Source of the DNA: Arcobacter acticola
GTDB lineage: Bacteria; Campylobacterota; Campylobacteria; Campylobacterales; Arcobacteraceae
DNA: 64,000 nt
Assembly: GCF_013177675.1 (NCBI RefSeq)
Contig: NZ_CP042652.1
Coordinates: 1,550,001-1,614,000, forward strand
Reading direction: 5' to 3'
The notes beneath the pieces were generated by a model that worked only from the letters and a program-made list of their open reading frames with translations, had not been told where the DNA came from and ran no database searches. A program made the position numbers and the translations under genes. Of this stretch, positions 1 to 64,000 are shown piece by piece (positions within the stretch are counted from its first letter, which is position 1; every line of letters starts with the position of its first letter).

Positions 1-1186
1 TATCTCTTGCTTCTTTTATACTTTTTCCAAATCCTACACAAACAAGTACTCTTCCACCTGTTGCCATTAACTTATCATCAATTTTTTCAACACCAGCATA
101 TGAAATATGAGAATTATTTAATAAATCTTCATCAACAATATCATCAACTATAATTTCAGCAGGTGTACTAGAACCATATGGATAATTACCACTTGCCATT
201 ACAACACCAACACTAAATTCATTTTTGATTTTAATATCTAATTTATCAAGTTGTTTTGTAGCACCTTTATAAAAAAGTTCAGAAACAGTAGTTTCTAATA
301 AAGGCATTAAAATTTCACACTCTGGATCACCAAATCTTACATTATATTCTAAGATAATTGGTTCACCTTTAACAACCATAACTCCAATAAAAAGAACACC
401 TTCAAAAGGAGCACCTTCTTGTTTCATACCAGCTAGTGTTGGAATAATTACTCTTTCTTCAATTTTTTTATAAATGTCATCATTTACTAAAGGAGTTGGA
501 GCATATGCACCCATACCACCTGTATTTGGTCCAGTATCACCATCCCCTATTCTTTTATGATCTTGAGCAGCTGGTAAAACTTTATAGTTTTCACCATCAC
601 AAATAGCAAAAACTGATAATTCATAACCATCTAAATACTCTTCAACAACAATAGAAGTTCCAGCATCACCAAAAGAAGTACCTGATAACATATCAGATGC
701 TGCTTCTTTAGCTTCTTGTTTTGATTGAGCGATAATTACACCCTTACCACCACATAAACCATCTGCTTTTACAACAATTGGTAAATTCATAGTATCTATA
801 AAATCATGTGCTTCTTTTTCATTTGAAGTCTCAATAAACGCTGCTGTTGGTATGTTATATTTTTTTAATATATTTTTCATATAAACTTTTGAACCTTCTA
901 GTTGAGCTGCAGCAGCACTTGGTCCAAAAATAGTTAAACCATTTTCTTTAAATATATCAACAACACCATCTACTAATGGAGCTTCAGGCCCAACAATAGT
1001 CAAATCAATAGAATTATCTTTTGCCCAAAGAGCTAATTGTTTATAATCTTTTATATTTATATTTGTTCCCAATTTATCAGTAGCACCATTTCCTGGCATA
1101 AAAAATAAATTATGAGCATTTTCTTTAAATATTGCTAATCCAATAGAGTACTCTCTACCACCATTACCAAGTATCAATATATTCAC
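1..1186 (-). CDS. purD: Phosphoribosylamine--glycine ligase PurD (3' end outside the window)
   Basis: This is GAR synthetase of purine biosynthesis, which joins phosphoribosylamine and glycine using ATP in the cytoplasm. Translation of the minus strand from a GTG at 1184-1186 gives an uninterrupted frame to base 1, about 395 residues. The family is usually about 420, so roughly 25 C-terminal residues are missing. The N-terminus carries [10 protein letters not shown]. Later come GPEAPLVDG, the ATP-grasp segments [13 protein letters not shown] and [12 protein letters not shown], and the metal-binding [10 protein letters not shown]. The GTG start is supported by an AAGGAA ribosome site a few bases upstream. 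The 6S RNA lies directly upstream and could be transcribed together with purD. Confidence 0.95.
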
Positions 1187-1204
1187 GATAATTCCTTAAA
1201 TAAT

Positions 1205-1383
1205 AATTTTAGTACCCAAGTAGCCGCTAACCATTTAAATGGCCCTAAAAGCCAATAAGCGCACATAAGAGATATATTTTAGGAGCTTAAACGTAATGAA
1301 AAGCTGCACACCGTATATCTACAATCACGTACAATACAAAATTATCGGACCCACAACAATGGAAATCCCGAACTACTTAGATA
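1205..1383 (-). ncRNA. ssrS: 6S RNA (RNA polymerase regulator)
   Basis: The 230-base gap between hemD and purD folds on the minus strand like 6S RNA. A nine-pair closing stem joins 1373-1381 to 1215-1223. Inside it is a large open bubble whose 3' side contains the self-complementary CCATTTAAATGG. Beyond it lies a long interrupted arm with CCGATAA/TTATTGG, GTACGTGA/TTATGTGC and GATATA/TATATC pairings, capped by AGCTT/AAGCT. Size (about 180 nt) and shape fit the family, which mimics an open promoter and binds the housekeeping polymerase. I recall that 6S RNA sits next to purD in other Campylobacterota, but this was not checked. The ends are estimated from the promoter and the closing stem. Confidence 0.8.
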
Positions 1384-1388
1384 ATCTC

Positions 1389-1396
1389 ATTTTATC
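1389..1396 (-). promoter_or_regulatory. -10 box of the 6S RNA promoter
   Basis: On the minus strand this reads GATAAAAT, an exact match to the Campylobacterota -10 consensus gnTAnaAT. It lies about seven bases before the predicted start of the 6S RNA closing stem. No clear -35 box is visible, as is usual in this group. Confidence 0.6.
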
Positions 1397-1417
1397 CAAA
1401 GATGGTTAAAATTGAGT

Positions 1418-2050
1418 TTAAATTAAAAATTGCTTTGCTAGTTTTATACACTCATCAATTGATGTTTCAGAACTAATAGTATAATCAACATTTTTTGGTA
1501 GATAAAGAGCTGTAGTTTTTCCAATAACTATGGCCTTATATGAATCATTCCAAGAATATTGTTGGAAGAAACACTCTACACTTGAAGGTGATGTAAAAAT
1601 AAAAACAGAATTGTTTTCTAAAGCAACATTTGACTTTTTACAAGAAGTTTTATATACAACTAATTCATCCAATAAAACATCATTATTTTTTAGTATATCA
1701 ACTAAATTTGAAACAGTTTTTAATGCTTTTATATAAAGAACTTTTTTGTTTTTTAATAGCGCTATTAATTCTTGAGCGAAATCATTTCCATGGGATGTAA
1801 TGCCAGTAAAAGCAATTTTTCCACCTAACTTTTCAATAACTTGAGCAGTTTTAGGAGCAATGGCGAAGGAAGGTATTTTTTTCCAATCTTTATTAAAAGA
1901 TTCTAAAGAATAAACTGCATTTTTTGATGTGAAAATTAGAGCATCATATTTTAATAAATCTATTTTTGATTCTATATATTCTATTTTGAAAACTTCTAAA
2001 TTTTCAACTTCAGTATAAATTTGATTACTTAAAAGATATATTTTAGCCAT
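1418..2050 (-). CDS. hemD: Uroporphyrinogen-III synthase HemD
   Basis: This 210-residue protein cyclises hydroxymethylbilane to uroporphyrinogen III in haem and sirohaem synthesis. HemD is poorly conserved, but the expected small motifs are present: LIFTSKNAV near residue 40, FIFTSPSSVECF near 150 and AIVIGKTTA near 170. These correspond to the two-domain fold with the active site in the cleft. The start codon overlaps the end of the upstream sulP-type gene by eight bases, so the two are probably translated from one message. The stop is followed directly by the 6S RNA promoter region. Confidence 0.88.
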   Translation of the reverse strand: MAKIYLLSNQIYTEVENLEVFKIEYIESKIDLLKYDALIFTSKNAVYSLESFNKDWKKIPSFAIAPKTAQVIEKLGGKIAFTGITSHGNDFAQELIALLKNKKVLYIKALKTVSNLVDILKNNDVLLDELVVYKTSCKKSNVALENNSVFIFTSPSSVECFFQQYSWNDSYKAIVIGKTTALYLPKNVDYTISSETSIDECIKLAKQFLI

Positions 2051-3617
2051 TGTTTTTTAACTCATATTTTTGTGTATAATTTATTGCATCATCTAAACTA
2101 GAATATATTTTTATTTTTTTGAATACATTATTTGAATCTACTGAGAGTATTTTTCTTTTATGTCTATATCTTAAAACCAAAATGATTTCAAAATCTTTAT
2201 TTCTAAATTTCTCAATAATCTCTTCAAGGGTAAAAATAGCAGAAATATCAAAAAAAGAAACATTTTTACAATCTATTATTATTTTTTTACTACCTTTTAG
2301 TTTTTCTAACTTATCTTCTAAAAAAGATGCTGTTCCAAAAAATAAAGATCCATTTACTTTTATTATTTGAATATCAGTATTTTCAATATCAATATCAAAT
2401 GAAACTTTTGAACGAGCTATTTTTATTCGAGTATTTCGCGATACTTGATAAACAGCCATTATTGAAGAAATAGTAATTCCAACACCAACAGCCATTATTA
2501 AATCTACAAAAATAGTTAATAAAAATACTGTAATCATAATAAGTAAGTTTTGTCTTGATATTTTATTTAGTATTTTTAAAAATTTATAATCTAAGATATC
2601 AAATCCTACTTTTATCAAAATTCCTGCTAACACAGAAAGGGGAATCTTAGATGCAAGCGGAGCTAAAAACAAAACTATTAATAATAAAGTAATTGAATGA
2701 ACAATTCCAGATATTCTAGTTGTTGCACCACTATTTATATTTATAACTGTTCTCATAGTTGCACCCGCTCCTGGAATTGCACCAAAGAAAGAACATACCA
2801 TATTTCCAATTCCCTGCCCTATTAACTCTTTTTTAGGATCGTGTTTTGTTTTTGTTTTAGAATCAGCAACTATTGAAGTTAAAAGTGAATCAATTGAACC
2901 TAAAAGTGATAAAGTAATAGCTAAGGTTAAAATAGTACTTAATTTTAATATATCAAATGAAAGAGGTAATACAAATTCAGGTAAACCCATAGGTATTTCA
3001 CCAATTGTTTTTACATTAAAACCCATTAATATAGAAAAATATGTAACAAAAACTAAAGCAATCAATGCAGATGGAACAATTTTTGAAATTTTACTTGGAG
3101 TTAAAAACATAATAGAAAGAGTAATAGAAGCTATTATTACCGCTTCATAATTTACTTTTTGCAAAGTTTCCAATAAGTGAGTTAAGGTGTAAATAATAGA
3201 AGAAAATCCATCAACACCTAAAAAAGGATTTATTTGTAAAATAATGATAATAACACCAATTCCACACATAAAACCTGAAATTACGGGATAAGGAATATAT
3301 TTTATCCACTTTCCAATACCTACAATTCCAAAAGAAATTTGCATAATTCCTGCAAGAAAAACAACTGTCATAACGGCTGGGAAATCATTTGGGAAAGTAG
3401 CAATTGTAGCAGCAACTACAACTGTCATAGGTCCAGTTGGACCTGAAATTTGAGTGGGAGTTCCTCCAAAGGCAGCTGCAAAAAAACCTAAGATTATTGC
3501 ACCATATAAACCAGCAATTGCACCAGCTCCACTTGCAACTCCAAAAGCTAAAGCTAAAGGAAGAGCAACAACTGCAGCTGTAACACCAGCAAAAATATCA
3601 TTTTTTACTCTGTTCAA
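2043..3617 (-). CDS. SulP-family anion transporter with STAS domain
   Basis: This 524-residue inner-membrane transporter of the SulP (SLC26) family exchanges sulfate, bicarbonate or dicarboxylates; the substrate cannot be told from sequence. About 11-14 hydrophobic segments fill residues 1-400. They include the signature SGPTGPMTVVVAA near residue 60 and the GSIDSLLTSIVAD segment near 240. A soluble STAS domain follows at about 415-510 (KKIIIDCKNVSFFDISA). The start is a TTG at 3615-3617 with AGGAG eight bases upstream. It overlaps hemD by eight bases and starts 23 bases after der, suggesting a der-sulP-hemD transcript. Confidence 0.9.
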   Translation of the reverse strand: MNRVKNDIFAGVTAAVVALPLALAFGVASGAGAIAGLYGAIILGFFAAAFGGTPTQISGPTGPMTVVVAATIATFPNDFPAVMTVVFLAGIMQISFGIVGIGKWIKYIPYPVISGFMCGIGVIIIILQINPFLGVDGFSSIIYTLTHLLETLQKVNYEAVIIASITLSIMFLTPSKISKIVPSALIALVFVTYFSILMGFNVKTIGEIPMGLPEFVLPLSFDILKLSTILTLAITLSLLGSIDSLLTSIVADSKTKTKHDPKKELIGQGIGNMVCSFFGAIPGAGATMRTVININSGATTRISGIVHSITLLLIVLFLAPLASKIPLSVLAGILIKVGFDILDYKFLKILNKISRQNLLIMITVFLLTIFVDLIMAVGVGITISSIMAVYQVSRNTRIKIARSKVSFDIDIENTDIQIIKVNGSLFFGTASFLEDKLEKLKGSKKIIIDCKNVSFFDISAIFTLEEIIEKFRNKDFEIILVLRYRHKRKILSVDSNNVFKKIKIYSSLDDAINYTQKYELKNNG

Positions 3618-3640
3618 AGGAAACTCCTAGAAGTTAGATA

Positions 3641-5116
3641 TTAATTTTCTCTTTCTAAATATTCTTCATCACCCATTTTATCATGTTTTCCACGAGCTAT
3701 TACGTGAATTGGAGTACCTTCAAAGTTAAAGTTATCTCTTAAGTAATTAATTAAATATCTCTTATACGAGAAGTGTAAAAGATTTGGTTTATTCATTACT
3801 AATGCAATTCTTGGAGGTCTTGTACTAAATTGTGTTGTATAATAAATTCTTAAATATGCTCCATTTGGGCTTGGTAATGAATGTCTCATTACAGCTTCTT
3901 CAATAACTCTATGAAGTTGTGAAGTTGGAATTCTTTGAGTATAATTATTATGAATTTCAATGATTTTTTCTTTTAATCTTTCAATACTTCTTCCTGTTTT
4001 TGCAGATACTGCAATAATAGGTGCATAAGATAAAAATCTAAATCTTCTTCTAATCTCTTCTTGCATTTTCTCAAATGTTTCTTTATTTTCGTCCCATTTA
4101 TTTAGAACAATAATAGTACCTAATCCATATTCATCAACTAAACCTGCAATTTTTTCATCTAAATCAGCAAGTGGTTCAGAAGCATCTAAAATAACAAGAG
4201 CCATATTAGCTTTTTCTAACATCTCTTTTGTTCTCATTAAAGCATATTTTTCAATACCTTCTATACTTCCTCTTCTTCTTAGTCCCGCTGTATCAACAAA
4301 TGTAATTTCTTTATCTTTGTATTCAAAAGACTCATCAACTGGATCAATAGTAGTTCCAGCAATTGGTGAAACTACAGATCTTTCTTCTCCTAAAATTGCA
4401 TTTAGCATAGAAGATTTTCCTACATTTACTTTTCCAATAATAGCAACTTTTATTTTATTGTCATCAACTTTCTCATCTTCAACAACTTCATCTGAATCAA
4501 ATTTTCCATTATCTTCATTTGAATAGTCTTCTTCATCATCATAATTAGGATCTTCCATTCTAGCTTTTTTTAAAGCTTCTGCTTCTTCATTTGCTACTGT
4601 TTCAAGATTAACTGGAAGATGATTATAAATCCAATCGAATAGATTTTTAGTTCCTCTATTATGAGAAACTGAAATTCCAAAAAGATTTTCGTCCCCTATT
4701 CCAAATTCAAAGAATTCCCAAAGTCTTTCTAATTCTTTATCATTGTCAATTTTATTTACAATTAGGGCAAGTTCTTTACCTAATCTTTGAAGCTCATAAA
4801 ATAATTCTTTATCCTTATCATCAGGTATATTCTTACCATCAACCATAAAAAGTATTATATCAGCCTCTTTTGCTGTCTCAATAGCTTTTCTTTTTACATT
4901 TGAAAATATAGCATCATTTGTTTCATCAATACCACCTGTATCTAGCATTAATGCTTTTCTATCTAATATTTCAATTTCATGTTTTCTAATATCTCTAGTT
5001 GTACCTGCTAAATCAGAAACAATAGCAATTCTTTTATTTGCAATTCGATTGAATAATGAAGACTTCCCTACATTTGGTTGACCAATTAGTGCAATTTTTT
5101 TTAATGTTTTATCCAT
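3641..5116 (-). CDS. der: Ribosome-assembly GTPase Der (EngA)
   Basis: Der is an essential double GTPase that helps mature the 50S subunit. The 491-residue protein shows two complete G domains. The first has GQPNVGKSSLFN near residue 12, DTGG near 59 and NKID near 121. The second has GKVNVGKSSMLN near 228, DTAG near 276 and NKWD near 340. A C-terminal KH-like domain follows at about 390-480. The linker between the G domains (about 190-222) is strongly acidic. A terminator separates it from hpf upstream. Confidence 0.97.
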   Translation of the reverse strand: MDKTLKKIALIGQPNVGKSSLFNRIANKRIAIVSDLAGTTRDIRKHEIEILDRKALMLDTGGIDETNDAIFSNVKRKAIETAKEADIILFMVDGKNIPDDKDKELFYELQRLGKELALIVNKIDNDKELERLWEFFEFGIGDENLFGISVSHNRGTKNLFDWIYNHLPVNLETVANEEAEALKKARMEDPNYDDEEDYSNEDNGKFDSDEVVEDEKVDDNKIKVAIIGKVNVGKSSMLNAILGEERSVVSPIAGTTIDPVDESFEYKDKEITFVDTAGLRRRGSIEGIEKYALMRTKEMLEKANMALVILDASEPLADLDEKIAGLVDEYGLGTIIVLNKWDENKETFEKMQEEIRRRFRFLSYAPIIAVSAKTGRSIERLKEKIIEIHNNYTQRIPTSQLHRVIEEAVMRHSLPSPNGAYLRIYYTTQFSTRPPRIALVMNKPNLLHFSYKRYLINYLRDNFNFEGTPIHVIARGKHDKMGDEEYLEREN

Positions 5117-5150
5117 AAATTTTTTTAATCCTATTTTTTATCATAAACTA

Positions 5151-5186
5151 AAAAAGGTATTAGCCAAAAATGCTAATACCTTTTTC
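5151..5186 (-). terminator. Rho-independent terminator after hpf
   Basis: A 14-base-pair inverted repeat (5151-5164 with 5172-5185) has a seven-base loop. On the minus strand it ends in TACCTTTTTT, giving the U-run. It lies 17 bases past the hpf stop and before der, so it should end hpf transcription. The T/A symmetry means it could also work in the other direction. Confidence 0.8.
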
Positions 5187-5202
5187 ATAACAAAAGCTTC
5201 TA

Positions 5203-5745
5203 TTAATATAGTCCAAATTTACCTTGAACTGAACTTTTGTAAAGAACTCTCATATTATCATCTTTATCAATAAATACTTTAAATTGTGCATCAGATGCTT
5301 TTAAATCTTCTAATGCTTCTTCAATATCTACTGGTTTATAAGATGTTAATCTTACAGGAGCAATTTCCTCTTCAAATTTTTCTAATTCTAATGCAATACC
5401 ATCTTGAATTTCATTTGCAACAACTTCAGTTAATTTTGTAGCTTTATGAGCTGCAATTTTATCATGATGTCTTCTTAGAACTTTAGATACTCTATCAACA
5501 GCTATATCAATAGCTGAGTATAAATCTTTATCTTTTTGTTTAACTACAACAGTATCTAAATGTGCAATGTTTAAAGTGAATTCAAACGAGAAAGCTTTTT
5601 TACCATGTTTCTCTTCTTGAGAAATAATTGAATTTACAGAAATAATATCTAAATTAAATTTTTTAAATACTTCAATTGAGCTATTAATATATTCTTTAAT
5701 AGCATCTGTTAAATCTATGTGTCTTCCTACAATACTTGTATTCAT
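5203..5745 (-). CDS. hpf: Ribosome hibernation-promoting factor, long form
   Basis: This 180-residue protein inactivates 70S ribosomes in stationary phase. Residues 1-100 form the HPF/RaiA domain that binds the 30S decoding site (start MNTSIVGRHIDLTDAIKEYI). Residues 125-180 form the C-terminal dimerisation domain of long HPF (RLTSYKPVDIEEALEDL, ending QGKFGLY), which pairs two ribosomes into 100S particles. It has its own promoter region upstream and its own terminator. That promoter closely resembles the one before the flagellin-like gene at 23488. Confidence 0.94.
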   Translation of the reverse strand: MNTSIVGRHIDLTDAIKEYINSSIEVFKKFNLDIISVNSIISQEEKHGKKAFSFEFTLNIAHLDTVVVKQKDKDLYSAIDIAVDRVSKVLRRHHDKIAAHKATKLTEVVANEIQDGIALELEKFEEEIAPVRLTSYKPVDIEEALEDLKASDAQFKVFIDKDDNMRVLYKSSVQGKFGLY

Positions 5746-5772
5746 AACATACTCCTTAATTATATTTTATAT

Positions 5773-5800
5773 ATTTTAACATAAATAATATTAAATAGTA
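5773..5800 (-). promoter_or_regulatory. hpf promoter: -10 box plus shared 20-base upstream element
   Basis: On the minus strand the -10 reads GTTAAAAT (5773-5780), an exact gnTAnaAT match. Directly upstream, at 5781-5800, is a 20-base AT-rich element that differs at one position from one in front of the flagellin-like gene (23435-23454). Both are preceded by the same TTTATAGACTT. An AAGGAG ribosome site lies between this promoter and the hpf ATG. Confidence 0.55.
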
Positions 5801-5863
5801 GCAAGTCTATAAAATATAACCCTTGTATAAACTTGCATATATTTATAAAATAAATAATTTAGC

Positions 5864-7213
5864 TTAAGAATCGCTCGTACTAGTATCAATTAGAAGCTTT
5901 AAAGATGCAAAAGCATTTTCCATTTGTGTGATTAAAACAGTATATGCAGCAAATTGAGTAGCCATAGCTGTATATTTTTCATCTAATTTTTCAGATGCAG
6001 TATCATAATCATCACTTAATGTATCAATATAAGTATTTAATCTATCTTCATATGTTGTCAAAAGTCCAGTTGATGAGTCCAATGAATCCAAATAAGTTTT
6101 TAATCTAGTTCCTAAACCTTCTTTTTCAGCATACCCAACAAACAATTCTCTTAAATCATCATAATTATCAGTAACAGCTGTTGTTAATGTTGTAGTATTA
6201 ACATTCATATAACCATCACTATCAAAAGAAATTCCATATTTAAACATACTTTCTTCATTATTTAATCCATATGAATCAAATAATATTTCTTTAATTCCTG
6301 ACATCATACTTTTTAATGTACTTGAATCAGAGATAGTTGCAGCAGTATCTTCATCACCTAAAGTATAAGAATCAATCAAGTCAACTAAGTCATTATATTT
6401 TGTTGCAATATCTGAAATTCTTGTAACAATTGTACTAGTATCTCTTTCCATATTAATTGATGAATCACCTGTTGAAACAGCTTGTATTATTAAACCATTT
6501 TCCATTGTAAGTTTATTTGAAGATACATCATAATCAACACCATCAATTTTTGCTTTCATATTCTGTGCTTTTAAAACATGGTTATTATCTTCATCTTCAA
6601 AACCTAATTTTGTAGTACCACTTTGTGAAATAGTTACCGCATTTGCAGTTCCACTTTCTGTGCCTTTAACTATCATTCGATAACTTGTATCATTTATTTT
6701 TTCTAAATTTACATCCAGTTTAGAGTAATAACTCATTTCTTCAACTAAATCTTCATAAGATTTACCCGTAGTATCAAAATCATAAGCAGTACCTCCAACT
6801 GTAATAGAAAGAGTTCCTCCATTAGTAATCGTTGAAGTTATATCAGAAATGGTATTTGATTGATAAACATCTTTTTGAGCTAATTGACTAACGTTTACAC
6901 TTATTGTTCCTGGATTTAACTTAGATGTATCAGCTGCATCAAAACTTACTGAGCTTCCTGATGTAGTAGCTGTTATTTCATCAAAAATATTTGTGCCACT
7001 GGTATATAAATCAAAATCATCAACTAAATCTAATAATTCAGAAACCATAGTCTGGATTTCTGCTAATGCATCCAATTCAGCTTGTGTATCCTCTTTATCA
7101 GTTGTTATAGGATCAAGTACACTTGTACTTTCTGCTGTCTTTAATTTTGTAATTAATTCTGAACTTAAATCGACACTTCCCGAACTTCCTAGTCCTAATA
7201 TTCCATCTGCCAT
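5864..7213 (-). CDS. fliD: Flagellar filament cap protein FliD
   Basis: FliD (HAP2) caps the growing filament and helps flagellin fold into it; it is exported by the flagellar type III system. The 449-residue protein has the family layout. It starts MADGILGLGSSGSVDLSSELI, has a Thr/Ser-rich variable centre, the FliD_N segment PGTISVNVSQLAQKDVYQSN near residue 105, and a coiled C-terminus rich in heptads (about 390-440). The start has AAAGGAT upstream and lies ten bases after flgK. It is intact, unlike flgK. Confidence 0.9.
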   Translation of the reverse strand: MADGILGLGSSGSVDLSSELITKLKTAESTSVLDPITTDKEDTQAELDALAEIQTMVSELLDLVDDFDLYTSGTNIFDEITATTSGSSVSFDAADTSKLNPGTISVNVSQLAQKDVYQSNTISDITSTITNGGTLSITVGGTAYDFDTTGKSYEDLVEEMSYYSKLDVNLEKINDTSYRMIVKGTESGTANAVTISQSGTTKLGFEDEDNNHVLKAQNMKAKIDGVDYDVSSNKLTMENGLIIQAVSTGDSSINMERDTSTIVTRISDIATKYNDLVDLIDSYTLGDEDTAATISDSSTLKSMMSGIKEILFDSYGLNNEESMFKYGISFDSDGYMNVNTTTLTTAVTDNYDDLRELFVGYAEKEGLGTRLKTYLDSLDSSTGLLTTYEDRLNTYIDTLSDDYDTASEKLDEKYTAMATQFAAYTVLITQMENAFASLKLLIDTSTSDS

Positions 7214-7223
7214 TTTTTATCCT

Positions 7224-8610
7224 TTACATATTCAATAAGGTTTGCAACATTTCATCAACTGTTGAAATAACTTTTGCATTTGCTTCATATGCTGCTTGAT
7301 ACTGAAGAAGATTTATCATTTCCGTATCGGGGTCAACTTTCGTAAGGTTATTGTATGTTGTTTCTAATGCATTTACAACTGCATCTTGAGACTCTAATTT
7401 AAATCCATTATCTTCTACATTTGAAGATATGGTTACTAGTAAACTTTGATAGAATTTTACAAATGAAGTTTCTGAATCTCCTATTGTAACATCATCATTC
7501 CATTGTATTTGTGCTAAATTTTCTAAGTCATCATTAGTTAAAGAATTTACATTATCTGATATAAAACTTAATGAATCAACACTTGAACCGTAAAATAAAG
7601 GTGTTGCACTATTAGAATTAACTGTATCTACAAATGCTTGAGCAAAATCATCTAAACTATTTTTGTATTCATAGATATTTGAAGTTGAAGATGTAAGTTC
7701 TTCTGTTAAAGCTTTTAATGATCCACCACTTAGTGCTAATTCATTATTATATACAGCAAGAGAAACATTATTTTCAGCTTCTATTGAATCATCATTTTTT
7801 GATATTTCATTTTCATTTAAAGAGATTGAAATATTAAATTTACCTTCTTCACCTTCAATATTAGATGTGATAATTAAATTATTACTTGTATCTAAAGAAG
7901 CTGTGAAGTTAGTAAATTCTGAACTAGCATTTATCTTATCCATAATTTGTTTTTTTGCTGTTTCACCTGTATCAGTAGAACTATCTATTGTTAATTCTAC
8001 AGAAGTATTATTTAATACTATTGAAATTTTATCTCCACTACTAAAATTAGTGGCATCAAAAGCACTTGAATTATAAATATCTTTTTGTGCAATATTTTCT
8101 TCTTTTACACTTATCTCATGAAGATTTGTGTTATTAAAAATCACATTAACACCTGATACTTTTAAATTATAAGTGCTACTTGTTCTATTTATTTCAATAT
8201 CAACATAATTTGATAGTTTCTTTTCAAGGGCATCTCTTTTATCTAATAAATCAATCGATTCTGTATTGCTTTGTAAAATTTGTTCGTTAAGAGAAACTAT
8301 TTGTTCTAAAATATTATTTACAGTTTTTACATCATCTTCTAACTGAGCTCTTGTACTTGTTATTGTTTCATTTAAATCTTCATTTAAAGATTTTATTCCA
8401 TCAACTACAAATTCTGATTGAGAAGAAAAATCATTTTTATAAATTAAATTTGTAGGATCACCTCTTAAAGTTTCTACAGAATCAAAATAATTGCTTAAAG
8501 TTGAAGAAAAGCCTGTATTTTCAGTTTCACTAAACATCATCTCAACATTACTTAAAATTGAATCTTCTGATTCATAATATGAAGATAAACTATCTTGTGA
8601 AACTAATTTA
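7224..8610 (-). pseudogene. flgK: flgK, 3' fragment (hook-filament junction protein, disrupted)
   Basis: This is the C-terminal 459 codons of FlgK (HAP1), which joins hook to filament. It ends with the D0 helix (QYQAAYEANAKVISTVDEMLQTLLNM). The frame is cut at 8603-8610 by an IS4-like element. The open frame that continues to 8681 takes its first residues from the insertion sequence, not from flgK. Deleting the element and one seven-base target copy joins ...YLYDKL to VSQDSLSSYY with no frameshift, giving a 531-residue protein. The disrupted gene should not yield working FlgK. Confidence 0.92.
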
Positions 8611-10095
8611 CTCAACTTTCGCACATAGATTCCAGTAAATAAATGAACCAGAGTTGAATAATAAAGCCCATAAATAGGCACTTTTTAGTATAATTTCATA
8701 ACGACAATCAACTATACAAAGGTGTTTTTATGGGACTTGACAATTATATTCAAACTGCTATGAGAAGCATATTAAAAAACCCAATTCTTGAAGTATTATC
8801 AGAAATAAAAATTACAAAAATACTTAAACAAAGTAACTTTGTAAAAAGAGAAGTTGGTTATCCTCCTTTTCAAATTATCTTACATTTTGTTTATATGCTA
8901 ATTATGAATAAAAGACAATCAGCTTTTATAAAAAACAGTGAGAATGCATTTGGTAAAGACGCCTATTACAGATTCATTAAAGAGAGTCGTTATAACTGGC
9001 GAAAGTTTTTGATACTAAGTGCTGCTGCACTTTTGCAAAGAATAAAACTATTACATAAAAATGGTGAACACCGCTTGCTTATTATTGACGATACAGTAGA
9101 ACCCAAAAGAGGGAAATTCATTGAAGGAAGTTGTAAATATGTTTGGAGTAATAAAGAGCATAAAAGTATCAATGCATTAAACATTGTATCTTTAAATTAT
9201 GCAGACTCACACTCAACTTTTCAAGTTGATTTTTCTATAAAGATGAATGATAGTAAAAGAAAAGAGATATCAGAATTTACAAGTAAACTCCATCATAGAA
9301 GTAATTCATATCAAAGAAAAAGTGAGATAATAAAAAGTAAAAACACACTTGCTATAGAGATGCTTGAAAGAGCCTTGAATAACGGAGTTGAAGCAGATTA
9401 TCTATTGGTTGACAGTTGGTACGCTAAACCAAACTTTATAGAAAAAGCTAATGAGCTCGGTATGCCTGTAATTTCAAGACTTCCAAATAATAAACTCATT
9501 TGGAACTTTAAAGGCAAACATAAAACAATGAATGCAATCTATGAGAGTTTAAAAAACTCTCGTCATAAAAGCGGCGGACAGCATGGCAAAATATCTTACA
9601 AATACTTTGATGCAATTATAGAGCATGCAGTTTTAGGTAAGATTAAACTCGTATTTTTGCACACAGGCAAAGACTTGTTAGTTTTTATCTCAACTGATAT
9701 AACTATCGCAGGTAAAGAGATAATAGCTACTTACAAAAAGAGATGGAATATTGAACAAGGTTATAAAGATTTACGAAACCTTTTTGGTTTAGGAAAAGAA
9801 GAGAATCGAATCTATGAAGCACTTATTGCGAAAATAACTCTTTCAATGTTTACCTACAATATTGTAAGCTATATCAATCGCATAAAGCATGAGCCACAAA
9901 CACTAGGAGAACTTTTTAGAGATTTAGAGTGTGAACTTGAAACACTGGCAATTTCAATGCAACTGTTTATTCAAATATTGACAAAAATTAGTGAAATTCA
10001 AAATGTTGTCAAGGATAATAAAGATTTACTCAACATTATCGCTGTGTTAAGTGCTTACACTAAAAAAGAACTTGGTTTTATGTGCGAAAGTTGAG
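8611..10095 (+). mobile_element. IS4-like insertion sequence inside flgK
   Basis: This 1485-bp element is bounded by perfect inverted repeats of at least 17 bases (8611-8627 and 10079-10095, CTCAACTTTCGCACATA). It is flanked by the seven-base direct repeat TAATTTA at 8604-8610 and 10096-10102. Because the repeat ends are partly self-complementary, the target duplication could be read as five bases with an 18-base inverted repeat. It carries one transposase gene. The family assignment comes from the transposase motifs and is tentative. Confidence 0.9.
8730..10094 (+). CDS. IS4-superfamily DDE transposase
   Basis: This 454-residue transposase is complete. The catalytic triad can be placed: Asp in LIIDDTVEPKRGK (about 120), Asp in YLLVDSWYAKPNF (about 227) and Glu in the YKKRWNIEQGYKDLR segment (about 350), which resembles the Y-R-E-K signature of IS4-type enzymes. 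The reading frame ends inside the right inverted repeat (MCES, stop TGA at 10092-10094). A -10-like TAGTATAAT lies about 45 bases upstream. It runs opposite to flgK. Confidence 0.88.
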   Translation: MGLDNYIQTAMRSILKNPILEVLSEIKITKILKQSNFVKREVGYPPFQIILHFVYMLIMNKRQSAFIKNSENAFGKDAYYRFIKESRYNWRKFLILSAAALLQRIKLLHKNGEHRLLIIDDTVEPKRGKFIEGSCKYVWSNKEHKSINALNIVSLNYADSHSTFQVDFSIKMNDSKRKEISEFTSKLHHRSNSYQRKSEIIKSKNTLAIEMLERALNNGVEADYLLVDSWYAKPNFIEKANELGMPVISRLPNNKLIWNFKGKHKTMNAIYESLKNSRHKSGGQHGKISYKYFDAIIEHAVLGKIKLVFLHTGKDLLVFISTDITIAGKEIIATYKKRWNIEQGYKDLRNLFGLGKEENRIYEALIAKITLSMFTYNIVSYINRIKHEPQTLGELFRDLECELETLAISMQLFIQILTKISEIQNVVKDNKDLLNIIAVLSAYTKKELGFMCES

Positions 10096-10311
10096 TAATT
10101 TATCATATAAATATACGCTTGTACTTCTAGTAACAGAATCAAAAGAAACTCCATTTCCAATATCATCTTCTAAAGTAGTAAGTTCTGATGTATTGATAGT
10201 TCTTTTTATATAACCTTCTGTATTTTCATTAGCAATATTATTTGATGTAACGTCAACTGAATACTTTGCAGCATCTAGTCCACTTCTTCCGATATATAAA
10301 GAGTTAATCAT
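10096..10311 (-). pseudogene. flgK: flgK, 5' fragment
   Basis: These are the first 72 codons of FlgK. They contain the N-terminal rod/hook D0 signature (GRSGLDAAKYSVDVTSNNIAN, NTEGYIKR). The fragment keeps its start codon and a GGAGGA ribosome site, so a short peptide of 77 residues ending in insertion-sequence codons (LNFRT) could still be made. It is cut off by the IS4-like element. Confidence 0.92.
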
Positions 10312-10351
10312 AAAATCCTCCTATAAATATTCTTTTCATTTCAAAACCTAA

Positions 10352-11488
10352 TTATTTTAAATAATCAACAAGAGATAAGCTATTTATCTTACTTATTGTT
10401 GAATACAAAGCTGTATAAGTGTTTTGTAATGACTGTGATTCAATTGCAAGGGCTGTTAAATCAGCACCTGCATAAGTTTCATAAAGAATATTAAAATTTG
10501 TTAATTTTGCTTCAGTTATCTGCTCATAATTATCAATATAAGAAGTTCTTGTTCCTAATATTGCATGATTTAAATTTACATTGTCATAAGCTGAATTAAT
10601 TTTTTCCAAAGAATTAGACAAAACTTGATTTGCTGCATCTTCTGTAATTGCATTTCCACTTGAATCTTGCTGTCTTAGTGCATTTATTATTTCATCCAAA
10701 GTATCAAATATTGAAGTTTTTGATTCTAGAGCAACACTTACTAAACTTGCAGTATAAGTTCCATCACCATTAACTGTAAAAAAAGAAGATGCTACATTAG
10801 AGTTATTTACATTATCACCATTTAAAAATAAACCATAATCACCGGTACCTGTAGTATCTACTAATTGATACTCATTTCCATCATTATCTAATATCATTTC
10901 ATCTGCACTAAAAGTCAAATCTGAATTTTCTTGTGCAGTTTGATTTGTAGTATATAAAAGTTCAATACCATTCACCCCTTGCGTAGCATAAGTTTTATCT
11001 TCTACGTTTAGAGTTTTGTTATCATTTGAACCTGTATATGTAACTTTTCCACTAGCATCTTTTTCAAAAGATGCTGAATCTGTATTTTTACCTGAAAAGA
11101 CATACTGCTCATTTACACTACTATTAGATAAATTAAATATAGTATCTTTAATAGATTCAATATTCGTTGCGATTATTTCTTTTGTATCACTATTATTAGT
11201 TCCATTTAAAGCTTCCATTACTAAACTTTGTGCAGAATTAAGAGCAGTTTTCATATTTGATACGGCTGTGTCACTTGTAGTATTATATGAATTAGATAGT
11301 TGAATCTTGTCTAAAATACTAGTATATGTTTTTACATTATTCTTCACTGATAATATTTCATTATATTGTTTAGCATTATCACTTCCGTATTGTAGTGCTT
11401 CACCACTACTTAAACCATAAGTATTTTTTTCATTTCTTTTATTTAACATATCTAGGTTAAACATAATATTATTTATAGAACTAACCAT
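10352..11488 (-). CDS. flgL: Flagellar hook-associated protein FlgL
   Basis: FlgL (HAP3) is the second hook-filament junction protein. The 378-residue product has the flagellin-like N-terminal helices (NIMFNLDMLNKRNEKNTYGL, SSGEALQYGSDNA), a variable middle and C-terminal helices (ESQSLQNTYTALYSTISKI). It sits between flgE and flgK, which is typical. The start has TAGGAG seven bases upstream and lies 13 bases after flgE. It is intact, but expression would depend on the flgE promoter, from which the IS630 element may now separate it. Confidence 0.85.
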   Translation of the reverse strand: MVSSINNIMFNLDMLNKRNEKNTYGLSSGEALQYGSDNAKQYNEILSVKNNVKTYTSILDKIQLSNSYNTTSDTAVSNMKTALNSAQSLVMEALNGTNNSDTKEIIATNIESIKDTIFNLSNSSVNEQYVFSGKNTDSASFEKDASGKVTYTGSNDNKTLNVEDKTYATQGVNGIELLYTTNQTAQENSDLTFSADEMILDNDGNEYQLVDTTGTGDYGLFLNGDNVNNSNVASSFFTVNGDGTYTASLVSVALESKTSIFDTLDEIINALRQQDSSGNAITEDAANQVLSNSLEKINSAYDNVNLNHAILGTRTSYIDNYEQITEAKLTNFNILYETYAGADLTALAIESQSLQNTYTALYSTISKINSLSLVDYLK

Positions 11489-11501
11489 AATAAACTCCTA
11501 A

Positions 11502-11730
11502 TTATTGTTTTAGGTTGATTAACGTTTGCAAAATACTATCAGCTGTAGTAATAGATTTCGCATTTGCTTCAAATGCTCTTTGAAATACCATTAAATTAAC
11601 TAAACTTTCACTTAAATCAGCTGTACTAAGCTCTAATGTTTCACCTTCAATAAAAACACCGTTGTCATTAGCTACAGAATAAACTGGATCTCCACTTTCT
11701 GTTGTTTTTGCATACAGATTATCTCCAATA
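11502..11730 (-). pseudogene. flgE: flgE, 3' fragment (hook protein, disrupted)
   Basis: This is the C-terminal 75 codons of the flagellar hook protein. It includes GDNLYAKTTESGDP and the D0 helix NLMVFQRAFEANAKSITTAD, ending at TAA 11502-11504. It has no start codon and is separated from the rest of flgE by an IS630 element at the TA dinucleotide 11729-11730. Precise excision gives GLDA-IGDNLYAK in frame and a 675-residue FlgE. Confidence 0.93.
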
Positions 11731-11787
11731 AGTAATTAATCAAAATTAATGTCTTGTTTTATAAGCTAGTTTTAGCTATAATACTAT

Positions 11788-12186
11788 ATGAGATATATAA
11801 GTAATTTAAATAATAAAACAGTAAAAGAATTAGAAAAAATAGTAAAAAATGGTAGTTCATTGCAATTAAGACAAAGAGCTAAATCTATACTTTTAAGTAA
11901 TGAAGGTATAACAGTAAAAGAGATATGCAAAATATTCAATAAGTCAACAAGAACAGTTTATAGATGGTTTGATAGATTCAAAGAAGAACAAATAGAAAAT
12001 TTATCTGATGAAATTGGTCGTGGTAGAAAACCAGCACTAAATGAAAATGATATTGATAAAGTAAAAAAACTTATTGAAACAAATAGTATCAAAGAGACTT
12101 GTATAGCTCTTAATAAAGAGTCAAAAAGAGTTAAAAAAGTATCACCTCAAATCTTAAAAAGATATTTAAAAAAATATACAATATAG
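11788..12186 (+). CDS. IS630 transposase, N-terminal reading frame (helix-turn-helix)
   Basis: This 132-residue frame holds the DNA-binding half of an IS630 transposase. It has an HTH (LRQRAKSILLSNEGITVKEI and FNKSTRTVYRWFDRF), the linker GRGRKPAL and a second helical segment. It stops at TAG 12184-12186, just after a run of seven A (12168-12174). The catalytic half continues in the +1 frame, so a complete enzyme needs +1 frameshifting or loss of one A in the transcript. Otherwise it is a disabled gene. Confidence 0.85.
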   Translation: MRYISNLNNKTVKELEKIVKNGSSLQLRQRAKSILLSNEGITVKEICKIFNKSTRTVYRWFDRFKEEQIENLSDEIGRGRKPALNENDIDKVKKLIETNSIKETCIALNKESKRVKKVSPQILKRYLKKYTI

Positions 12187-12793
12187 TTTTAAAAGAGCTA
12201 GAAACACTATATTTAAAGAGAAGAAGTGGATGAATTATTCTTCCAAAAAAGCTCAAATACTTAATGTTTTAAGCTGGTCTGCTAAAGATTGGATTGATAC
12301 ATATTATTTTGATGAGAGTGGTTTTTCACTTGATTCAAATATCCCTTATTATTGGTCACCAATAGGTAAGCCAGTAGAAATTCCATCAAATAGATTTGCA
12401 AAAAGAATAAATGTTTTAGGGTTTTTAAATACAAAGAATAATCATCTCTTTTCGAAAACTACAATAACAAAAGTAGATACACAAGTTGTTATAGATTTCT
12501 TTAATGATTTTGTAAATCAGATTACAAAAACTACTGTTGTCATACTTGATAATGCATCTATTCACACAAGTAAGCTTTTTAAAGCAGAGATAGAAAAGTG
12601 GGAGAAGCTTGGACTACAATTATTATTTTTACCACCATATTCACCTGAACTAAATAAAATAGAAATATTGTGGAAACATATGAAATATCACTATCATAAA
12701 CTAGAAGCTTATTTATCATTTGATAATTTACATAAACATGTTAAAAATTTATTAGCTGGCTTTGGAACTAATTATGACATTAATTTTAAGTAG
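12175..12793 (+). CDS. IS630 transposase, C-terminal catalytic frame (DDE)
   Basis: This holds the DDE half of the transposase. The first independent start is ATG 12230, but homologous sequence (YSFKRARNTIFKEKKW) reads back to about 12180, close to the end of the first frame. This implies a fused product. The triad is visible: YYFDESGF, VVILDNASIHTSK and PPYSPELNKIEILW. The frame ends in the right inverted repeat at 12793. The start given here is the likely frameshift region and is uncertain. Confidence 0.75.
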
Positions 12794-12798
12794 GTACT

Positions 12799-14599
12799 TA
12801 GCATCTAGTCCAATGTTATTGTTAAATTGTGCAATAGCAACCTGACCAATTACATAATCCATACCATCTTGCTTCATAGTAATAAGTCCTGTATCATCAA
12901 CAGAAAACTCTCCAAAAGAAGAATCTGTTAATCCTAAAGAATCCATTTTTAATTGTAAAGATGAAAGAGTTGCGTTACTTTGTTTAACAGTAGAAACAAT
13001 TTCCATAAACTCAGCACCAGCTCCAGTATTTCCACTTACATCTATATTTCTATCTTTTGTATATTCAGTTGCAGCAGGAAGTGTAGAAGCATCAGTAAAT
13101 TTTAAAATTCCTGTAAATTCTTCTCCAGCAGTTTTTGATTTAATTACTAAATTTCCGTTAATATTTTGAGCTTCAACTAAAAGATTTAAATCACCATTAA
13201 GATTGATTTGAGCAATTAGACTATCCATTAATTCAATTTCAGTATCACCGGCAGCTGCAGTTACAGAAGCCACATTACCATTAATAGAAAAAGAAATAAT
13301 ATCGCCTGTGCCAATAGGTGTTACAGCTCCAGTATCATCACTGAAAATATCATCTGGCATGTAAGCATCTAATTGATTACCGGCAACTGCATCTCTTAAT
13401 GCTTCCATCGCACTTGTAACAGCTGATTCCCCTGTTCCTACAACATTTTCACTCACCGTTGTTTTCGTTCCATCTTGCTCTGTTGATCCATTCACTTCAC
13501 TTAAATCTCCAATAGTAAATGCTTTACCAGGTATTATTGAATCAATTTTTATTTTACCATCTAATACATCAGCATAGTCAGTACTTGCAGTGTAAGTATC
13601 TACTCCTGCTAAAGTTGTAGTTTTAACTGTATAAGCATTTAATCCTGTAATATTTGATATTTTATCTGCTAAAGCTTGGTAAGTTGCAATTCTACTTACT
13701 AATATGTTATATTCTTCAGTTGAAGTTCCTCCAATACCATCTAGATCAGTGGTAACTCCCGAAGCATCTAGTGCCGCTTTTTGTTCAGTACTTGCAGAAG
13801 AGTCTACATAATTTTGAGTAATTTTATTTCCATTTATATAAACATATATTTGATTTCCTTCTGAACTAAGTTGTGTCGTAGTCGATACGGGAAGTAAATC
13901 TATCATAGTACTTTGTGCAATTGAAGGAGTAGATAATGCTTCAGGATCTAAGGCATAATCTGATAAAGCACTAGAATAATTTGTAATCAAAGATTCAATA
14001 TCAGAAATTTTTGTAGCTTGACTTTTTACTCCTGAACCTGATAATTCAGATGCATCACCTACTGCTGTAGCGCTGTAGTCAGTAGTTTTTGCTGCATAAG
14101 TTTCTACTCTATCAGAAAATTGTACTATTTGATTTCCAGCTATTTCTGTGAAAACATCTGTAAATGAAGTAAGATTATTATTAGTTGAAGTTACATCTGT
14201 TTCTGGATCTATTGCACTTAATGCCCAACCTTGAACTTCGTTTCCATTGGAATCTTGTAAAGTTCCATTTTCACCCATTCTAAAATTTCCAGCTCTTGTA
14301 TAATAATTCTCAGAAGTTCCTGTAGAACTTTTATTTGAGACAACAAAAAAACCATCTCCATTAAGTGCCATATCATAAGAGGAACCAGTAATATTTAAAC
14401 TTCCTTGTGTAAACTGTTTTTCTGCAGTTGTAACTTTTGAACCTTTTCCAATGCTATCTTGATACATTAAATCTGCAAAAGAAACTCTTGAAGATTTATA
14501 CCCAACAGTATTTACATTGGCAATATTATTTGATTCGTTATCTAAGGCTGTTTGCTGAGATGATAACCCAGCAATTCCTGTCCATAATGTACTAATCAT
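12799..14599 (-). pseudogene. flgE: flgE, 5' fragment (flagellar hook protein)
   Basis: These are the first 600 codons of the hook protein. The N-terminus has MISTLWTGIAGLSSQQTALD and the rod/hook signature NNIANVNTVGYKSSRVSFAD. It continues with the FlgE core (MALNGDGFFVV, YYTRAGNFRM) and a large Ser/Thr/Ala-rich outer domain. The open frame runs on to 12752 only by using insertion-sequence codons. The start has AAAGGAT upstream. Without the C-terminal D0 helix the protein should not polymerise into a hook. Confidence 0.93.
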
Positions 14600-14616
14600 T
14601 TTAAATCCTTTATGAT

Positions 14617-14644
14617 TAAATAGTAGTTCTCACTATTTTAATCA
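14617..14644 (-). promoter_or_regulatory. Hairpin in the flgE 5' leader
   Basis: On the minus strand ATGATTAAAATAGT is followed by GAGA and then ACTACTATTTAATCAT. These can pair over about 13 bases with a small bulge, close to the flgE ribosome site. It may affect translation or message stability; this is inference from pairing only. Coordinates are approximate. Confidence 0.3.
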
Positions 14645-14654
14645 TAAGATTTAA

Positions 14655-14684
14655 AAGTAAATAGATGGTAAGAATTAAGTAAAC
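14655..14684 (-). promoter_or_regulatory. Direct-repeat boxes upstream of flgE
   Basis: Two copies of the box read on the minus strand as GTTTACTT (14677-14684) and ATTTACTT (14655-14662), spaced exactly 22 bases, two helical turns. The second is followed by TTAAATCTTATGATTAAAATA, which resembles the sequence at the same place before flgD. This looks like a binding site for an OmpR-type regulator, possibly the broken one next door. Confidence 0.5.
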
Positions 14685-14690
14685 AGTACT

Positions 14691-14714
14691 AATTGTTCAT
14701 AAACAATTAGTAAC
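14691..14714 (-). terminator. Possible hairpin between flgD and flgE
   Basis: On the minus strand ACTAATTGTT, a four-base loop and AACAATTAGT form a perfect ten-base-pair stem starting just after the flgD stop. No strong T-run follows, so it may be a processing or weak termination site rather than a full terminator. Coordinates are within a few bases. Confidence 0.4.
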
Positions 14715-14716
14715 TA

Positions 14717-15469
14717 TTAGTAGATTTTTGTAATATCAGTGTAAGAAATAGTTTTTGCTTCACTACCATAAGCAGTAGCTGTATCTTCTGTATAATTCAA
14801 TGTTGAATTACTTTGAGATAAGGTTGAAGAACCACCACTAACTGAAACAACCATTTGGTATTTACCACTAGTATTTTGAGCCATTGAAGCTGTAATTCCA
14901 GAAGCATTATTAATTTCAGTTGCTAATTCTTCATAAGTTTTATCATAAGTAGAGAAAGTATAGCTTGCATCATCACTATTTGTTAAAGTTATAGTACCAT
15001 TTTCATTTGTTGAATTTACAACATCAGAAGTACTGTCTACTCCATCAAAATAATAAACATCATAATAGTTTTCTAACTCATAAGCTGTTAAAGCTATCGA
15101 TCCATCATTCATTGCAACTGATGAAACTTTATATTGCTTTGCATTACCATCATCATCTAAATCACCATTTTCAACAATATTACCAATAATATTAGCTGAA
15201 CTTGCTAGTGCTGATTGTTCAAATGTAGCTTGTAAAGATTCCATTGCTGCTACAGTTGCTGTATTAGCATCAAGTGTAGATAATTGTAATTGAGTACTAA
15301 GCATTGAAGCTGAATCAACTGTATTCGTTGGATCTTGAAGTTTGATTTCAGTAAGCATTAATGTAATAAAATCAGAACTTTCTAATGCATCATTACTAAC
15401 AGCTGTTGTATAACTATTTCCATATGCATCAGTTGATGAACTTGTTGTTACAGAACTTGTTGTTGCCAT
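14717..15469 (-). CDS. flgD: Flagellar hook capping protein FlgD
   Basis: FlgD is the scaffold that caps the hook while FlgE subunits are added, then leaves. The 250-residue product has the FlgD core near residues 30-90 (DFITLMLTEIKLQDPTNTVD, MLSTQLQLSTLDA) and a Ser/Thr-rich C-terminal region with a Tudor/Ig-like pattern. The start has TAGGAG upstream. Its upstream region holds three ATTTACTT boxes. It is intact and lies between the disrupted regulator gene and flgE. Confidence 0.85.
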   Translation of the reverse strand: MATTSSVTTSSSTDAYGNSYTTAVSNDALESSDFITLMLTEIKLQDPTNTVDSASMLSTQLQLSTLDANTATVAAMESLQATFEQSALASSANIIGNIVENGDLDDDGNAKQYKVSSVAMNDGSIALTAYELENYYDVYYFDGVDSTSDVVNSTNENGTITLTNSDDASYTFSTYDKTYEELATEINNASGITASMAQNTSGKYQMVVSVSGGSSTLSQSNSTLNYTEDTATAYGSEAKTISYTDITKIY

Positions 15470-15513
15470 AATATACTCCTATATTATAATTTATATTAAA
15501 TTCTAACTTTTAG

Positions 15514-15553
15514 AAGTAAATATAGGGTATAAAAAAGTAAATAAAAAGTAAAT
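15514..15553 (-). promoter_or_regulatory. Three ATTTACTT boxes upstream of flgD
   Basis: The box appears on the minus strand at 15546-15553, 15535-15542 and 15514-15521. The spacings are 11 and 21 bases, about one and two DNA turns. The proximal copy is followed by CTAAAAGTTAGAATTTAATATAAA, which largely matches the flgE promoter. Part of it recurs before the 79-residue gene at 27015. OmpR-type regulators bind such 11-base-spaced direct repeats. Confidence 0.5.
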
Positions 15554-15575
15554 ATTAAACTACAATAATAATATA

Positions 15576-16121
15576 TTACTGATTAACTAATTTATATCCT
15601 ACTCCTCTAATTGATATTATATATTTAGGTTTTTTAGAATTTTCTTCAATTTTTGATCTAACTCGTCCAATTAGAACATCAATACTTTTGTAAGAGCTTT
15701 CATATTTAATTGAATCAACATTAGAAAGTAATTCTTGTCTTGATATTACAAAACCACTTTTTTGAATCATATATTGTAAAATAAAATACTCTGCATTAGT
15801 TAATTCAACTAAATCATTATTTTTATAGATTTCCATTTTTGATTCATCATATCTAAAAATTTGTTTTTTATTTAGAGTATCATTTTTATCAGGTATTTGG
15901 TGATCACATCTTTTTAGAATTGCTTTTATTCTTAAGATTAATTCTTGTAAATCATATGGTTTTGCCATAAAATCATCTGCACCATAAGAAAAACAAGCTA
16001 TTTTATCGCCTAAAAATGCTCTTTGTGTTGAGATGATAATTGGAGTTTCGTAGCGTAATCTAATTAATCTACAAACTTCTATTCCATCTATATTTGGTAG
16101 AGTTAAATCAAGTATTATTAG
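15576..16121 (-). pseudogene. OmpR-family response regulator, 3' fragment (disrupted)
   Basis: This fragment contains the phospho-acceptor region (IILDLTLPNIDG), the conserved Thr/Ser strand (PIIISTQ), the KPYD lysine turn and a complete winged-helix DNA-binding domain (ELTNAEYFILQYMI, SIDVLIGRVRSKI, IRGVGYKL). It lacks a start because an IS5 element cuts the receiver domain before the phospho-acceptor strand. An internal ATG (MAKPYD, at 15968) could give only the DNA-binding half. Removing the element restores a 228-residue regulator. Its place beside flgD suggests a flagellar regulator, which is inference. Confidence 0.9.
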
Positions 16122-17646
16122 GAGCCACTTGCAAATTCAATCCCCACCAAGTAGCTAATTTTTCATTGTAGCTATTTTTTACTTTAAAAAAAATCATTCT
16201 CATTTTGCTTTCGCGTTGTTTTGCTCTAATTAACTCAATTTTCTTAAAAAATCATATTTTCACTCCGTACTTTATGGTTTTGTTTTAAAAATCTACTCAT
16301 TTTTTGGTATTTTTACAAATCTCAAGTTACAAGTTTCAAACTTTGATGGATACAAATAGATAAAATCCCAAATGCTAAAACTGAAGCTACTTTTGTAGCT
16401 CCTTGATAATAGATTGTATTGCATCCAAAGTCTTCTTTGAGATATTTATTGACTCTCTCAACCATACTTCTTTGGTTATAGTGATGGATATCTGAAGATT
16501 GTGGAAGATTGAAATATTCAAACTTCTTTTTCTCATCTTCTGCGAGTTGTATTTTGTCCCTTAACACTTGTGAATTTTTAGGGTTTATGTCTATAATTGG
16601 ACGGTGTCCATGTTTTTGTGAAAACTCTCTAATAATATCAGCATCATATCCAGCATCTTGTAAATCATAAAGGTAGCTTACTCTTCTTGAAGTCTCTTGA
16701 ATGAGAGGAAGAGCTACAGAACTATCGTGAACATTAGCACCTGAGTAAAATGCTGCTATTGGAATATCACCATCCACCGCACTGATGTGGAGTTTGCCGC
16801 CTATCCATATTTCACGGTTGCCTTTGGAGTTTTGCTTCACACCTACACCGCATTTAATCGAGACAAGCGACAACATCTCCTCTACTGTTTGCATATCTTT
16901 TTGTTGATTTAGTATTGTCGGCTTAATTGGTTCTCTTGTTTCACCTTTTTTTGGTCTGCCTCGTTTTAACTTTGATTTTTCTTCTTCTTTTTCAGCCTTA
17001 AGAGGTTTTTCTCTTAGTGGTATCTTAGTAGCATCGCTGGCATTATAAAGAAATACAGTATCGGACAAATACTCTTTGACAAACTGCTCATGAGTCTTCT
17101 GGGCAATTCGCAGTTCGCTCAAGCTTTTAAAAACTCTACTAAATTTTGATTCACTTGGAATATCACTCTTGTATCTCCACCCACATAATACTCTGAGGGT
17201 TCTATCGTTTTTGAGCCTATCGATCAAATCTCTTGTTGTTTGAATATTGTAAACACTTTTAGCTATGAAGGCTCGTGCAATCTCTTCCCTATCCTTTGGA
17301 GTATTTGTGATAGATACTACTGTTACATTTTTCTCAATTTGAGCAAAGTCTAATATCTTGATAAGCTTTTGCTCTTTGTGAGATAATTCCTCTAATCTAA
17401 GCTCCTCTTTTAAAATTGGAAATAAAGAGGATTCAAGGTTCAAAATTCGCAACAACATTTTTGATAATCCAGAGGAAGCATTTTTAAAAGAAAATTTTGG
17501 TAAAATACTCATATAAAGCCTATTTGATTGATGTTTTGTATTGTTTTTGTGGTAAAAAATTATAACATTTACATGATTTCAAAAGGCTTTTTAAAATTTA
17601 AATTAGCTTAAATTATTGGTTGTTTGTGGGAATCTGCAAGTGGCTC
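16122..17646 (-). mobile_element. IS5-family insertion sequence inside the response regulator
   Basis: This 1525-bp element has 17-base terminal inverted repeats with one mismatch (16122-16138 GAGCCACTTGCAAATTC; 17630-17646). The four-base target duplication TTAG (CTAA on the coding strand) is at 16118-16121 and 17647-17650. It fits the YTAR target preference of the IS5 subgroup. It carries one transposase in the same direction as the disrupted gene. About 180 bases between the left repeat and the transposase stop hold no gene that I can see. Confidence 0.92.
16322..17512 (-). CDS. IS5-family DDE transposase
   Basis: This is a full-length 396-residue transposase. The N-terminal part has the typical RTLRVLCGWRYKSDIPSES segment. 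A charged linker (about 168-195, KRGRPKKGE) precedes the catalytic core. The likely triad is Asp in FLYNASDATKIPL (about 158), Asp in LQDAGYDADIIREF (about 295) and Glu in RSMVERVNKYLKEDFG (about 355). No frameshift is present, so the element may be active. Confidence 0.88.
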   Translation of the reverse strand: MSILPKFSFKNASSGLSKMLLRILNLESSLFPILKEELRLEELSHKEQKLIKILDFAQIEKNVTVVSITNTPKDREEIARAFIAKSVYNIQTTRDLIDRLKNDRTLRVLCGWRYKSDIPSESKFSRVFKSLSELRIAQKTHEQFVKEYLSDTVFLYNASDATKIPLREKPLKAEKEEEKSKLKRGRPKKGETREPIKPTILNQQKDMQTVEEMLSLVSIKCGVGVKQNSKGNREIWIGGKLHISAVDGDIPIAAFYSGANVHDSSVALPLIQETSRRVSYLYDLQDAGYDADIIREFSQKHGHRPIIDINPKNSQVLRDKIQLAEDEKKKFEYFNLPQSSDIHHYNQRSMVERVNKYLKEDFGCNTIYYQGATKVASVLAFGILSICIHQSLKLVT

Positions 17647-17791
17647 TTAGATTAAATTTTTTAAGGGCCAGAGCTGAGATTCCAAGCTCTGGTGTTTCGT
17701 AATTAGTAACTTCGATATTATATTGTTTTAAATATTTAATTAAAGTATTAGCAAATTCAAGATCATCTTCTATCATCAAAATATTTATCAA
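17647..17791 (-). pseudogene. OmpR-family response regulator, 5' fragment
   Basis: These are the first 48 codons of the receiver domain (MINILMIEDDLEFANTLIKY), with the acidic pair that binds Mg. It is cut before the phospho-acceptor Asp. The continuing frame ends after 62 residues within the insertion sequence. A -10 box (GATATAAT, 17822-17829) lies upstream. No partner histidine kinase is in the window. Confidence 0.9.
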
Positions 17792-17821
17792 ACATTACCC
17801 TTTGTTTATATTTAAAAGTAT

Positions 17822-17829
17822 ATTATATC
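17822..17829 (-). promoter_or_regulatory. -10 box upstream of the response regulator
   Basis: The minus strand reads GATATAAT, an exact match to gnTAnaAT, about 30 bases before the start codon. The gene therefore has its own promoter in the 62-base gap after ftsK. Confidence 0.5.
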
Positions 17830-17853
17830 AATATAAAACAAAAAGTAACAATA

Positions 17854-20067
17854 TTAAACTAATATTTCTCTATTTCCTTTAGCATTAACTTCTGATAAAA
17901 TACCTGATTGCTCAAGTTGCTCTACTATTGTTGCAGCTCTGTTATAACCAATTCTAAGTCTTCTTTGAATATAAGAGATTGATGTTTTTTTCTCTGTTAA
18001 AACTATTTCTTTAGCATCTTCATATAATTCATCAAACTCTGTAAGGTCTGTTGTATTAGAAGAGCTTAATGCACTTTGTGTATTTCTATCTTTAATAAAA
18101 TTCATATCATACTCAACAACTCTTTGATCTTTTAAGAAATCTACAACTTTTTCAATTTCAGTTTCAGTTGACCAAGGAGCATGTATTCGTACAAGTCCTG
18201 ACATTCCAGGAGGTGTAAATAACATATCCCCTTTTCCAAGTAATGACTCAGCTCCCATAGAATCTAGAATAATCTTAGAATCTATTTTTTGCCCTACTTT
18301 ATAAGATAATCTACTTGGTAAATTTGCTTTAATAAGACCTGTAACAACATCAACAGATGGTCTTTGTGTTGCTACTATTAAGTGAATTCCACTAGCTCTT
18401 GCCATTTGTGCGAGACGTGCTATTGAATACTCAACATCTTTTCCACTTGTCATCATTAAATCTGCTAACTCATCAATAACAACAACAATATAAGGCATTG
18501 TTTCATAACCTTCTACTTTTGCTTTATCATTATAGTTTTCGATATTTTTAGTTTTTGTTTTTGACATTAAAGTATAACGTCTTTCCATTTCACTAACCAT
18601 ATTTGCTAATGCATTTATTGCATCCCCTGCTTTTGTAATAACAGGAGTTAAAAGATGAGGAATATCGTTATACATTGAAAATTCAAGCATTTTTGGATCA
18701 ATCATCACAAGCTTTAAGTTATCTGGGGAATTTTTATAAAGCAATGACAAGATCATTGAGTTAATTCCAACAGATTTTCCAGATCCTGTAGTTCCAGCTA
18801 TTAGTAAGTGAGGAAGCTTTTTAAGATCTGTAATAAACGGTTTTCCAACAATATCTTTTCCTAAAATCATAGTAAGAGGAGATTTTGAATTTTGAAAAAT
18901 CTCACTATCTAATAATTCTTTTAAATATATTGTTTGTGTATCTTCATTTGGAACTTCAATACCAACAACATCTTTTCCTGGAATTGGAGCTTGAATCCTA
19001 ATAGTTTGAGCCTTAAGCGCCATTGCTAAATCATCTTGAAGACCTAAAATCTTTGAAACTTTTACATTTGGAGCTGGTTTAAACTCAAATGTAGTAACAA
19101 CAGGACCTGTATAAGTTCGTACGACATCACCATCAATTTTAAACATAGCTAATTTATCAAGTAAATCACTTATTTTTTGATCAATAAATGCTTCTGATAC
19201 TTTTGATTTATTATCTTTTGGAGAACTTTGAAAAAATGAACTTGGTGGTAATTCAAAATTCTTTGGTTTTTCTGTTTTACCTAATTCAATTTGATCTAGA
19301 AGTTTTTTATTTTCTTCTAACTCTTCAACAATTATTCCATGAGACTCTACAACCTCAATCTTTTTAGCGAAATCATCTTCTTCAAATAATGATGTTTCAT
19401 AAAGTTTATTATCTTTAATCTCTTCTATTTCTTCGTAAAGTTCTGGTTCTATAACTTTTGAAGATTTTGGAACAGTTTTAATTTCAGGGATACTTTTACT
19501 TAAATTTCTATCTATGTTATTTAAAACAGCTTGTGTATTTTCTTCAACTCTTTTTTCTCTTCGTTTATTCTCTATTTTTTTAATATCTAGAGTATTTCTT
19601 AGTTTTATTTTATTTTTAAGCTTAGCTAAATCACTAAATTCTAAATCAGAATTTTCAAATAAAACTAATGCACATATAATAAATCCTACAAGAACAAAGA
19701 AATAAAGCCCTGCTCTTCCAATAATTGGAGATAAAGAATCAACTAATATATTACCAATTTCTCCTCTATAATAAGGATTTTCAACAAGCAGTGCTTGAAA
19801 AATTAAACAAACAAATAATAGTAAAAAAACTACTAGGAAATTTAATATTAAATCTCTTTCTTTGATATTCTTTTTGAAATTAAGTATATATAATGGATAA
19901 ATAAAAAGTAATAAATATATATATGATAAATATCCAAAATATTTTTGTGAAAAACCAGAAAAAGTTGATCCCACATCTCCCACAACGTCTTTTCCACTTT
20001 CAAAAGTAGAAAATTGGAAGTAAATAATAATAAATAAAATAATTAATGATATGATTCTCTTTGCGAT
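17854..20067 (-). CDS. ftsK: DNA translocase FtsK
   Basis: FtsK is a septal ATP-driven DNA pump that clears the chromosome dimer region at division. The N-terminus holds about four membrane segments, then an acidic linker (about 150-300). The motor follows with Walker A (GTTGSGKSV) and Walker B (VVIDELADLMM), and a C-terminal winged-helix gamma domain (ISYIQRRLRIGYNRAATIVE). The first standard starts are GTG at 19992 and 19983. But an open frame reaches back to 20067 and encodes the expected first membrane helix (RIISLIILFIIIYFQF), and the only well-placed ribosome site (AAAGG, 20075-20079) points to an ATC at 20065-20067. I chose that start; it is uncertain. Length would be 737 residues. Confidence 0.9.
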   Translation of the reverse strand: MAKRIISLIILFIIIYFQFSTFESGKDVVGDVGSTFSGFSQKYFGYLSYIYLLLFIYPLYILNFKKNIKERDLILNFLVVFLLLFVCLIFQALLVENPYYRGEIGNILVDSLSPIIGRAGLYFFVLVGFIICALVLFENSDLEFSDLAKLKNKIKLRNTLDIKKIENKRREKRVEENTQAVLNNIDRNLSKSIPEIKTVPKSSKVIEPELYEEIEEIKDNKLYETSLFEEDDFAKKIEVVESHGIIVEELEENKKLLDQIELGKTEKPKNFELPPSSFFQSSPKDNKSKVSEAFIDQKISDLLDKLAMFKIDGDVVRTYTGPVVTTFEFKPAPNVKVSKILGLQDDLAMALKAQTIRIQAPIPGKDVVGIEVPNEDTQTIYLKELLDSEIFQNSKSPLTMILGKDIVGKPFITDLKKLPHLLIAGTTGSGKSVGINSMILSLLYKNSPDNLKLVMIDPKMLEFSMYNDIPHLLTPVITKAGDAINALANMVSEMERRYTLMSKTKTKNIENYNDKAKVEGYETMPYIVVVIDELADLMMTSGKDVEYSIARLAQMARASGIHLIVATQRPSVDVVTGLIKANLPSRLSYKVGQKIDSKIILDSMGAESLLGKGDMLFTPPGMSGLVRIHAPWSTETEIEKVVDFLKDQRVVEYDMNFIKDRNTQSALSSSNTTDLTEFDELYEDAKEIVLTEKKTSISYIQRRLRIGYNRAATIVEQLEQSGILSEVNAKGNREILV

Positions 20068-20079
20068 TTTAAAACCTTT

Positions 20080-21027
20080 TTATTTTAATAAGTTTGCGAT
20101 TTTTCCCTGTAATCTAAGCCATTGTCTATGCTCAATTAAAGGAAATCCAGCCCATGATTTTTTAGGCTCATTTATACTTTTTGTAACTCCACCACGTGCG
20201 GCTATTGTTGAAAATGCTGCAATTTCTAAGTGACCAGCTGTTGCACTTTGTCCACCCATCACTACATAAGCATTTAAAATACTAGATCCAGAAATTCCTA
20301 CTTGTGCTACTAAAATTGAACCTCTTCCTATTTTACAGTTATGTCCAACATGTACAAGATTATCTATTCTTACACCATCTTCAATGATTGTTGATTTAAA
20401 TACAGCTCTATCAATAGTAGAATTTGCACCAATTTCCACATCATTTCCAATAGTAACATTTCCATTTTGATAAATTTTTATATATTTACCATCTTTTGTA
20501 TTTGCAAATCCAAAACCATCACTTCCAATTACAGTTCCTGCATGAATAATACAATCACTTCCAATGGTGCAATCTCTATAAACCGTAACATTAGGATAAA
20601 TAATAGTGTTGTTTCCTATTTTTACATTATCACCAATAAAAGCTCCTGCCATAATAGTACAATCACTTCCAATAATAGAGTCTTTACCAATATAAACATT
20701 TGGCATAACCTTTGTTCCACCACCAATTAATGGTTTTTCACCATCCATTTCAATAACATTTGGTGTAAAAAGTTTAGAAATTTTTGCCAACATTAAATAT
20801 GGTTCTTCACAAATTAAAGCTATTGTGCCAAGAGGAACTTCACTTGCATTTTCAGCTGTAACTAAAACCGCTGCTGCTTTTGTATTTTTTAAATCTGATA
20901 AATATTTTTTATTTTCTAAAAAAGTAAGTTCATTTTCATTTGAATCTGTAAGAGTGTTTAACCCGATTATATCTTTTTTTTCTTGGCAATCAATACCAAT
21001 AAAATCTGCAATCTCTTGAATAGTCAT
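20080..21027 (-). CDS. lpxD: UDP-3-O-acylglucosamine N-acyltransferase LpxD
   Basis: LpxD adds the N-linked 3-hydroxyacyl chain in lipid A synthesis, using acyl-ACP. The 315-residue protein has the N-terminal uridine-binding domain (residues 1-95). A left-handed beta helix of hexapeptide repeats follows (NVYIGKDSIIGSDCTIMAG through about 265) with the catalytic histidine in VHVGHNCKIG. The C-terminal helix ends QWLRLQGKIANLLK. The start has AAAGGAT upstream. It is followed closely by ftsK. Confidence 0.95.
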   Translation of the reverse strand: MTIQEIADFIGIDCQEKKDIIGLNTLTDSNENELTFLENKKYLSDLKNTKAAAVLVTAENASEVPLGTIALICEEPYLMLAKISKLFTPNVIEMDGEKPLIGGGTKVMPNVYIGKDSIIGSDCTIMAGAFIGDNVKIGNNTIIYPNVTVYRDCTIGSDCIIHAGTVIGSDGFGFANTKDGKYIKIYQNGNVTIGNDVEIGANSTIDRAVFKSTIIEDGVRIDNLVHVGHNCKIGRGSILVAQVGISGSSILNAYVVMGGQSATAGHLEIAAFSTIAARGGVTKSINEPKKSWAGFPLIEHRQWLRLQGKIANLLK

Positions 21028-21067
21028 TTTTTATCCTTTAATTAGGATAAGATAAGAGTTTTTACCC

Positions 21068-21565
21068 TTATCTTTCCATTGCTACAATACCACTTCTTAC
21101 TACTTCAAGTGGATTGAATTTTTGCATAACTTTTATAAAGTTCATGATTCTAGCACTAGAATCTGTAGCTGAAACTATAATAGCTTCGTCAGTAACATTT
21201 TGAATACTCCCATGGTAAGCACGAGCAATTACATCAATATCTGATAAATTATTATCAATTGAAAATTTCATTAAAACAGTATCTTTTTCTACAACATTTC
21301 TATGTTCGTTTACTTTTAATACAGGAATTAATTTATTTAATTGTTTAACAATTTGATCAATAACTCTTTTATCACCTGTTGTTACAATTGTCATTCTTGA
21401 GTATTGACTTTCAGCTATTGGAGCAACTGTTAATGAATCAATATTGTAACCTCGAGCTGAAAATAATCCAACAATTCTTGATAATACGTTATGTTCATTT
21501 AGAACAATCACAGAAATAACCTGTCTAGTTGTTTCTGTGTCGTAATAGTGATTAAAATTATTCAT
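21068..21565 (-). CDS. ilvH: Acetolactate synthase small (regulatory) subunit
   Basis: This 165-residue regulatory subunit of acetohydroxyacid synthase binds valine for feedback inhibition. It has an N-terminal ACT domain (VISVIVLNEHNVLSRIVGLF, near 17-40, with NIDSLTVAP) and a C-terminal ACT-like domain (about 85-165). Its ATG shares one base with the ilvB stop (TAATG), so translation is coupled and equal amounts of the two subunits are likely. Some annotations use ilvN. Confidence 0.95.
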   Translation of the reverse strand: MNNFNHYYDTETTRQVISVIVLNEHNVLSRIVGLFSARGYNIDSLTVAPIAESQYSRMTIVTTGDKRVIDQIVKQLNKLIPVLKVNEHRNVVEKDTVLMKFSIDNNLSDIDVIARAYHGSIQNVTDEAIIVSATDSSARIMNFIKVMQKFNPLEVVRSGIVAMER

Positions 21566-23268
21566 TATTTTCCTCCTTCAATTAAAGTCATTTCATTTAA
21601 TGCATGACCATTTGGAACCATTGGTAATACCTCTTCATTTCTTGCAACTACAACTTCTATCATTGCAGGTTTTCTTTGTTCAACTGCATCTTTTAAAGCT
21701 GCATCAAACTCTTCTTTTGTTGTAACTCTATAACCAAGTCCTCCAAAAGCTTCAACAAGCATTTTAAAGTTTGGTTGAGCTGATAAATCAGTTTCTGATA
21801 ATCTATTTCCGTAAAACATTGTTTGCCATTGTCTTACCATTCCTAAATAGTTGTTATTTAAAATAATATTTATAACTGGCAATTCATACTCTACACAAGT
21901 CATTAACTCTTGAATATTCATTAAAATTGATCCATCACCTGTGAAGTTAATAGAAACTTTATCCGTTCCTTTTAAAGCACGTGCAACACCCATTGCAGCT
22001 GGTAATCCAAACCCCATAGTTCCTAAACCACCTGAAGTAATCCATTGTCTTGGATATGAAAATGGATAAAATTGTGCAGTCCACATTTGATGTTGTCCAA
22101 CATCTGTAGAAATAATTGCTTTTGCACCTAATAGTTTTCCAACTCTTTGTATTGGCCATTGAGGTTTAATAACTTCATTTGAATCAATATATCTTAAAGG
22201 CTCTTTTTCTCTGTAATCTCTTAATAATTCAACCCAATTTGTATAATCATTAAACTCTATTTCACTATTATCAATAGCTTCAATCATAGCTTTAACAGTA
22301 ATTTTTAAATCTCCAACAATAGGATAATCAGGAACTACAAGTTTTGCAATAGATGTTGGGTCAATATCAACATGAATAACTTTTGCTTTTGAAGCAAATT
22401 CATCAAGTCTTCCCGTTACCCTATCATCAAATCTAGCACCTAAAGAGATTAATAAATCTGTTTCATGGGCAGCCATATTAGCAGCAAATTCTCCATGCAT
22501 ACCTAACATTCCAAAGAATAATGGATTTTCATCACCCATTACTCCCCTTGCCATCAAAGTCTCAACAGCTGGAATATTTAACTTTTTAGCTAATTCTCTA
22601 ATTTCAAATGAACAGTTTGATAAAACTGATCCACCACCAACATATAATAATGGTTTTTTAGCATTTGAAATTGCTTCCATTGCTTTTTTTAATTGTCTTT
22701 TATTATAATTAATTGTTGGTTTGTATGTTGGCATGTTAACTTCACTAGGATAAATAAAATCACCTATTTCTGCTGTAATATCTTTTGGGATATCAACATG
22801 CACAGGTCCTGGTCTTCCAGTACTTGCTATATGAAACGCTTCTTTAATAATTCTTGGTAAATCTTCAATTCTATTAACTAAATAATTATGTTTTGTACAA
22901 GGTCTTGAAATTCCAACAGCATCAATTTCTTGAAATCCATCTGAACCAATAATTGTAGTTGGAACTTGTCCTGAAATTACAACTAAAGGAATAGAATCCA
23001 TGTATGCATCTGCAAGTCCTGTTACAGCATTTGTAAATCCAGGTCCTGAAGTTACTATTGATACTCCAACTCTTCCAGTTGCTCTTGCATACCCTTCAGC
23101 TGCAATTATAGAAGCTTGTTCATGTCTATTTAGGATGTGTTCAAAATGATTTTGTTTATATATTTCATCGTAGACGTTCATAATAGCGCCTCCAGGGTAT
23201 CCAAATACTACTTCAACCCCTTCTTGATGTAATGATTCTACAACCATTTTTGCGCCAGTCATCTTCAT
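21565..23268 (-). CDS. ilvB: Acetolactate synthase large (catalytic) subunit
   Basis: This ThDP-dependent enzyme makes acetolactate and acetohydroxybutyrate for branched-chain amino acids. The 567-residue sequence has VVFGYPGGAIMNVYD with the catalytic Glu in LNRHEQASIIAAEGYARATG, the FAD/central domain (near 190-340) and the ThDP-Mg motif (GDGSILMNIQELMTC to NNNYLGMVRQW, near 440-475). The start MKMTGAKM has GGAG upstream. Some annotations use ilvI. Confidence 0.97.
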   Translation of the reverse strand: MKMTGAKMVVESLHQEGVEVVFGYPGGAIMNVYDEIYKQNHFEHILNRHEQASIIAAEGYARATGRVGVSIVTSGPGFTNAVTGLADAYMDSIPLVVISGQVPTTIIGSDGFQEIDAVGISRPCTKHNYLVNRIEDLPRIIKEAFHIASTGRPGPVHVDIPKDITAEIGDFIYPSEVNMPTYKPTINYNKRQLKKAMEAISNAKKPLLYVGGGSVLSNCSFEIRELAKKLNIPAVETLMARGVMGDENPLFFGMLGMHGEFAANMAAHETDLLISLGARFDDRVTGRLDEFASKAKVIHVDIDPTSIAKLVVPDYPIVGDLKITVKAMIEAIDNSEIEFNDYTNWVELLRDYREKEPLRYIDSNEVIKPQWPIQRVGKLLGAKAIISTDVGQHQMWTAQFYPFSYPRQWITSGGLGTMGFGLPAAMGVARALKGTDKVSINFTGDGSILMNIQELMTCVEYELPVINIILNNNYLGMVRQWQTMFYGNRLSETDLSAQPNFKMLVEAFGGLGYRVTTKEEFDAALKDAVEQRKPAMIEVVVARNEEVLPMVPNGHALNEMTLIEGGK

Positions 23269-23301
23269 AATAATTCTCCGTTGTTCTAAAAATAAGTAGA
23301 T

Positions 23302-23308
23302 ATTTTAC
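23302..23308 (-). promoter_or_regulatory. Likely -10 box for ilvBH
   Basis: The minus strand reads GTAAAAT within GAGTAAAATATC, about 35 bases before the ilvB start. It is a near match to the -10 consensus of the group. No leader peptide or attenuator was recognised in the 219-base gap to the divergent gene. Confidence 0.4.
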
Positions 23309-23434
23309 TCAAAGATTAATTAAATTACGGTTTGATAAAAGAATTAATTTGAAAAATTATTTATAAGTATTAATAAAATGCCTATTGAAAGTATTTTTCT
23401 TTTTTTATTTTAAGACAAAATTTATAGACTTATT

Positions 23435-23461
23435 TACTATTTAGTATTATTTATATATAAT
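23435..23461 (+). promoter_or_regulatory. Promoter of the flagellin-like gene, with element shared with hpf
   Basis: A 20-base element at 23435-23454 runs straight into a TATAAT -10 (23456-23461). It matches 19 of 20 positions of the element before hpf and has the same TTTATAGACTT just upstream. It also contains one ATTTACT box like those before flgD and flgE. AAGGAG precedes the start codon. Confidence 0.5.
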
Positions 23462-23487
23462 TAGGCATCTAAAAAAAGGAGTTTTTT

Positions 23488-24279
23488 ATGGATATAAATA
23501 GTATAAATAATAATATCTCTACCCTTAACAATTCTTCTTTACAACTTGAAAAATCTACTTCTTCATCAAAAGTTGCAAGTAATAGCAAAGATGCTTTAAA
23601 TCTAACAATTAACGAGTATAATAAAAAAAGAGATGAATTATCTTTAAGTGTACAATCTTTAAATGATGGTATTGGGATTACAAATGTAGCTCAAAATGCA
23701 ATAGCAAAACAACAAAATAACTTAACAAACATTCAAAGTAAACTTGAAACAATAGATACTTATGAAAATAAAAATGATGTAAAGCAAAGTATAAATGATG
23801 AGTTAAGATCTTTTAATCAAACGGCTTATGAGACTAAATATAAGAAAGAGTCTTTATTATCAATTGATTATTATGATGAGAAAAGTACTATTGATGTAAA
23901 TACAAAAACATCAAATTTTTCAATAGAAAAACCTAATACTCCTGTTATTGCAAATGAAATCTTTGAAACTATAAATAATAGTGATTTAAATAATGAAGAT
24001 GCGTTAAATCAAGCAGTAACAAAAGTTGCGATTTCAGTTAATCAATTGCAAACTACTTATGATAGTTTTACAGATTTAGGAAATAAATTAGAAACAAATG
24101 CACAAGAAACTATACAAGAGCAAATTGATTTGTTTAATGGAAATAAAATAAGTAAAAACAAAGATTTCCAAAAAGATTCTGCTGATTTTTCTAAAAGCAA
24201 TATAACATCAAATATGGGCTATTTAGCAGCTTCTCAAGCTAATATAGTTCAAGAACAAAGTGTAAGATTACTTTCTTAA
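23488..24279 (+). CDS. Flagellin-like protein of unknown role
   Basis: This 263-residue protein has flagellin-type ends around an unusual centre. Near residues 48-90 is a D1-like helix (LSLSVQSLNDGIGITNVAQN, NLTNIQSKLETIDTY). The C-terminus (NMGYLAASQANIVQEQSVRLL) is the classical flagellin D0 pattern. The middle (about 95-170) is short and polar. It is shorter than typical Arcobacter-group flagellins and lacks the normal N-terminal flagellin start. It may be a minor filament, junction or regulatory protein. It stands alone and converges with ppx/gppA, sharing four bases at the ends. Confidence 0.7.
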   Translation: MDINSINNNISTLNNSSLQLEKSTSSSKVASNSKDALNLTINEYNKKRDELSLSVQSLNDGIGITNVAQNAIAKQQNNLTNIQSKLETIDTYENKNDVKQSINDELRSFNQTAYETKYKKESLLSIDYYDEKSTIDVNTKTSNFSIEKPNTPVIANEIFETINNSDLNNEDALNQAVTKVAISVNQLQTTYDSFTDLGNKLETNAQETIQEQIDLFNGNKISKNKDFQKDSADFSKSNITSNMGYLAASQANIVQEQSVRLLS

Positions 24280-24288
24280 TTCTTACAC
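24260..24288. terminator. Hairpin at the convergent gene ends
   Basis: GTGTAAG (24260-24266) pairs with CTTACAC (24282-24288) around a 15-base loop, overlapping the stop codons of the flagellin-like gene and ppx/gppA. It could end transcription from both sides. The stem is short, so confidence is moderate. Confidence 0.4.
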
Positions 24289-25196
24289 TTATTTAAACAA
24301 TAATTTATAGCTACACCTTCTCTTAAACCATCATCTAAAACAATTGATTCTTTTTTATTTAAAACCTCAAATATTGCTTTATAAATAAAAATTCCAACTT
24401 CTATAAATTCTACTCTTCCTCGTCCAACTAGTTTTGCTATTTCTTCTTTTGATGAGTTTTTAAAAATATTTAAACTATATTCTAAATCTTCTAAATTTAC
24501 TATTGAACCATTTACAATATTTCTATCATATGAGAAAAAATCTTGCCCTAGTTTAATAGCTGCAATTGTAGTTGGAGTTCCAGCGGTTGCAACAAAACTA
24601 TAGTCATTTAAATCTATTTTTAAAGAAGAAAGAAACTCTTGAATTTGTTTTTTTCTAGAATCTAAGTCATTGTGTAAATCATGATATTTTAGATATTTTT
24701 GAGTCATTGTAACTATTCCAAAATCAAAACTATGAGCTTCATAACTATTATTCGTATTTACAATAATTTCAGTTGAGCCACCACCAATATCCAGTAAAAT
24801 AAATTTTTTAGAATCTATTTTTTCTCTTTTTAAAGCATATTGAACAGCTAATAAAGTAAGTCTTGCTTCTTCAAATCCATCAATTATTTCAAATTCAATA
24901 TTTGTTTTGTCTTTAAAGTATTTCAATACTTCTTTATTATTTGAAGCCTTTCTCATAGCAGCTGTTGTAACACAAACAGCTTTTGAAGGATCATAATTAA
25001 TTACTTCAACAGAATGTAAAATGGCTCTTACAACTCTTTCTTGAGCTTCTTTTGAGATGAGTCCTGTATCAACAAGACCATCTGCCATTCCTACAACTTC
25101 ATTATATTCTGAAATAATTTGATGATTTTTACAATCATATTTTAAAACACGAAAAGAGTTAGAACCTAAATCTACACTTACTATTTCTTGATTCAT
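24276..25196 (-). CDS. Ppx/GppA-family phosphatase
   Basis: This 306-residue enzyme of the exopolyphosphatase / guanosine pentaphosphatase family controls polyphosphate and (p)ppGpp. It has the ASKHA-fold phosphate loops: VDLGSNSFRVLKYD near residue 5 and LLDIGGGSTEIIV near 135, with the adenosine segment ATAGTPTTIAAIKL near 210. At about 300 residues it is the short single-module form. Sequence alone does not say whether it prefers polyP or pppGpp. It lies eight bases after pssA. Confidence 0.9.
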   Translation of the reverse strand: MNQEIVSVDLGSNSFRVLKYDCKNHQIISEYNEVVGMADGLVDTGLISKEAQERVVRAILHSVEVINYDPSKAVCVTTAAMRKASNNKEVLKYFKDKTNIEFEIIDGFEEARLTLLAVQYALKREKIDSKKFILLDIGGGSTEIIVNTNNSYEAHSFDFGIVTMTQKYLKYHDLHNDLDSRKKQIQEFLSSLKIDLNDYSFVATAGTPTTIAAIKLGQDFFSYDRNIVNGSIVNLEDLEYSLNIFKNSSKEEIAKLVGRGRVEFIEVGIFIYKAIFEVLNKKESIVLDDGLREGVAINYCLNKCKN

Positions 25197-25204
25197 TTAA
25201 CTTC

Positions 25205-25771
25205 TTATAAATGAGGTATTTTAATTTTAGAGTTTAATAAATAAGCAATTAAAATCATTAATAATAATACAAAAGTTTCAGTAATAAAACCTGTTAAAAA
25301 AATCAAATAAACAAGCCATAATAAAATAGCTCCTAAAGGTGTAGGAACACCTGTAAAATATTTTTCAACTTTCCCTTCATCTGCATTAATATTAAACTGA
25401 ATTAATCTTCTAAGTCCTGAAATAATATAATAAACAAATGCAAAAATAATTAAAGGCATACTTAAAAACACTTCTTTTGTATCAATTACAGCAAAGAAAA
25501 TAAACATAGTAGGAACAATAACAAAAGATAAAAAATCTGCAAATGAATCTAATTGAATACCAAATTGTGTAGATAAATTATATTTTCTAGCAATCTTACC
25601 ATCAACAATATCAAAACCTCCAGCAAGCCATGCAAAAAGTGCGGCTGCAAAAAACTCATGATGAGTTAAAAAATATATTGCAAAAACTCCCGATGCTATA
25701 TTAAAAAAAGTAACTATATTAGCTAAATTAAAATGACTGTTTTTATTAAATAAAAAACTCAGTAGTGACAT
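25205..25771 (-). CDS. pssA: CDP-diacylglycerol--serine O-phosphatidyltransferase
   Basis: PssA is a membrane enzyme that makes phosphatidylserine, the precursor of phosphatidylethanolamine. The 188-residue protein has the CDP-alcohol phosphotransferase motif D-x2-DG-x2-AR-x8-G-x3-D-x3-D, seen as FDIVDGKIARKYN then FGIQLDSFADF near residues 50-80. It has about five to six membrane segments. It is a short class II type. It starts two bases after the diguanylate cyclase stop, so these genes are likely cotranscribed. Confidence 0.92.
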   Translation of the reverse strand: MSLLSFLFNKNSHFNLANIVTFFNIASGVFAIYFLTHHEFFAAALFAWLAGGFDIVDGKIARKYNLSTQFGIQLDSFADFLSFVIVPTMFIFFAVIDTKEVFLSMPLIIFAFVYYIISGLRRLIQFNINADEGKVEKYFTGVPTPLGAILLWLVYLIFLTGFITETFVLLLMILIAYLLNSKIKIPHL

Positions 25772-25773
25772 TC

Positions 25774-26877
25774 TTATCCTTTATATATATGATATTGATT
25801 TCTTCCATTTTCTTTTGATCTATATAAACATTCATCTGCTTGTTTATACATTTTATTTGCAGAAACATACGTATTTGGTTTATAAATTATTGCTCCCATA
25901 GAAATAGAAAGAATATCTAATATTTTACTATTTTTATGCTCAATTTGTAATTCTAAAATTTTTCTGTTCATATCTTTTAAGCAGTTTTCTAAAATATGGC
26001 TATCAATATCAAATAAAATTATACCAAATTCTTCTCCACCTAACCTAAAAGTAAATTCATATTTTTTATCAAAATAATCTTTTAAAGTATTTGCAACTTG
26101 TTTTAAAGCAACATCACCCATATCATGACCATAAGTATCATTATATTGTTTGAAATAATCAATATCAACCATAATAAAAGCACATTCCCAATGATTTGCA
26201 TTTGCAATAAAAGGCATATTATCGAAAATAGTATCAAAGTATTTTCTATTATATAATTTTGTCATAGAATCAGTTATTGAGTCAATTTTATATCTTTTAT
26301 TTAATACAGTTAATTGCTTATCTTTTCTTATAACTTGAATTACAATATAAAAAACAATAAATGTAGATATTATAATAATAAAAATAACACTATAAAATAG
26401 ATAATTTTTCATTTTATCATAGTCCTCTACAAAACTTTTTCTTTGTTTAAAGGCAAGTTGAGTTTCATACTTAATTAAAAAGTTAATTCTTGTTAAAACA
26501 TTTTGAAAAAGGTGAAGTTTATTTTCTTTGAATGAATTTAATATTTCATTATTTATTGTATCAACAACAATTCTTTCATCATTGCTTTTGTAAGTATTGT
26601 TATAATATGACCATTCTTGAAGAATAATTTCTTGTTCATTCTTAAAATCACAAATATATTTTACTTTTCTACATGAAACAATATCTTTATAATTGTCAGC
26701 AATTATTTGAAGTTTTACAATAGGAATTAAGTTAGCAAAATAAATATTATCAATTTGTTTTTTTAACATATCTATTTGGTTATTAAATAGAAAAGAAGAT
26801 AGTATTAATGTTGATAGAACTGTACAAACAAGTAATAAGAGTTTTACAGTTGTTGATTTTAATAACTTATATATCAT
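25774..26877 (-). CDS. Membrane diguanylate cyclase (GGDEF)
   Basis: This 367-residue protein should make cyclic di-GMP. Two membrane helices (about 12-30 and 155-177) bracket a periplasmic sensor region of about 120 residues with no recognised domain and two cysteines (CRKVKYICDF). The cytoplasmic GGDEF domain (about 195-365) has DSMTKLYNRKYFD, the metal/GTP site VDIDYFKQYNDTYGHDMGD and an intact GGEEF loop (FRLGGEEFGI). No RxxD inhibitory site was obvious. Confidence 0.92.
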   Translation of the reverse strand: MIYKLLKSTTVKLLLLVCTVLSTLILSSFLFNNQIDMLKKQIDNIYFANLIPIVKLQIIADNYKDIVSCRKVKYICDFKNEQEIILQEWSYYNNTYKSNDERIVVDTINNEILNSFKENKLHLFQNVLTRINFLIKYETQLAFKQRKSFVEDYDKMKNYLFYSVIFIIIISTFIVFYIVIQVIRKDKQLTVLNKRYKIDSITDSMTKLYNRKYFDTIFDNMPFIANANHWECAFIMVDIDYFKQYNDTYGHDMGDVALKQVANTLKDYFDKKYEFTFRLGGEEFGIILFDIDSHILENCLKDMNRKILELQIEHKNSKILDILSISMGAIIYKPNTYVSANKMYKQADECLYRSKENGRNQYHIYKG

Positions 26878-26957
26878 GGAATGGATAATACTCTAAAATT
26901 ATTTAACTAATGATAAAATAAGATAATAATTTAGTTGTGTGTTCCCTAAATTCTTTT

Positions 26958-26998
26958 ATTTACTTTTACTGGCTTTTTAGTTAGAATTTTAATATAAA
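26958..26998 (+). promoter_or_regulatory. Flagellar-type box and promoter before the 79-residue gene
   Basis: ATTTACTT at 26958-26965 matches the boxes upstream of flgD and flgE. Further on, AGTTAGAATTTTAATATAAA (26979-26998) matches the flgD upstream sequence except for one extra T. An ACAAGGAG ribosome site follows. This links the small gene to the flagellar genes. Confidence 0.45.
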
Positions 26999-27014
26999 AC
27001 ACAAGGAGCAATTC

Positions 27015-27254
27015 ATGACAATAGATAATAATCTAAATTCAATGGTTTCTTCAGAGTTGAAACTAAATGAAATGGCTACAAATATTGCTCAAGTAGCAAA
27101 TACAATAGGTGATCCAGAACTTCAAGAAGTAAGTGCTGACTTAATAGATTCAATAGTAGGGCAAATACCTGAAATTATAGCATATAGTGCAAATGCGAAT
27201 AGTATAAAAACTCAAAATGCTGTATCTGATATATTATTAAATATTAAGGCATAA
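27015..27254 (+). CDS. Small protein resembling a flagellar rod/hook C-terminus
   Basis: This 79-residue protein (start MTIDNNLNSMVSSELKLNEM) ends in AYSANANSIKTQNAVSDILL, close to the D0 C-terminal helix of rod and hook proteins (AYEANAKVISTVDEM in FlgK here). The N-terminal half (NEMATNIAQVANTIGDPELQE) is also helical. There is no signal peptide or membrane segment. It may be a minimal axial-structure protein or a partner that mimics the D0 coil. It lies four bases before trxC, and its promoter shares sequence with flgD. Confidence 0.6.
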   Translation: MTIDNNLNSMVSSELKLNEMATNIAQVANTIGDPELQEVSADLIDSIVGQIPEIIAYSANANSIKTQNAVSDILLNIKA

Positions 27255-27258
27255 AAAT

Positions 27259-27690
27259 ATGGAAAAAATAAATATAGTTTGTCCTCATTGTTTTAAAATA
27301 AATGCTATTCCTAAAAAAGATAGTTATGCAAAAGCAAATTGTGGTTCTTGTAAAAATTCATTACTTGATACTAATCCTGTTGAATTAGATGAATCAAATT
27401 TTGATCACGTAATAGTAAATTCTGATATTCCAGTTATTGTTGATTTTTGGGCACCTTGGTGTGGGCCTTGTAAAATGATGGCTCCAATTTTTAATGATGT
27501 TGCAAAGAAATATCCATTGAAAGCTTTATTTGTAAAAGTAAATACAGAAGCATTACCTAATATGGGTGCTAGGTTTGGTATTAGATCTATTCCTACACTT
27601 GTAGTTTATAAAAATGGTGTAGAAAAGCAAAGAGTTTCTGGAGCCTTAGATCCTTTAAGATTATCGAATCTTGTAAATGAAAGTTTATAA
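27259..27690 (+). CDS. trxC: Thioredoxin 2 type (zinc-ribbon thioredoxin)
   Basis: This 143-residue cytoplasmic thiol reductase has an N-terminal zinc ribbon (CPHC near residue 6 and CGSC near 30) followed by a thioredoxin fold with WAPWCGPCKMMAP (about 63-75) and the cis-proline loop IRSIPTLVVYKNG. The Cys pairs in the N-terminal extension are what distinguish TrxC from TrxA. It probably shares a transcript with the 79-residue gene. Confidence 0.93.
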   Translation: MEKINIVCPHCFKINAIPKKDSYAKANCGSCKNSLLDTNPVELDESNFDHVIVNSDIPVIVDFWAPWCGPCKMMAPIFNDVAKKYPLKALFVKVNTEALPNMGARFGIRSIPTLVVYKNGVEKQRVSGALDPLRLSNLVNESL

Positions 27691-27717
27691 AAGCTTTATT
27701 TATTAGCTTTTATAAAC
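27683..27717. terminator. Bidirectional terminator at convergent ends
   Basis: GTTTATAAAAGCT (27683-27695) and AGCTTTTATAAAC (27705-27717) form a perfect 13-base-pair stem with a nine-base loop. The stem includes the trxC stop codon, and the loop contains the stop of the convergent DUF523 gene. It is A-rich on one arm and U-rich on the other, so it can serve both directions. Confidence 0.75.
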
Positions 27718-28190
27718 CCTTTTAAATCTTTTAATTGAGTTTCATTAAAAACTTCTATTCCCTTCTCTTTTAAAAGTCTTGCTGTTAAACCTTGACCTTC
27801 GATTAGATTACTTGTAAAAGTTCCATCATAAATATTTATATTTCCACAAGATGGAGAGTTTGCTTTTAATAGTGCAACTTTTATGTTTTCTTCAAGACAA
27901 ACATCTAAAGCTTTTTTTGCTCCTAATAAAAAGTTTATTGTAACATCTTTCCCTTCTTCATTTTGTACTATAAAAGGTTTGTCATTTTTTACTATTTCAG
28001 CAGGTATCCTAGGAACTCCTAAACCACCTGCTACTTCTGGACAAAAAGAGTAAATTTCATTATCACAAAGAATATCCATAAATAATTCTTTTAATGAAAA
28101 TGAAATATTAGGATTAAAAGCTACTGATGAGTTATTCCCATCATATCTTACATCTTCACCCAGTAAACAAGATGATATTAATATTTTCAT
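27696..28190 (-). CDS. DUF523 / TudS-type protein (putative [4Fe-4S] desulfidase)
   Basis: This 164-residue DUF523 protein has the three conserved cysteines expected to hold an Fe-S cluster: SSCLLGEDVRYDG near residue 8, FCPEVAGGLGVPR near 50 and KANSPSCGN near 116. The family includes TudS, which removes sulfur from thiouracil. Its start overlaps the ttcA-like stop by four bases (ATGA), so the two are translated together. A thionucleobase or tRNA-sulfur role is inferred from this pairing and from knowledge of TudS. Confidence 0.8.
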   Translation of the reverse strand: MKILISSCLLGEDVRYDGNNSSVAFNPNISFSLKELFMDILCDNEIYSFCPEVAGGLGVPRIPAEIVKNDKPFIVQNEEGKDVTINFLLGAKKALDVCLEENIKVALLKANSPSCGNINIYDGTFTSNLIEGQGLTARLLKEKGIEVFNETQLKDLKGFIKANK

Positions 28191-28972
28191 ACGATGTTAT
28201 CTTCTTCAATGCTTTCTATGATTTCTTCATTTTCTTTATAAAAAAATGTTGATAGTTGGATATTTGAGAAGGCAGCTTTCATAGATACAAATATTTTTGG
28301 ATTTTCTTCTTCTAATTTAGCTAATAAGTCTTTTGTACTGGCTCTTGCATGTGGCATTTTTACATCAAATCTTAAACCAGGACAAGCTTCATCACCAATA
28401 ACATTAATCTCATTTGAATCTGCGAATGCTCTTAATTGTCTTTCTCTACAAAAAATTAAAGGACGAATTACTTCTAAACCATTTTCTGCTGTATATTTAG
28501 GAGGCATAGTTCTCATAGTACCATTATAAAAGAAATTCATAAAAAATGATTCCATAGCATCATCTAAGTGATGTCCAAGTGCAATTTTATTATATCCTTG
28601 TTCTTGTGCTGCTGTGTATATATATCCTCTTCTCATTCTTGAAAAAAATGAACAAAAAGATGAATTTTTTCTGATTTTTTCTCCAGCTAATTCAAAAATT
28701 TGTGTATCAATAATTTCATGTTCAATTCCATGCTCAGCACAGTGATTGCTTAAAAATTGTACTTGCTCACCCATTCCATAAGTTACTGTTACTGCTTTAA
28801 AATCAAAATTAAATGGGGCTACTTTTTTTATTCTATTTAGGGCATGTATTAAGGTAAGAGAATCTTTTCCACCTGAAAAACCTACTAATACTCTATCGCC
28901 CTCTTTTATTAATCCATATTCTGCATTAGTTTTACCAACTATTGTAGATATTTTTTTACTTAATTCAATCAA
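28187..28972 (-). CDS. TtcA-like PP-loop ATPase (tRNA 2-thiocytidine synthase family)
   Basis: This 261-residue protein resembles TtcA, which thiolates cytidine 32 of tRNA. The ATP-binding PP-loop is intact (GFSGGKDSLTL, residues 31-41), as is ALGHHLDDAMESFF. The family CxxC is only half present: the sequence is CSFFSRMRRG, with Cys107 but Phe110 in place of the second Cys. A later Cys is kept in GDEACPGLRFD. Fe-S binding may therefore differ, or other cysteines may be used. The start is TTG with AGGA upstream. Confidence 0.82.
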   Translation of the reverse strand: MIELSKKISTIVGKTNAEYGLIKEGDRVLVGFSGGKDSLTLIHALNRIKKVAPFNFDFKAVTVTYGMGEQVQFLSNHCAEHGIEHEIIDTQIFELAGEKIRKNSSFCSFFSRMRRGYIYTAAQEQGYNKIALGHHLDDAMESFFMNFFYNGTMRTMPPKYTAENGLEVIRPLIFCRERQLRAFADSNEINVIGDEACPGLRFDVKMPHARASTKDLLAKLEEENPKIFVSMKAAFSNIQLSTFFYKENEEIIESIEEDNIV

Positions 28973-29039
28973 TATATTATTCCTATAAATTTTTAAATGG
29001 ATTATATCAAAAAAGTTCTCAAAACCTTTTTTAATGGAT

Positions 29040-29459
29040 TCATTTTATATTGATACTAAAGTGATAAGAGTCTATTTTCATATTTTCATTGAGATAAAAT
29101 TTGTGAGCTTCTTCCCTTTGTATAGAAGAATCTAAATGAATAGAACTACATTCTTGTTGTTTTGCATAAATTTTAATAAAATCCAATAAAGCTTTAGCAG
29201 CATCTGTTGATTTTACACTTTTATTAGTTACAAAATCATCAATATGTAAATACTTTCCCCATGCTAATTTTTGTGAGATTATAAAGCCTGTTACACAAAT
29301 AACTTCTTTATTTTCAATTACATAGATTAATTTATAACCATTTTTTATTTGTTCAGAAATTGTATTAATAAAATCTTTTTCAGATAAACTTTTATTAGCT
29401 TGGTGCATAAGTTCATAACAATATTTTATTTCTTCTTCTGTTGCAATTTTAATTTCCAA
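29040..29459 (-). CDS. GNAT-family N-acetyltransferase
   Basis: This acetyl-CoA-dependent transferase has the GNAT fold with the central strand VICVTGFIISQKLA, the beta-4 strand YLHIDDFVT and the C-terminal EEAHKFYLNENM segment typical of the acetyl-CoA site. I placed the start at TTG 29457-29459 because AAAGGG lies five bases upstream. A TTG at 29477 would add six residues. The substrate is unknown. It stands alone between ttcA and the small gene at 29624. Confidence 0.8.
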   Translation of the reverse strand: MEIKIATEEEIKYCYELMHQANKSLSEKDFINTISEQIKNGYKLIYVIENKEVICVTGFIISQKLAWGKYLHIDDFVTNKSVKSTDAAKALLDFIKIYAKQQECSSIHLDSSIQREEAHKFYLNENMKIDSYHFSINIK

Positions 29460-29623
29460 AAGAACCCTTTTATGCAAATATATCTTATCATATCAAAGCA
29501 TTTCTGATATTATATATAAATAAAGCCATAATTTAGAAAAATAATGAAATTTTTACTTAATTTTTATGTAATATCTATATAATATCCTTCTAATTTCATA
29601 AATAATAAAATAAAGATCAAATA

Positions 29624-29836
29624 ATGACAAAAGAAGAAGAAAAAGAGTTTAAACAAAAAATTGTTGAAACTATCATGCCAATAGCAAAAAATATGACAGA
29701 AAACCAAATTAGAACTATTATTCAAAATGTTGAAAAAACTAATGAAGATTTGCCAGCAGGTTTTGCAGTAATGCTTTTTGAACAAATTTTTATTAATAAA
29801 AATAATAGTTTAAATAAAACTTTGAGTAAAAAATAG
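29624..29836 (+). CDS. Small helical protein upstream of moeA, unknown
   Basis: This 70-residue, charged, probably all-helical protein (MTKEEEKEFKQKIVETIMPI, NMTENQIRTIIQNVEKTN) has no signal peptide, cysteines or motif that I recognise. It lies nine bases before moeA and is probably cotranscribed. A TATAAT-like sequence at about 29577 could be its promoter. No function can be assigned. Confidence 0.65.
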   Translation: MTKEEEKEFKQKIVETIMPIAKNMTENQIRTIIQNVEKTNEDLPAGFAVMLFEQIFINKNNSLNKTLSKK

Positions 29837-29845
29837 GCATTAAAT

Positions 29846-31066
29846 ATGAGAAATTTTATAAGTTATGAAAAATCAATAGAAATATTAAATAATATTTCTA
29901 TAAATAAACAAAGTACTGAAAAACTATTTATAACAAATACAATAGGTAGAGTTATAGCAAAAGATATAATTGCAGATCATAATAGTCCTGAATTCCCAAC
30001 TTCTGCTATGGATGGTTATGCAATAAGATATGAGGATTTAAATAGTAATTTAATAGAAATCATTGATAAAAATCCAGCAGGTTCTATTGTAGAAAAAGAA
30101 GTTTCAAATGGTGTTTGTATAAAAACATTTACAGGATCATTGATGCCAAAAGGCAGTGATACTTTAATTCCTATTGAAAATGTTGAAGTTTTAGATAATA
30201 AAATCAAAATAATAAATAAAGTACCATTTGGATTTGCTGTTAGGGAAATAGGTGAAAACTATAAAAAAGATGAAATTCTAATTAAAAAAGGAACAATAGT
30301 AGGTTTTGCAGAAATTGGGGTTCTTGCTTCTTTAAATATTTCACAAATAGAAGTTATTGTAAATCCAACCGTTGCAATTGCAAGTACTGGTACTGAAGTT
30401 TTAGATTTAGGTGAAGTTCAAACAAATGCATCACAAATAAGAAGTTCAAATCATTTAACATTAGAAGTGTTATGTAAAAGTAATGGTGCAAATACTTTAC
30501 AAATGGGTATTGTAAAAGATGATATTGATTCAATTACAAATCTTTTAGAAATGGCTTTGCAAAAAGCTGATATCGTGGTAACAACAGGTGGTGTTTCAGT
30601 TGGAGATTATGATTTTGTACAAGATGTAATAAAAGATAAATTAAAAGCTGAAGTTTTATTTCATGGGGTTACTGTAAAACCAGGTATGCATATCCTAGCA
30701 GCTCTAAAAGATGGAAAAATCATTATAGCACTTCCAGGATTTGCGTATTCATCAACTGTTTGCGCAATACTTTATGTACTTCCTTTAATATATAAATTTA
30801 GAAAAGCTAATGAAAGCTTACCAATAGTAAAAGCTAGAATAAATCAAAATTTTCCACGAAAAATGTCTAAAACAATATTTACAGCTTGTAATGTTGAGTA
30901 TATAAATGGAGAATATACAATAAACTTTGATGGGAAAAGACAAGGAACAAGCGCAATATTGACAAATATGCTTGAAAGTCCTGCTTTACTTATCCAAAAA
31001 AATGATAGTGATGATATAAAATCAGGAGATTTAGTAGATATTTTACTTTTAAATAATCTTAAATAA
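29846..31066 (+). CDS. moeA: Molybdopterin molybdenumtransferase MoeA
   Basis: MoeA inserts molybdate into adenylated molybdopterin. The 406-residue protein has the expected domains: SPEFPTSAMDGYAIRYED (about 50-70), the variable domain II (TGSLMPKGSDTLIPIENV) and the MoaB-like domain with VVTTGGVSVGDYDFV (about 245-260). It ends in the beta-barrel domain IV. The conserved Pro-Gly-Asn-Pro loop is altered to ALPGFAYSST. It directly precedes the EamA gene, with stop and start adjacent. Confidence 0.92.
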   Translation: MRNFISYEKSIEILNNISINKQSTEKLFITNTIGRVIAKDIIADHNSPEFPTSAMDGYAIRYEDLNSNLIEIIDKNPAGSIVEKEVSNGVCIKTFTGSLMPKGSDTLIPIENVEVLDNKIKIINKVPFGFAVREIGENYKKDEILIKKGTIVGFAEIGVLASLNISQIEVIVNPTVAIASTGTEVLDLGEVQTNASQIRSSNHLTLEVLCKSNGANTLQMGIVKDDIDSITNLLEMALQKADIVVTTGGVSVGDYDFVQDVIKDKLKAEVLFHGVTVKPGMHILAALKDGKIIIALPGFAYSSTVCAILYVLPLIYKFRKANESLPIVKARINQNFPRKMSKTIFTACNVEYINGEYTINFDGKRQGTSAILTNMLESPALLIQKNDSDDIKSGDLVDILLLNNLK

Positions 31067-31972
31067 ATGAATAAAAATCTATTTTATTTTCTTTTGGTTT
31101 TAGCCATGATATTTTGGGGAGTATCATGGGTGAATGTAAAGATTTTAAGCTCTTACATAAATGAATATGAATTGATTTTTTTAAGAATGGGAATATCTTT
31201 TATTTCCATGATTCCAATATTATACTTTTTTAAACTCTCTTTTAAAATAGATTTCAAAGCCTTATTTCTTATTCTTTTAGCTTCTGTTGTTTTAGTTGTA
31301 TACTCAATATCATTCTTTTTAGGAGTAGAGCATGGAATGGCAGGATTTGGAGGAGCATTAGTAACTACTTTAATACCAATTAATACTTTTATAATCTTAG
31401 CAATAATTAATAGAAAAACTATTAGTTTAAAACACTCATTTGCTTTGATTCTTGGAGGATTTGGAGTATTAACTATATTAAATGTTTGGAATTTTGATTT
31501 AAATGAGATATTTTCAAAAGATAATATATATTTTCTAATAGCCTCTATTCTTTGGCCAATACTAACAATCATAAGCTCAAAAGCTGTAAAAACAAATCCC
31601 TTAGTTTTTACTTTTTATGTATATGTGATTTCAACATTTATTATTTATCAATTTTTTATAGATAATTCTCTTTTTAATAGGACTTATAGTTTCGATTTTA
31701 TTTTTTGGTTAAATATATTTGTTATTAGTATTTTAAGTACCACATTTGCAACATCTGTATATTTTGTTGGGATTGCAAAACTGGGAACAAATGAAGTAAG
31801 TAGTTTTATATTTTTAGTTCCTTCATCAGCTTTAATCTTAAGTGCAATTTTTTTAGATGAAGAAATAACATATAACACTATTTTAGGAACTATTTGTACG
31901 ATTACAGCTATTTATATTTTAAATAATCTAAATATTCTAAGAATTTTAGAAGTTCTGAAAATAAAAAAATAG
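31067..31972 (+). CDS. EamA/DMT-family transporter
   Basis: This 301-residue inner-membrane protein has ten predicted helices in two EamA repeats. The first starts LVLAMIFWGVSWVNVKIL and ends near residue 125. The second covers about 145-290 (SSFIFLVPSSALILSAIFLDEEITYNTILG). Family members export amino acids or metabolites; the substrate cannot be judged. Its ATG immediately follows the moeA stop, so the two are coupled. Confidence 0.88.
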   Translation: MNKNLFYFLLVLAMIFWGVSWVNVKILSSYINEYELIFLRMGISFISMIPILYFFKLSFKIDFKALFLILLASVVLVVYSISFFLGVEHGMAGFGGALVTTLIPINTFIILAIINRKTISLKHSFALILGGFGVLTILNVWNFDLNEIFSKDNIYFLIASILWPILTIISSKAVKTNPLVFTFYVYVISTFIIYQFFIDNSLFNRTYSFDFIFWLNIFVISILSTTFATSVYFVGIAKLGTNEVSSFIFLVPSSALILSAIFLDEEITYNTILGTICTITAIYILNNLNILRILEVLKIKK

Positions 31973-31981
31973 ATATAAAAT

Positions 31982-33235
31982 CTACTCTTTTATTACAGCT
32001 TTATTTCTGCCTAATTCTTTTGCTTCGTATAAAGCATTATCAGCTAATTTAAAAAATTTTGTCTCACTAAAAGCTGAATTTGATTTTATAATCTTTGCAC
32101 CAATTGAAATACTTACAAAATCATTTATACTACTTGATCTATGCTCTATTTTTAAATCACTAACTGACTTAAGTAATCTATTACATAATCTTACTAACCC
32201 AATATATTGAATATCTGAAGTTATTATTGCAAACTCTTCTCCACCTAATCTAAAGATATAATCACTTGCTCTTTTTAAAGTATCTTTTAAAGCAAGCGAA
32301 ATATTTTTTAAAACTTCATCTCCCTTATCATGACCATAGGTATCATTATACTGTTTAAAAAAATCAATATCTAAAATCATTAAAACAAAGTTTTTATTAT
32401 CTCTTTTTGCTCTTTTTAATTCTAACTCAAAGATAGCATTAAAGTGCCTTCTATTATATAAACTTGTTAAAAAATCTGTAATTGATATTTGAGCTATTTT
32501 CTTTTTATCAGTAATATCATTATAAAGGGAAGTAAAACCTACAATATTTTTATTTTCATCAAAATTTGGAGTAATAGTATTTTCTACCCAAATTTCACTA
32601 CCATCTTTTTTTATATTAAGATGTTCACCTTTCCAAATATAACCTTTTAAAATTGTACTCCACAATTCTTTGAAAAAATCATCTTTAATACTTGGATGCC
32701 TGAAGATATTGTGTTTTTTACCTATTAATTCATTTTTTGAAAAATTAGTTAATTTACAAAAAGCATCACTTACATCAATTATGTTCCCTTCTTTATTTGT
32801 AATACTTAATAAAACATTATTATTTATAATACTTAGATATTGTTCTAAATCATTTTTATTTTTTATAGACTCTGTTATATCATTTAAATATCCGTAATAA
32901 TGACTGACTTTTCCATTTTTATCATATATTATTTTTAAAATGTGATTAATCCAAACTATTTTATTATCTCTTAAAATTCTATAAGGTTTATAAGTATATT
33001 TATCCTTAATTATTTTAGAAATTTGTCTTACTTCTAGTCTGTATTGATGTAAATCTTCTGGAAAAATAAAATCTTCATGTTTTACTTTTTTTGATAAAAA
33101 ATCTTCTGCACTATAACCATATAAATTTTTTACATTTGAAGTAACATATTCTAGTTCCCAATGGCCATCAATTTTTCTTAATATAAAAAAAACTGTTGGA
33201 CTTTCATTTAAATAATGTAATACTTTGTCTCCCAT
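31982..33235 (-). CDS. PAS-PAS-GGDEF diguanylate cyclase
   Basis: This 417-residue soluble signalling protein has two PAS domains. The first covers about 5-125 (YVTSNVKNLYGYSAEDFL, ILRDNKIVWINHILK) with a PAC segment. The second covers about 130-250 (DVSDAFCKLTNFSKNELIGK, GFTSLYNDITDKKK). The C-terminal GGDEF domain (about 255-415) has ITDFLTSLYNRRHFN, LDIDFFKQYNDTYGHDKGD and an intact GGEEF (FRLGGEEFAI). No membrane segment is seen. It shares the class III cyclase style of the membrane protein at 25774 and converges with the EamA gene. Confidence 0.92.
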   Translation of the reverse strand: MGDKVLHYLNESPTVFFILRKIDGHWELEYVTSNVKNLYGYSAEDFLSKKVKHEDFIFPEDLHQYRLEVRQISKIIKDKYTYKPYRILRDNKIVWINHILKIIYDKNGKVSHYYGYLNDITESIKNKNDLEQYLSIINNNVLLSITNKEGNIIDVSDAFCKLTNFSKNELIGKKHNIFRHPSIKDDFFKELWSTILKGYIWKGEHLNIKKDGSEIWVENTITPNFDENKNIVGFTSLYNDITDKKKIAQISITDFLTSLYNRRHFNAIFELELKRAKRDNKNFVLMILDIDFFKQYNDTYGHDKGDEVLKNISLALKDTLKRASDYIFRLGGEEFAIITSDIQYIGLVRLCNRLLKSVSDLKIEHRSSSINDFVSISIGAKIIKSNSAFSETKFFKLADNALYEAKELGRNKAVIKE

Positions 33236-33241
33236 ATTAGA

Positions 33242-34138
33242 TCAATTAAAAGTATTACAAGATTCTAAAGTTCCACCTTCAAAACCCTTTTTAAACCATG
33301 CCATTCTTTGAGATGAACTTCCATGGGTAAAAGAATCAGGCACAACATACCCTTGTGCTTTTTTTTGTAAGGTATCATCTCCAATTGCACTTGCAGCATT
33401 TAAAGCTTCTTGTATATCACCCTTTTCTATTGAATTAAAATCTTTTTTACTATAATATGCCCAAAGCCCTGCATAACAATCAGCTTGTAATTCAACTTTT
33501 ACTTGTAATGCATTTTCTTTTGCATCTGATAAACCTTGTTTTGCATTTTGTACTTTTGTTATAGTTCCTGTAATATTTTGTACATGATGTCCTATTTCAT
33601 GTGCTATTACATAAGCCTGTGCAAAGTCTCCTGGAGCATCATGTCTTTTTGCTAACTCATCAAAAAAGGATAAATCTAAATATACCTTTTGATCAGCAGG
33701 ACAATAAAAGGGACCTGTTTGAGAAGAAGCAAAACCACATCCACTTTTTACAGAGTTTCTAAATAATACCAACTTTGGTTCAACATAATTTGCATTATAT
33801 TTTTTAAAAACATCTGTCCAGATATCTTCTGTTTGAGCTAAAACTGCACTTACAAATTGTGCACTTTTATCATCTTTTTGTGTATTTATTACTTGTGAAC
33901 TTGAAGTGTTATTTTGAGTTGTTGTGCCCATATCTAAAAGAGCCAAAGGATTAAATCCCATAAAATAGGCGATAACACCAACAACTAAAATAATTCTTCC
34001 TATTTTTGTACCAATTAACATCTTTATAACTGGTAATAACATCATCATTGAATTATTTTGTTTAGAGCCAAAGTTTGAAGGAGATTCATCTCTTCTATCT
34101 TCTACATTTGAGCTTCTTCTGTTATCTTCCCACTTCAT
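33242..34138 (-). CDS. YpfJ-type neutral zinc metallopeptidase
   Basis: This 298-residue membrane-anchored protein is of the putative neutral zinc metallopeptidase family (YpfJ/DUF). One transmembrane helix lies near residues 50-70 (IGRIILVVGVIAYFMGF). The catalytic motif YVIAHEIGHHVQN (about 178-190) gives HExxH. ELQADCYAGLWAYY supplies the third ligand, and SFTHGSSSQRMAWFKKGFE follows. The N-terminus is polar and rich in Arg and Ser. The substrate is unknown. Confidence 0.88.
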   Translation of the reverse strand: MKWEDNRRSSNVEDRRDESPSNFGSKQNNSMMMLLPVIKMLIGTKIGRIILVVGVIAYFMGFNPLALLDMGTTTQNNTSSSQVINTQKDDKSAQFVSAVLAQTEDIWTDVFKKYNANYVEPKLVLFRNSVKSGCGFASSQTGPFYCPADQKVYLDLSFFDELAKRHDAPGDFAQAYVIAHEIGHHVQNITGTITKVQNAKQGLSDAKENALQVKVELQADCYAGLWAYYSKKDFNSIEKGDIQEALNAASAIGDDTLQKKAQGYVVPDSFTHGSSSQRMAWFKKGFEGGTLESCNTFN

Positions 34139-34143
34139 ATATT

Positions 34144-35280
34144 TTACACCTTAAATTTTAATTTATTTCCATCTATTTTATTTTCTTTTTTTTCTTCACA
34201 ACAAGATGAATTTGAGCCACAACAAGAATCAATACTTGTACTCTTTTTTACTAATAAAGGTTTCATTAAATAATAAGCAATTAAAAAAAGCATAACAAAA
34301 CTTGCTATTTGAGAAACCAAACTAGATTCTTCATTATGTAAATCAAATTGTAAAATATTTACATCGCTAAAGAAGAAATCAAAACCAAATCCAAAAATAA
34401 AAGATAAAACACCAATAGTACTTAAATAAATAATCAATGAAGTCTTACCCAATGTTTTATATACAACACTCATAGTAATAGCACTTGTTGCAGGACCAGC
34501 TGTTAAAAATATAAATGCAGCACCTGCACTCATACCTTCCATCATTAAAGCAGCAGCAATTGGCAACGAAGCTGTTGCACATACATATAATGGCATAGAA
34601 AAAAGCATAATTACAATATATGTTAATATTTGATTTTCAAAAAGTAATGAAGTATATTCTTTGGGAGCAAAAGTAGTAAATATAGCTCCAAAAAGTAAAC
34701 CTATAAATAAAGGTTTAACCATATCAACAAAAAGTGTAACATAAGCATATGAAAAAGCACTCTTAAAAGAGAATTTCTTTTTTTCTATTTTTGTTTCAGT
34801 ACTACTGCAAGAACTAGTGCAGCCACATGAAGAAACTACTTCATCTTCTTTTTTTAATGAAGATTCATCTTTATCAACAAAATTTTGAATTAAGCCTACG
34901 ATTATTGCAATCATTATAGATGAAATAACTCTAAAAATTGTAAATAATAATCCAAAAAATGAAAAAGTAGCTAGTATAGAATCAACTCCTGTAATAGGAC
35001 TAGAAATCAAAAAACTTTGAACAGCACCTTTACTTGCACCCTCTTTTCTAAGACCTTGTGCAAGGGGAATAACAGAACATGAACAAACAGGAAGGGGAAT
35101 ACCAAATATTGTAGCTTTTAAGACAGAAGAAACAGAACCTTTTCCCAAATGCTTAACTACAAAATCATCTGGTATAAGTTGTTTTAATATACCGGCTATT
35201 AACAATCCAATTAAAATATAAATAGACATTGCATCTAATAAAACTAAAAAGTTATTTGCTAGGGAAATAGCCATTTCCAT
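34144..35280 (-). CDS. Permease of the SO_0444/YraQ type, putative metal exporter
   Basis: This 378-residue inner-membrane permease has about eight to ten helices. It has the conserved FGIPLPVCSCSVIPLAQGLR near residue 60 and SSPITGVDSILATFSFFG near 90. A loop near 150-162 (SCGCTSSC) and the C-terminus (CCGSNSSCC, about 355-363) are cysteine-rich and could bind thiophilic metal. The family contains proposed copper/zinc and arsenic efflux permeases, so metal export is a reasonable inference. The start has AGAGGA upstream, five bases after the rmuC stop. Confidence 0.85.
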   Translation of the reverse strand: MEMAISLANNFLVLLDAMSIYILIGLLIAGILKQLIPDDFVVKHLGKGSVSSVLKATIFGIPLPVCSCSVIPLAQGLRKEGASKGAVQSFLISSPITGVDSILATFSFFGLLFTIFRVISSIMIAIIVGLIQNFVDKDESSLKKEDEVVSSCGCTSSCSSTETKIEKKKFSFKSAFSYAYVTLFVDMVKPLFIGLLFGAIFTTFAPKEYTSLLFENQILTYIVIMLFSMPLYVCATASLPIAAALMMEGMSAGAAFIFLTAGPATSAITMSVVYKTLGKTSLIIYLSTIGVLSFIFGFGFDFFFSDVNILQFDLHNEESSLVSQIASFVMLFLIAYYLMKPLLVKKSTSIDSCCGSNSSCCEEKKENKIDGNKLKFKV

Positions 35281-35285
35281 ATATT

Positions 35286-36743
35286 TTATTCCTCTTCTTG
35301 AGTTGCTAGTTTAGACGAGATTTGTTTTTTTGGCTTTACACCTAATTCAATAAACTCTTCAGCTCTTTTTATTAAATTTGCATTACCTAATGATAATTTA
35401 TTCATAGCACTATCGTAAGATTTTTGAGTTCTATTAATATTAACTCCGATATCTTCAATATCTGATACAAAAGCTGCAAATTTATCATATAAATCAGCTG
35501 CTTTTTTAGATATTAGTTGAGCATTTTCATTTTGGTGTTCATTTCTCCAAATATTCTCTATAGTTCTTAATGTAACATATAAAGTAGATGGAGAAACTAA
35601 CATAATATTATGTTCAAACGCCATTTTGAATAATGAATCATCAGTAGAAGTTGCAAGTATAAAGGCACCTTCTACAGGTATAAACATAAGCACGAAATCT
35701 AAAGTTCTAACTCCTTCAATTTCTTCATATCTTTTTGAACTTAATGCTTTTATATGAGCAGTAATTGATTTAACTAACTCTTTAGATGCTGTTTCTTTAT
35801 GGGCTTCGTTTTCTGTTTTACAATAAGCAATATATGAGTTTAATGATACTTTTGAATCAATAACAATATCTTTTTTTGAAGGTAAATGAACAATAACATC
35901 AGGTCTTAATCTCTTTCCTTCTGTATCACTAAATGATCCTTGAATCGTATATTCTTTTCCTTCTCTTAAACCCGTTTGATCAAGAATAGATGATAGAATC
36001 ATTTCTCCCCAATCACCTTGAGTTTTATTTTGACCTTTTAATGCTTTTGTTAAATTAACTGCATCTGTTGCTATTTGATTATTTAAGTCTTTTAGATTTT
36101 TAATTTCTGTTAATAAAGAAGATCTTTGTTTTGTCTCTTCATTGTAAATCTCATTTACTCTTTTTCCAAATGAATCAAGTTGATCTTTAAATGACGTTAA
36201 AACTTGACCTAAATTGATATTAGATTTTTTTTGATTTTCATCAAAAAGTTTGTTTGCAAGATTTTCAAACTCTATTTTCATTTGTTTTTTTGAATCTTCT
36301 AAAAGAGTAATTTTTTCATTAAAGTTCTCTTCTTTGATTTCAAATTCTCTTAACAGTTGTTTCTCTTTATTGTCTGATAGTTTTGTTAAACTAGATAACT
36401 TTAGTTCATAAGTTTCTATAGTATTACGATTCATTTCAGAAGAGTGTTTTTCTACAACTTTTAACTTATCTTCGAAGTTTTCTTTTATTAATACTTTTTC
36501 TTCTTCTAATTTTCTATTTTCAGTATTTAAACTATTAATTTGACCTTCGTAAGAACTATGATTTAACTCAATTCTTTCATTTAAAGCTTTTAATTTTAAC
36601 AAAGCTTCATCTTGAAGAGCTTTTAGCTGATTTTCATACTTTTGTCTAGAAAACTGTAAAATAATCAATAACCCTGATAATATGGCAATAGTTGCTACTA
36701 TAAGGGTTAAATAATTAACTTCAATAATCCCGTTACCTAACAT
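35286..36743 (-). CDS. rmuC: RmuC-family protein
   Basis: RmuC limits DNA inversions and is related to PD-(D/E)xK nucleases. The protein has an N-terminal membrane helix (LTLIVATIAILSGLLIILQF, about 12-32), a long coiled coil (about 35-215) and the nuclease-like domain with QGDWGEMILSSILDQTGLREG, RPDVIVHLPSKKDIVIDSKV and EGAFILATSTDDSL. I chose ATG 36741-36743 (AAGGAA seven bases upstream) over an in-frame TTG six bases earlier. It overlaps the end of the M48 protease gene. Confidence 0.92.
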   Translation of the reverse strand: MLGNGIIEVNYLTLIVATIAILSGLLIILQFSRQKYENQLKALQDEALLKLKALNERIELNHSSYEGQINSLNTENRKLEEEKVLIKENFEDKLKVVEKHSSEMNRNTIETYELKLSSLTKLSDNKEKQLLREFEIKEENFNEKITLLEDSKKQMKIEFENLANKLFDENQKKSNINLGQVLTSFKDQLDSFGKRVNEIYNEETKQRSSLLTEIKNLKDLNNQIATDAVNLTKALKGQNKTQGDWGEMILSSILDQTGLREGKEYTIQGSFSDTEGKRLRPDVIVHLPSKKDIVIDSKVSLNSYIAYCKTENEAHKETASKELVKSITAHIKALSSKRYEEIEGVRTLDFVLMFIPVEGAFILATSTDDSLFKMAFEHNIMLVSPSTLYVTLRTIENIWRNEHQNENAQLISKKAADLYDKFAAFVSDIEDIGVNINRTQKSYDSAMNKLSLGNANLIKRAEEFIELGVKPKKQISSKLATQEEE

Positions 36744-37983
36744 AATCAAATTCCTTATTATTAAATTTATTTAAATCCAAATTGTTCACATCATAACCTA
36801 ACTCTTTAAATCTTTCCACTAAAGGTGGGTGAGAATAATAAAAGAAAATATACAAAGGATGAGATAATGGAAATGATTTATTTTCATTTGCAAGTTTTAA
36901 TAAAGCACTAACTAAATCTTCTTTTGTAGCTAGATTTGAACCAAATTCATCTGCTGCATATTCATTATGTCTTGAAATTAAAGAAATTAAAGGCATTAAG
37001 AAAAATGATAATATTGGAGAAAAAATTAAAAATACAGCAATAATAGCATAGGGCTCGCTATGTAATTTTAAGCCTAAAAATAGTTCCTCAGGTAAATTTC
37101 CAAAAATAGCAAAAAACACAAACATAACAACGCCCATAATTCCAATATTTTTTATAATATCTCCATTTTTAAAGTGTCCTAATTCGTGACCTAAAACAGC
37201 TAATAGTTCATTATGAGTTAATTTTTCAACTAAGGTATCAAATAATACCACTCTTTTAGTAGCACCCAATCCACCAAAATATGCATTTAATCTATTATCT
37301 CTTTTACTAGCATCAACTGAAAATACACCTGAACTTTTGAATCCAACTTCATCTAAAAGATTTTCGATTTTTTTTTCTAGTTCTTCATCTTTTAATTTCT
37401 CAAATTTATCAAACATTTTATCTCTAATTACAGGATAAAGCATGTTTATTAAAATAATGATAGAGAAAATAAAAGCAAATCCCCAAATCCACCACATAGC
37501 AAAACTATTTATAATAAAACTGATTCCAGCAATAACTAAAGAACCAAAAATTAGAAACAATAAAGCAGTTTTAATAGTATCTTTTATAAATAAAGAAGGA
37601 GTCATATTTGAAAAACCATATTTTTTATTTAATTTAAAAGTTGAATATAATTCAAAAGGAAGTCCTAAAACCCAATTTATAATAATAAAACTATTTACAA
37701 AAACAACAGCTTTTAATAACATAGAATCAATTTGAATAATCGAATCTAAAAAAGACAGACCAAAACCAATCCATAAAATAAATAAAATAAAATCATAAAA
37801 TGATGAAACTATGGCCATTTTCTCTTTTTCAATAGAGTAATTTGCAGCTTCTTCATATTTTCTTGAATCTAAAATAATTGGTTTTAATTTTTTTGCATCT
37901 TTTACATAACCAATTTGCATAAAAGATGTATAAGTATTAAATGCAAAATATAAACAATATGCAATAACAAAAATTTCTAACAT
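36733..37983 (-). CDS. M48 family (Ste24/CAAX-type) membrane metalloprotease
   Basis: This 416-residue integral membrane zinc protease has about seven helices. It has the catalytic HExxH in AVLGHELGHFKNGD (about 263-276) and the third ligand in NEYAADEFG (about 338). Length and layout match Ste24-like proteins that act in membrane protein quality control. The start has GAGGG upstream. The 128 bases before it, up to the nuclease gene, hold only AT-rich sequence and a likely promoter. Confidence 0.92.
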   Translation of the reverse strand: MLEIFVIAYCLYFAFNTYTSFMQIGYVKDAKKLKPIILDSRKYEEAANYSIEKEKMAIVSSFYDFILFILWIGFGLSFLDSIIQIDSMLLKAVVFVNSFIIINWVLGLPFELYSTFKLNKKYGFSNMTPSLFIKDTIKTALLFLIFGSLVIAGISFIINSFAMWWIWGFAFIFSIIILINMLYPVIRDKMFDKFEKLKDEELEKKIENLLDEVGFKSSGVFSVDASKRDNRLNAYFGGLGATKRVVLFDTLVEKLTHNELLAVLGHELGHFKNGDIIKNIGIMGVVMFVFFAIFGNLPEELFLGLKLHSEPYAIIAVFLIFSPILSFFLMPLISLISRHNEYAADEFGSNLATKEDLVSALLKLANENKSFPLSHPLYIFFYYSHPPLVERFKELGYDVNNLDLNKFNNKEFDYVR

Positions 37984-38111
37984 TAAATATCCCTCGTATA
38001 ATTTTTTAATAATCTAATAATGCATAATAGCTTATTTTTACTTGATTTTTTGTAAATATTTATGCTTTTATAATAACTATTATCAATTAATAGAAAAACA
38101 ACTTATTTAGC

Positions 38112-38612
38112 TTAATTAAAATTAATAAAAAAGTTGTCAATATCGGCTATTATTTCTTTGTTATTAGACATTAGCAAAGATTCATAGTTTTCTTCAAATG
38201 ATTCTTTTGTCCAATTTAGACTTCCTATTAGAGCAATTTTATTATCAAAAATAGCAATTTTGGTATGTAGCTTTTTCTTAGAAATAATTATTTCTATATC
38301 ATTCTTTTTAAGATATTTATAAATTTCATCATCTTCTTCTACTTTTTTCTCATCTAATATTACTTGTATTTTTACACCTTTTTTAGAGGCTTCTACTAAC
38401 TCTTTTGCAAATTTCTTATAAGAAAAGTTATACATAGAGATTTTTATTGTATCTTTTGAATTAGCAATTAACTCTACAATCTTATCTTTTGCTTCATCTG
38501 CTTGTTTTGGGAAAAAATACACATGATTTTGATTTAAGTTAACTTCATTTGCAAATAAAGTAGAAGTAAAAAAGACAATAAAGAAGAAAACTTTAAATTT
38601 TGATTTAAACAT
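38112..38612 (-). CDS. Exported phospholipase-D-like nuclease
   Basis: This 166-residue single-HKD protein resembles the small Nuc endonuclease family. A signal peptide is visible (FKVFFFIVFFTSTLFANE, residues 6-23), so it acts in the periplasm or outside. The HKD motif is in LHTKIAIFDNKIALIGSLNW (about 118-137), and such proteins work as dimers. Probable roles are extracellular DNA use or membrane lipid cleavage; the sequence does not decide. It starts eight bases after the ybgC stop. Confidence 0.85.
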   Translation of the reverse strand: MFKSKFKVFFFIVFFTSTLFANEVNLNQNHVYFFPKQADEAKDKIVELIANSKDTIKISMYNFSYKKFAKELVEASKKGVKIQVILDEKKVEEDDEIYKYLKKNDIEIIISKKKLHTKIAIFDNKIALIGSLNWTKESFEENYESLLMSNNKEIIADIDNFFINFN

Positions 38613-38620
38613 AAAAACTC

Positions 38621-38983
38621 CTAATTAAATATTTCAAATAATTCTTTTGGAATTTTTGAAGGTTTATAGTTTTTCAAAAAAGCTAATTTGAAAGTTCCTT
38701 GAAACAGTAATTCATCATTTCGATAAACATCCTGTTCCATTACAATAGAAGCTGCTTTTTTCTCAATAAGTTTTGTTTTCACTTCAAGTAAATCCCCAAA
38801 TACAGCAGATTTTAAGTACTCAGCTTGCACACTTTTAACCACAAAAAATTCATCACCATTATGAGGAGATAAACCTTTTTGAAAAAAAATTTCTGAACGC
38901 GCACGTTCGCAAAATTTTAAATAATTAGCGTAATATACAACATTACCGCAATCTGTATCTTCGTAATAGACTCTTATTTGCAC
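38621..38983 (-). CDS. ybgC: YbgC-type acyl-CoA thioesterase
   Basis: This 120-residue hot-dog-fold thioesterase has the 4-HBT/YbgC signature YYEDTDCGNVVYYANYLKF (about 5-23), including the catalytic Asp, and CERARSEIFFQKG. Family members hydrolyse acyl-CoA or acyl-ACP and are often linked to envelope functions. The start lies 18 bases after glgB, so read-through from the glucan cluster is possible. Confidence 0.92.
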   Translation of the reverse strand: MQIRVYYEDTDCGNVVYYANYLKFCERARSEIFFQKGLSPHNGDEFFVVKSVQAEYLKSAVFGDLLEVKTKLIEKKAASIVMEQDVYRNDELLFQGTFKLAFLKNYKPSKIPKELFEIFN

Positions 38984-39001
38984 CTTTTAAACCCCTTATT
39001 T

Positions 39002-40954
39002 TTACTTCTTACTTGCTTTCTGAGTTTTTGCTTCAGCTACTCTTTTTAAATAAATAACTCCAAGAGCAGGCAGTGTTAATTCAAGTGAATACTCTTTATT
39101 ATGCATTTGCTCTTTTTTTGCAGTTAATTTACCATAATTTCCATCATTTGAACCTGCATAATAAGATGATTGCGAATTAAATATTTCTTCATATTCACCA
39201 TCATATGGTACACCTAGTTTATACTGACTTCTTTGTGCATCTGAAAAATTACATAATACATAAATATTATCTTCTTCATTATCTGATTTACGAATATAGC
39301 TTATGCAGTTGTGTTGATAATCACCATTGTCTATCCATTCAAAACCGATTTGTTTTTCATCATATTGATGTAAAGCTTTTTGGTTTTTATAAATAAGATT
39401 TAGATCTGAAAGCATTTTTTGAAGTTTTGAATGATAAGGATTTTCAAGCATATGCCAATCTAAACTTCCTTGATAATGCCACTCCGAATACTGAGCCATT
39501 TCTCCACCCATAAAAAGAAGTTTTTTCCCAGGATGTGACAGCATATATGCATACATAACTCTAAGGTTTGCAAATTTATGTGCTTCATCTCCTGGCATTT
39601 TATTTATTAGTGAACCTTTCATATGAACTACTTCATCATGACTAAGTGGAAGCATAAAATGCTCATCAAAGGCATACCATAAACTAAAAGTAAGTTGTGA
39701 ATGATGATGTTGTCTATAAATTGGATCATAACTCATATATTTTAAAGTATCATGCATCCAACCCATATTCCATTTAAATCCAAAACCTAATCCACCATCT
39801 GAAGTTCGTCCTGTTACCATAGGCCATGCTGTTGACTCTTCTGCAATCATCATGATGTCAGGAAATTCTTTATAAACACTTTCATTAAGTTTTTGTAAAA
39901 AAGCAACCGCTTCAAGGTTTTTATTTCCACCATCTTTATTTGGTATCCAGTCACCCTCTTCTCTTGCATAATCAAGATGAAGCATTGAAGCTACTGCATC
40001 TACTCTTATTCCATCCACATGGTATTTATCTAACCAAAACATAGCAGAACTAATTAAAAAAGATTTAACTTCATTTCTTCCATAATTAAAAATTATGCTT
40101 CCCCATTCAGGATGAAAACCTTGTCTTGGATCATCATGTTCATATAGTGCTGTTCCATCAAAGTTAATAAGTCCATGCATATCAACTGCAAAATGAGAAG
40201 GAACCCAATCCATAATAACACCAATATCATTTTTATGAAGTTCTTCTATTAAGTACATTAAATCTTCAGGTTCTCCAAAACGAGAAGTTGCAGAAAAGTA
40301 ACCCACAACTTGATATCCCCAAGAACCAAAATATGGATACTCACTAAGTGGCATAAACTCAACATGTGTATAATTCATCTCTTTTAAATATGGAACTAAT
40401 TCAAGAGCTAATTCTTTATATGTTAAATAACGATTATCTTCAAGTGGATTTCGTCTCCATGAACCTACATGCATTTCATAAACACTTATTGGTGAATCAC
40501 AAGCATTATTTTTATAACGTTTTTCCATCCATTTTTTATCATTCCATTTATAATTATCTAACTCATAAATACGAGAGGCTGATTTTGGAGCAACCTCACT
40601 GTAAAAAGCAAAAGGATCACTTTTTTCATGAACTATATTATGAAATAAAGAAACGATATGATATTTGTATGTAAGACCGATTGCTATATCTTCAATAAAA
40701 CCTTCCCAAATTCCAGAGTCATCACTTCTTAGTTGTAAAGGGTGAGCATCGATTTTATAGTCATTAAAATCTCCACGAACACAAACAGATTTTGCATTAG
40801 GAGCCCAAACTGCAAAATGAACACCTTTTTTTCCTTTATGTGTCATAGGGTGTGCACCAAATTTCTCATACATTTTTGTGTAAGAGCCTTGTTTAAAAAG
40901 ATAAATATCCATTTGGCTTAAAGTTGATAAATTATAGTACATTTTGTGTTGCAT
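39002..40954 (-). CDS. glgB: 1,4-alpha-glucan branching enzyme GlgB
   Basis: GlgB is a GH13 enzyme that makes alpha-1,6 branches in glycogen. The 650-residue protein has a CBM48 domain (about 30-130, FAVWAPNAKSVCVRGDFNDY) and the GH13 barrel with PLSEYPYFGSWGYQVVGYF, the nucleophile in GIRVDAVASML, the acid Glu in MMIAEEST and the third acid in LPLSHDEVVHMKG. A C-terminal beta domain follows. The start has AGGAT upstream. It is the last glucan gene of the minus-strand arm. Confidence 0.96.
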   Translation of the reverse strand: MQHKMYYNLSTLSQMDIYLFKQGSYTKMYEKFGAHPMTHKGKKGVHFAVWAPNAKSVCVRGDFNDYKIDAHPLQLRSDDSGIWEGFIEDIAIGLTYKYHIVSLFHNIVHEKSDPFAFYSEVAPKSASRIYELDNYKWNDKKWMEKRYKNNACDSPISVYEMHVGSWRRNPLEDNRYLTYKELALELVPYLKEMNYTHVEFMPLSEYPYFGSWGYQVVGYFSATSRFGEPEDLMYLIEELHKNDIGVIMDWVPSHFAVDMHGLINFDGTALYEHDDPRQGFHPEWGSIIFNYGRNEVKSFLISSAMFWLDKYHVDGIRVDAVASMLHLDYAREEGDWIPNKDGGNKNLEAVAFLQKLNESVYKEFPDIMMIAEESTAWPMVTGRTSDGGLGFGFKWNMGWMHDTLKYMSYDPIYRQHHHSQLTFSLWYAFDEHFMLPLSHDEVVHMKGSLINKMPGDEAHKFANLRVMYAYMLSHPGKKLLFMGGEMAQYSEWHYQGSLDWHMLENPYHSKLQKMLSDLNLIYKNQKALHQYDEKQIGFEWIDNGDYQHNCISYIRKSDNEEDNIYVLCNFSDAQRSQYKLGVPYDGEYEEIFNSQSSYYAGSNDGNYGKLTAKKEQMHNKEYSLELTLPALGVIYLKRVAEAKTQKASKK

Positions 40955-40962
40955 ATTTGATC

Positions 40963-42450
40963 CTAGTTATGGTGGCTATTTAGCCGACCATTTATTATAT
41001 GATGATAAATCTCTTCATAACCTTGAGCTGCCTTACTCCACTCATATCGCTTACTCATAGCATTTGATCTCAATGCTTGCATACCTTCTTTATCATTATA
41101 ATAAACATCAACTGCCCATTGAACAGTATTAAGTAAAGCAATTGGACTTGCATCATAAAATTTAAATCCAGTACCACTTTTATGATAAGCATCGTAGTTT
41201 TCTATTGTATCATCAAGTCCACCTGTTGCTCTTACTATTGGAATAGTTCCATATCTTAAACTATATATTTGATTTAATCCACATGGCTCAAAAAGGGAAG
41301 GCATTAAAAACATATCACTTGCTGCTTCAATTTTATGGGCAATTGTATTATCATATCCAATATAACTTGCAAATTTTAGAGGATATTGTTCAGCTTTTTC
41401 TTTAAAAAACCTCTCTGCCCATTTTTCTCCTGTTCCCAAAAGTACTATTTGAATATCCATTTCAAGGATTCTCTCAAAACAACTTGAGATTAGGCCTATT
41501 CCTTTTTGTTCAGCTAAACGACCAACAAACCCAATCATAGGAACTTCTGAACGTTGTGGTAAATTAAACTCTTTTTGAAGTTCGGCTTTACATTTTTCTT
41601 TACCTTCTAAATTATCAATATCAAATGTAAAAGGTATTAATTTATCAATAGAAGGACTCCATTCATCGTAATCAACACCATTTAAAACACCAAAAAGTTT
41701 ATATTCATAATCATTTATAAGGCTTTGTAAACCAAAACCAAACTCAGAAGTTCGTATTTCTTGTGCATATTTTTTACTAACAGCATTTATTGCATCTGCA
41801 TGAACGATTCCACCTTTTAAAAAGTTTACACCATCATACTCTTCTAATTCTTTTACTGTAAAATGTTCCCAACCAACACCTAAAACATCCATTGCACCTT
41901 TATAAAACTTACCTTGATGCTCTAGGTTATGAATACTTAGAAGTGAGCCTGTATTTTTAAAAATAGGATCAAAAGCATATGTAGTGTTAAGTAATAAAGA
42001 AATAGGTGCTGTATGCCAATCATTTGCATGAATTACGTCAGGTCTAAAATCAAGTTTTTTAGCCAATTGCATTACTGCTTTTGAAAAAAAGATATAACGA
42101 TTGTCATTGTCACTAAATCCATCTGAGTCTTCACCATATAAACCTTTTCTTCCAAAAAATTCATCATACTCTATAAAATAAATAGGTACATCACTTTGTG
42201 GTAATTTACCCTCATAAACAGCGGCCCACATTTCACCCATACTTCCCATATGAACACTTAAAGCTCCCTCAAGAAGTTTAAGATTATATTTCTCTTTATC
42301 AACAACATAATAACGTGGCATTACAACTCTTATATCATGACCTAAATCTTTTAAAGCCTTAGGAAGAGCTCCTGAAACATCGGCTAATCCACCACTTTTT
42401 GCAAAAGGTACTACTTCTGATGCTGCTAATAAAATATTTAATTTTTTCAT
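40963..42450 (-). CDS. glgA: Glycogen synthase GlgA, copy 1
   Basis: This 495-residue GT5 enzyme lengthens alpha-1,4-glucan from ADP- or UDP-glucose. It shows the N-terminal substrate loop (VVPFAKSGGLADVSGALPKA), HANDWHTAPISLLL, GFVGRLAEQKGIGL and the C-terminal catalytic segment PSLFEPCGLNQIYSLRYG with ATGGLDDTI. Both Rossmann domains are complete. It lies eight bases before glgB and ten after copy 2. The two copies are clearly divergent paralogues, which suggests different roles such as priming and extension. Confidence 0.94.
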   Translation of the reverse strand: MKKLNILLAASEVVPFAKSGGLADVSGALPKALKDLGHDIRVVMPRYYVVDKEKYNLKLLEGALSVHMGSMGEMWAAVYEGKLPQSDVPIYFIEYDEFFGRKGLYGEDSDGFSDNDNRYIFFSKAVMQLAKKLDFRPDVIHANDWHTAPISLLLNTTYAFDPIFKNTGSLLSIHNLEHQGKFYKGAMDVLGVGWEHFTVKELEEYDGVNFLKGGIVHADAINAVSKKYAQEIRTSEFGFGLQSLINDYEYKLFGVLNGVDYDEWSPSIDKLIPFTFDIDNLEGKEKCKAELQKEFNLPQRSEVPMIGFVGRLAEQKGIGLISSCFERILEMDIQIVLLGTGEKWAERFFKEKAEQYPLKFASYIGYDNTIAHKIEAASDMFLMPSLFEPCGLNQIYSLRYGTIPIVRATGGLDDTIENYDAYHKSGTGFKFYDASPIALLNTVQWAVDVYYNDKEGMQALRSNAMSKRYEWSKAAQGYEEIYHHIINGRLNSHHN

Positions 42451-42460
42451 TTTCTCTCTT

Positions 42461-43879
42461 TTATAATTGCTTATATAATTTTACATACTGTTCTGCACTA
42501 TTTTTCCATGAAAAATCACAAAGCATATTATGTTTTACTATTTTGTTATAATCTTTTTTTGTAGAATAAAGTTTTATAGCTTCATCAAAACTATTAATCA
42601 AACTATCACTTGATGGTTTTTCAAATAAAATACCATAGCCTTTAGAAGATTTGTTATCAAATAATTTATAGTCATGAACTGTATCTTTAAGTCCACCTAC
42701 TTTATGAACAATTGGAATTGAGCCATAACTCATAGCTATCATTTGATTTAAACCACATGGTTCAAACAGTGAAGGCATCAAAAGAAAATCAGCTGCTGCA
42801 TACATTTGGTGAGATAAAACTTCATTGTATTTAAATTCAAAGTGAATATTATCGTATTCATTTACAATTTTCATGATTTTTTCTTGGTATATTTCTTCAC
42901 CATCTCCCAAAATTGCGATATTGCAATCACTAGAAGCAATTTGTTCAAGGGAATTTATAAGTAAATCAACCCCTTTTTGTTGGGTAAAACGACCGATAAA
43001 TATAAAAAGAGGTTTAGTGATTCCTTTTAAACTTTTTTCTTTTAGGTAGCTTTTTTTATTTAGTTTTTTTTCTGTTAGATTTGCAAAGGGATATTCTAAA
43101 AGTTTATCATGGGAAGGTGTAAAATGTTCATTATCAATTCCATTAATAATACCTGTTAATTTATTTTTATGATATCTTAAAAAACCATCTAAACCACAAC
43201 CAAAAGAAGCAGTTAAAATTTCATCTGCATAACTTTGACTTACTGTTGTAATTGCATCACTATAAGCAATTGCAGCTTTCATAAAATTAACTTTATTATA
43301 AAACTCCAAGACATCTGTTGTGAAATATTTTGAATCTATTCCTATCTCTTTTAATACTTCGTAGGCAAATAAACCTTGATATGCAAGATTATTAATAGTA
43401 AAAAGAGTTTTTGCTTTAATTAAACTCTCTTCTTGAAGTAAAAGTGGAACTAATGCTGTTTGCCAATCATTTAAATGCACTATATCATATGTATTATCTC
43501 TTAATATTTCAACAATGACACGGCAAAAAATAGCGAATCGAAGGGCATTATCAGCATATCCTTCTGTTGGAATACCATATAAAAATTCCCTATCACAAAG
43601 TAAGCTAGAGTAGATAAAAATATACTCAACTCCCCCGTAGTTGCATCCAAATAATTCTGCTGTATATTCAATATTATTCATTGAAATAGAAAAACTTTTT
43701 TTCAAAGATTTTATTGAGTATTTTTTCCTATTTATACAAGAATATAAAGGCATAACAACTTTAATATTATAAGTATCTCTTAAAGCTCTTGGTAGCGAAT
43801 GGGCAACATCAGCTAATCCACCTGTTTTCGCAAAAGGATAAACTTCGCTGGCACAAAATAGTAATGATTCTTTACTCAT
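42461..43879 (-). CDS. glgA: Glycogen synthase GlgA, copy 2
   Basis: This is a second GT5 synthase of 472 residues, with its own versions of every motif: VYPFAKTGGLADVAHSLPRA, HLNDWQTALVPLLLQ, FIGRFTQQKGVDLL and PSLFEPCGLNQMIAMSYG with KVGGLKDTV. The spacing of motifs is the same as in copy 1 but identity is modest, so this is not a recent tandem copy. Its start overlaps the end of galT by eight bases. Confidence 0.92.
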   Translation of the reverse strand: MSKESLLFCASEVYPFAKTGGLADVAHSLPRALRDTYNIKVVMPLYSCINRKKYSIKSLKKSFSISMNNIEYTAELFGCNYGGVEYIFIYSSLLCDREFLYGIPTEGYADNALRFAIFCRVIVEILRDNTYDIVHLNDWQTALVPLLLQEESLIKAKTLFTINNLAYQGLFAYEVLKEIGIDSKYFTTDVLEFYNKVNFMKAAIAYSDAITTVSQSYADEILTASFGCGLDGFLRYHKNKLTGIINGIDNEHFTPSHDKLLEYPFANLTEKKLNKKSYLKEKSLKGITKPLFIFIGRFTQQKGVDLLINSLEQIASSDCNIAILGDGEEIYQEKIMKIVNEYDNIHFEFKYNEVLSHQMYAAADFLLMPSLFEPCGLNQMIAMSYGSIPIVHKVGGLKDTVHDYKLFDNKSSKGYGILFEKPSSDSLINSFDEAIKLYSTKKDYNKIVKHNMLCDFSWKNSAEQYVKLYKQL

Positions 43880-44906
43880 ATAAACTCTCCCTTAATAATT
43901 TTGCAGCTAATTCAGGAGAAACAGGATTAATCAAAATATCTGTTTCTTGTTCAAAACCACCATATTTATAAATACGAGGAATAATTTGTATATAAAACCT
44001 ATTTGCTTCATACATAGAGTTCAATAACTCCTCACTAAAAGTATTTTCATGTAAAGGTGGAGTTGATAAAATAAGATTAAAATTCAAATACTTTAGTTGC
44101 TTTTTTAGCTTCTTTAAAACCAAAAGAAGTAAAGAAGATAACTCTTTTAAGGAATTATTACTCAAAGTATCAATCTCTCCTAAAGCTTTTGTTGAACTAA
44201 TCATAACTTCAAAAGGATGAGAACTAGCATATGGACAAAAAGCTGTAAACTCGCCATTTGAAGCTATAATTCTACTTTCATCGGCTTTTATTTCTTCTTC
44301 AATTAAAAGTTGAATAAGTGAATTTTGATTATGTTTATAATGCTCATATAATCGTTCATATTCTTCTTTCTTAGATTTTGCAACAATAGGAAGTCCTATT
44401 ATTTGAGTATGTGAATGTGGTTGAGTAGCACCTGCTTCAACACCCTCATTTTTGAACAAAGAAAGTGAAGCAATTCTTTTATCTTTTTTTAAATCCTTTA
44501 CTCGTAAACCAAGTGTTATAAACCAATCTATTATATTTTCTTCACTCCATTGTGTCATTGAAGTATAATGCTTTGCTGTATCTATTATAATTTCATGGGC
44601 ACCAAATCCATCCCAATGTTCAAACATTCCATAATGATGTTGATAAGGAGCTTCTATTTGTACAGCTTTAAATAGATTTGGTACAACACGTGTTTTCCAT
44701 CCTATTTCATTTGCAAAACTATCACTTGAACGCAAAGCAAAGATTTCATTTGGAGTAAATCTTTCATTTCCTTCACAAAATGGACAAACTCTTCGTTCTG
44801 TTCTACGTTCTATCTCATGAATATCACAAGATGTACGGTGTAATCGCTCAGGTGCAATAATAACATATGAATCTTTTAAACGGTTATAACGTATCTCAGA
44901 CATCAA
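43872..44906 (-). CDS. galT: GalT-family hexose-1-phosphate nucleotidylyltransferase
   Basis: This 344-residue protein of the galactose-1-phosphate uridylyltransferase family has the zinc site (CPFCEGNERFTP, about 40-51) and the active-site histidine triad region as QPHSHTQIIGLP (about 173-184). The usual form is HPHxQ; here the nucleophile-containing triad reads HSHTQ. No galK or galE is nearby. In this context it may move nucleotide groups between glucose-1-phosphate and other sugars, or act like the ADP-glucose phosphorylases of this family. It overlaps both neighbours. Confidence 0.85.
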   Translation of the reverse strand: MMSEIRYNRLKDSYVIIAPERLHRTSCDIHEIERRTERRVCPFCEGNERFTPNEIFALRSSDSFANEIGWKTRVVPNLFKAVQIEAPYQHHYGMFEHWDGFGAHEIIIDTAKHYTSMTQWSEENIIDWFITLGLRVKDLKKDKRIASLSLFKNEGVEAGATQPHSHTQIIGLPIVAKSKKEEYERLYEHYKHNQNSLIQLLIEEEIKADESRIIASNGEFTAFCPYASSHPFEVMISSTKALGEIDTLSNNSLKELSSLLLLVLKKLKKQLKYLNFNLILSTPPLHENTFSEELLNSMYEANRFYIQIIPRIYKYGGFEQETDILINPVSPELAAKLLRESLYE

Positions 44907-46950
44907 AAACCTCCAAAAAACCCACTAAGTTTAATGAATTTTCAAATAAAGTTTTCATGGCAAAACTTACACCTTGTGTACTTAAATCAAAACCATGTTC
45001 ACTTTGAGAAAGTGTTTTTAATTGGAAATAATAAATATCACAAGGAACTTGAATTTGAATGATAATTTTTTGATTAAGTAGTAAATCTTCAATCTCTAAA
45101 ATTTGAGTATTTTGTAAAACACCCTCTTGCCCTAAAACAACACCATTTATAAGAACTTTTTCATAATCTGCAAAGTGAAAATTATGTTCCATTATGTATT
45201 CAAATTTTTCTTTTGCTTCTGTTTTTAAATCAATAGCAAATTCAAAACCATTTTCATTTAAAATATAGGTTTTAGCTAATGTAGTATTTTTCTTAGTGTC
45301 TAAGTAAATTCCTCCATCTCTTACAAAAACAATACTCTCTTTTGTTTTTTCCACTTCAAAAGCTTGATTAGCAAAATCGCCAAACTCTTTAAAGTTTGCA
45401 TATTTAAAGTTATCTAAATTAAAATTAGCATCGGTAATATGATCTACAAAAGAATTTTTTAAATGCCAATCATAAACAATTGAATTACGTAATTCATCAG
45501 AAATTTCTACTGCTGCATGATGAATTGTATCTATACCATCTTTTGTCTCTTTATGGCTTTCTTCTACTTTTGGATTAAGTAAATGTTCATGATAAGCTTC
45601 TTTACGTCTCATAAGTGTATTTTGCCAGTTGAATTCATGTTTTCTTGAATCAAACTCTACTAATTGTCCACCATTTCCTGAATCAAATCTAAAGATAAAA
45701 TTTTGCGTAACTGCTTTTACTTTTTCATAACCATCAAGTTCATTCATATCACTTTGTAAAACTGTTTTTTTACCATAACGAATATTTTCAGCTTGAATAA
45801 TATAAGTATAAACGTTATCACGAAGATTTGGAAGATATAATCCTCCAAAAACTCCATGCCATAAAGAATCATTAGCTTGTGATTTATGTAATGCTAATTC
45901 AAATTTTTTCTTATTTACTTCATTTTTTGCTTTAGAAAGCTCAAGTGTTCGTTTATGAATACGATTACTCTCTTCATATTTAACTAAAAAGTTTTTCCAA
46001 ATTCCACCTTTTAAAAATTTAACACCCTCTTTTTCATAACGCTCTTCGCCCATCTCTTTTTTTAATAATTCAAGTTTAAGTGCATCATGTGCTCTTAAAC
46101 TCCATTCACCCATTTCATAATAAGAAGCATTAGGCAAATAAGCAATACCTCTTGGTTTTTCATTTTCAAAGTAAGTATCGAAATGCATAGTTTCAATTGT
46201 TTCATCAGCAATTACAGCTTGTACAAAAGATTCTAACCATTTTTTTTCATAAACCCATTCGTAAGTTCCTGGCCACATTCCAAATTTTTCTGCATCATCA
46301 AAAATAATAGCTGCTGAGTTTTTTTCTCTTCTAAAAGATTTAATTGCATCTATTGCACTTGAAACATTTAAAAATGGTATTGCGTATCGAAGTTTTTTAC
46401 TAATAGGGAAAAGCCCCATTTCTTTTCCACCCTCTTCACTCATAAAATAACCATCTAAGATCTCTTCATCAAAACCTGCACATTGAAAATGATAATCATC
46501 CATTACTGTGTATTTAATACCTGATTTATTTAAATCAGGGATTAAAGCTGATTCCCAAACTCTCTCTGTTAACCATAGACCTTTTGGTATTTGCTTGAAA
46601 TCCTTTTTTATTGAGTTACTTAGCATATCTATTTGGGCTACTCTATCCTCTGAAGGGATCACAGATAATATTGGTTCATAGTATCCAGCACTAAAAAACT
46701 CTATACTTCCTTTGTCTGCTAGATATTTTATATTTTTATAAACTTTTGGATGTTTACTTTTTATCTCTTCCATAAGCCATCCACTACAGTGTACAGCGAA
46801 TTTAAACTGTGGATATTTGCTCATAACTTCAAAAAATGGTCCATAACAAACCTCTACACCATGTTTGATTACCCAATCAAAATTATCGATTGGCTGATGC
46901 ATATGAATTCCAAAAAGTAGTTTAGTAGTATTTTTCATTTCTTTTTCCAT
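44896..46950 (-). CDS. GH57 4-alpha-glucanotransferase-type enzyme
   Basis: This protein of about 684 residues has a GH57 barrel followed by DUF1925/DUF1926-like beta domains. It shows LFGIHMHQPIDNFDW, the nucleophile region WLTERVWESALIPDL and the acid region IIFDDAEKFGMWPGTYEW. This matches the 4-alpha-glucanotransferase/amylopullulanase branch, which reshuffles maltodextrin chains. An open frame extends to a TTG at 46971, but the stop of the previous gene lies at 46959. I prefer ATG 46948-46950; ATG 46938 is also possible. Confidence 0.88.
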   Translation of the reverse strand: MEKEMKNTTKLLFGIHMHQPIDNFDWVIKHGVEVCYGPFFEVMSKYPQFKFAVHCSGWLMEEIKSKHPKVYKNIKYLADKGSIEFFSAGYYEPILSVIPSEDRVAQIDMLSNSIKKDFKQIPKGLWLTERVWESALIPDLNKSGIKYTVMDDYHFQCAGFDEEILDGYFMSEEGGKEMGLFPISKKLRYAIPFLNVSSAIDAIKSFRREKNSAAIIFDDAEKFGMWPGTYEWVYEKKWLESFVQAVIADETIETMHFDTYFENEKPRGIAYLPNASYYEMGEWSLRAHDALKLELLKKEMGEERYEKEGVKFLKGGIWKNFLVKYEESNRIHKRTLELSKAKNEVNKKKFELALHKSQANDSLWHGVFGGLYLPNLRDNVYTYIIQAENIRYGKKTVLQSDMNELDGYEKVKAVTQNFIFRFDSGNGGQLVEFDSRKHEFNWQNTLMRRKEAYHEHLLNPKVEESHKETKDGIDTIHHAAVEISDELRNSIVYDWHLKNSFVDHITDANFNLDNFKYANFKEFGDFANQAFEVEKTKESIVFVRDGGIYLDTKKNTTLAKTYILNENGFEFAIDLKTEAKEKFEYIMEHNFHFADYEKVLINGVVLGQEGVLQNTQILEIEDLLLNQKIIIQIQVPCDIYYFQLKTLSQSEHGFDLSTQGVSFAMKTLFENSLNLVGFLEVFDV

Positions 46951-46958
46951 TTCTTTTT

Positions 46959-48989
46959 TTACACAAACCAATTAGCTGTGTATTTTTCATCTAAATTAAT
47001 GGCAAGTGCACCATAGCCAGGCATTGTTTGTATAATTTCTTTTCCTTGAAGAATTTCAAAACGTAGATGAATCTGTTTACAATCTACGCAATTCATTTTA
47101 GAAAGTTCTAATTCTATACGTTCATCAATTGCAAACTTGACACCATTTTCATTGTATTCATCATTCATTGAAAAAGATATTGTTTTTTGCATCTGTTCTA
47201 TATAAATTTCAAGTACAAGATTTGATGTTTTAAGTAAATTTATCTCTCCTTCAAAAGCTAGATATATCTTATTTTCATCTTGACCATAATATATTTTTTC
47301 AATTGGACCACGAACTCTATCCATGGTTGAATAAAGTTTACTTTCATCTATACTTCCAGCTCCCATCCATTCAAAAAAAGAGCTAACTTTACCATCAATA
47401 TCTGGAGTGATAGAGCATTGAGGCATAATTAAAAAAGAAGCCCCGCTTTTATGGGAAATAATAGGTACAAATAAATCAGCTGGTGGATGAGCATTTAGAA
47501 GTTTGTAAATAAGTATTAGATGTTCTCTAAATAATGTATCAAATTCCAATCCAAATTCTGTTATATGATCATCTCCATACCACCAAAACCAGTCACTACA
47601 TTGGGCCACTAAAAAGTGTGATTCAATCTGTTTTTTAATATCTTCAGATATATTTTCTTTATGATGTTCATAATCCCGTTTTGTTTGATATATAAGTTCC
47701 CACGCACGATTTTTTTCACTATTCCCAGACCATGTATCAAAATTTCCATGAATCCAACTTCCAGGAGCTAGTTTTTCAAGAGTTCCCCTATTTTCTATCT
47801 TACTTGCTTCGTCCATAGTAACTGTTTTGCACCAAGTTGTTGATTCAAAACGACTATAAAGAGCATTAAAAAAATCATAGGCATTATTATGAAAAAACTC
47901 CCATGCATTTTCTCCATCTAAAATAACAAAAAGAGTTGAATCTTCATTTTTAGAAATAGGTTCAATTACTTCCATAAAATGATCACTTGCTTCTTTTCCT
48001 GATTTAAATCTATAATTAAATCCTATTAAATCACTTAGTGCATGGTCTCTAAATCCAATACTTACACCATTAAAATCATAGGGCTTATAAAGATTTTCTC
48101 GGGTATTATCTTCTAAAGAACGAAATAAAATAGCCTCATCAGTTGCAATCCAAGATATACCTCTTTGCTTATAAATTAAAATACTCTCCTCATCAACAGC
48201 ACCTTCAGCAGGCCAAAATCCACTTGGTTTAGAACCAAAAGTATCTTCAAAAAGTTTTATTGATTTTTCAACTTGCTCTATTGCATCATCCCTTAATGAA
48301 ATATGATTTTCCACGATGCTAGTGTGCTCATTTGCATATTTTGCATTTTCCATATTTAAAAGCAATGGTAAGATAGGATGATTATAAGGTGTAGTTGAAA
48401 GGGAAATGCTTCCTTCTTTTTGTAACTTTGCGTAAAAAGGTAAAATTGTTTTTATAAACTCTGTTAATGTATCTAGTAAATCAATTTTATCTTTTTGTGT
48501 ATAGTTCTTCTCTTTTTTAAAAAGTTTCTTTATAAAACTGTTTTCAAGTCTGAGGTAATTTCCACACCAAGAAAGTATAAAAAGAACTTCAAAATCAATT
48601 AATTCATCTTCACTAAGAGACTCTTTATCATAAAGAATTCTAAAATGCCCTATTGGTTTAACCATAGTTTCGTATTGTGTTGATTTACATGTTTTTATTA
48701 GCCAAACTCTTTGTTTCTCTTCTAACTCTTTAGGCTCTTTGGCCCAAAGAGATAAAAAGTAATCATTTTTCAAAGGATCACTGTATAAGTTTAATTGCTC
48801 TATAAGTGGTGCTGTTATATTAAAACTTGCCTTGACACCTTTATAAAGACTTAAAAGCCAAGGCATTTCATAATAGTCTTTAATACCATGAAGAAAAACC
48901 CATGGCATACTCATTACTCCATCCATCCCTCTATAATCTGGCTGATGCATATGCCAGAAAAAACATAGATTAAGAGAATCTTGTGACAT
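46959..48989 (-). CDS. GH57 family glycoside hydrolase (alpha-amylase type)
   Basis: This 676-residue protein of the COG1449 branch of GH57 has LCFFWHMHQPDYRG at the N-terminus and the nucleophile region SGFWPAEGAVDEESI (about 258-272). LFVILDGENAWEFFHNNAY (about 355) provides the second acid. No signal peptide is present, so it acts on internal glucan. It is distinct from the neighbouring GH57 enzyme. Stop and start of the two overlap, pointing to one operon with the fusion gene upstream. Confidence 0.88.
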   Translation of the reverse strand: MSQDSLNLCFFWHMHQPDYRGMDGVMSMPWVFLHGIKDYYEMPWLLSLYKGVKASFNITAPLIEQLNLYSDPLKNDYFLSLWAKEPKELEEKQRVWLIKTCKSTQYETMVKPIGHFRILYDKESLSEDELIDFEVLFILSWCGNYLRLENSFIKKLFKKEKNYTQKDKIDLLDTLTEFIKTILPFYAKLQKEGSISLSTTPYNHPILPLLLNMENAKYANEHTSIVENHISLRDDAIEQVEKSIKLFEDTFGSKPSGFWPAEGAVDEESILIYKQRGISWIATDEAILFRSLEDNTRENLYKPYDFNGVSIGFRDHALSDLIGFNYRFKSGKEASDHFMEVIEPISKNEDSTLFVILDGENAWEFFHNNAYDFFNALYSRFESTTWCKTVTMDEASKIENRGTLEKLAPGSWIHGNFDTWSGNSEKNRAWELIYQTKRDYEHHKENISEDIKKQIESHFLVAQCSDWFWWYGDDHITEFGLEFDTLFREHLILIYKLLNAHPPADLFVPIISHKSGASFLIMPQCSITPDIDGKVSSFFEWMGAGSIDESKLYSTMDRVRGPIEKIYYGQDENKIYLAFEGEINLLKTSNLVLEIYIEQMQKTISFSMNDEYNENGVKFAIDERIELELSKMNCVDCKQIHLRFEILQGKEIIQTMPGYGALAINLDEKYTANWFV

Positions 48990-51496
48990 TATAGTTTAGA
49001 CCACTCTGAGATTTTTTCACTATAATCAGCTAGTATTTTTTCACCTTTTTCAGTACTTTCAGCTTGAATATAAATATTCAAATGGTCATTATATTGATCT
49101 GGAATCATTAATATCCAATCATTTGTATCAAGCCAAATTTTTACTCCATCAAGAGTTGAAGACTCTTTACCATGGGCATCTTCAAGGAACATTCGCATCA
49201 TTTTTCCTTTAAGTGCTTGTGGGCATTTTATCTCTGAAGATTGATAATAAAACTTAGGCATTGAAGCTATAACTTTTGATAATGTTACATCTAAAGAAAT
49301 CATCATTTCTAAGATTTTTAATGTTGCATACATTGAATCACGGTGAGTTGAAAACTCTATAAAAGTAAAATTACCTTCTCCTGTAGCTATAAGATCATAT
49401 TGTTTTAACTGCTTGCTTGTAAAGTTTGCATATTGTCCACGTGAAATATTTAAAGAATCAAAATAAACTATATCAGCAGCCCAAGTTGGAAGGAAAACAT
49501 TTTTCTTAATACCTTCTTTTTTTGCTTGCATATTTAAAAGTGTTAATACAGCATACAATGAGCCTTGTTTACCAAGAGGTATTCCATCATCACAAACTAT
49601 GTCTAAACGTTGTCCATAAGGATAAATCATAAATCCAGCATTAAGTTTAAGTGCTTTAATAACAGCACCCATATCTTCTGTTGAACGTTTTATAAGTTTA
49701 TTAATATTTTCTAAACTAGATTCATCAGCATAGGCATTAAACATTATATTATCTACACCCATTTCATTTAAAACTTCAGGGAATAATTCAGTTGCCATTC
49801 CATGCATCATATCAACTGCAATTCTGCAACCAACACATTTAAACTGATGTGAATTAAGTAAATTTTTTACAGCATCTTTATACATCTGATACTCTTTAAC
49901 CTGATCAGACTCATAGATTTTTCCGATTTTTGAATAATCTACTCTACGAAATGCATCTTTGAAAAAGGCTTTTTCAATTTTTTTAGAGATATCATTATTT
50001 ATTCTAAGCGCTTCATGGTTATAAAATGTAAGAACAGTACTAGAGGCATCTTCTAGTTTTTGGCAGAAATATACACCTGCTGTGTAATTATCATGAATAA
50101 ATAAACTATGTCGTAAGACAGCCGTTGGTAAATCTTTATAATCTATTACATTAACACCAGCTGATAAAAGACCTCCTAAAAATGCACGTTTAAGCATACG
50201 AGAGTTTTTATGATAATCCCTTGAAACAAGTACAGTTGAACCAACAGGAAGTTGAGCACCAAAAGCTTCTGCAAGTTTAGTTACCATTTCACAAGAAAGT
50301 TCTACATTTGAATGCCCTACTACCATTCCATTTTCAAAAATAGAATTTTTATATTTACTTCCTAGAATTAAACTATTACTTACAATTGAAGCATCTTCAA
50401 TTATTTTATCTGCCCAAATTGTTACATCTTTTTCAACAGTAACAAGTTGTCCAATTTCACAACCTTCTGCTAAAATAAGACCAGCTTTTACTGTAACATT
50501 TTTCCCAATTAAATTGTTGTTACAAATTACACAAGCATCTAACATAGCATTTTTGCCAACTTCAACATCATTCCAAATAACAGTATTTCTGATTTTTGAA
50601 TTAAGCCCAATACTAACATTGTCTCCTAAAACAACATTACTAAGCTTCACACCCTTACTTAATTTTACATTTTTACCTAAAACTACGGTTCCAATTATTT
50701 CTATACTTTTGTCAAATTCATATGGAACTTCACTGTATAAAACACCATCAGGGAAAACTACTTTTTTACCAGGAATTTTAATATTTACTTTTCCTGTTAA
50801 TATATCTTCATATACATCACGATAACTTTCAGGATTTCCTACATCTCTCCAATAACCTTCTGCATTTCCAGCTATTAGTTCAACGCCTTCTTTCATTAGT
50901 CTTGGAAAAAGATCTTTACCAAAATCATAGTTTTCATTTTTTGGAATATATTTCAAAATTTCTGGTTCAATTATATAAATACCTGTATTAATAGTATCAC
51001 TAAAAACTTCTCCCCAACTTGGCTTTTCTAAAAACTTCTCAATTCTTCCTTCAGCGTTTGCAATAACAACTCCAAATTCTAAAGGATTTTCTACAGATGT
51101 AAGAGTGATACTTAACTTTGCATTCTTTTCTTTATGATAATCAAAAATCTTTTGAAAATCAAAATCAGTAACTAAATCTCCACTAATAATAATGAAGTTT
51201 TCATCACCAATTAAATCCTCTGCTAATTTTACAGCTCCTGCTGTGCCAAAATCTTCATCTGGAACCACATATGTAATTTTAATACCAAAATCACTTCCAT
51301 CACCAAAATAATCTTTTATAATTTGAGGCTTGAAATAAAGTAACACAATAAACTCTTTGATACCTAAATCTCTAAGAGTCATCATTGTATGTTCCATCAT
51401 GGGTTTATTTATAATTGGTAACATTGGTTTTGGACGAGAATTTGTTAGTGGTTGAATTCTTGTTCCAAAGCCACCTGCCATTACAACTGCTTTCAT
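48989..51496 (-). CDS. Nucleotidyltransferase / hexapeptide / phosphohexomutase-like fusion
   Basis: This 835-residue protein has three parts. Residues 1-230 form a sugar-phosphate nucleotidyltransferase (MAGGFGTRIQPLTNSRPKPM, then GDLVTDFDF and GYWRDVGNPESY). Residues about 250-385 form left-handed hexapeptide repeats. The rest (about 395-835) resembles the phosphoglucomutase/phosphomannomutase fold. In that last part the usual TASHNP serine loop is absent and the DGDxDR metal loop is replaced by YPYGQRLDIV, so it is probably not a working mutase. It may make NDP-glucose for the two GlgA enzymes in the absence of glgC. Confidence 0.88.
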   Translation of the reverse strand: MKAVVMAGGFGTRIQPLTNSRPKPMLPIINKPMMEHTMMTLRDLGIKEFIVLLYFKPQIIKDYFGDGSDFGIKITYVVPDEDFGTAGAVKLAEDLIGDENFIIISGDLVTDFDFQKIFDYHKEKNAKLSITLTSVENPLEFGVVIANAEGRIEKFLEKPSWGEVFSDTINTGIYIIEPEILKYIPKNENYDFGKDLFPRLMKEGVELIAGNAEGYWRDVGNPESYRDVYEDILTGKVNIKIPGKKVVFPDGVLYSEVPYEFDKSIEIIGTVVLGKNVKLSKGVKLSNVVLGDNVSIGLNSKIRNTVIWNDVEVGKNAMLDACVICNNNLIGKNVTVKAGLILAEGCEIGQLVTVEKDVTIWADKIIEDASIVSNSLILGSKYKNSIFENGMVVGHSNVELSCEMVTKLAEAFGAQLPVGSTVLVSRDYHKNSRMLKRAFLGGLLSAGVNVIDYKDLPTAVLRHSLFIHDNYTAGVYFCQKLEDASSTVLTFYNHEALRINNDISKKIEKAFFKDAFRRVDYSKIGKIYESDQVKEYQMYKDAVKNLLNSHQFKCVGCRIAVDMMHGMATELFPEVLNEMGVDNIMFNAYADESSLENINKLIKRSTEDMGAVIKALKLNAGFMIYPYGQRLDIVCDDGIPLGKQGSLYAVLTLLNMQAKKEGIKKNVFLPTWAADIVYFDSLNISRGQYANFTSKQLKQYDLIATGEGNFTFIEFSTHRDSMYATLKILEMMISLDVTLSKVIASMPKFYYQSSEIKCPQALKGKMMRMFLEDAHGKESSTLDGVKIWLDTNDWILMIPDQYNDHLNIYIQAESTEKGEKILADYSEKISEWSKL

Positions 51497-51533
51497 CTGT
51501 GCTCCTGTTTGGGAATATAATTCTTTGTAAGAT

Positions 51534-51625
51534 ATTCTATCTTAATTTAAATGTAAAAAAAGATATTATTTGTGATAAATTTTATACAACTGTTTTAAAA
51601 TTATATTTTCTTTATAAGATATAAT
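51534..51625. promoter_or_regulatory. Divergent promoters of the alpha-glucan cluster
   Basis: In the 156-base gap between the two arms, the minus strand has GATAGAAT (51534-51541) and the plus strand has GATATAAT (51618-51625). Both match gnTAnaAT exactly. Ribosome sites CAGGAG (minus) and TAGGAT (plus) precede the two start codons. Both arms are therefore likely to be controlled from this shared region; no operator repeat was evident. Confidence 0.55.
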
Positions 51626-51652
51626 TAAATTTTACTAATAATAGGATTCTTT

Positions 51653-53326
51653 ATGAAACTTCACAACTACGAATTTGATTTAAAATATAAAAAAAGTGTA
51701 GCTTATTTTTCGATGGAATTTGCTATTCATCAAGCTTTAAAAATATATTCAGGTGGATTGGGATTTTTAGCTGGTTCGCATATGAGAAGTGCATACGATT
51801 TAAAACAAAATATAGTAGGTATTGGTATTTTATGGAGTTATGGATATTATGATCAAGCTCGTAATGAAGAAGGCTACTTAAAAGCTGATTTTATAAGAAA
51901 GTACTACTCTTATTTAAAAGATTTAGGAATTTTAGCTAGAGTAACAATATGTGGAAAAGAAGTTTTTGTTAAAGCTTATTATTTAGCACCTAATATATTT
52001 AATAGTGCTCCACTTATTTTACTTTCTACTGATATAGAAGAAAATGACTATCTATCAAGAACTATCACTCAGAAACTTTATGATGCAAATGAAGAGACTC
52101 GTATATCTCAAGAGATTATATTAGGTATTGGTGGTGTAAAAGTTTTAGATGCTCTAAATCAAAAAATAGAAATTTATCATATGAATGAAGGACATGCTCT
52201 TCCTTTAGTATATGAGCTTTACAATAAATATGAATCTTTGGAAAAAGTAAAAGAAAAAGTAATATTTACAACTCACACACCTGAAGATGCAGGTAATGAA
52301 GAACATGATATTTCTCTATTACATAAATTTGGTTTTTTTAGTGCCCTTTCATTAGATAAAGTAAGAGAGATAACACTAGTTAAAGAAGAGAAGTTTAACC
52401 TTACTATTGGAGCACTAAGAGCTAGCAAAAGAACAAATGCAGTTTCTAAATTACATGGTCTTGTAACAAACAAGATGTGGGATAGTTGCAAAAGTGCCTC
52501 AGAAATAACATCTATTACAAATGCACAAAATAAAAACTTCTGGATGGATAAACAAATTTTAAAAGCTTTCCAAAAAAACAAAACAAAAGATCTTATTGAA
52601 CGTAAAAAAGTTCTAAAACAAAAACTTTTTAAAATAGTTGCAGACCAAACAGGAAAATTGTTTGATGAAAATATTCTTACTTTAGTTTGGGCTAGAAGGT
52701 TTGCTGATTATAAACGACCTGACTTAATAAAAAAAGATTATGAACGTTTTAAAAGAATAATTGAAAATGAAACAAAACCAGTTCAAATAATCTGGGCAGG
52801 GAAACCTTATCCTTTTGATATAAAAGCAATGAATATATTTAATGATTTGATTAGCACAAGTCATTCTATAAAAAATGTAGCCGTTTTAATTGGCTATGAA
52901 CTTAATCTTTCAAGAGCACTAAAATGTGGTGCTGATATTTGGATTAATACACCTAGAATATCAAGGGAAGCTAGTGGTACAAGTGGTATGACAGCTGCTA
53001 TGAATGCTGCGATTCATTTTTCAACAGATGATGGTTGGCATCCTGAGTTTGCAAAAGATGGAATAAATGCATTTACTATTCCACCAATAAATCACGATGT
53101 ACCTATACAAGAGCAAGATGAACTAGACAATAAAAATATGATGGATATTTTGGAAAATATAATAGTTCCTACATATTATGATAATCCAAAAAAATGGCTA
53201 GAAATTATGAAAAATTCAATTAATGATATTCTTCCAACATTTGATTCAGATCGAATGGCAGATGAGTATTATAAAAAGATGTATCTATTTGGAAACAATC
53301 TGCAAAAGGATATAACAGATGAATAA
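51653..53326 (+). CDS. GT35 alpha-glucan phosphorylase homologue lacking the PLP lysine
   Basis: This 557-residue protein matches the short form of glycogen/maltodextrin phosphorylase. It has YSGGLGFLAGSHMRSAYDL, HMNEGHALPLVYEL, TTHTPEDAGNEEHD, LVWARRFADYKRPDL and WINTPRISREASGTSGMTAA. In active GT35 enzymes the last motif reads GM-Lys or NM-Lys, with that lysine holding PLP. Here codon ACA (52991-52993) gives Thr447. It also lacks the usual end after GWW. It may not be a phosphorylase at all, but a glucan-binding regulator or a transferase with changed chemistry. It overlaps the next gene by eight bases. Confidence 0.85.
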   Translation: MKLHNYEFDLKYKKSVAYFSMEFAIHQALKIYSGGLGFLAGSHMRSAYDLKQNIVGIGILWSYGYYDQARNEEGYLKADFIRKYYSYLKDLGILARVTICGKEVFVKAYYLAPNIFNSAPLILLSTDIEENDYLSRTITQKLYDANEETRISQEIILGIGGVKVLDALNQKIEIYHMNEGHALPLVYELYNKYESLEKVKEKVIFTTHTPEDAGNEEHDISLLHKFGFFSALSLDKVREITLVKEEKFNLTIGALRASKRTNAVSKLHGLVTNKMWDSCKSASEITSITNAQNKNFWMDKQILKAFQKNKTKDLIERKKVLKQKLFKIVADQTGKLFDENILTLVWARRFADYKRPDLIKKDYERFKRIIENETKPVQIIWAGKPYPFDIKAMNIFNDLISTSHSIKNVAVLIGYELNLSRALKCGADIWINTPRISREASGTSGMTAAMNAAIHFSTDDGWHPEFAKDGINAFTIPPINHDVPIQEQDELDNKNMMDILENIIVPTYYDNPKKWLEIMKNSINDILPTFDSDRMADEYYKKMYLFGNNLQKDITDE

Positions 53327-56285
53327 TGAAAATATAAATATTTTACTTGATAAAAACTTTAATTCAATTAATAAGATAATACTATCTAGACAAGATGTAA
53401 TTACAGGATTGCTTCCTGCAAGTACCGCAATAAATGCCCATGGAGATTATACAGATGCTTGGGTAAGAGATAATGTATACAGTATACTTAGTGTTTGGGG
53501 ACTTTCTTTAGCATATAAAAAACATGCCCCTGAACATTATCGAGCACATATTTTAAAACAAAGTGTTGTTAAGTTAATGCGTGGTCTTTTAATAGCAATG
53601 ATGAGACAATCTAATAAAGTAGAAGCTTATAAACAAAGTCATAATCCCCTTGATGCATTACATGCAAAATATGCTACAGATACAGGACTTGCAGTTGTAG
53701 GAGATGATGAATGGGGACATTTACAACTAGATGCAACTTCACTTTTTGTTCTTATGATTGCACAAATGACAGCTTCTGGACTTTCATTGATTTATACTAT
53801 GGATGAGGTAGATTTTGTACAAAATCTTGTGCATTACATAAGTAGAACTTACTCAACTCCTGATTATGGAATTTGGGAAAGAGGAAATAAAATCAACCAT
53901 GGTACAGCTGAGATAAACTGCAGTTCTGTTGGTATGGCAAAAGCAGCTTTAGAAGCTATGAGTGGATTTAATCTTTTTGCTAATAGTAAGTCACAAGAAG
54001 GTGTTATACATATTGTTGCAAATGATATTGCACGTTCACGTTCAACTCTTAAAAGTCTTTTACCTAGAGAATCTGATTCTAAAGAAACAGATGCTGCACT
54101 ATTAAGTATTATTGGCTATCCAGCTTATGCTATTGAAGATGAAAATCTAGTACAAAAAACCAGAGATAAAATTATAAATAAATTAGCAGGAGAATATGGT
54201 TGTAAAAGATTTTTACTTGATGGTCATCAAAGTAGTATTGAAGATTCTTCTCGTTTACATTATGAGCCTTCTGAACTTTATGAATTTGCAGATATAGAAT
54301 CAGAATGGCCTTTATTTTTTACATATCTTTTATTAGATGCTTTAATGCGTGAAGATGAAAAAGCTATAAATATGTGGAAAAAGAAACTAGAACCTCTTTT
54401 TGTTGAGGAAGATGGTGAAAAACTTCTTCCTGAATTGTATATTGTTCCTTTTGAAAATATCGAAGCAGAAAAAGCAAATCCTAAATCACAAAAAAGAGTA
54501 GCAAATGAAAATCTACCTTTAGTTTGGGCACAAAGTTTATATATGCTAAGTGAAATGATTCTAGAAGGTATCTTAGAAATCAATGATATTGATCCACTTT
54601 CAAGAAGAAAAGTCATTGGTAAAAAAGTTACTTCAACACCTCTTGTTTGTATAATCTGTGAAAATGATGGTGTAAAAGAGCATTTGAGAGGGTTTAACAT
54701 AGAATCACAAACTCTTCATGAAGTAGAACCAATAAGCTGTATGCATGCATCTGAACTTTCAAAAATATACTCAGTACTTGGGAAAAATGAAAAACTAGGA
54801 CTTACAGGAAGAGATTTATTAACAGCTAGAACTGTAAGTACCTCACGTTTACATATTTTAAATGGGGAAACAACACTTTTTTTCCCATATTATTTTGATC
54901 CAAAAGCTTTTTACTTTGGTTTTGATAATAATCTACTTGTGGAACACTATATTTCTTCTTTACGATTTGCAGCTTCATCATGGACTCAAAGTAAAAGACC
55001 AGTAATTGCCTTTTTAGTAAGAGAAGATATGCTAAGAGATCACTCAAAAGATGTAATTATAAAATTGCTTTTAGACTTACAATCAAACTCTTGTGAGACA
55101 GTAAAAATAGAAAATGTAAAAGCTGAAGCATTAATTGAACTTGCAGGAAGCGAGAAAATTGATTCTATTAAAACAATACAACTAGAAGCCCTATCTATTC
55201 AAGGTGTAGGTAAAAATAAAGAAGAGTATGAACTAGCTGCAATGCAACATGATTGGACTCAAGTAAGAAGTATCGCTCAAAAAAATGAGATTTATGATAT
55301 ACGAGTGGAAGATGCATTAATAGACATACTTATTGCTCAAAAACGTTTAGCTGTTGGACGAGCTTATAGTGTTGATGCAATAATAGATAAACCCCAAAAA
55401 GCATCTGAAATCATACAAACTATTTCAAAATACTGTGGAGAAAACAACGCAGAAAAAGTTCTAACACAAGAAATCATTTTACATATAGGTCATCTTATTA
55501 AAATAGAGCCTGAACTTTTTACAAATATGCTAACCCTTCGAACTTGGGATTGTATACAGCTTTTAGTAGGACATATAAGTAAAGAAAAATCTCTATCTTT
55601 AGGTGATGCTTATGAAGAACTACTAAGATATGCACCTTATGGTATTTATGATACTTTACGTTTTATATTTAAATCATATTCTCAAGAAGTTAAACAGTTA
55701 AAAGAGTTGGAAAATTTCTGTGTTTTAGGAGCTAAAAATTTAGATATTTCTATACCTAAAAAAAGTGAACACAATGAAATTAGTGAAATTACAGATTGGG
55801 CGGTATGGAGAGAAAAAGTAGCAAGAATTGGAACTTTAAGAGAAAGTTTCTATGAAGATGTTTGGAATATTTTAAAACAATGTAATGGCTTAGTAATTGG
55901 AGACAAATATAGCACTCAAAGTAGAATTGGTTCAGAACTAACCCTTGAGTCAACAATAGGAGAGCGAAGTTTTGAGTTAAAAATTGATTCACTTCTACAA
56001 AGTATTGCAATACCTGTTTACAAAAAACTAAACATAGAATTAATAGAGACTTTAGTAGAACTATTTCTTGCAAATCCAAAACTATATATTCAAAATGATC
56101 TTATATTAGATGTTCTAATAGGTCATGCAGTAAGAATTGCTTGGATGAAGAAAAATAGTGAAAAAAATTATGATGAATATAAAGGCGAGGCATGGAGTTC
56201 TTTTTATAAACTCTCTGTAGATGAAGTTCAAGAAAATTTTATTGAAGCATTTAGCTTCTTAATGAAAGAAGAGGATTTAAAATGA
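53319..56285 (+). CDS. Phosphorylase-kinase alpha/beta-like protein (GH15-related fold)
   Basis: This 988-residue protein resembles the regulatory alpha/beta subunits of eukaryotic phosphorylase b kinase. These have an N-terminal (alpha/alpha)6 barrel related to GH15 glucoamylases. Key segments are GLLPASTAINAHGDYTDAWV, RDNVYSILSVWGLSLAY, DEWGHLQLDATSLFVLM, YGIWERGNKINHGTAEINCS and LPLVWAQSLYMLSEMI. The latter half (about 600-988) is helical. Bacterial homologues are known but their role is unclear. Being fused by overlap to a PLP-less phosphorylase homologue suggests the two proteins work together. Confidence 0.85.
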   Translation: MNNENINILLDKNFNSINKIILSRQDVITGLLPASTAINAHGDYTDAWVRDNVYSILSVWGLSLAYKKHAPEHYRAHILKQSVVKLMRGLLIAMMRQSNKVEAYKQSHNPLDALHAKYATDTGLAVVGDDEWGHLQLDATSLFVLMIAQMTASGLSLIYTMDEVDFVQNLVHYISRTYSTPDYGIWERGNKINHGTAEINCSSVGMAKAALEAMSGFNLFANSKSQEGVIHIVANDIARSRSTLKSLLPRESDSKETDAALLSIIGYPAYAIEDENLVQKTRDKIINKLAGEYGCKRFLLDGHQSSIEDSSRLHYEPSELYEFADIESEWPLFFTYLLLDALMREDEKAINMWKKKLEPLFVEEDGEKLLPELYIVPFENIEAEKANPKSQKRVANENLPLVWAQSLYMLSEMILEGILEINDIDPLSRRKVIGKKVTSTPLVCIICENDGVKEHLRGFNIESQTLHEVEPISCMHASELSKIYSVLGKNEKLGLTGRDLLTARTVSTSRLHILNGETTLFFPYYFDPKAFYFGFDNNLLVEHYISSLRFAASSWTQSKRPVIAFLVREDMLRDHSKDVIIKLLLDLQSNSCETVKIENVKAEALIELAGSEKIDSIKTIQLEALSIQGVGKNKEEYELAAMQHDWTQVRSIAQKNEIYDIRVEDALIDILIAQKRLAVGRAYSVDAIIDKPQKASEIIQTISKYCGENNAEKVLTQEIILHIGHLIKIEPELFTNMLTLRTWDCIQLLVGHISKEKSLSLGDAYEELLRYAPYGIYDTLRFIFKSYSQEVKQLKELENFCVLGAKNLDISIPKKSEHNEISEITDWAVWREKVARIGTLRESFYEDVWNILKQCNGLVIGDKYSTQSRIGSELTLESTIGERSFELKIDSLLQSIAIPVYKKLNIELIETLVELFLANPKLYIQNDLILDVLIGHAVRIAWMKKNSEKNYDEYKGEAWSSFYKLSVDEVQENFIEAFSFLMKEEDLK

Positions 56286-57265
56286 TATTAGCAGGTGATA
56301 TAGGTGGAACAAAAACAAATTTAGCTCTTTATACTTATAAAGATGGGGCTTTAGAAATACAAGTACAACATCAGTTTGTATCACAAAAATATCAAAATTT
56401 TTCTGATGTGATAGAAGAGTTTATTTCATCTTATAAAATTGAAAATATAGAAGCTGTTTGTTTAGGAATCGCAGGTCCCATTATAAATGGTGTTTGTAAA
56501 ACTACAAATCTTCCTTGGACTATAGACTCAAAAGAACTTCAAATAGTATGCAATACTTCAAAAGTAAAATTATTAAATGACCTAGAAGCCACAGCTTATG
56601 GAATGCTTTATCTAAATGAAGATGAATTTGTAGATGTAAATCCAAATGGGAAAAAAGTAGATGCAAATCGTGCAGTAATCGCTGCTGGAACTGGTCTTGG
56701 AGAAGCGATATTATTTTATAATGGTGAAAACTATTATCCAATAGGTTCAGAAGGTGGGCATTGTGATTTTGCAGCACAGAATTCTTTACAAGATGAACTT
56801 TTAGTTTGGATGAGAAAACGTCATCCTGAGCATGTTAGTGTAGAACGACTTGTATCAGGAATTGGTATTTATACGATCTATGAGTTTTTAAAAGAGAAGA
56901 ATTTTGCAAAAGAATCAAAAATAATGCTTGAATTAAATGAATCAGATGATAAAAATGCCATGGTTACAAAATGTGCTTTAGAAGGTGATACTTTATGTAC
57001 TAAAGCTATAAAAATATTTGTAGAGATATATGGAGCAGAAGCTGGAAATCTTGCATTAAAATCTTTATCATTGGGTGGAGTTTATATAGGTGGGGGAATT
57101 GCTCCTAAAATTTTACCTTTTTTATTAGATGGCAATTTTTTAAATGCATTTGCTGCAAAAGGACGTTTTCAAGAAACACTTATAAATATGCAAATTAAAA
57201 TATCATTAAATCAAAATACTGCACTTTTAGGATCTGCACACTTTGCAGTTGACAAAGTTAGATAA
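56282..57265 (+). CDS. glk: Glucokinase
   Basis: This 327-residue glucokinase phosphorylates free glucose using ATP. It has the ATP loop LAGDIGGTKTNLALY (about 3-17), the sugar-binding LLNDLEATAYGMLYL, AAGTGLGEAILFY and GSEGGHCDFAAQ. It is of the Glk (not ROK) type. Its ATG overlaps the stop of the previous gene (four bases). It can return glucose released by the GH57 and GH15-like proteins to glucose-6-phosphate. Confidence 0.93.
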   Translation: MILAGDIGGTKTNLALYTYKDGALEIQVQHQFVSQKYQNFSDVIEEFISSYKIENIEAVCLGIAGPIINGVCKTTNLPWTIDSKELQIVCNTSKVKLLNDLEATAYGMLYLNEDEFVDVNPNGKKVDANRAVIAAGTGLGEAILFYNGENYYPIGSEGGHCDFAAQNSLQDELLVWMRKRHPEHVSVERLVSGIGIYTIYEFLKEKNFAKESKIMLELNESDDKNAMVTKCALEGDTLCTKAIKIFVEIYGAEAGNLALKSLSLGGVYIGGGIAPKILPFLLDGNFLNAFAAKGRFQETLINMQIKISLNQNTALLGSAHFAVDKVR

Positions 57266-57275
57266 TAAATTATAG

Positions 57276-57318
57276 TTCAAGAAGAATAACAACTTAATAT
57301 AAGTGCCCTCTTCTTGAA
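57276..57318 (+). terminator. Terminator after glk
   Basis: TTCAAGAAGA (57276-57285) pairs with TCTTCTTGAA (57309-57318) over ten bases with a 23-base loop, followed by ATTTTAAA. It closes the plus-strand glucan arm. The long loop keeps confidence moderate. Confidence 0.5.
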
Positions 57319-57418
57319 ATTTTAAACTAATAAGAAATCAGATAAATTTTAACAAAAAAGTATTATAAAACGACATATAATCAATAGACAAGTAATTTAA
57401 TTTTAGATAAGATGATTT

Positions 57419-58021
57419 ATGAAAAAATTTATTATAATACTGTTTTTAATAACACTACAATTTGCAAATGCAAAAGATGATACGATTCTGTTTTTAGGAG
57501 ACTCACTAACTGAAGGTCTAGGAGTTACTAAAGATGAGGCTTTCCCAAAACTAGTTAAGATCTTAATTCAAAAAGAACTTAAAAAAGATATTTCTATTAT
57601 AAATGCAGGAGTAAGTGGTTCAACAACCAGTGATGGTCTTGATAGACTTAAATGGTATTTGAAAAAGAAACCATCTATTGTTTTTTTAGCACTTGGTACT
57701 AATGATGGACTAAGAGGGTTAGATCTAAAACAAAGTCAAAAAAATCTTGAAGAAATCATAAAATATGCCCAAGAATCAGGTGCAAAAGTTTTACTTGCAG
57801 GTATGTTAATACCACCTAATTATGGCCCTGAATACTCTGAAAATTTTAGAAAAATGTATGAAGAGATAAAAGATAAATACAAGCTAAAAAGTATGCCTTT
57901 TTTATTGGATCAAGTTGCAGGAAATAAAAACTTAAATCAAAGTGATGGGATACATCCAAATGAACAAGGGCATAAGACTATCGCTAAAAATGTTTTTGAA
58001 TTTATAAAGGAAGATCTGTAA
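57419..58021 (+). CDS. tesA: TesA-type SGNH lipase/esterase, exported
   Basis: This 200-residue SGNH hydrolase has an N-terminal signal peptide (KFIIILFLITLQFANAK), so it works in the periplasm. It has block I FLGDSLTEGLG, block III LALGTNDGLRG and block V DGIHPNEQGH, which together supply Ser, Gly, Asn, Asp and His. It is of TesA/ArpE-like size. Its stop overlaps the ABC ATPase start (TAATG). The same gene trio (tesA, ybbA, ybbP) is neighbouring in E. coli, which argues for a shared task in lipid or hydrophobic compound handling. Confidence 0.92.
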   Translation: MKKFIIILFLITLQFANAKDDTILFLGDSLTEGLGVTKDEAFPKLVKILIQKELKKDISIINAGVSGSTTSDGLDRLKWYLKKKPSIVFLALGTNDGLRGLDLKQSQKNLEEIIKYAQESGAKVLLAGMLIPPNYGPEYSENFRKMYEEIKDKYKLKSMPFLLDQVAGNKNLNQSDGIHPNEQGHKTIAKNVFEFIKEDL

Positions 58022-58683
58022 TGTTAAAATTAGAATCACTTAAAAAATCTTATGAGCAAGGTTCACAAAAAGTTGATATATTTGAAAATTTAAATTTTCA
58101 TGTTGAAGTTGGACAAAGAGTTGCTATCATGGGAAAATCAGGAAGTGGTAAATCTACGCTTCTTTCACTAATTTCAGGAATAATAAAACCAGATAGTGGA
58201 GATATTATCTTAAACTCTACTTCTTATAAAAATTTAAAAGAGAGTGAATTAAATGATTTTAGAGCTACAAATATAGGTTTTGTTTTTCAAAATTTTCATT
58301 TAGTTTCTTATTTAAATGCCTTAGAAAATGTAATGCTTCCTGCAAAAGTTTGTGGTATTTCAAATCCGAAAGAAAAAGCAATAGAACTTCTAAAAAGTGT
58401 TGGTCTTTCTCACAGACTTGACCATTTACCATCACAATTAAGTGGTGGAGAAAAACAACGTGTTGCAATTGCTAGGGCTTTAATACATAATCCTAAAATA
58501 ATCTTAGCAGATGAACCAAGTGGAAACTTAGATGAAGAAACAGGAATTGCTGTTATGGATAAGCTTTTTGAGCTTATTGAACAAAATAATACTACTTTAA
58601 TTTTAGTAACTCACTCAAAAGATGTTGCAAATCGTTGTGAAAAAACCTATGAATTAATACATGGAAACTTAGCTTTATGTTAG
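58021..58683 (+). CDS. ybbA: YbbA-type ABC transporter ATP-binding protein
   Basis: This 220-residue ATPase of the LolD/MacB/YbbA group has Walker A GKSGSGKSTLLS (near 38-49), Q-loop VFQNFHLV, signature LSGGEKQRVAIARAL and Walker B IILADEPSGNLDE. It ends seven bases inside the permease gene. It drives the large FtsX-type permease that follows. Confidence 0.93.
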   Translation: MLKLESLKKSYEQGSQKVDIFENLNFHVEVGQRVAIMGKSGSGKSTLLSLISGIIKPDSGDIILNSTSYKNLKESELNDFRATNIGFVFQNFHLVSYLNALENVMLPAKVCGISNPKEKAIELLKSVGLSHRLDHLPSQLSGGEKQRVAIARALIHNPKIILADEPSGNLDEETGIAVMDKLFELIEQNNTTLILVTHSKDVANRCEKTYELIHGNLALC

Positions 58684-61181
58684 TATTTGAATTAGTTTTT
58701 AAAGCCCTTTCTCGATCAAAATCTTTTTCTTTGATATTCATATTAAACTTTACACTTGCCATTGCAGCTCTTTCTTATTTACAATTTTTTAAAAGCAGTA
58801 TTGATACTTCTTTAGAAACAAAAGCAAAAAGTTTGTTAGGAGCTGATTTAGTTATATCTTCTAGATTTCCAATTAGTTCTGAACAAATAGAAGAGCTTAA
58901 AAACAAACTTCCTTCAATTAAAAGCTTTAATCAAGGTATCTCAACTGTTTCTATGATAGCTTCAGATAAAAGAGCTAGATTGATGGAGCTTGTAAAAGTA
59001 GATATTGGTTTTCCGTATTATGGTGGATTAGTTTTTTCTGATAAATCTACTTATCCACAAGGTATAGAAATACCAAAGGCAAACGAAATTTGGGTTTATC
59101 AAGAAGTTTTAGATTTACTTGATTTAAAACTTGGTGAGCAAGTAAAAATTGGTAAAGAAAATTTTATTATCAAAAAAGTTATAGAATCAGATTCATTAAA
59201 AGCTGTAAGTTTTAGTGGATTTATGCCAAAAATATATATTAGTCAAGAAGGATTAGAAAAAACAGAGCTTTTACAGTTTGGCTCAACGGCAAGATATAAA
59301 TTAAACTATCTTTTTGAAGAGAATTTTTCCAATGACAAATTAGAAGAGATTGAAAATAATTTGGAAAAAGATATTGATCAGAATCTAAGGGCACTATCTC
59401 CAAATGATGGTAAAGATAGATTATTAAGTGTTCTAAATTTTATTACAAACTTCTTGTCTTTAGTTTCACTTGTTTCATTCTTTTTAGGACTTGTTGGGCT
59501 TATTTATTTATATTCAGGATTTTTGAGAAAACATCAAAATGATATAACAATTTTAAGTGATATAGGGCTAAGTAAAAGAAAGTTAACTCTTGTATATCTT
59601 TTACATTTATTTGTATTAATCATAATTTCAAGTGTAATAGTTTTTTCTCTAATATCAATTTCAGCTCAATTTTTAGGTCCAATCATACAAAAACTTGTTG
59701 ATTTTGAATTTGATTTTTCACTTGATTATTATTTCTTTTTAAAATCTTCATTAATACTTTTATTACTAAGTTTAAGTATTGGTCTACCTTTGATTTTACC
59801 AATGTTACAAAGACAAAGAAGTAGTTTTTTCAAAATAATACTGAGTTTTGTACCATTTTTAGCACTTTTATTACTATTATCAAACTTTGTTACACCTTCT
59901 AAAAATATAGGATTTTACTTTGCTATTGCAGTATTAGGCTTAATCATTTTATTTTTTACAATTGGATCTTTTTTATTAAAGAAATTTGATTTTTCAGGGC
60001 ATTTAGAGAACTTATCTTTATCTTTGGCTATAAAGAATATCACTAGACAAAATAGAACTTCCCTTACTTTATTTACAGCAATTCTTTTATGTACAACATT
60101 TTTTAGTCTTATTCCTCAAGTTGGTTCTTCTTTATCAAGTGCTTTAACATCAAGCGTAGAAGAAAGACCTCGTTTTTTTGTTATTGATGCAAAAGAAGAA
60201 CAGCTAAAAGATCTTGAAGAACAAGTTAATAAAGAAGGTGCAAAATTAGAAAATATTTCACCAATGATTAGAGGACAAGTTATTAAAATCAATGATATTG
60301 ATTTTACAAAACACTCTGTACTAAATGGTGATGAAAAACTAAAAAATGATAAAAATGAACTAAAAAATAGTACTGTTAATTTATCATATAGAAGTAAACT
60401 AAAGCAAAGTGAAGAGATTATTGAAGGTGTTGAGTTTTCTGGTGTATATGACTCAAAAGACTTCTCAAAGCCAATAGAACTTAGTGTTGAAAAAAACTAT
60501 GCAAGTAGAAGAGGTATTAAACTAGGTGACCACATTGTGTTTGATGTTTTAGGCTTAGAAATAGAAACAAAAGTTGTAAATATCAGAACTGTAAAATGGA
60601 CAGAATTTGTACCAAACTTCTTTTTTATCTTACAAGAAGGTGCAATTAATGATGCTCCTAAAACTATATTAGCAACAATTTCATCAGGCGATTATGATGC
60701 CCAACAAATGCTTATAAAATTATCAGATTTATTCCCTTCATTAACTGTTATTGATGTAAAAAATTTATTTGAAACCTTTGCTGATCTTGTAAAAAATGTT
60801 ACTAAAATAACTGATAATATGAGTATTTATTCTATTATTATTGGACTTCTTATGAGTTTTATTATTATTCAGTATCAAATGAATTTACAAAAAAACAATA
60901 TTTTAAGACTAAAAATGATTGGAGTAAAAAACAAAACCATAAAAAACTCTTTTTTAATAGAATTTGGTTTAATTTCTTTTAGTGCTAGTAGCTTAGGAAT
61001 TGTTTTTGGAAGTATTGCTTCTTATTATATAAGCGCCCTACTTTTTGAATCATATTGGGATTTTAGACCTGATATTCTAATAATATATTTTTTATTTATA
61101 CCTATTTTAACAATCTTGATTGTAAGCTTTTTTACATCAAAAATGATTCATCAAAAAGAGAATATTCTTTTTGGTGAATAG
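58677..61181 (+). CDS. ybbP: YbbP-type ABC transporter permease (FtsX domains)
   Basis: This 834-residue inner-membrane protein has an N-terminal helix, an extracytoplasmic domain (about 45-245), a first FtsX membrane block (about 250-460, LVSLVSFFLGLVGLIYLYSG), a second extracytoplasmic domain (about 490-695) and a final block of three helices (about 710-830). This is the layout of YbbP rather than LolC/E. It forms a transporter with the preceding ATPase, possibly together with the TesA-like enzyme. Confidence 0.9.
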   Translation: MLVFELVFKALSRSKSFSLIFILNFTLAIAALSYLQFFKSSIDTSLETKAKSLLGADLVISSRFPISSEQIEELKNKLPSIKSFNQGISTVSMIASDKRARLMELVKVDIGFPYYGGLVFSDKSTYPQGIEIPKANEIWVYQEVLDLLDLKLGEQVKIGKENFIIKKVIESDSLKAVSFSGFMPKIYISQEGLEKTELLQFGSTARYKLNYLFEENFSNDKLEEIENNLEKDIDQNLRALSPNDGKDRLLSVLNFITNFLSLVSLVSFFLGLVGLIYLYSGFLRKHQNDITILSDIGLSKRKLTLVYLLHLFVLIIISSVIVFSLISISAQFLGPIIQKLVDFEFDFSLDYYFFLKSSLILLLLSLSIGLPLILPMLQRQRSSFFKIILSFVPFLALLLLLSNFVTPSKNIGFYFAIAVLGLIILFFTIGSFLLKKFDFSGHLENLSLSLAIKNITRQNRTSLTLFTAILLCTTFFSLIPQVGSSLSSALTSSVEERPRFFVIDAKEEQLKDLEEQVNKEGAKLENISPMIRGQVIKINDIDFTKHSVLNGDEKLKNDKNELKNSTVNLSYRSKLKQSEEIIEGVEFSGVYDSKDFSKPIELSVEKNYASRRGIKLGDHIVFDVLGLEIETKVVNIRTVKWTEFVPNFFFILQEGAINDAPKTILATISSGDYDAQQMLIKLSDLFPSLTVIDVKNLFETFADLVKNVTKITDNMSIYSIIIGLLMSFIIIQYQMNLQKNNILRLKMIGVKNKTIKNSFLIEFGLISFSASSLGIVFGSIASYYISALLFESYWDFRPDILIIYFLFIPILTILIVSFFTSKMIHQKENILFGE

Positions 61182-61186
61182 TTTTA

Positions 61187-61218
61187 AAAGAGTGTAGATT
61201 TCTAAATTTATGCTCTTT
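61187..61218. terminator. Hairpin between convergent ybbP and flavoprotein genes
   Basis: AAAGAG (61187-61192) and CTCTTT (61213-61218) form the base of an imperfect stem. Inner TAGATTT/AAATTTA pairs extend it to about 15 pairs including G-U pairs. It overlaps the end of the flavoprotein gene and probably ends transcription from both directions. Confidence 0.45.
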
Positions 61219-62965
61219 GAAGAACTGGCCAAGTTCCAAAAGCTTGTTTTTCAAGTTGCATATTACCATTTTCATCTTTATATATATTTATCCATGCTTG
61301 CCAGTTCTTTTCATCTATATCAGGATAATCTAATCTATAATGACTACATCTACTCTCTTTTCTCATAAGTGAAGCTTCTAGTTTCATTTGAGCGCTTATA
61401 ATCATATTCTTTGTTTCATGGGCAAGTCTTAATTCATGCATATCAGAAGCTATTAGTAAAGGCATATTTTGATCTCTTAATTCTTCAATATAAGCTAAAG
61501 CACCTTTTAATAAGCTCTCTTTTTTGATATATAAAACAAAATTAGGAATCATAATTCCTTGAAGTGTTTGTGTCACCCAAGCTGGAGAAAAACCTGCTTC
61601 TCTTTTAAGAGGTGCTAGTATTTCTGCTTTTATTGCTTCTACTTTTTGTGTTGAAATATCTTTAAGTTCAATCTCTTTTGAATAATTTGCAGCAGCTTCA
61701 CCTGCAATTGCTCCTTGAACAGCAGAACCTGCAAGTGAAGAACCTATTTGTGTATAAATTCCACCTGACATATAAGAACCAAGGGCATCGCCTGCTGCGT
61801 ATAATCCTTTTATTGTAGATTCACATTTATCATTTATTGGAACTAATCCTTCTGATTTATGAATAGCTAATCCAGCACTTGAACCACCAACCGCTGCACC
61901 TTGTGGCATTCCAGGACCTGAACCTTCTTTTTCATCTCTTGGAGGTCTTCCTCTTTCTTTATCATTTTCTCTTCTTTGAGGTGGACCACTTCTTTTAAAT
62001 TCTTCTGGTGTATATGGTCCACCCATAGCTACATTTGAGCTTTTATCACTTGGAGGTCCCATTTGAACAGGTCCTCCTTTTACATATGCTATATAGTTTA
62101 AATCTACACCTAAATCATGGTGAATATCTACACTTGTAGTTTCAGGTTTTTTTTCAAACATTCCATGCCAGTTATCAAAACTTGCAGTTGCATTTTTTTC
62201 ACTTCCTGGATGTCCATCATTCCACTCTTTTCCTGTAACTTTAGCTCCAATTTCATAGGCCATTATAGTTCCATCATGGGTTAAATCTGCTATAGGAAAA
62301 CCATTTGGTTTAAATCCACCTGCTCCTGTACATAACACAACTGTTTTTGCTTTGAAAATAATTACTTTTTCTTCATCTACACTAAAACCAGCAGCTCCTA
62401 TTATATGGCCATTTTCTTCAATCAAGTTTGTAATCATAACACGTTCTATTAAAGGAATATTACGCTCATTCATAGGTTTTGAAAAAGATACATTGTATAA
62501 GGGTGAATCAAAAAAGCCCCATTGTCTTAACTCTTTAACTCTTGCATAAGAATTTTCTACTAATTGTCTAGTAAAAATAGGATTATTTGTTCCTAGTGCT
62601 GACCTTGATACTTTTTCTATAAATTCATCTTTAGACAATTTTTCTTCAGATTCATCATAAGAAAATATACCTTTTGCAAAAGGTGTTTGACCAGAACTAC
62701 CAAGTCTTCCTTTTGAAACCATCATTACTTTAGCACCTGCATCATGGGCTTTTACACTTGCAAATAATCCAGCCATTCCTGAACCTATAACTAATACATC
62801 TGTTTGATATTCTTTATTTAAAATATCTTGAATAGCAATTGTTGGTTCATTTTTAGCATAACCTTTTGAAAAGCCTAATCCTGCTAATGACATCATTGCA
62901 ATTGCACTTGAAGATAATCCTAAAAACTTTCTTCTGCTAATTTTTTCATCATTTAATTCATTCAT
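61208..62965 (-). CDS. Tat-exported FAD-binding reductase/dehydrogenase
   Basis: This 585-residue flavoprotein of the fumarate reductase/adenylylsulfate reductase type has a twin-arginine signal (KISRRKFLGLSSSAIAMMSL), so it is exported folded. The FAD site is VLVIGSGMAGLFASVKAHDA (about 57-76). There are further FAD contacts in TVVLCTGAGGF and GLYAAGDALGSYMSGGIY. LRLAHETKNMI and RKESRCSHYRLDYPD lie at the C-terminus. A Pro/Arg/Gly-rich insertion occurs at about 305-355. The substrate is unknown. It overlaps the cytochrome-b-like gene by four bases. Confidence 0.88.
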   Translation of the reverse strand: MNELNDEKISRRKFLGLSSSAIAMMSLAGLGFSKGYAKNEPTIAIQDILNKEYQTDVLVIGSGMAGLFASVKAHDAGAKVMMVSKGRLGSSGQTPFAKGIFSYDESEEKLSKDEFIEKVSRSALGTNNPIFTRQLVENSYARVKELRQWGFFDSPLYNVSFSKPMNERNIPLIERVMITNLIEENGHIIGAAGFSVDEEKVIIFKAKTVVLCTGAGGFKPNGFPIADLTHDGTIMAYEIGAKVTGKEWNDGHPGSEKNATASFDNWHGMFEKKPETTSVDIHHDLGVDLNYIAYVKGGPVQMGPPSDKSSNVAMGGPYTPEEFKRSGPPQRRENDKERGRPPRDEKEGSGPGMPQGAAVGGSSAGLAIHKSEGLVPINDKCESTIKGLYAAGDALGSYMSGGIYTQIGSSLAGSAVQGAIAGEAAANYSKEIELKDISTQKVEAIKAEILAPLKREAGFSPAWVTQTLQGIMIPNFVLYIKKESLLKGALAYIEELRDQNMPLLIASDMHELRLAHETKNMIISAQMKLEASLMRKESRCSHYRLDYPDIDEKNWQAWINIYKDENGNMQLEKQAFGTWPVLQRA

Positions 62966-63603
62966 AAAACTTTTTCCTTTTTATAATTTTTAGAAAAATA
63001 TAATTTTCCTAATTGATAAACAGATATACAAACTAATAAAAATATAAAAAGAATCATAATTTCGTTCATATGCCGTCCTAAATCAATAACATGCCAAAGT
63101 GCTGTACTTATAAAAACTACAGATAACACAATATGCAACAATCGCCATTTACTATAAGTCATATTTAACTTATCTTTATAAAATGATGTTAGAAGTAAAG
63201 CTATCATTACACACCATGCAATTAAACCAAAGATTATTCCTAAGCTTTTAAAATCTGTAATCATAAGCCAAAAAGCGTAAATTGGATCAACACCTGCTTA
63301 AAAAAATCTTGGAAGCACAATCAAAAAAGGATGAATAAAAAATATAGCAATAACTAAATATCCAATAATTTTATGAAGTTTTATGATTTTAACCATCTTA
63401 TAGATTTTTATAAATACTTTATTTGATCTATTTAAATAAAACTGCCCAAGAAGGAAAAAAAATCCTACAATCACAAGTACAGAAGTTGATTCTTTCAAAA
63501 GTGTTCTTGGTGGAAGTGTTTGTAAAGATAGAATAAACAAAGGAATGATTACAAAAATAAATAAAGATATTAATATGTATTTTAATTTAATATTATTTTC
63601 CAT
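62962..63603 (-). pseudogene. Ferric-reductase/cytochrome-b-like membrane protein split by an in-frame TAA
   Basis: Two short frames (63298-63603 and 62962-63264) are really one. After the TAA at 63298-63300 the same frame continues AGVDPIYAFWLMITD into the second piece. Together they encode about 213 residues with six helices. Histidine pairs (LHKIIGYLVIAIFFIH and LLHIVLSVVFISTALWH) are suited to bind two b haems. This would pass electrons across the membrane to the exported flavoprotein. Either it is a recent nonsense mutation, a sequencing error, or a read-through site. A GTG start at 63615 is also possible. Confidence 0.75.
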
Positions 63604-63605
63604 AA

Positions 63606-63821
63606 TCATCCCCACGATACAACAACAGGTATAGATTTATAAGGTGTTATTGTAATAGCATCAACAGGACAATACATTCTGCATAAATGACAGATTTGAC
63701 AGTCTTCTACGTATTTTATAAATGCTTTTTTAGTTTTAGAATCTAATCTAATTACATCAGTTGGGCAAGCTTTTATACACTCTTCACAACCAATGCAACC
63801 ATTTATTTGTTCAATTGCCAT
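63606..63821 (-). CDS. 2x[4Fe-4S] ferredoxin-like protein
   Basis: This 71-residue protein has two classical cluster motifs, CIGCEECIKACP (about 9-20) and CQICHLCRMYCP (about 41-52), each C-x2-C-x2-C-x3-C-P. No signal peptide is seen, so it is cytoplasmic and probably delivers electrons to the membrane haem protein whose start it overlaps. It belongs to the flavoprotein-cytochrome module. Confidence 0.92.
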   Translation of the reverse strand: MAIEQINGCIGCEECIKACPTDVIRLDSKTKKAFIKYVEDCQICHLCRMYCPVDAITITPYKSIPVVVSWG

Positions 63822-63830
63822 AACTAACTT

Positions 63831-64000
63831 CTATTTTCTCTCAGGAGCGTTTTTATCAGGTCCACCTTCTGGCATACAAGCAATATATTTTTCATCTGGA
63901 GTATGCATACATTTTCCACTTAATGATCCTCTTGGAGTTTCCATTGTACAAATAGATTCTACATCTTGTCCAACACAAACTTCTATTGCTTCTTTTGGTG
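63831..64000 (-). CDS. Cysteine-containing protein, C-terminal end only
   Basis: The minus strand has an open frame from the window edge to TAG 63831-63833. The last 55 codons read PKEAIEVCVGQDVESICTME, then TPRGSLSGKCMHTPDEKYIA, then CMPEGGPDKNAPERK. Four regularly spaced cysteines and the TPRG motif resemble small exported proteins often found near periplasmic redox genes, though I cannot name the family. The start lies outside the window. It ends nine bases before the ferredoxin start, so it is probably the first visible gene of that operon. Confidence 0.7.
   Translation of the reverse strand, partial: PKEAIEVCVGQDVESICTMETPRGSLSGKCMHTPDEKYIACMPEGGPDKNAPERK

Follow-up and report, generated by a model that had tools for sequence, protein, structure and literature searches.

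Glycogen phosphorylase is a textbook case of an enzyme in which only the phosphate of pyridoxal phosphate (PLP) is put to use. The cofactor of PLP phosphorylases acts via this group and the Schiff base is an anchor, and loss of the lysine that forms it is ordinarily expected to abolish both PLP binding and activity. The retaining trehalose phosphorylases of family GT4 are presumably PLP-free. The closest described relatives of the protein studied here are the Lys-bearing phosphorylases of TIGR02094, the Escherichia coli enzymes GlgP and MalP (TIGR02093) and, within the same fold, the GT5 glycogen synthase GlgA. The PLP lysine of MalP is named as K646 in a review (PMC11046441), which also holds the proposal that PLP was adopted by an NDP-sugar-dependent proto-GT35 enzyme, where it replaced a nucleoside monophosphate. 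According to another review (PMC8950772), GT4 and GT35 phosphorylases likely share a front-face mechanism with the phosphate itself as the proton donor. Among the open-licence papers searched, no description was found of a GT35 clade without the cofactor lysine.

The window, by which we mean the whole 64,000-nucleotide stretch of Arcobacter acticola DNA analyzed, holds an uninterrupted open reading frame (ORF) of 557 amino acids from an ATG at 51653 to a stop at 53326, with an AGGA 6 nt upstream of the ATG; the intact gene and ribosome site claimed in an earlier sequence-only reading are thus both present. The protein scored 450.4 bits with TIGR02094 (cut-off, 191.7) and 55.7 with PF00343 (cut-off, 27), which places it in GT35, and only 34.0 bits with the GlgA model TIGR02095 (cut-off, 328.45), which keeps it out of GT5. 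It is the single protein of the family in its genome (one P0001 match, one PF00343 match and one TIGR02094 protein in two stretches). Codon 447 reads ACA, as the sequence-only reading had it, inside EASGTSGMTAAMN, and the encoded threonine aligns with Lys646 of MalP and Lys662 of GlgP. The Schiff-base lysine that defines PLP-dependent glycogen phosphorylase (EC 2.4.1.1) is therefore replaced by Thr447. The following features of the gene all lie on the plus strand:

51653-53326, plus strand: lysine-less GT35 (TIGR02094) alpha-glucan phosphorylase-like protein, 557 aa (ORF, HMM matches and AlphaFold2 model)
52694-52717, plus strand: RRFADYKR, with Arg349 and Lys354 (MalP Arg535/Lys540; GlgA Arg300/Lys305), in 127/127 lysine-less rows
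52892-52900, plus strand: Gly414-Tyr415-Glu416, with Gly instead of the Asn/Asp of Lys-bearing rows and a new, invariant Glu416
52922-52924, plus strand: Lys424, invariant in lysine-less rows and absent from the other aligned groups, a candidate relocated lysine
52967-52996, plus strand: EASGTSGMTA motif, with Glu439 and the GTSG loop retained
52991-52993, plus strand: ACA, Thr447, at the PLP-lysine position (codon read directly)

The same substitution was sought in related genomes. In the phylum Campylobacterota, the P0001 search had matches in 44 of 298 genomes. The short form represented by the window protein was found in 38 of the 298 (57 to 70% identity, the window's own aside), and a paralogue of about 700 aa was found in 15, 10 of which also had the short form. 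The remaining genome (G053) had broken GT35 pieces only; its gene lies in three pieces at G053:C1:456699-458228 and the genome has no GlgA above the cut-off, which fits loss of the glycogen pathway. All 38 short forms, the window's own included, lack the lysine (Ser in 25, Thr in 12 and Ala in 1), and it is present in all 8 of the 15 long paralogues that were read. A TIGR02094 search, which is independent of the motif, found the short type in 24 of 198 genomes of Algibacter's phylum, Bacteroidota. Ser or Thr occupied the position in all 22 loci fetched without the motif from 21 of these 24 genomes; of the other three, G298 and G300 are represented by loci of a motif-pattern scan and G484 was left out of the residue reading. 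The conserved GT35 protein without its PLP lysine suggested by the sequence-only reading thus exists in both phyla.

Furthermore, a scan of the genome collection with the lysine-less motif pattern gave at least 119 loci, a lower bound on the spread of this type, and all 119 ORFs match P0001. Their titles name Bacteroidota, Verrucomicrobiota, Melainabacteria, Campylobacterota, Halopseudomonas and a few alphaproteobacterial metagenome-assembled genomes (MAGs), the last perhaps mislabelled or mixed. From 149 motif-bearing ORFs (30 via the P0001 search and 119 via the pattern scan), 105 uncut ORFs with a recognisable N-terminus were kept and aligned with the 22 Bacteroidota loci, giving 127 lysine-less rows. 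The position held Thr in 97, Ser in 29 and Ala in 1 of these, although 75 of the 127 came from the pattern scan and, being selected on the motif, are uninformative on fixation, for which the motif-free counts are those of the 38 Campylobacterota proteins and 22 Bacteroidota loci. In the 52 rows found independently of the motif, the residues were Thr 28, Ser 23 and Ala 1; all four Melainabacteria rows, likewise derived from the pattern scan, have Ser. Lysine is present in 39/39 aligned TIGR02094 paralogues and in both E. coli enzymes.

A maximum-likelihood tree of 59 rows, built from an alignment that included the lysine column, joined all 40 lysine-less rows, Melainabacteria among them, in one clade with support of 100/99 and a long stem (1.02). 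When the tree is rooted on MalP and GlgP, lysine stands on either side outside this clade, so that a single loss is the simpler reading. The lysine-less type is a large, multi-phylum family and not one odd gene. The sequence-only reading had proposed to look for a clade with fixed threonine; the clade is there, but its residue is Ser, Thr or Ala and not Thr alone.

The rest of the catalytic site is retained. With the E. coli enzymes MalP, GlgP and GlgA as yardsticks, the alignment showed Gly34-Gly35, His208, Asn290, Arg349, Tyr353, Lys354, Glu439 and Gly442-Thr443-Ser444-Gly445 to be invariant in 127/127 lysine-less rows, with the limit that the pattern that supplied 75 of them covers part of the GTSG motif. 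A set of 35 lysine-less rows has 104 invariant columns. Five positions are altered together with the lysine, namely, 291, 414, 416, 420 and 424. Position 291 is Ala or Ser in lysine-less rows and Gly in 39/39 Lys-bearing rows. Position 414 is Gly in 124/127 lysine-less rows and in 6 of 7 GT5 rows, and Asn or Asp in all 39 Lys-bearing rows. Glu416 occurs in 127/127 lysine-less rows and in no other aligned row, and position 420 is Ser in 127/127 against Ala in 38 of the 39 Lys-bearing rows. Lys424 is found in 127/127 and in the four Melainabacteria rows, at a position where the Lys-bearing rows have Val (32), Ile (6) or Thr (1), MalP and GlgP have Ile, and none of the seven GT5 rows has Lys. Tyr415 is retained in 126/127 lysine-less rows.

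Judged from the alignment and the contacts made in related enzymes, the five changed positions would line the cofactor pocket. We take the counterpart of Tyr415 to be Tyr648 in rabbit phosphorylase, where it stacks on PLP, and Tyr355 in GlgA, where it stacks on adenine; Ser420 presumably corresponds to the PLP contact Ala653 of the rabbit enzyme. A convergence of the pocket on GT5 through Pro385 and Ser420, which match E. coli GlgA, failed when seven GT5 rows were compared (Pro in 1/7 and Ser in 3/7), and of the GT5-like pocket positions, only Gly414 stood up. At the GTSG loop and at Tyr353, the clade follows the phosphorylases and not GT5. Since the loop is still that of a phosphorylase, a phosphate-bearing ligand is likely to sit there in the lysine-less type, and it is the carrier of this phosphate that has probably changed.

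The AlphaFold2 model of the 557-aa protein (pLDDT, 91.7) has a predicted two-domain GT-B fold. Among solved structures, it is most similar to 9l6i, the glycogen phosphorylase of Segatella copri (Z, 36.1; 538 residues aligned; 2.2 Å), which has the PLP lysine, and MalP with glucose 1-phosphate (1l5v) was matched with a Z of 32.5. E. coli glycogen synthase with ADP (2qzs) followed with a Z of 31.4 over 442 residues at 3.1 Å. All 35 sampled members of the clade matched TIGR02094 at E values up to 0.001; at the same limit, the GlgA model matched 24 of the 35 lysine-less members versus 5 of 21 Lys-bearing ones. The whole profiles are, however, about equally far from GT5 (E of 4.1e-10 for the lysine-less and 6.6e-11 for the Lys-bearing type), so that no general approach of the lysine-less clade to GT5 is claimed.

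The genomic setting in the window is a glycogen cluster, with the GT35-like gene at the head of a plus-strand group and most partners on the other strand:

39002-40954, minus strand: GlgB branching enzyme (TIGR01515, 846 bits)
40963-42450, minus strand: GlgA copy 1 (TIGR02095, 536 bits)
42461-43879, minus strand: GlgA copy 2 (TIGR02095, 497 bits)
43872-44906, minus strand: GalT/HIT-like nucleotidyltransferase
44896-46971, minus strand: GH57 amylase/4-alpha-glucanotransferase-like protein
46959-48989, minus strand: GH57 protein
48989-51496, minus strand: nucleotidyltransferase/phosphoglucomutase-like (NTP/PGM) fusion, divergent from the GT35-like gene (HMM)
53319-56285, plus strand: GH15 plus KPBB_C protein, homologue of phosphorylase kinase alpha/beta subunits, overlapping the GT35-like gene by 8 nt (HMM)
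56282-57265, plus strand: glucokinase (glk), overlapping the preceding gene by 4 nt (HMM)

The overlapping plus-strand genes thus run from the GT35-like gene through the GH15/phosphorylase-kinase-like gene to glk. The sequence-only reading had the GT35-like gene first in an operon with glk; its place holds, but glk is third. The order recurs in a second locus (L266). The GH15/KPBB_C protein scored 586 bits with the alpha and 502 bits with the beta subunit of human phosphorylase kinase. KPBB_C was found in only 6 of the 296 Campylobacterota genomes searched, each of which has the lysine-less type, and, among 14 controls, only in Synechococcus elongatus; a bacterial origin for the link of phosphorylase with its kinase subunits is possible. 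The gene for the GalT/HIT-like nucleotidyltransferase recurs in the glycogen clusters; the protein falls under the galT cut-offs, and its substrate might be ADP- or UDP-glucose. The two GlgA genes that lie side by side in the window differ from each other, and two hits were obtained in 24 of 44 GlgA genomes.

Across Campylobacterota, regions were chosen from 27 of the 38 genomes with the lysine-less gene (L156, in G058, was left out, and the gene in L269 was placed by the P0001 search). In 25 of the 27, the window included, the gene lies within a glycogen cluster, either beside the NTP/PGM gene or at the opposite end; the partners are the NTP/PGM fusion, two GH57 genes, the GalT-like gene, one or two copies of GlgA, a ROK kinase and, in many cases, GlgB. 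In the other two regions (L267 and L283), none of its neighbors was recognised as a glycogen gene. A PGM or PGI gene lies at most two genes away in 12 of the 27 regions, and none is so near in 15. In four of the five genomes that have only the Lys-bearing paralogue (G006, G129, G224 and G264), the paralogue sits in the same glycogen cluster, separated from the NTP/PGM gene by zero to four genes.

Outside this phylum, the neighbors were mostly unrelated to glycogen in the Bacteroidota, Verrucomicrobiota and Melainabacteria loci examined, and across the 119 motif loci no shared neighbor family appeared beyond small groups (the largest non-GT35 cluster covers 18/119). The few alpha-glucan neighbors include a maltokinase-like gene near L138 5374-6981 (Schleiferia) and the GH31 and GH13 genes that flank the lysine-less gene in L060 216-6398 (a Flavobacteriaceae MAG). 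Two further observations concern Bacteroidota. Half-length GlgA proteins with the GT5 N-terminal domain only (269 and 270 aa) are encoded at L233 7166-7972 and L235 6960-7769, beside ORFs that by eye resemble pantothenate synthetase and glucosamine-6-phosphate synthase, and further frames of about 258 to 297 aa match the N-terminal half of GlgA only, also in genomes without a full GlgA. In addition, L230 2237-4069 (G466) is a short Lys-bearing GT35 ORF whose start resembles a YHS metal-binding domain and whose neighbors seem metal related, both by eye.

The distribution of the two types is close to either-or. A glgA gene above the cut-off was found in 44 of the 298 Campylobacterota genomes, 43 of which have the lysine-less and/or the Lys-bearing type (both, 10; lysine-less only, 28; Lys-bearing only, 5; neither, 1; Fisher P = 0.013). 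In 28 of its 38 genomes, the lysine-less protein hence has no other member of the phosphorylase family beside it, and where both types coexist (10/38), their jobs are perhaps different. In Bacteroidota, sorted by score pattern (two half-length matches for the lysine-less type and one full-length match for the long type), the long type was found in 0/24 lysine-less genomes versus 109/174 others (Fisher P = 6e-10, kinship ignored); of the 109 long-type genomes, the 30 best were read at the position and have lysine. Among the 22 genomes reached via named loci, the lysine-less protein is the sole TIGR02094 protein in 21, the exception being the genome of L096. This either-or pattern may be due to kinship and not to function. 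As it stands, it is the pattern of one enzyme substituting for another in the same job, which favors phosphorylase-like glycogen breakdown over synthesis.

Taken together, we put at about even chances the explanation that the window protein, a member of a lysine-less GT35 clade, works as an alpha-glucan phosphorylase-type enzyme, filling the role of glycogen phosphorylase without Schiff-base PLP. It draws on homology, the predicted fold, the lysine-less clade, the kept catalytic and phosphate-site residues, the position of the gene among glycogen genes and its either-or relation to the Lys-bearing paralogues; the substrate, product and ligand are those that we infer. The non-reducing end of glycogen would bind between the two GT-B domains, and inorganic phosphate would be held by Arg349/Lys354 and the Gly34-Gly35 loop and would attack by front-face (SNi-like) transfer to yield glucose 1-phosphate. 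The PLP phosphate would be replaced by that of a non-covalent ligand at the retained GTSG loop, most likely a nucleotide, or else free PLP or pyridoxamine phosphate (PMP), or a second phosphate. The GH15/phosphorylase-kinase-like protein and glucokinase encoded in the window would handle limit dextrins and glucose. Against this explanation stand the ordinary expectation, given at the outset, for a phosphorylase deprived of its lysine, the ten Campylobacterota genomes with both types, the 15 regions with no PGM or PGI close by and the two without a recognised glycogen gene, and the mostly unrelated neighbors outside that phylum. A wider proposal, possible if on balance doubtful, is that an old multi-phylum GT35 lineage gave up covalent PLP and, with a nucleotide in its remodelled PLP pocket, carries out phosphorolysis of alpha-glucans or transfer to them, as a living counterpart of the proposed nucleotide-dependent ancestor, reached through the single lysine change plus Gly414, Glu416, Ser420 and Lys424.

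The strongest competitor, still unlikely, is that members of the clade are alpha-glucan glucosyltransferases that depend on a nucleotide sugar, working as a synthase or, in reverse, with NDP as the acceptor; a nucleotide would then sit where PLP does in phosphorylases, like the ADP of glycogen synthase. The glycine before the stacking tyrosine, shared with most GT5 rows, the match of the model to ADP-bound GlgA and the more frequent hits of the GlgA model to lysine-less members all speak for it. The PLP-lysine position also lies eight residues after Glu439, where the second Glu would sit in the E-x7-E motif that we take to be typical of NDP-sugar enzymes of the GT-B fold. The whole profile is nevertheless no nearer to GT5 than that of the Lys-bearing type, and the GTSG loop and Tyr353 remain those of a phosphorylase. 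Furthermore, the lysine-less type excludes other phosphorylases and not GlgA, and known synthases are mostly present already, with two GlgA genes in the window itself. The proto-GT35 ancestor proposed in PMC11046441 would accord with a nucleotide-sugar-dependent enzyme. The related idea that the lysine-less protein is a missing glycogen synthase found little support: of the 22 named-locus genomes, 14 have GT5 above the cut-off, 3 have GT3, 1 (G305) has a full-length GT5 match of 285 bits, under the cut-off, and 4 (G298, G304, G310 and G313) have neither. Among these four, G298 has glgC and glgB above cut-offs and a 402-aa frame adjoining glgC with an 83-bit GlgA match, and G304 has a GT4-type protein.

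It is decidedly improbable that the protein is still a PLP enzyme whose Schiff-base lysine has shifted to Lys424, on a neighboring helix that would face the pocket. The strict conservation of Lys424 within the clade and its absence elsewhere suit such a shift, as do the unaltered phosphate-binding side and the distance of one helix turn from Ser420, the presumed counterpart of a PLP contact. The helix geometry is, however, itself deduced, and the change of Asn/Asp to Gly and the other substitutions would be unnecessary for a simple shift.

Slightly less probable again is that the protein has no catalytic activity and binds glucan as a scaffold or sensor, regulating the GH15/phosphorylase-kinase-like protein or glycogen synthase, an idea that the lost lysine and the phosphorylase-kinase-like gene next in line (in the window and L266) might suggest. 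A dead enzyme should show catalytic losses beyond the lysine, but the other checked residues are invariant, and a sensor is not expected to retain a full catalytic site. The supposed partner gene is present in 6/296 genomes only, against 38/298 for the lysine-less gene, which moreover stands without another phosphorylase in most of its genomes. Of the two options in the sequence-only reading, a glucan sensor or an enzyme with new chemistry, the enzyme thus fits and the sensor does not; its term PLP-free may go too far, as PLP could be bound non-covalently or on Lys424. A sequencing error or a lone recent mutation at codon 447 is ruled out, with next to no chance left to it, since the orthologues (38/38 short forms in the phylum and 22/22 Bacteroidota loci) all lack the lysine.

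These results bear on what PLP is needed for, a question made testable by a natural clade in which the catalytic site is kept and the lysine is gone, and on whether PLP replaced a nucleotide in an ancestral glycosyltransferase, which becomes testable as well. The textbook reaction may have a second form without an anchored cofactor. Many "alpha-glucan phosphorylase" annotations in Bacteroidota, Verrucomicrobiota and Campylobacterota may wrongly imply the usual cofactor, and the lysine-less protein is the only GT35 enzyme in most genomes examined (28/38 and 21/22). Being GT35 by sequence and fold without the PLP lysine, these proteins should for now not be filed as PLP-dependent EC 2.4.1.1. They fall under an existing family model, TIGR02094, and what seems new is the description of the clade as one without the cofactor lysine.

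Compared with known systems, the lysine-less type is closest to the Lys-bearing TIGR02094 phosphorylases (S. copri 9l6i/20yr and the Campylobacterota paralogues of about 700 aa), with which it shares GT35 sequence, fold, catalytic residues and location in glycogen clusters. It differs from them in having Ser, Thr or Ala for the lysine, in the five altered positions and in forming its own clade, and it is shorter at the N-terminus than the paralogues by about 100 residues, the family match beginning at residue 110 of the L154 paralogue. E. coli GlgP and MalP have the same fold (MalP, 1l5v), the Arg/Lys phosphate site and a similar GT-x-x-M loop, but identity to them is about 20%, and the lysine-less protein is far shorter (557 versus 796 aa) and without the PLP lysine. 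The GT5 enzyme GlgA (E. coli, with ADP, 2qzs) resembles it in the GT-B fold, in the equivalents of Arg300, Lys305 and Glu377 and in the Gly-Tyr preceding the helix, whereas the lysine-less type has GTSG where GT5 has GL-N/T-Q and Tyr353 where GT5 has Gln. The retaining trehalose phosphorylases of GT4, of another family and with another substrate, are set beside this GT35 clade by description only.
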